32,326 bases of DNA from Desulfurococcales archaeon (lineage in GTDB: Archaea > Thermoproteota > Thermoprotei_A > Sulfolobales > Desulfurococcaceae). Under the pieces are notes generated by a model. The model had not been told where the DNA came from. It worked only from the letters and a program-made list of their open reading frames with translations, and did no database searches. A program made the translations under genes and the position numbers. The stretch's first letter is position 1, and the number at the start of each line of letters is the position of its first letter. This document shows, one piece after another, positions 1 through 32,326 of this stretch. The stretch spans positions 1 through 32,326 of the forward strand of contig JAGGXK010000043.1 in the NCBI GenBank assembly GCA_021163115.1, written 5' to 3'.

Positions 1-129
1 ATATAACATTATTATTTAATTAAGGCTATTAAAAACATTCCTAGGATTAATTACTCTAGATCTTTATACAAGCTAGGGTTTTCCCTATATAACTCATTAT
101 TTGAGTAATAGAGTTTACTATAGCTGTCA

Positions 130-289
130 ATGCATTATTAAGTAGATCCCAGCCCTTGTCCTGGTATGAGTCGTAGCTGTGATGGTTACAGTTTTTGTTG
201 CAGTAGTTGTTTTTGTATGCGTTTCTGTCTCTGTATGGGTTGTAGTTACGGGTGTTGTAGTAGTCTTTGTCGTACTTGTATAAAACTAT
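130..289 (-). pseudogene. Thr-rich stalk remnant of a surface/secreted protein (C-terminal fragment)
   Basis: Minus strand reads TSTTKTTTTPVTTTHTETETHTKTTTATKTVTITATTHTRTRAGIYLIMH*, with in-frame TAA TAG directly upstream and no start codon or signal region; strongly G/T-biased on the plus strand. Confidence 0.4.
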
Positions 290-359
290 TAATAGGACCT
301 GTGTGTAAATTGACTATAGTTAACTAATGATCTTTACTCTTATATGAGTGTGAAACATT

Positions 360-1451
360 ATGGCTGGTGTAAGCAAGTTTCCACAGGCACAGGGTTCTAA
401 TGAAGTAAAGGTACTAAGAAGAAATAATACAGAGGACATTATCGATCGTCTTGGCGTTATAAGTCCTGATAGAGTAATTCTACATAACTACCCTATATCT
501 CATCCAATATCAATATTTAATGCAAGCTGTTTGCTCGAAGAAGGTGATGGAGAGTTAATGGTTTTTGCAAGAATAATTCTTGGTTACTACATGTATGTAA
601 GCAGTATTGTTGAACTCCGTATACCAATAGAGGATATTGAGACTAGATCAGTTAATCTAAACAGGTACCCTGGAGACATTATATTGTATCCAACAACAAA
701 GTATGATGTATGGGGTACTGAGGATCCTAGATCATATGAAATTGATGGAGATGTCTTCATAACATATACTGGTAGATCAATAAACTATTTCAACCCTCTA
801 ATCAGGGTAAATAGAACACTCCCTGTAACAGCCTATTTTGATGAAAAAGCCAGGGTTTGGAGAAAAATCTATGCCTTTGCAACATCTACTGAACTGTTTG
901 GGGAAGTTGTTAGTAACAAGGACGCGTTTCTCTATAAAACAAGTGATGGAAGACTCTATCTATTCCATAGACCACACTTAATTGATGATACATTCCATCT
1001 AATGATCAGTGTTATTGATCCAAAAATACTTGAGTCTAAGGAAGAGATAAGAGAAGTCATAATTGATAATGGTGTGGAAGTACTTACTCCATCAGCTTTT
1101 GAGAGCAAGCTAGGCTGGGCAGCACCACCAATACCAGTTGGGCCTAATAGAGTAGTTACTTTAGTACATGCAGTTGATAAAGATGCTCTCGTTTATAGAG
1201 TATTTGCTCTACAGCTCTATCTTTTCCCAGAGGAGATCATTATAGAAGCTGTTACACCAAATTATATAATGGAGCCTGCAACCTCCTATGAAGTGATCGG
1301 GGATAGGCCTTTAACAGTCTTTCCATGTGGTAATGTTGTATATAAGGATAAACTAGTAATAACCTATGGTGCAGGAGACTTTATGATAGGTATAGGAAGT
1401 ATTGATATGGATACTCTTATGGGAGAATTAGATAAAGGGAGGATATACTAG
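360..1451 (+). CDS. Glycoside hydrolase family 130-like (mannoside phosphorylase-type) protein
   Basis: 363 aa; five-bladed-propeller style motif WGTEDPRSYEIDGDVFITYTGR resembles the GH130 EDPR...Y.TYT signature. Confidence 0.65.
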   Translation: MAGVSKFPQAQGSNEVKVLRRNNTEDIIDRLGVISPDRVILHNYPISHPISIFNASCLLEEGDGELMVFARIILGYYMYVSSIVELRIPIEDIETRSVNLNRYPGDIILYPTTKYDVWGTEDPRSYEIDGDVFITYTGRSINYFNPLIRVNRTLPVTAYFDEKARVWRKIYAFATSTELFGEVVSNKDAFLYKTSDGRLYLFHRPHLIDDTFHLMISVIDPKILESKEEIREVIIDNGVEVLTPSAFESKLGWAAPPIPVGPNRVVTLVHAVDKDALVYRVFALQLYLFPEEIIIEAVTPNYIMEPATSYEVIGDRPLTVFPCGNVVYKDKLVITYGAGDFMIGIGSIDMDTLMGELDKGRIY

Positions 1452-1493
1452 GTTTTTCTTTAATAAATATTTTGTTACTTTAATACTAAAACA

Positions 1494-1973
1494 CTATGTT
1501 GCAGACGATATGGTATTGTATATAGTGCTTACTATAATCCTTTTAACACTATCGTATCTGAGGTAGAGTATTAGGCCAAGTATTATTGCGATCCACATCA
1601 ACGGTATAAGCAGTACTAGCAATAGCACTACAATCCATGACTCAACACTAACATAGTAGACAAACATTGGCTGAGGCTTCTCTATAAGCTCTATATTTAC
1701 ATGGAATATACCATCAACATCCACTACATACTTGTTATTGATTCTCTTCCCTACATACCCCACCCTATTAAGTGATCCAATAAAACGATTGAATAAATCT
1801 ATGGGATCAGCTGAGCTGGGTAATTGATAGGTATTATAGTCAAGTCTATCTAAAGGGATCTTCTTAGCAACGATCAATATAAGTATTACTAGAAATAATA
1901 ACAGCCCTATACTAACTAGGGCAATAATAAATGTAAGGAAAGGGCTAATAAACACTAGGCTTGAATGGTCCAT
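1494..1973 (-). CDS. Hypothetical membrane protein
   Basis: 159 aa with N-terminal TM helix and C-terminal double hydrophobic segment; no recognised family. Confidence 0.5.
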   Translation of the reverse strand: MDHSSLVFISPFLTFIIALVSIGLLLFLVILILIVAKKIPLDRLDYNTYQLPSSADPIDLFNRFIGSLNRVGYVGKRINNKYVVDVDGIFHVNIELIEKPQPMFVYYVSVESWIVVLLLVLLIPLMWIAIILGLILYLRYDSVKRIIVSTIYNTISSAT

Positions 1974-2080
1974 TCCATACTCCTCAAACTACTTCTTTAT
2001 TAACTGCCGTAGACAAATACGTTGACACGCTATTATAAAGCAGTCGCAACGGCTGGGATTATATAATTTAATTACCCTAA

Positions 2081-2827
2081 GTGTTTAAACATTCTTGGGT
2101 GACTACAATGGATGTTTACTATAAGGATCTTGATTCTGCTAAAGAGAATGCTGCTAAGGAGGCCTTGAAGTATATTAATGATGCTGAGATCATAGGTGTT
2201 GGTACAGGTTCTACTGTAGAGAAGTTTATAGATCTTCTTAGCAGGGTATACAACGATTATAGAGATAGATATTTTACTGCCTCATCTATTGATACAATGT
2301 TAAAGCTTAGAAAGATAGGGTTTAAGGTTCTTCACCAGAGCATTGTAGACCATATGGATGTCTATATAGATGGTGCTGATGAGGTTGATGGAGAGCTAAA
2401 CATGGTAAAAGGTGGTGGAGCAGCTTTAACACTTGAGAAAATACTAGCATATTATTCGAGAAAGAGAGTGTTTATAGTGGACTATACAAAAATAGTAAAA
2501 TATCTTGGAGAAAAACATCCTATACCATTAGAAGTGATTCCTCAAGCACTAGCAATGGTTTATAAAATACTTAAAGATAAAGGCTATAATCCAACAATAA
2601 GGTATCCTGTGAAGGGAAAGTACGGTCCAGTAATAGCAGATACAGGAGGAGTAATAATAGATATTAGACCAGGTAGAATTGATCCACTAAAACTTGAGAT
2701 GGAATTAAAGACTATACCTGGTATAGTAGAGACTGGTCTTTTCATAAATTTTGCAGACATAGTTATAGTAGGCTATAAGGATAAAGTGGATGTAAGATCC
2801 AGGGCAAGATCTTTTTACGAAAAATAA
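2081..2827 (+). CDS. rpiA: Ribose-5-phosphate isomerase A
   Basis: IGVGTGSTVEKFIDLL, DGADEVDGELNMVKGGGAALTLEKI, VIADTGGVIID motifs. True start may be the internal ATG at 2108 (MDVYYKDLDSAKENA). Confidence 0.92.
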   Translation: MFKHSWVTTMDVYYKDLDSAKENAAKEALKYINDAEIIGVGTGSTVEKFIDLLSRVYNDYRDRYFTASSIDTMLKLRKIGFKVLHQSIVDHMDVYIDGADEVDGELNMVKGGGAALTLEKILAYYSRKRVFIVDYTKIVKYLGEKHPIPLEVIPQALAMVYKILKDKGYNPTIRYPVKGKYGPVIADTGGVIIDIRPGRIDPLKLEMELKTIPGIVETGLFINFADIVIVGYKDKVDVRSRARSFYEK

Positions 2828-2897
2828 CACATCCATTATGTTATCAAAGTTATTCTATAATATAGCCATGAAAGTTAATTGATTTTGCGACGGTAGC

Positions 2898-3074
2898 CTA
2901 TGTATCATGGCTAACTCCTTTAGCTTGTATGAATATGAATAATGTAACATCTTCTCCTTTTTCTAAAACTACTTTTCTAAGCAAAGCTAGTATAGAGGGT
3001 ATTTTATTGTGAAGAATTCGTCCAGACCATGTTCTAGTGATCTGTATCAATAGTAAAGCTATATAATTACTCAT
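2898..3074 (-). CDS. Possible small ORF, 58 aa, unknown
   Basis: Hand-translated, below the ORF-track cutoff: MSNYIALLLIQITRTWSGRILHNKIPSILALLRKVVLEKGEDVTLFIFIQAKGVSHDT*. Confidence 0.35.
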   Translation of the reverse strand: MSNYIALLLIQITRTWSGRILHNKIPSILALLRKVVLEKGEDVTLFIFIQAKGVSHDT

Positions 3075-3139
3075 TGAAATACTAGTGGTATAATATATGT
3101 AGTTGCCCTATGTAGTCCATGTTTTATTTTAAGGTGACT

Positions 3140-4542
3140 GAAGTTGAAGGTTAAAGGCAGGAGTAGGATAGGTTTTTGGAGGACTTTAGCATCGGTGTAG
3201 GGGGCATGATTGGTGGAGGAATATTTGCTGTTCTTGGATTAAGTACACAGTTTTCTTGTTGGCTGGGTTAATAGCGTTGGTTACAGCTTATTCCTATTCT
3301 AAGCTCTCACTTAGGTATCCTAGTGAAGGGGGAACCATAGAGTTTCTTGTAAAGGCCTATGGTAGGGGTGGTTTCGGGAGGCCTTAATATAATGTTGCTG
3401 GCAAGCTATATTGTCATGATATCCCTTTATGCATATGCTTTTGGAAGCTATGGTGCAAGCGTTATTGGTTTCTCAGAGGTTTCTAAGCATATGCTCATAG
3501 TTTTTTGTCACTGTGTTATGTACATTGGTAAATGCTTTAGGTGCTGTTATAACTGGTAAAACAGAGGATGTATTAATACTGTTTAAGCTTTCAACACTTA
3601 TCCTAGTAGGTGGTGCTGGATTAATACTTGTCAACTGGTGGCGTTTCACACCATCAACATGGCCTCCAATAATAGATGTCATTACTGGTGGTATGATCAT
3701 TTTCCTTGCATACGAGGGTTTTGAACTTATAGCTAATACTGCAGCAGATATTGATTCCCAAAGATCTCTTTCCAGAGCATTTTATTCCTCAGTTATTACT
3801 GTGATTATTGTGTACATTGTTATAGCTATTGTTACTGTAGCACTCTGCCATACAGTGTTGTGGTTAAAGCTAGGGACTATGCTCTAGCCATGACTGCTAA
3901 GCCCTCGCTTGGCGAGCTAGGGTTTTGGCTTATAACATTAGCTACTCTTGCATTAACAAGCTCTACAATAAATGCTACACTCTATGGAACAGCAAGAGCT
4001 AGCTATATAGTTGGCTAGCTATATGGTTGCACCAGTTACCAGTGTCTGTAGAGAAAAAGATTTGGAAGAGAGCATATGAGGAGCTGGTAATTACTAGTTT
4101 ACTATCAATGATCCTAGCTAACACCTCAAGCTTAGGGGCAATATCTACGGCTGGAAGCGGCGGGTTTTTAATAGTATTTCTAATGGTTAACCTAGCTGCC
4201 CTAAGGCTTCGAGATAGAATTAAAGCAAAAACCATAATACCTTGTTTAGGCATAGTATCTATACTCACAGCTCTAGCAGTACTAGTTTATAGGGTAGCAG
4301 TAACAGATTTTAGACAACTATACATACTCTTAGCACTAATATCAGGCTCTTTTATAGTTGAGATAGTGTATCAAGGTATAACAGGTAGGAGAATAGCAGA
4401 ATACATAGATGAAAAACTAAGGAACCAGGGAGGAACAACTGTCATTGTAAGTCATGAGAAGAGATACTATACACCATTGATTGACCAAGCAATACTGTTA
4501 AAGAAAGGTAAAATAACTGCAATAATAACCGTTTGTCCCTAG
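3140..4542 (+). pseudogene. Decayed APC-family amino acid permease
   Basis: Broken frames carry IGVGGMIGGGIFAVLGLS, FLLAGLIALVTAYSYSKLSLRYPSEGGTIEFLVKAYG, ILVNWWRFTPSTWPPIIDVITGGMIIFLAYEGFELIANTAADID, STINATLYGTARASYIVG*, then a C-terminal TM part (ORFs 3359-3559, 3513-3887, 4027-4542). Several frameshifts and stops. Confidence 0.85.
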
Positions 4543-4715
4543 AGGGTATCCTAAACCATCACAACTCGCCCTCTAGGGACTTCCACCTCGACCATAACCC
4601 TTTCGGTAGAGTTATGGGATCATGGGTGGCTGTCGAGCCGAACGGAACACGGCTCCCATCTAAGCTATGCCCTACGGGGGGCTTGGAGCAAAGCTCCCAT
4701 CACCCCATAACCCAT
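4535..4715. ncRNA. GC-rich, hairpin-dense segment; candidate structured RNA or mobile-element right end
   Basis: Perfect inverted repeats: GTCCCTAGAGGG(4535-4546)/CCCTCTAGGGAC(4569-4580); CCATAAC(4592-4598)/GTTATGG(4611-4617), or alternatively GTTATGGG/CCCATAAC(4704-4711); GAGCCG(4635-4640)/CGGCTC(4650-4655); GGAGC(4685-4689)/GCTCC(4693-4697). Clearly more GC-rich than its surroundings. Confidence 0.45.
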
Positions 4716-4866
4716 ACTAAACCAAACTAACCCAATAAAAGTTTCTGCCCCCTAGAAATCTTTTACAACATAAAACCCCGTTAGGCCGTATTATTGATGA
4801 GCTAGAATACGCTTCTGGAAAACGTATAGCGGGTGTGTTTTATTTTTAATAAACTTATTCTGTTGT

Positions 4867-6444
4867 TTAAATCATTTTCATGTAGTTTAATACTGTATTT
4901 ATGTATATTGATGTATTTGCTAGGATGTTTGATGCAGGCATAATGATCAATGGTAGTATATAGTCTATTCCTATACCTAGGAGTATGCATGTTATTGCAA
5001 GGAGGTATATTGGTATAGAGGATGGTATGTTTAGTAAACTGTGTCCTATATTGCGATTACTTTCTAATGGCGGTTTAATACATATTGTGTAGAATATACG
5101 AGTATATGCTGTAAAGGATATAATGCTTGGTATGAGCAGTATTAAGGCTAGTGGTATATTATTTGATCCTATTAGAGCCATGTATAGTAAGAACTTGCTC
5201 ATGAAGATATTTAGTGGAGGAATACCTGCTAGTGAAAGCAATGCTATAGCAAATGGTATTCCTATAACTGGGTATCTTCTTCCAAGGCCTTGTAGTGAAG
5301 CAATATTTCTTGAGCCAACTATTTTTATTAATAATCCTGCTGAGAGGAAGAGCAATGCCTTAGAAATAGCATGGTTTACTATATGATAGGTTGAAGCAGC
5401 TAGTCCGAGGCTTGTACCAATACCTAGTCCTACACCAATATATCCTATATTAAGTATTGTACTACATGCAATAAACTTCTTTAGATCACTTTGGATAATC
5501 ATGAGTATAGCCCCTATATAGGCTGATATAAAGCCTAGTATGAGGATAATCTGTGTTGATAACTGGTTGATCCAGCTAACACCATAGATCGTGTATATGA
5601 ATCTAGCTATAGCATATACACCAATTTTTACAACAAGGCCTGACAATAATGCTGATACTGGGGTTGGAGCTGCTGCATGAGCATCTGGGAGCCAGAAATG
5701 GTTAGGGAATAGTGCAGCCTTAAATGTAAAGGCCCAAAGCATTAGTGCTGTAAACAATAATATACCATAGTGTAGGTTACCAAAAACCCCATTAGTTATA
5801 GGGAATTCTATACCCTGTATCTTAGCCGCTAGATCAGCCATGTTAAGCGTACCTGTTGAACCATAGGCAAAAACTATTGCTGTAAAATACATTGTTGTAG
5901 CTAATGCACCATACATTGCATACTTCATAGAAGCCTCTACAGCAACCCTGTCTCCACGATAGTAGGCTACAAGTATGTATGAAGAAATACTTATAACCTC
6001 AAGCATAACAAATAAGTTGAAGAAATCACCCGTATATAGGCAGCCAAGCATACCTGCTTCAACAACTAGTAACAAGGTGTAGAAGAGGTAGAGCCTCCTA
6101 TCACCTGGCATATACCCAATACTATATACTATAACCAAGAACATTATTGATGAAACAACAACACCTAGTAAGCCGCTAAACAAGTCAACAACATAGATTA
6201 TCCCCAGTGGAGGAGGCCATCCACCAAAACTATATACTAAGGGCTTACCCATAGCCCTAACTAGGCCGAGAATTCTCCAAGATAAAGTACATGCCGCACC
6301 GGATACTAGTAGACTATATAGTTCTATCACCCACCTCCTCCTTACAAGATAGTGTATAAGTGGTAGTAGGAAAGCTGAAGCTGTTAAACCAAGCACTATA
6401 AAACCAGGTAAACCCTGATCGATTAGGGACAGGTTCATAACCAC
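4867..6444 (-). CDS. mrpD: Mrp antiporter subunit D-like (MnhD/MbhH-like, ND4/ND5 family)
   Basis: 525 aa, many TM; YTGDFFNLFVMLEVISISSYILVAYY, LFPNHFWLPDAHAAAPTPVSALLSGLVVKIGVYA, typical of proton-translocating antiporter subunits. Confidence 0.9.
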   Translation of the reverse strand: MVMNLSLIDQGLPGFIVLGLTASAFLLPLIHYLVRRRWVIELYSLLVSGAACTLSWRILGLVRAMGKPLVYSFGGWPPPLGIIYVVDLFSGLLGVVVSSIMFLVIVYSIGYMPGDRRLYLFYTLLLVVEAGMLGCLYTGDFFNLFVMLEVISISSYILVAYYRGDRVAVEASMKYAMYGALATTMYFTAIVFAYGSTGTLNMADLAAKIQGIEFPITNGVFGNLHYGILLFTALMLWAFTFKAALFPNHFWLPDAHAAAPTPVSALLSGLVVKIGVYAIARFIYTIYGVSWINQLSTQIILILGFISAYIGAILMIIQSDLKKFIACSTILNIGYIGVGLGIGTSLGLAASTYHIVNHAISKALLFLSAGLLIKIVGSRNIASLQGLGRRYPVIGIPFAIALLSLAGIPPLNIFMSKFLLYMALIGSNNIPLALILLIPSIISFTAYTRIFYTICIKPPLESNRNIGHSLLNIPSSIPIYLLAITCILLGIGIDYILPLIIMPASNILANTSIYINTVLNYMKMI

Positions 6445-6462
6445 CTCAAACCCACCTCCAGA

Positions 6463-7047
6463 TCAATCAAAGATCTTTTCTGCATTTTCTTCAAATTCCC
6501 TAGAGATAATTCTCCTACACTCCTCGGGCTCAACAGCTTTTACATCAATCCAGTGTACAAATAATAACTTAGAATCCCTGTCTACATCAACAGTTACTGT
6601 TCCTGGAGTATTCGTTATAGAATTAGCTATGGTTAATATAGCATAATCTGTTTTAACACCATATGGTATAGCAACAATTCCTGGATTAATGGGCATGTGT
6701 GGACTAATAATCCTCTTTATAACATCAATGTGTGCCCTAGGCTCTATAATAAACATGTATTTAATAAAATATCTAACTAGATAGTAGATCCTCTTTGGAT
6801 CAAGAATCTTCCCTACATCTCTTACAAGAAGATCAGCAACAATAACCGATGTTGCTAGAGAAGCTATAGCTGCTGCTAGTAAATCTATTGCAGTGACACT
6901 TCCAGCTAATAGGATATAGGCTATGAACAGTATAACCGTTAATACAGCTATCTTACTAAGCTTCACTCCCAACACCCCGTCTAACCAATATTTTCCTATG
7001 ATCCAGTGTACCATAGAGCTTATAGAGCTGGATCGAGAGAAATACAA
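6463..7047 (-). CDS. mrpE: Mrp antiporter subunit E-like (MnhE)
   Basis: ILFIAYILLAGSVTAIDLLAAAIASLATSVIVADLLVRDV...IPYGVKTDYAILTIANSITNTPGTVTVDVDRDSKLLFVHWIDV is typical MnhE. The listed start overlaps mrpC by about 90 nt; the real start is probably GTG/TTG in GVLGVKLSKIA near 6967-6980. Confidence 0.9.
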   Translation of the reverse strand: MYFSRSSSISSMVHWIIGKYWLDGVLGVKLSKIAVLTVILFIAYILLAGSVTAIDLLAAAIASLATSVIVADLLVRDVGKILDPKRIYYLVRYFIKYMFIIEPRAHIDVIKRIISPHMPINPGIVAIPYGVKTDYAILTIANSITNTPGTVTVDVDRDSKLLFVHWIDVKAVEPEECRRIISREFEENAEKIFD

Positions 7048-7357
7048 GGAAAGCTACAACAGCAAGATTAATTACTATAGCAGTAATTACTAGGGCTTGT
7101 GGTATGGGATCAACAGCCTCTTTTACAAAACTATTTATTTCACCTCGGCTTGGATTAAGTGTTGGAAGTACTGGTGGTTTAGGATACTCTATAAGCCTGT
7201 ATCCAAGAAATATAATCAAAGTATTGGCTGTATCACCAGCTATTGATAAAGCTATTATCTTTTTAATAATATTTGGTTTAACAACTACACCATAGACAGC
7301 TATAGCAAATATTATGAACAATGATGTATACAGGTATAGTATTAGGTACTCGATCAC
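6956..7357 (-). CDS. mrpC: Mrp antiporter subunit C-like (MnhC, NuoK family)
   Basis: 133 aa; YGVVVKPNIIKKIIALSIAGDTANTLIIFLGYR...VDPIPQALVITAIVINLAVVAFLVFLSIQLYK is typical MnhC. Confidence 0.9.
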   Translation of the reverse strand: MIEYLILYLYTSLFIIFAIAVYGVVVKPNIIKKIIALSIAGDTANTLIIFLGYRLIEYPKPPVLPTLNPSRGEINSFVKEAVDPIPQALVITAIVINLAVVAFLVFLSIQLYKLYGTLDHRKILVRRGVGSEA

Positions 7358-8163
7358 TTCTCACCACCAACATAGATTATTGACAATAATATAAAGATCA
7401 TTAGAAACTCCATTGAGACAACAAAGAACTCGCTGATATTTAGGAACAATAATGTACCACCAATATAGAATACCCAGATCGTGTAGGGGGCTCCAGCAAA
7501 CACTATCCACGGCTTAAACTGGTTCTGAAGAATATATCCTCCAAGCATGTAGGGGGCTAGGGCTATAAGTGCTATTGCAGCTAAGCCAAGGCTTCTAAGT
7601 AGTACTGCCTTATCCAGTCTAAAACCTAGTTCCTCAAGCCTTCTCCACGAATAAGCAGCTATAAGGAGTAGTGGTGCTATAGCAAAAGCTACTCCACCCT
7701 GGAAGCCCCCGCCAGGTGTTATATAGCCTCTAAAAGCTAGTACTAGTGATACAAGTATTACTATTGCAACAACTATCCTAGTTCCTGCCTTAACAATAAT
7801 TGTTAGCCCCGGCTCCTTAGGCCTAAATTTTTTCTCTAAACCAGTTGCTATAGCTAGGCATCCAATTAATGCTGTATAAAGTACTGTTGTCTCATATATA
7901 GTATCTAGTCCACGGTAATCCCATAGTATAGCATTTACTGCCTCAGGGCTTGCAGCCCAAAATGTTTTTGCATAAACATTATACATGTTTTCTAGGTAAA
8001 ACAATGCAAGACTTCTAATAATCCCGCTAGGTGATCCTCCAAATACATTAAATGATACAGCAACAACTATTCCTCCCACAAACAATGTAAGGAGTAGGGT
8101 ATATATTAGAAGCTTCTCCAACCTAACCAGCCTCCTCAAACCTCCTAGTCTTGGATATAGCAT
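7354..8163 (-). CDS. mrpB: Fused MbhE-like (MrpA C-terminal) + MrpB/MnhB-like subunit
   Basis: 269 aa; N-terminal half contains WDYRGLDTIYETTVLYTALIGCLAIATGLE (MbhE/MrpA-C type); C-terminal half contains GTRIVVAIVILVSLVLAFRGYITPGGGFQGGVAFAIAPLLL (MnhB). Confidence 0.85.
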   Translation of the reverse strand: MLYPRLGGLRRLVRLEKLLIYTLLLTLFVGGIVVAVSFNVFGGSPSGIIRSLALFYLENMYNVYAKTFWAASPEAVNAILWDYRGLDTIYETTVLYTALIGCLAIATGLEKKFRPKEPGLTIIVKAGTRIVVAIVILVSLVLAFRGYITPGGGFQGGVAFAIAPLLLIAAYSWRRLEELGFRLDKAVLLRSLGLAAIALIALAPYMLGGYILQNQFKPWIVFAGAPYTIWVFYIGGTLLFLNISEFFVVSMEFLMIFILLSIIYVGGEK

Positions 8164-8380
8164 AGAGTATTATGATGGGGTAGATCCCAATACCTACAGC
8201 TAGATAGGCAAACAATATATCAGGTGCCATAAGAACTCCATAGGCTATAGCATATGCTATTGACTGGGCAGCAGAATATACTACAGCCTTCACTAGATCC
8301 TTTTCTGAAACAGCCTTATAGGTAAACACTATTGCTATTGTAAACAGGTATGTAAGTAATAGTATAGAATACCAGATCAC
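8123..8380 (-). CDS. DUF4040/MbhD-like subunit (MrpA-derived)
   Basis: 85 aa; FTYKAVSEKDLVKAVVYSAAQSIAYAIAYGVLMAPDILFAYLAVGIGIYPIIILYAI; sits between MrpG and MrpB as in Mbh clusters. Confidence 0.8.
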   Translation of the reverse strand: MIWYSILLLTYLFTIAIVFTYKAVSEKDLVKAVVYSAAQSIAYAIAYGVLMAPDILFAYLAVGIGIYPIIILYAISKTRRFEEAG

Positions 8381-8760
8381 TTCTCTCCACCCCTATGTTT
8401 CTCAAGCATATCGATAACCTTAGGCTCAACCTTTACAACACGTCCCCTATGACTTGCATAAGCTAGTGCATGAGTACCAATTGGTGCAACAATCATTGTT
8501 ACAAATGCTGTTAGAAAGAATATGGTTGCCACTGCAAACCTATATACACCAAGCTGGCTTGAACACAGGCTCATAAGCCCTACTCCTATGAGAGGGACTA
8601 CAGCACCACCAATAATACCTACTGTAGCAGCATGTAGTCTTACATAGAAGTTGGGGAATCTAAGCAGGCCTAATGAACCAAATAGATCACATAGTGCACC
8701 AAGAGTTGTTAACCCGAGGCCTATATAGAATATAATCCATTCAACAACCTCAAACACCAT
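8377..8760 (-). CDS. mrpG: Mrp antiporter subunit G-like (MnhG)
   Basis: FGSLGLLRFPNFYVRLHAATVGIIGGAVVPLIGVGL and MIVAPIGTHALAYAS are MnhG hallmarks. Confidence 0.92.
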   Translation of the reverse strand: MVFEVVEWIIFYIGLGLTTLGALCDLFGSLGLLRFPNFYVRLHAATVGIIGGAVVPLIGVGLMSLCSSQLGVYRFAVATIFFLTAFVTMIVAPIGTHALAYASHRGRVVKVEPKVIDMLEKHRGGEK

Positions 8761-8762
8761 GA

Positions 8763-9065
8763 TCAGCCCCCGAGCTCCTTCTTAACAAGATACTTTGCTA
8801 TAAATAAGTCAAATAGGAAAGCCCATAATGCAAGCAATAATGCACCCAGGGCGAGAAACGGTGTCTTATAGAGGAGGGATAACAAGCCAATGAATACCGC
8901 TAGATCAAAGGATAGACAGTCAACAGCCAAGACCATATCAGGTACTGTTGGGCCTTTAAGCATTCTAATAATATATAAAGTGAATGAGGTTACAAAGACT
9001 ATGGTTACTAATGGAACATATAGTGCTAGCACACCAGAGGTATCAATCAACAATCTCCACCCCAA
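8763..9065 (-). CDS. mrpF: Mrp antiporter subunit F-like (MnhF)
   Basis: IIRMLKGPTVPDMVLAVDCLSFDLAVFIGLLSLLYKTPFLALGALLLALWAFLFDLFIAKYL is typical MnhF. Confidence 0.9.
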   Translation of the reverse strand: MGWRLLIDTSGVLALYVPLVTIVFVTSFTLYIIRMLKGPTVPDMVLAVDCLSFDLAVFIGLLSLLYKTPFLALGALLLALWAFLFDLFIAKYLVKKELGG

Positions 9066-9633
9066 TAGCTTTCTCTAAAACAGCCTCCTCCCCGGCCAAC
9101 ATCTTCTTAAGCTTACTAAGCATCTCTGTTGACAACTCCTCAACATATACTGATCTATATTGTTTTTGTTCAACAAAGCCCCTGGCAAGCAATACAGCAT
9201 AGAGTATAGCTTCAGGCTTAGGTGGGCAACCTGGTACATATATTGTTGGAGGAGGCTCCACTCCATACCTTCTCTTCATATACTTATAGAACTCGTTAAT
9301 TCCCCCAAGGACAGAGTATGAGTCATACCATATACCTCCTCCACAGGAACAAGAACCTATAGCGATTACAAGCTTTGGATTAGGGACAGCGTTAAATGCT
9401 CTTACAACTCTTGGAAGAGCCTCCATGGTGACAGGGCCTGTAAACACAATTGCATCAGCGTGTCTTGGGGATCCAACAAGCTTTACACCAAACCTCTCAG
9501 CATCAGGTCTAGGAGCAAATATGTTTAAAACCTCTATATCACATCCATTACAGCTACCACTATTTAGGTGGAAAACCCAGAGGCTCCTCCTATACAGCTT
9601 TAGTAGATCAACCTCCATACTACCACCTCGCAT
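9043..9633 (-). CDS. Group 4 [NiFe] hydrogenase small subunit (HycG/HyfI/MbhJ-like, NuoB family)
   Basis: SGSCNGCDIEVL, VFTGPVTMEALP, IGSCSCGGGIW, YVPGCPPKPEAIL: Cys ligands of the proximal [4Fe-4S] cluster are present. Confidence 0.93.
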   Translation of the reverse strand: MRGGSMEVDLLKLYRRSLWVFHLNSGSCNGCDIEVLNIFAPRPDAERFGVKLVGSPRHADAIVFTGPVTMEALPRVVRAFNAVPNPKLVIAIGSCSCGGGIWYDSYSVLGGINEFYKYMKRRYGVEPPPTIYVPGCPPKPEAILYAVLLARGFVEQKQYRSVYVEELSTEMLSKLKKMLAGEEAVLEKAIGVEIVD

Positions 9634-10126
9634 AAGAAACCTTCTTTGAAGAATGTTTCTCCCTACAATCAGGACATAGTAGTAAATGGCTTCTTTGTTC
9701 CCTAGGTAGATTACTTGCTACATGCTCTACCAGACGAATTGTAGTATATGGTCTACCACATACCATGCACTTAGCCATGACTAGTGCTACTTCCTGGTAT
9801 AGATCATTATGATTTATTGAAGCAAGCTCAAACTCCCTAGTAAGCTTTATAGCTTCTACAGGGCATACATCCTGGCATCTTCCACAAAATATGCATCTAC
9901 CAAGAAATAGTTTGATTACTCTAACACCCCTATCAAGATCATCTGTCATGGATAGAGCATTTGGTGGACAAGCATTAACACATGCTCCACAGCCAAGGCA
10001 TTTATCTTGATCAATAACGGGCTTGCCCCTAAATCCTTCAGGAACCTCTATAGGCTTGTATGGATACTTCTCTGTAACAATACCTACACTAATCGATCTA
10101 CGTAGTAATCCAAGCCTCTCTCTCAA
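9620..10126 (-). CDS. 2x[4Fe-4S] ferredoxin hydrogenase subunit (HycF/HyfH-like)
   Basis: [20 protein letters not shown] and [18 protein letters not shown], plus C-terminal CMVCGRP...LCPDCREK motif. Confidence 0.9.
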
Positions 10127-11781
10127 CCTAGTCCCCTCCTAGAAAGCTCTCTCAGCCCAACTTGCTTCCTAGAACCAGTTCTTACATCAATAATTAGTAC
10201 ATGATCTGTGCATGAGAAACAGGGGTCTATACTAGCTATAATTATTGGTGCATCAGCCAAGTGTTGATCCTTAAGCATTACAAGGAGTGCAGGTATATTG
10301 TTATAGGATGGTGCACGAGGCCTCCACCTATAGATCTTGTTATCTCTACTAGTTATAACAAAATGTATATCCTCCCCACGTGGAGCCTCAGTTACCCCAA
10401 CCCCTATCCTATGCTCTGGTACATGGATTTCCTCAGCCATTATAGGGGTTCTAGGTAGGTTATCAAGCAATTGTTCAATAATATTTATTGACTCAATAAT
10501 TTCCTCGTGCCTAACAAGGATTCTTGAAAGTACATCCCCATCCTTATAAACAGGTATCTTAAAATCAACATGCCTATAGGCTGCATAGGGATGGTATTTA
10601 CGTACATCAGTATCTATTCCAGAGGCTCTAGCCGTAGGCCCTAATACACTATACTTCCTTGCCTCACCATAATCTAGTACCCCAACACCTCTTGTCCTAT
10701 AGATTATCTCCTTTAATCCCAGGATCTTCTCCATATAGTCAACATAATCCTTTCTAAGATCACGTAGAACCTTCTTCACCTTCAATGCCTTAGATAAATC
10801 AATATCCCTCCTCACACCACCAATAAGGTTTAATCCATAGGTCTTCCTATTACCAGTAAGCATTTCCGCCAAATCCATTACTTTTTCTCTAAGCCTCCAT
10901 GTAATCATAAAACCTGTATCAAATCCTAGGAAGTGGAAAGCTATTCCAAGCCATAGCATATGGCTATGGATACGCTCTATCTCAAGCATTATTGATCTAA
11001 TATAATGTGCTCTCTCTGGGACATCTATTCCAGCAACATTTTCAACTGCTTGACAATATGCAACATTATGTGTATAGCCGCAGATACCGCAGATCCTTTC
11101 AGCCAGGAATGGTATCTGGTTAATAGTCATTCTCGACTCTGCAATCTTCTCCATACCTCTATGAACCATGAAACCCTTATACCTTGCACCAACAATCCTC
11201 TCTCCATCAACATATAGCTCGAAATACTCTGGCTCATGTAATGCTGGATGGTAGGGGCCAATAGGTATAATAGTATACTTCCCAGCAAACCTACTATCAT
11301 GTTCAGGCTCGTCACTAGCCTCCTCAATATACACCTTCTTATTATAAGGATAATCCTTTCTAAGAGGATACACTCCCTTAGGCCAGTTATATGGTAGTAT
11401 AAGTCGTTTAGGCTCAGGATGATCATCAAACATTATTCCAAAATAATCCATAACCTCTCTCTCATGCCAGTTAGCTCCAGGTATTATAGGGGTTATAGAT
11501 GGTACATGGAGGTAGCCAGGGCTAACCCTTATATCAACTACTACATAAACACCCAGGTGATCCAGGGAGAATACATGGTATACATGAAAGCTATTATCTA
11601 GAGGCCTCTCATCACTACCTATTGATACAGAGAAGTAGCCACCAATTCCCCAGTGAAGGTATTTAGCTATATCTCTTAGCTTACTCCTATCAACATGTAC
11701 GATTAGGGTGTGGCTATCAATCCATTCAACTATACCAAACCTGCCTAGCTCCTCCACAAGCTTAGTAGCCGAGGACTGCAA
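10123..11781 (-). CDS. Group 4 [NiFe] hydrogenase large subunit, NuoC-like + NuoD-like fusion (HycE/HyfG-like)
   Basis: 552 aa; N-terminal NuoC-like domain ([32 protein letters not shown]), L1 motif [17 protein letters not shown]2 motif DPCFSCTDH followed by a C-terminal tail [25 protein letters not shown]. Confidence 0.93.
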
Positions 11782-12652
11782 GTACTAGAACCACCCCTGT
11801 AGCCAGTGATAGTTTCTTCATAAAGGATAATGCATACTCTATCCTATGCCTACCTGAAAAACACTCTATTGTAGAAAACAGTATTGAGAAAACAATAACT
11901 CCTACTATATAGTATATGGGTGAGAAAACAGTATATCTTGGTATAACTAGGTTGAGAAGTATTGATGTATACAGGAGCCTCTTTAATAAGAGGGAGTATA
12001 TTGCAAAACCGAGATCCCTTCCAGTATACTCTATTATAACTCCTCCAGCTATCTCAGGCTCTGCTTCAGGTATGTCAAAGGGTAGTCTAAAGCCTTCAAT
12101 ATATACAAGTATGGCGAACACTATTAACCCAAGTATACTTGATAGCCTATATGGCGGGATTATGGGGAATAGGCTTGTTATAAGGAAGCTCTTATTTACA
12201 GCAACGAAAATAGCTAAAGTAATACCAGTTAATAGTTTCCCAGCCATGGATAGAGAGATCTCCCTAGTGGAGCCGGTAATGGCGAATGGGTTTCCTGTGG
12301 AAATGCTTCCCATAGCAAGTATTATAGATGATGCTGTAATAAGGTAGTATACAACAATTATGTCTCCAATAAAGCTTAGAGAGTAATCTAGAAGCGTTGG
12401 AATGAATAAGAAGGCTATAACCATGTTTGTAAAGAACATGTAGGGCGCTATCCTATATAATAGACCCGGATTACCTGTTAAACCACCTGGTTTTCTTAGA
12501 AGCTTTACTATATCATATAGTGTTTGAGGTATAGGAGGTCCTCTACGGTTCTGGAGCCAAGCCTTTATCTTTCTCTCTAAACCATCAAGTAGGGGGGCTG
12601 CTAGAAGTATAAACCCTATATTAGCTAGTGCCCCAATGAATACCCAGATCAC
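11762..12652 (-). CDS. Hydrogenase membrane subunit (HycD/HyfC/CooK-like, ND1 family)
   Basis: [36 protein letters not shown] and [31 protein letters not shown]. Confidence 0.92.
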
Positions 12653-12655
12653 TAG

Positions 12656-14602
12656 CTACCACCCTACAGCCCAAATGATTAAGAGTACCACTACTAGAGT
12701 TAGTACAATCATTGCCACAGGATCCTCTATGATCCTTTGAAGCTTCTTGAAGAACTTAAGAGAATAGTTTATAGAAGTTACACCAAGGACTTCATGAACC
12801 GCCTTACCCACAGTATATGCTTCACTAAAGACCTCCTTAAAGCCCCTGAAATATGATCTGCCTGGATAGTGGAGAAGCCCTTCTTTAACAAGTGTTCCAC
12901 AACTCCATATACCATAGCTTGTATACCTAGGCCTTGCAATAAGTATGTAAAGTATTGGCAGAATAATTGCTAGGATAAAGCCTATGAATAATGGAGAATT
13001 GACACCTATGTTATTCACTTCTATAAATCCTATTCCAAAACTAATATACTGGTACTGGATAATGTTTAATCCAAGAAGACTTATAGCTGATGTAATAAGC
13101 TTCAGGGGTATAACAACCACTATGCCGAACAATATACATAATGCTGCAAGCATTACCTGGGCTAGAGACATAGGGAAAGGTACTTCCTCTAACTTCTTAT
13201 ATGATCCCGGTTCAAAGGGGCTTCTAGTAAATATTGTTGTAAAATACTTTACAAAACTAGCTGCTGTAACAGAGCTTATAAATAACGCAAATAATCCATA
13301 AAATGCTAAGTATCCCCCTGCGCAAAACGTTGATATATAGATGATCCACTTACTTACAAATCCATTAAAAGGGGGGATCCCGGCAATAGATAATGATGCG
13401 ATAAGGGCTGTAAGAGCTGTTAAGGGCATGTATTTTGCAAGCCCGCTTAGCTTATTCAGATCTCTTAACCCTGTTCTATATACAACTGATCCTGCTGTGA
13501 GGAATAATAGTGATTTAAATAATGCATGATTTATGAGATGATACATAGAGCCTAGTAGGGCTATAAACGCTAGGGGATAGTTCCCCATAGCATAAAGTGT
13601 TCCTGAGGCTCCTAAACCTAAGACAACATAACCGATCTGGCCAATACTATGGTATGCAAGAAGCCTCTTAGAATCAATCTGTACTAACGCATATAGCGTT
13701 CCCGTAAATAATGTTACTACACCAAAGCTTGATATAATAACTCCCCAGTAGATCGTTGGTTGGGAGAACTGATAGAAGAGCCTATACATCATATAAATAG
13801 GCATCTTAATCATTACACCACTAAGTAGTGCAGATACATTACTTGGTGCCTCAGGGTGGGCATCGGGTAGCCAGTTATGGAATGGAACTAGCGCAGCCTT
13901 TATACCAAGCCCCATAAATAATAGCATGAGCACAGCATTTGCTATTACTGGTGTTCTTAAAAATAATTCTCTAAACCTAGATGCTACAACCTCGTAATCT
14001 ACATTATAGCCGCTATAAATGATCATGAGAACTAGTCCCGCAATAATAATCATTTCAGCCCCAAGCTTTGATACACAAAAGTATTTATAGCCAGCCCATA
14101 GAGCCTGTTTCTTATTCTTCTCATAGGATACAAGAAACTGGGATGAAAGAGTCATGAGTTCCCAGAATATAATGAATATGAACAGGTTATAGGTTGTAAG
14201 AACACCATACATTGATATAATGAATAATAAGTAGTTTACACCATACCATCCAATATGTTCTCTTCCATAAAATCTACCTATATAGCCTATACCATAGATA
14301 GATGATGCAAGGGATACGATTCCAAGAACTAGTGTAAAAAATGCCGATAGGCTATCTAGTCTAAAATGAATTACCTTAAAGGATAAAATAGGGTAGCTAT
14401 AGTCAAGACATATCTTATACGTGAAGTCAAGAGTGCTTCCACTAGCTAGTACATAGAGTGAGAGAATGATAATTATAATGCTAACTGTAATGGATACTCC
14501 GTGAACTATATAGTTAGATGTTTTCCCACGAAACAAAGCTATTATGGGGAGGAATATTAGGGAGGAAGGTATTAGGAGGTAAAAAATAGTATTTAGATCC
14601 AT
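12656..14602 (-). CDS. Hydrogenase large membrane antiporter-like subunit (HycC/HyfB-like, ND5 family)
   Basis: 648 aa polytopic; FFTLVLGIVSLASSIYGIGYIG, LLFMGLGIKAALVPFHNWLPDAHPEAPSNVSALLSGVMIKMPIYMMYR. Confidence 0.92.
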   Translation of the reverse strand: MDLNTIFYLLIPSSLIFLPIIALFRGKTSNYIVHGVSITVSIIIIILSLYVLASGSTLDFTYKICLDYSYPILSFKVIHFRLDSLSAFFTLVLGIVSLASSIYGIGYIGRFYGREHIGWYGVNYLLFIISMYGVLTTYNLFIFIIFWELMTLSSQFLVSYEKNKKQALWAGYKYFCVSKLGAEMIIIAGLVLMIIYSGYNVDYEVVASRFRELFLRTPVIANAVLMLLFMGLGIKAALVPFHNWLPDAHPEAPSNVSALLSGVMIKMPIYMMYRLFYQFSQPTIYWGVIISSFGVVTLFTGTLYALVQIDSKRLLAYHSIGQIGYVVLGLGASGTLYAMGNYPLAFIALLGSMYHLINHALFKSLLFLTAGSVVYRTGLRDLNKLSGLAKYMPLTALTALIASLSIAGIPPFNGFVSKWIIYISTFCAGGYLAFYGLFALFISSVTAASFVKYFTTIFTRSPFEPGSYKKLEEVPFPMSLAQVMLAALCILFGIVVVIPLKLITSAISLLGLNIIQYQYISFGIGFIEVNNIGVNSPLFIGFILAIILPILYILIARPRYTSYGIWSCGTLVKEGLLHYPGRSYFRGFKEVFSEAYTVGKAVHEVLGVTSINYSLKFFKKLQRIIEDPVAMIVLTLVVVLLIIWAVGW

Positions 14603-14619
14603 TTATTAACCCTCTTAGC

Positions 14620-14811
14620 TTATACTTGCTTAAGGTAGATCTTGTGTTTAATGAAATCTATATAGTCTATCACATGGTTCTCCAGAAGCTTTCTCTCACC
14701 CTTTATATCTATAAGGAGTATACCCCTGTCTGTCATCTCAAGTAGTGCTACATCATCCATTATGGGTTCTTCACTACCATCTTTCTTGAGTATAGCCTTT
14801 GATTCACACAA
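14620..14811 (-). CDS. cooT: CooT-family nickel-binding protein
   Basis: 63 aa starting MCESKAILKKDGSEEPIMDDVALLEMTDRGILLIDIKGERKLLENHVIDYIDFIKHKIYL; conserved Met-Cys N-terminus and position between cooC and hydrogenase genes. Confidence 0.8.
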   Translation of the reverse strand: MCESKAILKKDGSEEPIMDDVALLEMTDRGILLIDIKGERKLLENHVIDYIDFIKHKIYLKQV

Positions 14812-14821
14812 GCTTATCCAC

Positions 14822-15616
14822 CTACCTAAGGATCTTCATGATCTTTTTATAGAGTGAAAAAACATCACGGTATAGAATACTATCCTCTGGGAGGCTATCA
14901 ACGCCTCTACCCATGGCCTCGATCTTTAATAGTTTTTCATCATACCTGACTATATGATATGGTGTAGAGTTTTCTCCAAATACTCTAGAATATTGTTGTA
15001 CAGCACCTATCTCATCTACAACCTTGTTTAAGACAATAATGTTGCGTTTAATCCCTAGTTCATCAGCTAGTTTAACAAGCTTCCTTGATATAATCAGAGA
15101 TTTTATTGTAGGCTCTGATACACAGAGGTTTAGATCAAACTTTTCTGCAAGACCTCTACCAAAGACCTCTGCACCAGCCTCTGCATCAACGATAACGATT
15201 TCCCTCCTCTTAATAAAGACGTGGGCTAAGAATGCCTTGGCAAGTGCTATTGCTGGGCACAGACACCCTTCCTTACTTACATCAATGCTTCCAACAACTA
15301 CTAGGGCTAGGTTATTATTTATTCTAATACCATACTTATCCACTAGATCATCTACTCGTGGTGTTAGGGAAAACAGTATTCCCCATCCCTCTCCAGGCCT
15401 AGCACCTGTTCTTTCCTCAGCAAGCTCATCATTCTTAGCTAGTGGTGTTATAGAATATGCTTTCTCAAGGGGTAGGCCAAGGCTTTGGGCAAGGTTTGGG
15501 ACAGAATCAGTATCTAGAGCTAGTACTTTGTAGTTGTTTTTAGAAAAAATTATTGATAGTAATGCAGCTATAGTTGTCTTTCCTACACCACCTTTTCCAG
15601 ACACTAGTATCCTCAA
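14822..15616 (-). CDS. cooC: CODH nickel-insertion accessory ATPase CooC
   Basis: MRILVSGKGGVGKTTIAALLS deviant Walker A, CxC motif in KEGCLCPAIALAKAF, VIVDAEAGAEVFGRGL. Confidence 0.93.
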   Translation of the reverse strand: MRILVSGKGGVGKTTIAALLSIIFSKNNYKVLALDTDSVPNLAQSLGLPLEKAYSITPLAKNDELAEERTGARPGEGWGILFSLTPRVDDLVDKYGIRINNNLALVVVGSIDVSKEGCLCPAIALAKAFLAHVFIKRREIVIVDAEAGAEVFGRGLAEKFDLNLCVSEPTIKSLIISRKLVKLADELGIKRNIIVLNKVVDEIGAVQQYSRVFGENSTPYHIVRYDEKLLKIEAMGRGVDSLPEDSILYRDVFSLYKKIMKILR

Positions 15617-15671
15617 AGTTTTTATACACCTTAACTGGATCCCCTATGTTTCTATCTATGTATTCACCTCT

Positions 15672-17582
15672 TTATAGGGGCCATCCAAGCTTCCTTCTCT
15701 TCTCCATGATTACATTGATTATTGTTTCTGCAGCTTTCTCTGGATCTGGTTCTACATAGAATTTCCCACCAATAGCATCTTCTATATCCTCTGTCAACAG
15801 CTTGGTTACCTTAGGGCTCCCTAGTACCGGCGGTATTGTTCCTAGATGGGTGAATACACCTGATGCTAAGAAGTATGTTCCAATACTCGTTGCTTTCTCG
15901 CTCATCCATTCTGGTGCTGAGCCAGCTGCTGGTAGGTCGGATATGTCTACATCAAGTGATTCTGCAAGAGCTTTTAATGCAATAAGTATTCTTGAACAGT
16001 CTACACAGCTACCCATGTGTAGACATGGTGGTATGCCTAGTGCTTCACATATCTTCCTAAGCCCTGGGCCTGCAAGCTTTGCTGCCTCCGGCGATAATAG
16101 TCCATGTATACCTGCTGCTATTGCCCAGCACCCAGTTCCTACTACTAGGATATCTTTTTCAATAAGCTTCTTGGTTAGGGTTACGTGGCTGTAGTTGTGT
16201 TTTACCTTCGGGTTTACACAGCCTACTATGCCTACTATACCCTTTATTGTACCATCTCGTAGTGCATTTATTAGTGGGTCAAGGCTTCCTCCAAGAGCCT
16301 CTAGTATTGCTTCAACACTAAAGCCGGCCATGATCTCCATTTTATGTTTTGGTATATATACTCTAGCCTTGCTCCTGTTTGGATAGTTCTCTATAGCTAT
16401 TCTAACTATCTTTTTGGCAATCTCATCAGCATGCTCTGGCTCAAACTCTATATGGGTTGCCCCGGGTATTTTCATCTTAGGCTCTGTAGTAATTACCTTT
16501 GTATGGTAACAGCTTGCTACATCAACCAATGCAGGCATTACACACTGGTAGTCAACAATTATTGCCTCTACAGCCCCTGTTATTATTGCGAGCTCCTGCA
16601 TCAACATATTTCCTGCAATAGGTACTCCAAGCCTCATTAATACCTCGTTTCCTGTACAACACATTCCAGCAACATTAACTCCCTTAGCACCATATTCCTC
16701 GGCAAGCTTCTGCATTTCATCACTCATAGCTGCCTCCACGATCTTCATTGATAGTACTGGGTTGTGTCCATGAACTATGATGTTCACCATATCCTCCTTT
16801 AATACGCCAAGATTCATGGTTGTCTTAAGAGGCTTTGGTGTACCAAACAGTATATCGCTTAAAAGGGTGGCCATCATTGAGCCGCTCCATCCATCTGCAA
16901 GAGACGTTCTTACACCATGTAGTAGCAGGCTAACTGGGTCAGCGTCAACACCTATGTGGGTGCGGTGCATACATTCACAGATCTCTCTATCAATATTCCT
17001 TGGTACAACACCTAGTTTAGCCCATACACGCATCCTCTTAGCTGGTACAAGTGCTTTAACTAGTGCTAGAGGCTCCTCATCCTGTTTACCAAACTCTCTC
17101 TCAAGAATCTCTATAACATCCTTTGCAATCTCCTCCTCACTCCTATCCTCAACAGGTACTCCAAGAGCGGATGCAAGCCATTTAAGCTTCTCCTGATCAG
17201 TTATCTTATAGGCCTTGGTCTTGCCCTCTGCAACAAGTCTTACAACCTTTACAATATCCCTTGCATGATCGCTGTGGGCAGCTGCCCCAGCAGCAATCAT
17301 TCTAAGAAGGTTTCTAGCAACAATAGTATCTGCTGTAGCTCCACAAACACCTCTAGTAGGCCCATAGCCTGTTGGATCAATACGGCAGGGCCCCATGTTA
17401 CAGTTCCTACAACATATACCAAGTAACCCGAATCCACACTGTGGCTGTTGTTCTAGGTAGCGGTGCCAAGCAGTTTTAATACCCTCTTCCTCAGCCTTAT
17501 CAAGAAGCTCTGATACACCAGGTGTTATTGATACCTGCTTAGTGGGTAACCTGTATTTCAGGTATTCCCATCTAGAGGACAA
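15672..17582 (-). CDS. cooS: Ni-containing anaerobic CO dehydrogenase catalytic subunit CooS
   Basis: 636 aa; CGFGLLGICCRNCNMGPCRIDP (B/D cluster Cys), HGHNPVLS, VNVAGMCCTGNEVL, VDYQC, GIVGCVNPK, VVGTGCWA, HMGSCVDCSR: cluster C ligands appear complete. Confidence 0.96.
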   Translation of the reverse strand: MSSRWEYLKYRLPTKQVSITPGVSELLDKAEEEGIKTAWHRYLEQQPQCGFGLLGICCRNCNMGPCRIDPTGYGPTRGVCGATADTIVARNLLRMIAAGAAAHSDHARDIVKVVRLVAEGKTKAYKITDQEKLKWLASALGVPVEDRSEEEIAKDVIEILEREFGKQDEEPLALVKALVPAKRMRVWAKLGVVPRNIDREICECMHRTHIGVDADPVSLLLHGVRTSLADGWSGSMMATLLSDILFGTPKPLKTTMNLGVLKEDMVNIIVHGHNPVLSMKIVEAAMSDEMQKLAEEYGAKGVNVAGMCCTGNEVLMRLGVPIAGNMLMQELAIITGAVEAIIVDYQCVMPALVDVASCYHTKVITTEPKMKIPGATHIEFEPEHADEIAKKIVRIAIENYPNRSKARVYIPKHKMEIMAGFSVEAILEALGGSLDPLINALRDGTIKGIVGIVGCVNPKVKHNYSHVTLTKKLIEKDILVVGTGCWAIAAGIHGLLSPEAAKLAGPGLRKICEALGIPPCLHMGSCVDCSRILIALKALAESLDVDISDLPAAGSAPEWMSEKATSIGTYFLASGVFTHLGTIPPVLGSPKVTKLLTEDIEDAIGGKFYVEPDPEKAAETIINVIMEKRRKLGWPL

Positions 17583-17589
17583 GAATAGA

Positions 17590-18243
17590 TCACCTCCAGG
17601 ATACAGGGGAGTACATGGATTTTAATTGAGAGACAGAGGGTGTAGGAGGCTTTGGCTTAGGAAGCTCTACAGGCTTCATATAGACTATTCCTGGCACAGG
17701 CATTCCTGTAATCATTTCCTTAGCCTTCTCCTCAGCAACCATTGCCAGGAGATCCTCTAGCCTACCATACTTTAATGCACCAGTTGGACATGCTTCTACA
17801 CAAGCTGGCAGCCTCCCCTCTCTAATCCTGTCTATACAGAAATCACACTTTACAATAGTCTTTGTATCCGGGTTGTATCTTGGGTGGCCGAAGGGGCATG
17901 CTAGCGTACACATTAAGCAACCAATACACTTTCCTGGATCAAGAATTACAAAACCCTCAGGACTTCTGTAAAGAGCCTTTGTTGGACATACATTCATACA
18001 TGGTGCATCCTTACAGTGCTGGCACCTCATGGGAACATATAGTAGGTTATCAACAGTTACAACCCTAATCCTTGGATGAGGCCTTGGTTTCTCAAGAACA
18101 AGGCTAAATATACTCTTACCCATTGAATGCTCTATGGCACAAGCTAGCTCGCATGAACGGCATCCAGTACATTTAACGGGATCAATAAATATTACTTTCT
18201 CATCAATAACCCTAACTGGCTCTGCAATGGCCGTAGAAATCAC
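17590..18243 (-). CDS. cooF: CooF-like polyferredoxin electron-transfer subunit
   Basis: Four Cys-rich cluster motifs: CTGCRSCELAC, CQHCKDAPCMNVCPT, CIGCLMCTLACPFGHP, KCDFCIDRIREGRLPACVEACPTGAL; adjacent to cooS. Confidence 0.93.
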   Translation of the reverse strand: MISTAIAEPVRVIDEKVIFIDPVKCTGCRSCELACAIEHSMGKSIFSLVLEKPRPHPRIRVVTVDNLLYVPMRCQHCKDAPCMNVCPTKALYRSPEGFVILDPGKCIGCLMCTLACPFGHPRYNPDTKTIVKCDFCIDRIREGRLPACVEACPTGALKYGRLEDLLAMVAEEKAKEMITGMPVPGIVYMKPVELPKPKPPTPSVSQLKSMYSPVSWR

Positions 18244-18286
18244 CCCAAGAAATAATTCAAGAGATTATTAGTTATAATAAGGCCTC

Positions 18287-18306
18287 GTATTCGAGAAATG
18301 GAATAC
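18287..18306. promoter_or_regulatory. Candidate operator upstream of cooF (inverted repeat GTATTC-N8-GAATAC)
   Basis: Perfect 6-bp arms with 8-nt spacer, just upstream (relative to cooF) of a TATA-like TTATTATAA (complement of 18272-18281). Confidence 0.5.
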
Positions 18307-18331
18307 CTTCCAAGATACCGTATTCGCATCA

Positions 18332-19477
18332 CTACCGCGATAACTTGAACTCTAGTGACTCGTTTTTAAGAAGTGCTTCAAATACTATATCCCTATACCT
18401 TCTATATTTTTTAAGTATCTTCTCTCCTTCTTCACTAAGTACTGTAAATCCTCGGTCTGCTCCACCACGTCTAGTAATAAGCAGTTTTACACCAAGCTCT
18501 TTTTCAAGACTACGGATCCTCTCTAGATATGTTGATGGGGGGTATCCTAGGAGTTTACATGCCATTGTAAACGATTTTACCTGAGATATAACTTCCAGCA
18601 ACAATAATATATCCTGGGATATGGTTTTTCCATTAGGTGTTGATAGGGAGATCTCTATTCTTGGTACAAGCTCTGTGCTTGAGCAGATTATTGGGCAATG
18701 ACTATACATTATTTTCCTAATAGTATTGATAGTGATTTCCTCTTCTCCTACGTTAACATATTCTCTGCTTAAGGGGCATTTCCATAGTCTTCCAAAGGGG
18801 TCAATATATATCTTCCTACAAATAGGGTCCCTAGGCTTAGATAATGCTGTTACAGCATATTTTCCTACAAACACTATTGATGCCCTATATCCATAGAGAT
18901 AGCCGTAGGAGAGACCTGTTTCAAACCCTCTCTTCTGAAAAATTCTTGCCGGATCAATATACTTGTTTGTTGAATACAGATATTCACCAATTCTTACCCT
19001 AAGTCCATACTCCTTCACAGTCTTTATTATTGATAGAGAGTTCTCTACATCAGTTTCTCTCCCTGTAAAAGGTATGTATATGGCTAGTCTATCATAGCCA
19101 TTGCTTATTAGGGATCTAATATAGTACTCATTTAATGTAAAATCCTTTTTTGTAGGAGTAATTAGTGCTAACTCATCAATGTATTCTAGGATATTCTTAT
19201 CAATATCATCTAGGGTATTTATTGGTGCAAAGACATAGAGCCTCCTAGTATAGAGCTTGATCCTCTTAATCACATACTCTATCTTAGGATGATTAAATGG
19301 GTGTGGACATAGTATGGTTGTTTCATCAAATCTATAGTCTCCAAGGACTCCAAGAATCTTATCTAGTATATTTATTGAGAGGACTTCTATAGAGCTATAT
19401 AGAGTTCCGAAGGGGCATCCAATACAGCCTCCTCTACAGCCACTTACTGGCCTTACTAGTAAAGTAGACCAGCCCAA
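18332..19477 (-). CDS. corR: Radical SAM domain fused to ModE/LysR-like winged HTH; CorR-like candidate CO-responsive regulator
   Basis: N-terminal CRGGCIGC (CX3CX2C), Cys-rich segment CRKIYIDPFGRLWKC...CPIIC; C-terminal LLLLEVISQVKSFTMACKLLGYPPSTYLERIRSLEKELGVKLLITRRGGADRGFTVLSEEGEKILKKYR is ModE/LysR-like. Confidence 0.75.
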   Translation of the reverse strand: MGWSTLLVRPVSGCRGGCIGCPFGTLYSSIEVLSINILDKILGVLGDYRFDETTILCPHPFNHPKIEYVIKRIKLYTRRLYVFAPINTLDDIDKNILEYIDELALITPTKKDFTLNEYYIRSLISNGYDRLAIYIPFTGRETDVENSLSIIKTVKEYGLRVRIGEYLYSTNKYIDPARIFQKRGFETGLSYGYLYGYRASIVFVGKYAVTALSKPRDPICRKIYIDPFGRLWKCPLSREYVNVGEEEITINTIRKIMYSHCPIICSSTELVPRIEISLSTPNGKTISQDILLLLEVISQVKSFTMACKLLGYPPSTYLERIRSLEKELGVKLLITRRGGADRGFTVLSEEGEKILKKYRRYRDIVFEALLKNESLEFKLSR

Positions 19478-19498
19478 TCTGGATCAATGCCTCTTGTT

Positions 19499-20143
19499 TT
19501 ATTCAAAGTATGTTTCAAAGCCGCAGAAAGAATATCCTAGACCCCAGCAATATTTCTCCCTGGTAGTATTCTTCCCTATAAGTTGCTCCAACACCCCCTC
19601 TATAACACCTGCTTCAAAATCACACATTGGTATACCTACAGCCTCCATCCCTGAACAACTCATACATTCATAAATGTTTATCCTCATCCTATTGGTTGAC
19701 TCATTTTCTAGATCAAGCAATCCTATTCTTTGTGCAATAAAGACGTGTGGTAGATCATCTATAGATCTTATAATACTTTTTTCAACAAGCATTCTTCCAA
19801 GATTATATCCTGAAGCCTTCATTACAACAGCTTTTAGTGCTGGACTATACCTCATCATGTCGTAGACTATCGTTCTGTAGGTTCTAATATATATTGGGTC
19901 ATTTCTATCAAGTCCTACGAAGAAGGGTCTCCTAGTACTTGTTAAATAGGATTTCTTAAGCCTACATCTATGGGGGATTCTTTTCTCACCTATTACTCTA
20001 TTATTCTCTTCCTCTAGAGCTATTCTCCTCCAGTTCCTTATAGCTCTATAAGCATTTGCATAATGCTCTCTAGCCTCCTTTAATACAACCGGATCAATGT
20101 TTTCCAGAAACAATTTCTTCAAAGACAACTCTAGGTAACCCAT
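19499..20143 (-). CDS. corQ: V4R (4-vinyl reductase) domain protein; CorQ-like candidate sensor
   Basis: C-terminus YECMSCSGMEAVGIPMCDFEAGVIEGVLEQLIGKNTTREKYCWGLGYSFCGFETYFE fits the V4R domain; adjacent to the HTH protein and cooFS. Confidence 0.75.
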   Translation of the reverse strand: MGYLELSLKKLFLENIDPVVLKEAREHYANAYRAIRNWRRIALEEENNRVIGEKRIPHRCRLKKSYLTSTRRPFFVGLDRNDPIYIRTYRTIVYDMMRYSPALKAVVMKASGYNLGRMLVEKSIIRSIDDLPHVFIAQRIGLLDLENESTNRMRINIYECMSCSGMEAVGIPMCDFEAGVIEGVLEQLIGKNTTREKYCWGLGYSFCGFETYFE

Positions 20144-20147
20144 ATAA

Positions 20148-20173
20148 CTTATCTAGATAATATGCTAGATAAG
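20148..20173. promoter_or_regulatory. Perfect inverted repeat upstream of corQ (CTTATCTAG-N8-CTAGATAAG)
   Basis: 9-bp perfect arms, 8-nt spacer ATAATATG, 5 nt from the corQ start codon. Confidence 0.55.
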
Positions 20174-20225
20174 CCTTATTACATCACAATAATTGATCTA
20201 GAGCGGATACGTCAGGCATAGCTTT

Positions 20226-20262
20226 CTAACTAGGTTAGTCTAGGAAATACCTATTTCTAGAC
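20226..20262. promoter_or_regulatory. Further inverted repeats in the corQ / 250-aa ORF divergent region
   Basis: CTAAC-TAG-GTTAG (20226-20238) and GTCTAG-N13-CTAGAC (20238-20262, extended imperfectly through GGAAATA/TATTTC). Confidence 0.4.
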
Positions 20263-20293
20263 AATAGTAGCTATCTAATTATGGGTAGAGAGA

Positions 20294-21046
20294 TTGGGCT
20301 CTATACTAGGCTATTTTGTAGCTACAGTTAAAAATCTTCGTGGCGTAGTCTTAGTTGATTCTTCTGACAAAAATGCTGTTGAAAAGATTAGCTGGCTTAT
20401 AAAGAGGTTTAGATATAGAAACCTTGGCATACCCCCCTCACTATATTCTAAAGGGGATCTTAAGAAGTATTTCTCTAAAGGCCCCTTTATAGAACTAGTA
20501 TATCCTATCAATAGTATTAGATCCTTTGTTGAGAAGCTATGGAATATAACAGGTTATCCTCTAGAACTTATTGAATCACTTGTTTTATCATCAACATATG
20601 TATCACCATTACTTATTGCTGGATCAGAGTATATCAGGTTGCTTGAAAATATAGCCTACACGTCTATACAGGTTTGTAGGGAGCTAAGCAATAATGAGTG
20701 GAAACTTCACTTAAGGATAGCAGACTACACTATACTAGATATGTACAGAGAAAACATTGGTGAAGCAGTAGATGTTATAAAATATTTAAAAGGAAATAAA
20801 TGGAGGTCTATCAAAGAAGTTCTTGATAATAGGAGGAAGAGGGTTGAGAAAGACACTAAGAGGTACTGGAGAATAGTGTGTAAGAATAAAGAGGGTCCTC
20901 TAAAGAAGTTCCTACTATATATAGATCTACTGAATTTGCTTGTAGAGTTATTTAGGAGAGGATTGTTTAAACTAGAGGATCTTAGAGATGATTATAGTAT
21001 AGCCTTATCAATAGTTCCAGCTGTAAATATAAATTTGATGATATAG
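20294..21046 (+). CDS. Hypothetical protein, 250 aa, divergent from corQ
   Basis: Uninterrupted ORF with plausible TTG start; mostly helical, basic; no family recognised. Confidence 0.6.
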   Translation: MGSILGYFVATVKNLRGVVLVDSSDKNAVEKISWLIKRFRYRNLGIPPSLYSKGDLKKYFSKGPFIELVYPINSIRSFVEKLWNITGYPLELIESLVLSSTYVSPLLIAGSEYIRLLENIAYTSIQVCRELSNNEWKLHLRIADYTILDMYRENIGEAVDVIKYLKGNKWRSIKEVLDNRRKRVEKDTKRYWRIVCKNKEGPLKKFLLYIDLLNLLVELFRRGLFKLEDLRDDYSIALSIVPAVNINLMI

Positions 21047-21120
21047 CTATTGCTATTAAACATTGTTAAAGCACTGGTTTCTTAAGAAAAATATTTAGTT
21101 ATTATAGAGTGTAGTTTTCT

Positions 21121-21537
21121 ATGGGGTTGATATTGGTTAAAAGAACAAAGTTTGGGGTATATGTTCCAGAGGATCTACTATCTGATCTTAATGAGTGTAT
21201 GAAAGCTATTGGTATAAAGAGTAAATCCAAGCTTATCCAAGAAGCTCTCCGCTTATTTATTACTGAGCATAGATGGAGAACTGCAGGAGAAGCTGTTGGA
21301 ATTATAGGTGTTGTATATGATCATGAGAAGGGCCATGTTGATGAAGAACTAACTGATATACAGCACCAATACCTTGATATAATAATTGCTACACTTCATA
21401 TACATCTCGATGAAAAGAGATGTATGCTTGCCATAGTTGTTAGAGGGGATACTGAGAGGCTTAAAAGCCTGCTTGGCGACATACATAGGATCAAGGGGAT
21501 CATGATAGCCCGACCGCTCTTACTGGATATAAAGTAG
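21121..21537 (+). CDS. nikR: Nickel-responsive regulator NikR (RHH/CopG + NikR C-terminal domain)
   Basis: VKRTKFGVYVPEDLLSDLNECMKAIGIKSKSKLIQEALRLFI RHH; IGVVYDHEKGHVDEELTDIQHQYLDIIIATLHIHLDEKRCMLAIVVRG with His/His/Cys Ni-site pattern. Confidence 0.92.
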   Translation: MGLILVKRTKFGVYVPEDLLSDLNECMKAIGIKSKSKLIQEALRLFITEHRWRTAGEAVGIIGVVYDHEKGHVDEELTDIQHQYLDIIIATLHIHLDEKRCMLAIVVRGDTERLKSLLGDIHRIKGIMIARPLLLDIK

Positions 21538-21612
21538 TTGCAATAATGGAGTGTTATTTACTATATGGTTGCATAATGTATGTTATAAAATATAGTATAA
21601 CAGTGTTATGGT

Positions 21613-21630
21613 TAGGAAGGTGCCTTCCTA
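21613..21630. promoter_or_regulatory. Perfect palindrome TAGGAAGG-TG-CCTTCCTA overlapping the probable OsmC ATG
   Basis: 8-bp perfect arms with 2-nt spacer; right arm ends on the A of ATG at 21630. Confidence 0.45.
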
Positions 21631-22063
21631 TGAGTGAAAATATTTTTACATTTGAAGCTAAAGCCTATTTATCTAAGGAATTAAGGTGGATATATCGATA
21701 AGGAAACACAAACTTGTAGCAGATGAACCTCCAGAAATTGGTGGAAGGGATCTAGGCCCTAATCCTATAGAGCTACTACTAGCGTCAGTTGCTAGCTGCC
21801 TCTCTATGGTTATTAAGATGTATGCTGAGGATAGAGGTATAAAAGTTAATAAGATTGAAGTAAAAGCTGTTGGATCACTTGATATACGTGGCCTCATGGG
21901 TGAAGATGTTAAACCAGATCTTCAGTCTATAGATCTAGAGGTAGTTATTGATAGTCCTGCATCAAGGAAGGAGTTGTTAAAGCTATTAGATATAGTTGAA
22001 AAACACTGCCCTGTGGCTGATACGTTAAAAAGTGCTACGCCTGTTAAAATAGTGTTAAAATAA
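21630..22063 (+). CDS. OsmC/Ohr-family protein, possibly frameshifted near 21681-21686
   Basis: ATG at 21630 reads MSENIFTFEAKAYLSKELRWIYR*; the +2 frame continues VDISIRKHKLVADEPPEIGGRDLGPNPIELLLASVASCLSMVIKMYAEDRGIKVN...EKHCPVADTL (OsmC). The ORF track starts at GTG 21686. Confidence 0.75.
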
Positions 22064-22105
22064 TAAAAACATGGTTGTTATACAAACTGGGAAGTTTTGA
22101 AAACA

Positions 22106-23572
22106 TCATAGCTTTTTCTTTGTTCTTAGAATTGATACTACTATAAACACTATTAGCCCGAGTAGTAGAGCTGGTGGTGCTGCTATGTATATTGAGTCCC
22201 ATATAGCCCACTCTAGTTCCTCTTCTACTGCTAGGGTCTGGGGTAGAGTATACAGTATTAGAGCTATCCATGACACTATACTTACCGCTATACCTGCTAA
22301 TGCTCCTTCTCTGGCTGCTTTCTTCCAGTATATTCCTGGGATAAATGGTATGCCCTGCACCATTAGTATTAGCTCCCAGCTTAGGTTCATTAGGAAGTAG
22401 ATGGTCTTTGTATATAGTGCAATATATAGGCTCACTAGCGTAAATACTGGGACAAGGATCTTTGCTAGCAGTAGCCTTGTCTTCTCACCTACATCCCTCT
22501 TGATCATTGGAAGCAGGTTCTTTACAACTATTGTTGAAGGTATAAGCATTGCACTATCAGCACTACTCATCAGGGCTGCAAGCAGTCCTATAGTGAATAC
22601 TATGAATGGTATGGTTGGCAACAACTCCTTACCTAGTAGTGGTAGGATCGAATCCGGGTTATCTATCTCGGGTATAATTATTCTTCCAAGAATCCCTGTG
22701 GTTGCTGGTATAAGCCCTAGTAATATATAGGTTAAGCCTGCTGCTAGTGAAGCATTTCTTGCCACACCCTCGTTTCTAGCTGATAACGCTCTCTGAACAA
22801 GATCCTGGCACGAGAGGCTGCCGATACCTTGGACAAGCCATGATGATATATAGAATGCAGCCCCTATTAAACCAAAGTATCCTAGATAACCCCATCCAGG
22901 CTGAGGCAGTATTGAGAAATCATCCATAGATACCATATCTGATGCTAGCACTGCATCAAACCCTCCTGCAGCATTGATTACTGCTGGGAACAGTATCAGT
23001 ATACCTATTATCAATAATATTGTCTGGATGAAGTCTGTATAGGCTACACTCCACATACTACCAAGCATCGTATATACTATGGTGACCGCTACTCCAAGCA
23101 ATAATCCCTGTTCATAGGGTATTCCAAGGAATACATTGAATATATAGCCAAAGGATACTAGTAGGCTACCCATCCACCCCATATACGCTATAACCTGGAT
23201 AATAGTTGATAACGCCTCCATCTCTCTCCCATACCTGTCTCTAAAGAAATCTGATATGGTCATATACCCCATTTTCCTCAAGGTTTTTGCAAAGAATAAT
23301 CCAAACAACAGTATACATACACCAGCACCAATAGGATCCATTATTACGCCACGGTATCCATAGAGATATGCCATTGATGCACCTCCAATAGCTAGCCCCG
23401 TGCCAAACCATGTAGCAAGTATTGTACCATAGGTTAGTGGGAACCCCAGTCTCCTCCCTGCAACAATGTAGTCTGCAAGCCCCTTGATCTTCTTTGATGC
23501 AATATATCCTATGACTAGGGTTGAAGCCATATAGACCATGGTTGCGGCTAGGGCTAGGGAAACCTTATCCAT
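22106..23572 (-). CDS. Sodium:solute symporter family (SSS) transporter
   Basis: 488 aa; ADYIVAGRRLGFPLTYGTILATWFGTGLAIGGASMAYLYG, SADSAMLIPSTIVVKNLL, typical SSS. Confidence 0.88.
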   Translation of the reverse strand: MDKVSLALAATMVYMASTLVIGYIASKKIKGLADYIVAGRRLGFPLTYGTILATWFGTGLAIGGASMAYLYGYRGVIMDPIGAGVCILLFGLFFAKTLRKMGYMTISDFFRDRYGREMEALSTIIQVIAYMGWMGSLLVSFGYIFNVFLGIPYEQGLLLGVAVTIVYTMLGSMWSVAYTDFIQTILLIIGILILFPAVINAAGGFDAVLASDMVSMDDFSILPQPGWGYLGYFGLIGAAFYISSWLVQGIGSLSCQDLVQRALSARNEGVARNASLAAGLTYILLGLIPATTGILGRIIIPEIDNPDSILPLLGKELLPTIPFIVFTIGLLAALMSSADSAMLIPSTIVVKNLLPMIKRDVGEKTRLLLAKILVPVFTLVSLYIALYTKTIYFLMNLSWELILMVQGIPFIPGIYWKKAAREGALAGIAVSIVSWIALILYTLPQTLAVEEELEWAIWDSIYIAAPPALLLGLIVFIVVSILRTKKKL

Positions 23573-24915
23573 CTAGTTCACCTCCTTTGATCCTCTTAAG
23601 CCTCTCATCAATAGAGAGGGCGTGAAACAAAAACCCCTCATACATAGCTAGATCTATGGCATAACGGGCTATCCGGGGAAGCCCCCTAGATGTAACGTAC
23701 TGGATGTCAATGAGTTTTATGTAATCGTATACACTTAGTCCTCCACGCTTCCTAGCCCAACCCATTGTAGGAAGGACGTGGTTTGTCCCAATAACATAAT
23801 CTCCCAGCGCAACGCCTGTGTATTTACCAATAAATATTGATCCAGCGTTTCTTATCCTAGCAATAATATCCCATAAAGCCTCGTCTCTAACCATGATCTC
23901 TAAGTGTTCTGGAGCATAATTGTTAACAAAATCAATTGCTTCATCATAAGTGTCTGCCACCAGTATACAGCTATTGTTTCTTAGGGAACTAGACAGTATA
24001 TCCCTTCTACCGCTCCCTCTACATATTTTTCAATGAACTCTTTAACCCGTATAACTAGCTCTGGGGAAGTTGTTACAAGAACAGCTGATGCAGTATAATC
24101 GTGCTCAGCCTGAGCAAGCATATCCAATGCTATAAACTCTGGATCACCGGTTTCATCAGCTAGTACAAGGATCTCTGTAGGCCCAGCTATAAAGTCTATA
24201 CATGTATCCTTCTGAATAACAAGTTTTGCAGCAGAAGCCCATGCTCCTCCAGGGCCAATGATTTTTCAACCCTGGCTATAGATTCTGTACCATAAGCTAG
24301 AGCTGCAACAGCATGGGCTCCACCAATCCTATAGATCTCTCTTACACCAGCTATATCGAGGGCTACAAGAATACCTGGGTCAATTGCCCCGTTTCTACTC
24401 GGGGGTGTTGCAGCAGATATCCACGGTGCACCAGCAACTCTAGCTGGAGCAATAGTCATTAATGCTGAGGAGGGATACGGTGCCTTTCCTCCGGGAACAT
24501 ATACTCCAACCCTATCAAGGGGTCTCCGGGCTGACCAGCATATGCTCCAGGCTCTATCTCAACAAGCCATTGATACCTTGGTAGCTGCTCTCTGTGATAT
24601 CTAAGTATGTTATCCCAGGCCTTCTCTAGAGACTCAACTATCCTATCATCAACTTTATTGTAGGCTTCCTCAATCTCCTCTCTCTAAACCTTGATAGGGG
24701 TTTCTCTACTAATTTTATAAAATTCTTCATAGAAGTCACGGATAGCTTCATCTCCTCTGCTGCGGATATCATTAACTATATCCATAACCTTATCAAGAAT
24801 TTCTTCAAGCAATACATGTCTGTTAAACAGGCTATATTTATCGTTATTAGTGAGCTCAGAAAGCTTCTTTACCTGGATAAATTCCTGGGCGAACCAACTC
24901 CCCCCATTCCTCCTC
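23565..24915 (-). pseudogene. hisD: Histidinol dehydrogenase, frameshifted
   Basis: Pieces in order: ...REEIEEAYNKVDDRIVESLEKAWDNILRYHREQLPRYQW..., [24 protein letters not shown]...[24 protein letters not shown] (24196-24459), then in another frame [55 protein letters not shown], then MADTYDEAIDFVNNYAPEHLEIM...VLPTMGWARKRGGLSVYDYIK (23565-23960). Confidence 0.9.
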
Positions 24916-25194
24916 TATATTAGAACCCTGCTGATCTATTCTACCTAGATAACAGTGTTCTCTAGTAGTATAGGGTATAGAATTGTTTCTTAGAATAGGA
25001 TGAGTTATGGAGACGTACTTAGTGAACCATAACACCCCGCCAAGGGATATGCAGAACTTTTATACTGGATATATAAGTTTTTTCCCACTATAGTAGGATG
25101 ATATATGAAACAAAGTTTATGTACAACATAACTGTTTTATTACAATGACTTACTTATCAACACTAATAGTAGGTATCTATGGGTAGGGGGCTAG

Positions 25195-26067
25195 ATGAGT
25201 AAGTATAGGGGACTGGCAGCACTTATAGCTACGTCACTGCTTTGGGCAACCTCGTTCCCAGCTATAAAAATAGTTGTTTCAATTGTCCATGAATATACAT
25301 ATACATGGCTTAGAAGTCTTCTAGCAATGCTTGGTCTAACACCCTATATAATATTGTATATTGTCAGGAAGAGGGGGTTATCAGGTAGGGTTGTTAAAGG
25401 GGGTTTACTAGCTGGCATAGCTTACGCACTTGGTTTATGGCTTCAGGGGTGGGGGACTAGGTATACTACGGCAAGTAATTCAGCGTTTATAACAGGGTTG
25501 AACATGGTTTTTGTCCATATATACACTGGTGTTGTTCTCCGTAGGTATAGTCTTAGACTAGCTCTCTCCCTACTCCTAGCCCTAGTAGGCTTGTACTATC
25601 TAACAATGCCTAGTACAGGGTTTAATATAGGGGATTTACTTGTACTGCTGGGTGCATTTACGTGGGCTGCCCAAGTAATTATAGTTGATAGGTTTTCCCA
25701 GGAGAACCCCCTGGTATTCACATTCTTTGAAATGGCTCCAGCCCTAGCATTTATAATACCAGATATGTTATTCAATGAAGCACCATCCATCCAGGTGGAT
25801 GTATTCCTAGCTATACTGTATCTAGCAATAATATGTAGTGACACAGCCTTCGCATTACAAGTCTATGGCCAGAAATACATAATCCCTGCAACAGCAGCAA
25901 TAATATACCTGCTAGAACCAGTTGCAGCAACATTCTTTGCCTACATAGTTCTCCGAGAAACCATGAACACCCTACAAGCAATAGGTGCAGTAATAATACT
26001 TGCATCAATGTTTACGGCAGCACTAGATAAGACGGTAGCTAAGACACATAATAAGGATACCCTATAG
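25195..26067 (+). CDS. DMT-superfamily (EamA) transporter
   Basis: Ten-TM pattern; LLWATSFPAIKIV, YTTASNSAFITGLNMVFV, AATAAIIYLLEPVAATFFAYIVLRETMNTLQAIGAVIILAS. Confidence 0.9.
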   Translation: MSKYRGLAALIATSLLWATSFPAIKIVVSIVHEYTYTWLRSLLAMLGLTPYIILYIVRKRGLSGRVVKGGLLAGIAYALGLWLQGWGTRYTTASNSAFITGLNMVFVHIYTGVVLRRYSLRLALSLLLALVGLYYLTMPSTGFNIGDLLVLLGAFTWAAQVIIVDRFSQENPLVFTFFEMAPALAFIIPDMLFNEAPSIQVDVFLAILYLAIICSDTAFALQVYGQKYIIPATAAIIYLLEPVAATFFAYIVLRETMNTLQAIGAVIILASMFTAALDKTVAKTHNKDTL

Positions 26068-26139
26068 CCCAGTAGGCCATAACTTTATGTTTCTAGTATT
26101 ACCTTAAGCTCATTATTAAAATTTATATCATGGTCCTAG

Positions 26140-26595
26140 CTAAATCCATGAAGCTCTAGCATTAACTAATCTTTCATACTTATACTCTAGAGCAACTCTA
26201 TCTACATACCATAGCTTAGAAATATACATTAGTGTGCCAAAGTAGAGAGTTGGCCAAAACATATTAACATAAGCAAAGTATATTGACGGTATAAAGGAGG
26301 CTGCAGTAATAATGTTTAGTGTAAGTGCTAGATCCAGCTTAGGCTTCTTCGCGAAGTTTTCCAGCCACATTTCTTCACCTAAGACAACATAGGTGAACCA
26401 GTTTTCTGTCTTCTTAGGTTTTGGGAAGATAAATGGGTTAACTATTGTCCATAGGATGACTAGTCCTAAACCTATCCAGCTATGATACCATATGGCTAGG
26501 TATAGGAGTGGTGCAATAAACATCCTCGTTAAACCACTCCATGGATTAGAGTGCCGTTGCCAAAACTCCTCCTTTATTTTCCTAAGATCAATCAT
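26140..26595 (-). CDS. Small membrane protein of unknown function
   Basis: 151 aa; MIDLRKIKEEFWQRHSNPWSGLTRMFIAPLLYLAIWYHSW...; several TM helices. Confidence 0.65.
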   Translation of the reverse strand: MIDLRKIKEEFWQRHSNPWSGLTRMFIAPLLYLAIWYHSWIGLGLVILWTIVNPFIFPKPKKTENWFTYVVLGEEMWLENFAKKPKLDLALTLNIITAASFIPSIYFAYVNMFWPTLYFGTLMYISKLWYVDRVALEYKYERLVNARASWI

Positions 26596-26714
26596 TAGCT
26601 ACAACTCCATATACCTATGATTCCTAGTTCATTGGTTCAAGCTTAGTTATAGCCCCTAATGTGTTTTTCAATAACTGGCTACTCTAGGAGTAAAAAATGT
26701 GTTGGTATTAGTGT

Positions 26715-28181
26715 TTAGGCCTTTGTAGCAGCTTCTTCTAGAAAAGCCTTTATAGTTGTTTCTGAGGGTGGTGTTGTTATCTTGCTTACTATTATTGTTA
26801 CTATAAGGTTTACTAGTAGGCCCCATATCCCTGAGTGTATTTGTAGCGGGTTGCTCCAGACATAAGTGGTTAGTATTACTACAAATACTCCAGATATAAG
26901 GCCTGATGCAACTCCTGCTTTTGTAACCCATTTTGTCTTAAGACCTAGTACTATACCTGGGAAGAACTGTACCATACCACTATATGACATCAGCAGTAGA
27001 GATACTAGCAGTGATGGCGCATATAGTTGTAGCAGCAACGCCACTATTGTAACTATGAATACAAGGAATCTCGCTATCCACGCTGTCTGAATATCTGATG
27101 CTTTTGGCCAGAATCCTTTCTGTACAACATTTCTAGCTATGATCCCTGCTGATGCCTGTATTAGTCCTGCACCCGTCGATATTGCTGCTGCGGCACCGCC
27201 TGCACCTACAAGTCCTACAGCCCATGCAGGGAACATGTCTCTAACAGTCCACATTACTGCCCAGTCAGGGTTAGCTAGTTCAGGATACATTAGGATAGCA
27301 TATAGGCCTACAATAACTATTGGGAAGGCTAGGATAGAGTACCATGACATCCATGCAGTTGATCTCATGATTGTTTTTTCATCCTTTGCGGCATAAGCTC
27401 TCATGACTAAGTGTGGGAACATCCAGAAGCCTAGTGTACATAGTAATAGTGTTGACATATACCATGGGATTCCATGGATCCCTGCAGCACCAGGTAGTGT
27501 TAAGTGCTGGGGGCTAACAGCCTCTAACTGCCTAAACATAGGCTCTATTCCGCCAAACGTTGTAAATGGTACTGACAGTAATGCTATGGCTATTATCCAC
27601 ATCAGTATTCCCTGTAGCACATTTGTCCATGCAACACCTCTTATCCCCCCTATGAATATGAAGAGTGCTACAAGGACGAAGGCTATGATCATTGCTGTGG
27701 TTCTTGCTATAGCTCCATAGCTTGCAAGCTCGATAATAATTCCTGTAGCACCTATTTGTAGCTGGATATATGGAACAAAGAATATAACACCAATAATAGC
27801 TACTAATACACCTAGCCATCGGCTCTCATAACGTGTAACAAAGTAGTCTGGTTGGGTAACTAGCCCTAGCTTCCGTGCTATTCTATTATAGTATGGTGTT
27901 AGCATAAAACCTACAGAGTAGGCTGTTACAAAGTATGCTAGAGCATATAGAATTGGTGCTCCAAATTTATAGGCCCATCCTGCTAGGCCTAGAAATGTAA
28001 AGCCACTATAGATCTCGGCTGCTAGAGCAAAATATATTACTACAAATGATAAACCCCTGCTAGCTACAAACCATTCTTCAAGACTAAACTTCTTCAATAT
28101 ACCAGCTAGTATAGCGATTATCGTTGAGAGAGCGATCCACCCAAATATAATGCTTAGAGCTAGGGTTCCCGGAGGCAACAT
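26715..28181 (-). CDS. Sodium:solute symporter family (SSS) transporter, monocarboxylate permease-like
   Basis: 488 aa; SLEEWFVASRGLSFVVIYFALAAEIYSGFTFLGLAGWAYKFGAPILYALAYF; GGIRGVAWTNVLQGILMW. Confidence 0.88.
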   Translation of the reverse strand: MLPPGTLALSIIFGWIALSTIIAILAGILKKFSLEEWFVASRGLSFVVIYFALAAEIYSGFTFLGLAGWAYKFGAPILYALAYFVTAYSVGFMLTPYYNRIARKLGLVTQPDYFVTRYESRWLGVLVAIIGVIFFVPYIQLQIGATGIIIELASYGAIARTTAMIIAFVLVALFIFIGGIRGVAWTNVLQGILMWIIAIALLSVPFTTFGGIEPMFRQLEAVSPQHLTLPGAAGIHGIPWYMSTLLLCTLGFWMFPHLVMRAYAAKDEKTIMRSTAWMSWYSILAFPIVIVGLYAILMYPELANPDWAVMWTVRDMFPAWAVGLVGAGGAAAAISTGAGLIQASAGIIARNVVQKGFWPKASDIQTAWIARFLVFIVTIVALLLQLYAPSLLVSLLLMSYSGMVQFFPGIVLGLKTKWVTKAGVASGLISGVFVVILTTYVWSNPLQIHSGIWGLLVNLIVTIIVSKITTPPSETTIKAFLEEAATKA

Positions 28182-28186
28182 GGCTG

Positions 28187-28435
28187 CTACACCTTGATCT
28201 TACCTATTCTAATGAGATACGCTGTCGTCAGGAATATCGGGCCTATAATAAGCCATAGAAGATGCCAAAAGAATATGAATGGCATCCCTGCAATATAGGG
28301 TTCTGTTCTATTAATCAAGGGCGCACCCAAGATCATGATAACCGGTGCTATTAATGCTAAATACAGTGCACATCTCTCCCTCTTCCCAGCTTCCCCCTCA
28401 GACATAAAGGGACACCCCTGGAGATAGAAGTACAC
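28187..28435 (-). CDS. DUF3311-like small SSS-partner membrane protein
   Basis: 82 aa; APLINRTEPYIAGMPFIFFWHLLWLIIGPIFLTTAYLI, immediately upstream of the SSS gene. Confidence 0.7.
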   Translation of the reverse strand: MYFYLQGCPFMSEGEAGKRERCALYLALIAPVIMILGAPLINRTEPYIAGMPFIFFWHLLWLIIGPIFLTTAYLIRIGKIKV

Positions 28436-28587
28436 GCTAGCTAATATATTGTTATGGATAATTTTTTGTATACAATGATATTTAAGGATTACTTAAAACC
28501 TATACAATATCTAGCATAATTATCTTATAGTTCCTTAATATTTATAGTAAAAAAGATTATTGTATTGTAGCTTAAATCTTCTTCTGA

Positions 28588-29856
28588 TTATTTCATACCT
28601 AGTAGTTTAAGAATAGTTAGAGCATATACTTTACTTGTCATAGGTATCTTATTTAATTCTATATATTCATTAGCTACATGTGCTTGTGATAAATCACCTG
28701 GACCATATGTTAATGTTTCAACATTCTTCTCAACAAAGAATCTTGCATCCAGGAACCCTGTTGAAAGAGTTAGCCTAGGTTCCCTACCTATAACCTCTTT
28801 TACAGCGTCCTTTAATACTAGTGCTATCTTTGCTTGAGGGCTTATTGCTGCTGGTTTTGCTTTAAACAGGATCTTTAATTCTGCCTGAAGCTCCGGATCC
28901 TCCTTCTTTGCATCCTCAATAACGTTTTCAATATCCTTTATAACTTCTTCAAAATCTTCTTCAGGGAGAACTCTTCTATCAAACTGGAACAAGACTTTAT
29001 CTGGTACAACATTTATTTTAACACCTCCTTTCACGATGCTTCCAAGAACTATTGTTGCTTTCCTTCCCTCAGGAACATCTGTCTCATATCTGGTTATCTT
29101 GCTCTCGATTCTAGGTTTTAGAGTAGATATCATCTTTTTTGCGAGACCAACCATTTTCTCAAAGGCATTAATACCTAGCCATGGTGTACTAGCATGAGCG
29201 GTTTTCCCGTAGACAGCTACTTCACCCCATACCACACCTTTATGCCCGATCCATACCCTGTCATAGCCCGATGGCTCAGCTATGATACAGTAGTCTGGCT
29301 CTGTAATCTTCTCTTCAAGCATGTATTTTGCACCACACATACCACCTATTTCTTCATCTGGTGTCATAGAGATCTCTATAGTTCCATTGATCTCTACCTC
29401 GGAGTCTATGATAGCCTTTATTGCAGTTAGCATTGATACTATGCCTCCCTTCATATCTGAAGCTCCACGTCCATAGAGTTTTCCATTAATTATCGTTGGT
29501 TTAAATGGGTCGGTCTTCCATCCTGTACCAGGTGGTACAACATCATAGTGTCCATTAAAGTGTAGAACAGGGCCTTTGCCCTTCCCCCACCTACCAATAA
29601 TGATATATCTTGGATAATCCTTCATTTCAGGAATGTATTTCTCAAGACAATTTCTAGAAACCTCTACCACGCTGGTATCTAGCCCTATTTCCTTTAGAAC
29701 TCCTCTTGCATAATCAATAAACTCCTTATAATGATCCCCGGGGGGTACTACAGTGGGTATGGAGACCATATCTGCAAGAACTTTAACATAGTATTCCTTT
29801 AGCGTGTCTATTCTTTTAAATATAGTATTTTCTAGCATGAGAAAATCTTCCTCCAT
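28588..29856 (-). CDS. M20-family metallopeptidase (ArgE/DapE-like)
   Basis: 422 aa; LHFNGHYDVVPPG, GRGASDMKGGIVSMLTAI, MTPDEEIGGMCGAKYM, GKTAHASTPWLGINA. Confidence 0.92.
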   Translation of the reverse strand: MEEDFLMLENTIFKRIDTLKEYYVKVLADMVSIPTVVPPGDHYKEFIDYARGVLKEIGLDTSVVEVSRNCLEKYIPEMKDYPRYIIIGRWGKGKGPVLHFNGHYDVVPPGTGWKTDPFKPTIINGKLYGRGASDMKGGIVSMLTAIKAIIDSEVEINGTIEISMTPDEEIGGMCGAKYMLEEKITEPDYCIIAEPSGYDRVWIGHKGVVWGEVAVYGKTAHASTPWLGINAFEKMVGLAKKMISTLKPRIESKITRYETDVPEGRKATIVLGSIVKGGVKINVVPDKVLFQFDRRVLPEEDFEEVIKDIENVIEDAKKEDPELQAELKILFKAKPAAISPQAKIALVLKDAVKEVIGREPRLTLSTGFLDARFFVEKNVETLTYGPGDLSQAHVANEYIELNKIPMTSKVYALTILKLLGMK

Positions 29857-30061
29857 ACCATCTAATTATCAATACGTTTATCCCAATTATATAAACGTAA
29901 TCGAACATAGAAAAACCCTAGACAATAAGATGGTATAGCTTGGTGTATGGATAAGTGGTTCTTGGCTATATAGAAAATTCATTAACCTAGAGTTAAATAA
30001 GTATTGTATCGCCTGCTTTCAATGCAATAGATAAAACAAGAGGCTTAGTAGGTGCTGAGTA

Positions 30062-30690
30062 ATTGGTTAAAATAATTGATACAACTCTTAGAGACGCCCA
30101 TCAATCGCTTTTGGCAACAAGGTTTAGGACTAGGGATATACTTCCTATAGCAGAGATTATTGATGATGTTGGCTTCTTAGTTTAGAAGTATGGGTGGGGC
30201 AACACTTGATGCTGCTATTAGATTTCTTAGAGATGATCCTTGGGGAGCGTCTTCGCTTAATAAGAGAGCGTGCACGGAGGACTAAGCTACAGATGTTTCT
30301 TCGTGGATAGAACATTATTGGTTACTAGGTATTACCCAGATGATGTCGTGGAGAAGTTTGCTGAGCTAGCCTATAAAGAAGGGTATTGATATTCTCCGTG
30401 TATTTGATGCACTTAATGATGTAAGGAATATGAGGGTTAGTATAAAGAAGGCTAAGGAGGAATCCATTATTTAAGGACTTCCCAGGCCTAATAAAGTTAC
30501 TATGCTTAACAGGTACACGGTTTAAGGGAAGATTAACAATACCACTTGGAGGGAGTGATCGGGAAGTAGAAGTGGAGGAAGTAGGGCCAGCAACCTATAT
30601 AGTTAAGGTAGGGGAAGAAAGTATAAGGTAAACCTTTCAATACAGATTTCCCAAAGACTTGTTGCTACAAGGCTTTAATACTAGATCACA
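30062..30690 (+). pseudogene. Remnant of pyruvate carboxylase subunit B / oxaloacetate decarboxylase alpha
   Basis: [38 protein letters not shown] (frameshift) SLEVWGGATLDAAIRFL, YYPDDVVEKFAELAYKKGIDILRVFDALNDVRNMRVSIKKAKEE, then a jump to a C-terminal region LTGTRFKGRLTIPLGGSDREVEVEEVGPATYIVKVGEES; the middle of the gene is missing. Confidence 0.88.
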
Positions 30691-30705
30691 GTAAAGTATT
30701 ATTTA

Positions 30706-31458
30706 ATGATCTTCTCAAAAACCATTAACTGGGTGAGTTGTATGAAGATTATGGAGGATATTTATTTAGTAGGAGGAGGAGAATACGGCCTATCACCTCC
30801 TGGGGACTGGTGTAATGTATACTTATTAAATTGTGGTGAAGGTCTTGTACTCATAGATTCGGGGACAGGCATAGGTGTTGAGGACATTATTAGGAATATT
30901 AAGAAAGAGGGGTTTGATCCTCTTAACATAAAATACATATTCTTAACCCATTCCCATTTTGACCATATAGGTGGAGCCCATAAAATACAGGAGCTAACAG
31001 GATGTAAAGTAGCTATTCATGAGAATGGCGCTAAGTCTCTGGGAACACTGGATGATGCAACTCTTGTAAAGTATAGTCCACTAAAAATTACTGCACCAAA
31101 AGTGGATCTTAAGTTAAAGGGTGGGGAGAAGATAAGTATTGGCAGGTATGTTATTGAGGTGATCTATACTCCTGGGCATACTGCTGACAGCATTTGCTTA
31201 TATATACATAGGCATAAAAATAAAGTCTTGTTCACAGGAGATACAGTGTTTTCCCGAGGGAGAATTGGATGGTTTAATACACCAGGCTCTGACCTACTAG
31301 CTTACAAAAGGAGTTTGGAATACTTATTGAAAATAAAGCCTGAGGCAATACTTCCAGGACATGGTCCGTTCATTCTATCTCGCGGACACGAGCATGTCAA
31401 ACTTCTTTATAGTAAACTTAATGTACCTTGGAAACACATTATAACAGTAATGGATTGA
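30706..31458 (+). CDS. Metallo-beta-lactamase fold hydrolase (glyoxalase II-like)
   Basis: HSHFDHIGGAHKI (HxHxDH), GHTADSICLY, FTGDTVFSRGRIG, LPGHGPF. Internal ATG at 30741 may be the real start. Confidence 0.9.
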   Translation: MIFSKTINWVSCMKIMEDIYLVGGGEYGLSPPGDWCNVYLLNCGEGLVLIDSGTGIGVEDIIRNIKKEGFDPLNIKYIFLTHSHFDHIGGAHKIQELTGCKVAIHENGAKSLGTLDDATLVKYSPLKITAPKVDLKLKGGEKISIGRYVIEVIYTPGHTADSICLYIHRHKNKVLFTGDTVFSRGRIGWFNTPGSDLLAYKRSLEYLLKIKPEAILPGHGPFILSRGHEHVKLLYSKLNVPWKHIITVMD

Positions 31459-31483
31459 ATACTATATAGCGGGTTTTTTAATA

Positions 31484-32227
31484 ATGGATCATATCAAGTT
31501 TAGAGAAGATCTTAATGACATGAAAGAAAATGCGTATGACAATGCCTTAGGAGGAGATATGGTAATTCTAGAGATCCTTATGAAGAGGCGGGGATGGAGA
31601 TCAAAATTAACTGAGAAAGTTCCTGGGAGTAGAATAGATCTTTTAGCGATCTTTCCCTCTAGGGAAAGTATAGCCTTTACTAGTCAGCTAGTTAGCAGGT
31701 TATCTAGAGATGTATTGGAGGATTTTCTGTCTAGTCTAAAGAATATATGTCAATACAGTTTGTTTACCCTAGATGAAGAAATTTTCCTTGTATCTACTAT
31801 AGAGCAACAAAAAAATTACACGCCAGAATTTATAACAGCTGGTGCATATCCATTATTCTTTCCAATAGTAGAGGAAGGGATAGGAAGATGGTTGTTGGCA
31901 GTAAAGGATCCTTCTAAGGTTTTTCATATACTCCTTGACAATAACGAGGTATTAACTGTTCGTAGAATACCATCTTTTAGAATAGCAGACATCATTAAGA
32001 ACTATATTGAGAAGAGAGAGGTTTTCTTCAGTATCCCGAAGCTAACTAAAAAGCAGAAACAGATTCTCAAATATAGTTTAAGAGCTGGCTTTTATGAATA
32101 TCCTAAGCAGGTTAGAATAAAGGATATGGCAAAAATATTTAGATTACCTTCGTCCACTATATGTTATAACCTACGGGTGGCAGAGAAGAAGATTCTGCAG
32201 TGGTTTATTGATATAATAGAATCATAG
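31484..32227 (+). CDS. Predicted transcriptional regulator with C-terminal HTH_10 (bacterio-opsin-activator-like) domain
   Basis: C-terminus LTKKQKQILKYSLRAGFYEYPKQVRIKDMAKIFRLPSSTICYNLRVAEKKIL matches the HTH_10 style; N-terminal region unassigned. Confidence 0.7.
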   Translation: MDHIKFREDLNDMKENAYDNALGGDMVILEILMKRRGWRSKLTEKVPGSRIDLLAIFPSRESIAFTSQLVSRLSRDVLEDFLSSLKNICQYSLFTLDEEIFLVSTIEQQKNYTPEFITAGAYPLFFPIVEEGIGRWLLAVKDPSKVFHILLDNNEVLTVRRIPSFRIADIIKNYIEKREVFFSIPKLTKKQKQILKYSLRAGFYEYPKQVRIKDMAKIFRLPSSTICYNLRVAEKKILQWFIDIIES

Positions 32228-32326
32228 TAAGTTATACAGTAATAAATAATAGATTAGTAATCCATATTCTTGTTCTGTAATCTTAGCTGGTTATTAATGC
32301 ATTATTTTTGAATATATTCAAAGAAA

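Follow-up and report, generated by a model that had tools for sequence, protein, structure and literature searches.

A V4R protein and a radical-SAM-type/winged-helix fusion protein as a candidate CorQR-type switch for CO respiration in Desulfurococcales archaea

Introduction

The window analysed here, a 32,326-nucleotide stretch of DNA from a heat-loving Desulfurococcales archaeon, carries genes for CO respiration that are preceded by two regulator-like genes, and it raises the question of what these two genes sense and control. Among the regulators of CO metabolism that sense CO, the best known, CooA and RcoM, rely on haem. In Thermococcus onnurineus NA1 the cluster encoding carbon monoxide dehydrogenase (CODH), hydrogenase and Mrp subunits is reported to be activated by CorQR (PMC4791640), which consists of a V4R protein and a protein with a LysR-type DNA-binding domain (PMC6557876; this source gives the V4R domain to CorR, the opposite of the naming used here). 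We consider it somewhat probable that the two genes in the window encode a switch of the CorQR type that governs hydrogenogenic respiration of CO, in which a non-catalytic Fe-S protein would act as sensor and activator.

Results and Discussion

Operon context

The V4R and fusion genes head a cooF-cooS-cooC-hydrogenase-Mrp operon (Table 1), the genes of which encode a CO-to-hydrogen respiratory complex, and the start codon of the fusion gene lies 21 bp past the V4R stop codon. Divergent from the V4R gene is a gene whose 250-aa product belongs to no known family (window 20294-21046, +); it is followed by a NikR-type nickel regulator (21121-21537, +); nickel is a requirement of both CODH and hydrogenase. 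Further away, 23565-23960 (-) encodes the last third of histidinol dehydrogenase and is probably a truncated gene, because only profile positions 294-411 are covered. No RNA elements or tRNAs were found in the window.

Table 1. Features of the regulator-CODH locus (window positions).
Feature	Position	Strand	Basis or remark
CorQ-like V4R gene, 214 aa	19499..20143	-	PF02830, alignments A2 and A5, fold matches
Palindrome CTTATCTAG-N8-CTAGATAAG, just upstream of V4R start	20148..20173		sequence
CorR-like radical-SAM-type/winged-HTH fusion gene, 381 aa, TTG start	18332..19477	-	ORF, Pfam/profile matches, alignments, AF2
Radical-SAM-type partial barrel, about residues 1-213	18839..19477	-	AF2 and Foldseek to SuiB, QueE, SpeY
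CX3CX2C motif, CRGGCIGC, residues 14-21	19415..19438	-	sequence
Cys57, invariant, directly past predicted strand 2, at the GGE place	19307..19309	-	11/11 sequences and G195 paralogue
Twitch-like region C220-X8-G-X4-C234 ... C261	18695..18820	-	kept in 10/11 sequences
ModE/LysR-type winged HTH, residues 288-372	18362..18616	-	profile matches and AF2/Foldseek
Putative operator GAATACG-N11-GGTATTC-N8-GAATACG	18286..18325	-	between fusion gene and cooF; shuffle tests, assembly scan
TATA-like element TTATTATAA of cooF promoter	18272..18280	-	sequence
cooF-type ferredoxin	17590..18243	-	profile matches
cooS, anaerobic Ni-CODH catalytic subunit	15672..17582	-	TIGR01702, 770 bits vs cut-off 478
cooC-type P-loop ATPase	14822..15616	-	CbiA/ArsA-type P-loop matches and operon position
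Group-4-type membrane hydrogenase and Mrp antiporter subunits	4867..14602	-	profile matches

Architecture and distribution of the fusion protein

A preliminary description of this locus had placed a V4R-domain protein next to a protein joining a radical-SAM-type N-terminus, with its CRGGCIGC motif and a downstream Cys-rich region, to a ModE/LysR-like winged HTH, and our analysis recovered both reading frames and each of these parts. In the HTH, PF00126 matched residues 292-352 above its cut-off (31.8 against 26.6 bits), while the ModE domain TIGR00637 stayed below its own (E=4e-8; 33.2 against 98.5 bits). The radical SAM family PF04055 likewise fell below cut-off on the N-terminus (E=0.0013; 19.4 against 29.5 bits). 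The AF2 model (mean pLDDT 82) contained both a partial barrel and a winged HTH, and the top PDB matches returned by Foldseek were SuiB, QueE and SpeY, with viperin, EpeE, BlsE and SkfB ranked lower, as were ModE and the LysR protein TsaR at the C-terminus. The radical SAM signal is thus weak by sequence and, in the predicted model, strong by fold.

Full-length homologues, 23-45% identical to the window protein, occur in eight genera from six families: they were found in Desulfurococcales-type MAGs (36-45%), and a profile search added members of three more distant families of the same phylum (23-29%). All those examined lay directly upstream of cooF-cooS with the exception of one paralogue in genome G195. 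The architecture is not a chance join, because at full length it recurs across these eight genera and this range of divergence, always in front of cooF-cooS. The fusion gene was missing upstream of cooS genes of other clades that are 32-59% identical to the window cooS, among those with upstream sequence, and from the CooS clades of families f14 and f16 (~36% identity). A further two cases, in G338 and G347, are uninformative because they end at or near a contig edge. Genome G016 contains a second CODH (L150:7926-10477, -; 43% identical), which has its own cooF-type, hydrogenase and antiporter genes and is without the fusion regulator. Plasmid and viral collections yielded no relative, and renewed sampling around G103 added no member.

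Pairwise identities of CorR and CooS were correlated (r=0.93 for seven lineages, i.e. 21 non-independent pairs), which is consistent with joint inheritance of the two genes. The regulator diverges much faster than the enzyme, with 44% identity between the window and G420 proteins where CooS retains 85%.

The V4R partner

The V4R assignment was well above cut-off (PF02830, E=9e-13; 48.5 against 31 bits), and the low-confidence model of the protein (pLDDT 64) matched the Bet3/PoxR/H-NOX fold group. Haem binding as in H-NOX is not favoured, since alignments A2 and A5 contain no invariant His. Both contain five invariant cysteines (C160, C163, C174, C199 and C207), and the 25/8 spacing of C174/C199/C207 is nearly equal to the 26/8 spacing of the three conserved cysteines of MsvR, which have been mutated to test their part in redox-dependent DNA binding (PMC3729527). 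This match, the relation of the V4R fold to the PoxR and H-NOX sensors and the published CorQR texts that call the V4R protein the CO sensor (PMC6557876) speak for a reading in which the V4R protein perceives CO and the radical-SAM-type half, whether or not it holds a cluster, serves only for dimerisation or the docking of a partner. We regard this as rather unlikely, given the distribution of the two genes and the conservation of the fusion protein. The V4R gene adjoins the fusion gene in Desulfurococcales-type loci, G420 and G252 but is absent from the fusion locus in G103, G271 and G307 (three genomes, two families); no V4R match was found in the G103 genome (85% completeness), and those V4R proteins that G271 and G307 do encode match the CorQ profile weakly at best. 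In the fusion protein, Cys57 and Cys21 never vary, although identity to the window sequence is only 23-45%.

The three lineages without V4R at the locus share a conserved small ORF (88-92 aa; MRFKAILCYV...) that is upstream of the fusion gene and divergent from it (L053 ~5818-6084; L054 ~7976-8254; L055 ~2575-2853) and is possibly a replacement partner. Two further observations concern V4R copy number: G252 encodes a second CorQ-like protein away from its CODH cluster (L157:3013-3579, -; 188 aa, E=8e-40), and the 1.6-Mb genome of G420 has thirteen V4R matches, an unusual expansion. The palindrome upstream of the V4R gene in the window was not seen in the upstream sequences of other loci.

A formate-linked paralogue

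The exceptional paralogue of G195 (L156:886-2472, -; 528 aa) has the CX3CX2C motif, a Cys57 equivalent and the HTH, followed by a C-terminal extension of no known family. Next to it lie the gene of a formate transporter and a formate dehydrogenase/hydrogenase cluster with genes for a molybdopterin oxidoreductase, a ferredoxin and subunits of hydrogenase and antiporter; no cooS match was found in this genome. The fusion family is therefore not limited to CO, and redox sensing remains a serious rival to CO sensing: the domain could respond to low redox potential or to general Fe-S status, with CO and formate respiration both signalling through the reduced electron-carrier pool. We nevertheless think this explanation unlikely, as the ligand of the paralogue could have changed and most lineages of the CO family have retained V4R.

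The putative cooF operator

Immediately ahead of the TATA box of cooF lies a putative operator with two sites that are separated by 33-34 bp; for direct half-sites, 33 bp was the best spacing (34 in L022). The same layout was present in L022, L035, L036 and L051; in the window, as in each of these, none of 2000 dinucleotide shuffles was as good, and a consensus made from L035 alone, and so from one genus, found the window, L022 and L051 promoters at 3-5 mismatches in 21 positions (0/3000 shuffles each); the motifs were first spotted by eye in these promoters, for which the hold-out and shuffle tests correct in part. In the 1.38-Mb assembly the window operator was the sole match at <=3 mismatches. 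In six loci the TATA-like element is similarly placed with respect to the proximal half-site. The L023 and L024 promoters have the proximal half-site only, and no operator was found at V4R-gene promoters.

Other dyad sequences also occur. The L052 promoter has a single dyad (CCGAGT-N13-ACTCGG) of the same geometry, which, like the lone half-sites of L023 and L024, speaks against the model proposed below. In L053, L054 and L055 the fusion protein has a diverged HTH without the Gly-Gly wing region, and each promoter has a pair of TGGAAW-N6-WTTCCA dyads with a spacing of exactly 33 bp; 0, 0 and 1 of 2000 shuffles by first-order Markov resampling, respectively, contained as good a pair at any spacing, L054 and L055 belonging to one genus and being counted once. 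That operator sequence and HTH change together while the spacing stays constant is our best evidence that the fusion protein binds the cooF promoter, an interaction that we regard as putative. It also bears on the alternative that the operator belongs to another factor, for example a repressor of the Tfx type. TON_1525 is one such repressor; it binds the CODH promoter of Thermococcus and shows that a second regulator acts there in T. onnurineus (PMC4791640). As the operator shifts where the fusion HTH shifts, keeps its spacing and is unique in the assembly, we find this alternative very unlikely.

Enzyme or sensor

In the radical SAM enzyme SkfB, the amino and carboxyl groups of SAM are bound and oriented by the GGE motif (PMC6231123). 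This motif was missing past strand 2 in all 11 aligned members of the fusion family, and in its place (past predicted strand 2, residues 50-56) all 11 have Cys57, as Cys-Pro in ten and Cys-Ser in one. Judged from motif position, Cys57 may lie close to the unique iron. The CX3CX2C motif is kept in most lineages, the exceptions being CX3HX2C in genus g17 and loss of the first Cys in G103. Further downstream, C220-X8-G229-X4-C234 is one residue short of the twitch pattern CX9-15GX4C and is followed by C261. The triad C220/C234/C261 was kept in 10/11 sequences, and its loss as a set in G252 suggests that the three cysteines serve one cofactor. With cluster cysteines varying in g17, G103 and G252, no single cluster arrangement suits all members.

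Because no homologue has GGE and conservation of the cluster cysteines is incomplete, SAM chemistry in the N-terminal half appears unlikely, and the enzymatic domain of the preliminary description is not supported. We favour an Fe-S ligand or redox sensor over an active enzyme, on the replacement of GGE around the invariant Cys57 and the loss of CX3CX2C or auxiliary cysteines in some lineages; the sensing half has probably lost its chemistry and retained its Fe-S sites. An active radical SAM enzyme that modifies the V4R partner or a small ligand in step with transcription is highly improbable, for although CX3CX2C is kept in most lineages and the closest folds are SPASM/twitch enzymes, no member has GGE, two lineages have a broken CX3CX2C and PF04055 stays below cut-off.

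Proposed mechanism

In the sensor-activator model that we prefer, the fusion protein would bind as two dimers to the two sites in front of the cooF TATA box and would thereby activate the operon. The radical-SAM/twitch fold that makes up the N-terminal half of the protein would serve for sensing instead of catalysis and would hold one or two Fe-S clusters, and with Cys57 where GGE would hold SAM, the normally SAM-binding iron may be capped by this residue or open to a small ligand. Binding of CO or reduction at that iron would then alter the DNA-bound form of the protein, and the V4R protein may relay or gate the signal, a dependence limited to part of the family as V4R is missing at the locus in three genomes. 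In this scheme we infer binding as dimers or a tetramer, activation, cluster presence, the ligand and the V4R role. The preliminary view of the pair as the CO switch is supported in part, by its place at the head of the CODH-hydrogenase operon, by its CorQR domain composition and by the phased cooF operator, and CO sensing by the pair is the part that we infer.

Comparison with known regulators

By domain composition and gene setting, the pair appears to function like Thermococcus CorQR: in the window, as in T. onnurineus NA1, a V4R gene is paired with a gene for a LysR-type DNA-binding domain next to a CODH-hydrogenase-Mrp cluster. The abstract of the 2015 CorQR study by Kim et al. reportedly mentions homologues in Thermococcus species and Candidatus Korarchaeum. 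The open-access descriptions of CorQR that we found mention no radical-SAM-type N-terminus of CorR, and the contrast may be one of description only.

With the twitch/SPASM enzymes BtrN, SpeY, BlsE, SkfB and SuiB the fusion protein shares the predicted partial barrel and CX3CX2C, and its next part, where Cys-X8-Gly-X4-Cys precedes one more Cys, resembles their hairpin region; unlike them, it has GGE replaced around an invariant Cys, an incompletely conserved Cys set and a C-terminal winged HTH. This winged HTH is shared with ModE and LysR regulators. The likeness to the latter extends to a 25-bp dyad, GAACAC-N13-GTGTTC, and to the two-site promoter layout, a feature of LysR regulators, but the HTH of the fusion protein is C-terminal, opposite to its placement in a classical LysR protein, and there is no Pfam match to the substrate-binding domain or, unlike in ModE, to the molybdate-binding domain. 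MsvR of methanogens has a V4R domain with the same three cysteines as the V4R protein; it combines V4R and HTH in one chain, whereas here they are in two proteins, and the match to NF053755 (49.6 bits against a cut-off of 220) covered the V4R part only (profile positions 108-235 of 236). CooA and RcoM likewise regulate CODH genes but are haem sensors, and Pfam found no such domain in the V4R or fusion protein. In a limited full-text literature search, judged on titles and abstracts, we recognised no description of a radical SAM-HTH regulator.

Significance

What is new here is the two-site cooF operator, the exchange of its half-site at a kept 33-bp spacing and the formate-linked paralogue. 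We tentatively entertain the wider idea, somewhat less likely than not, of an archaeal transcription factor family in which a radical-SAM/twitch fold became a non-catalytic Fe-S sensor by replacement of GGE with an invariant Cys; its members would respond to CO where they control CODH operons, and to formate or redox state where the operon is of the formate-hydrogenlyase type, through operators phased by three helical turns. The Fe-S domain, the candidate residue Cys57, the operator and the formate paralogue together make haem-free CO sensing by archaeal CorQR testable and suggest a route by which an enzyme fold may turn into a gene switch, and the operator could be used to predict CO-induced genes in these uncultured archaea.
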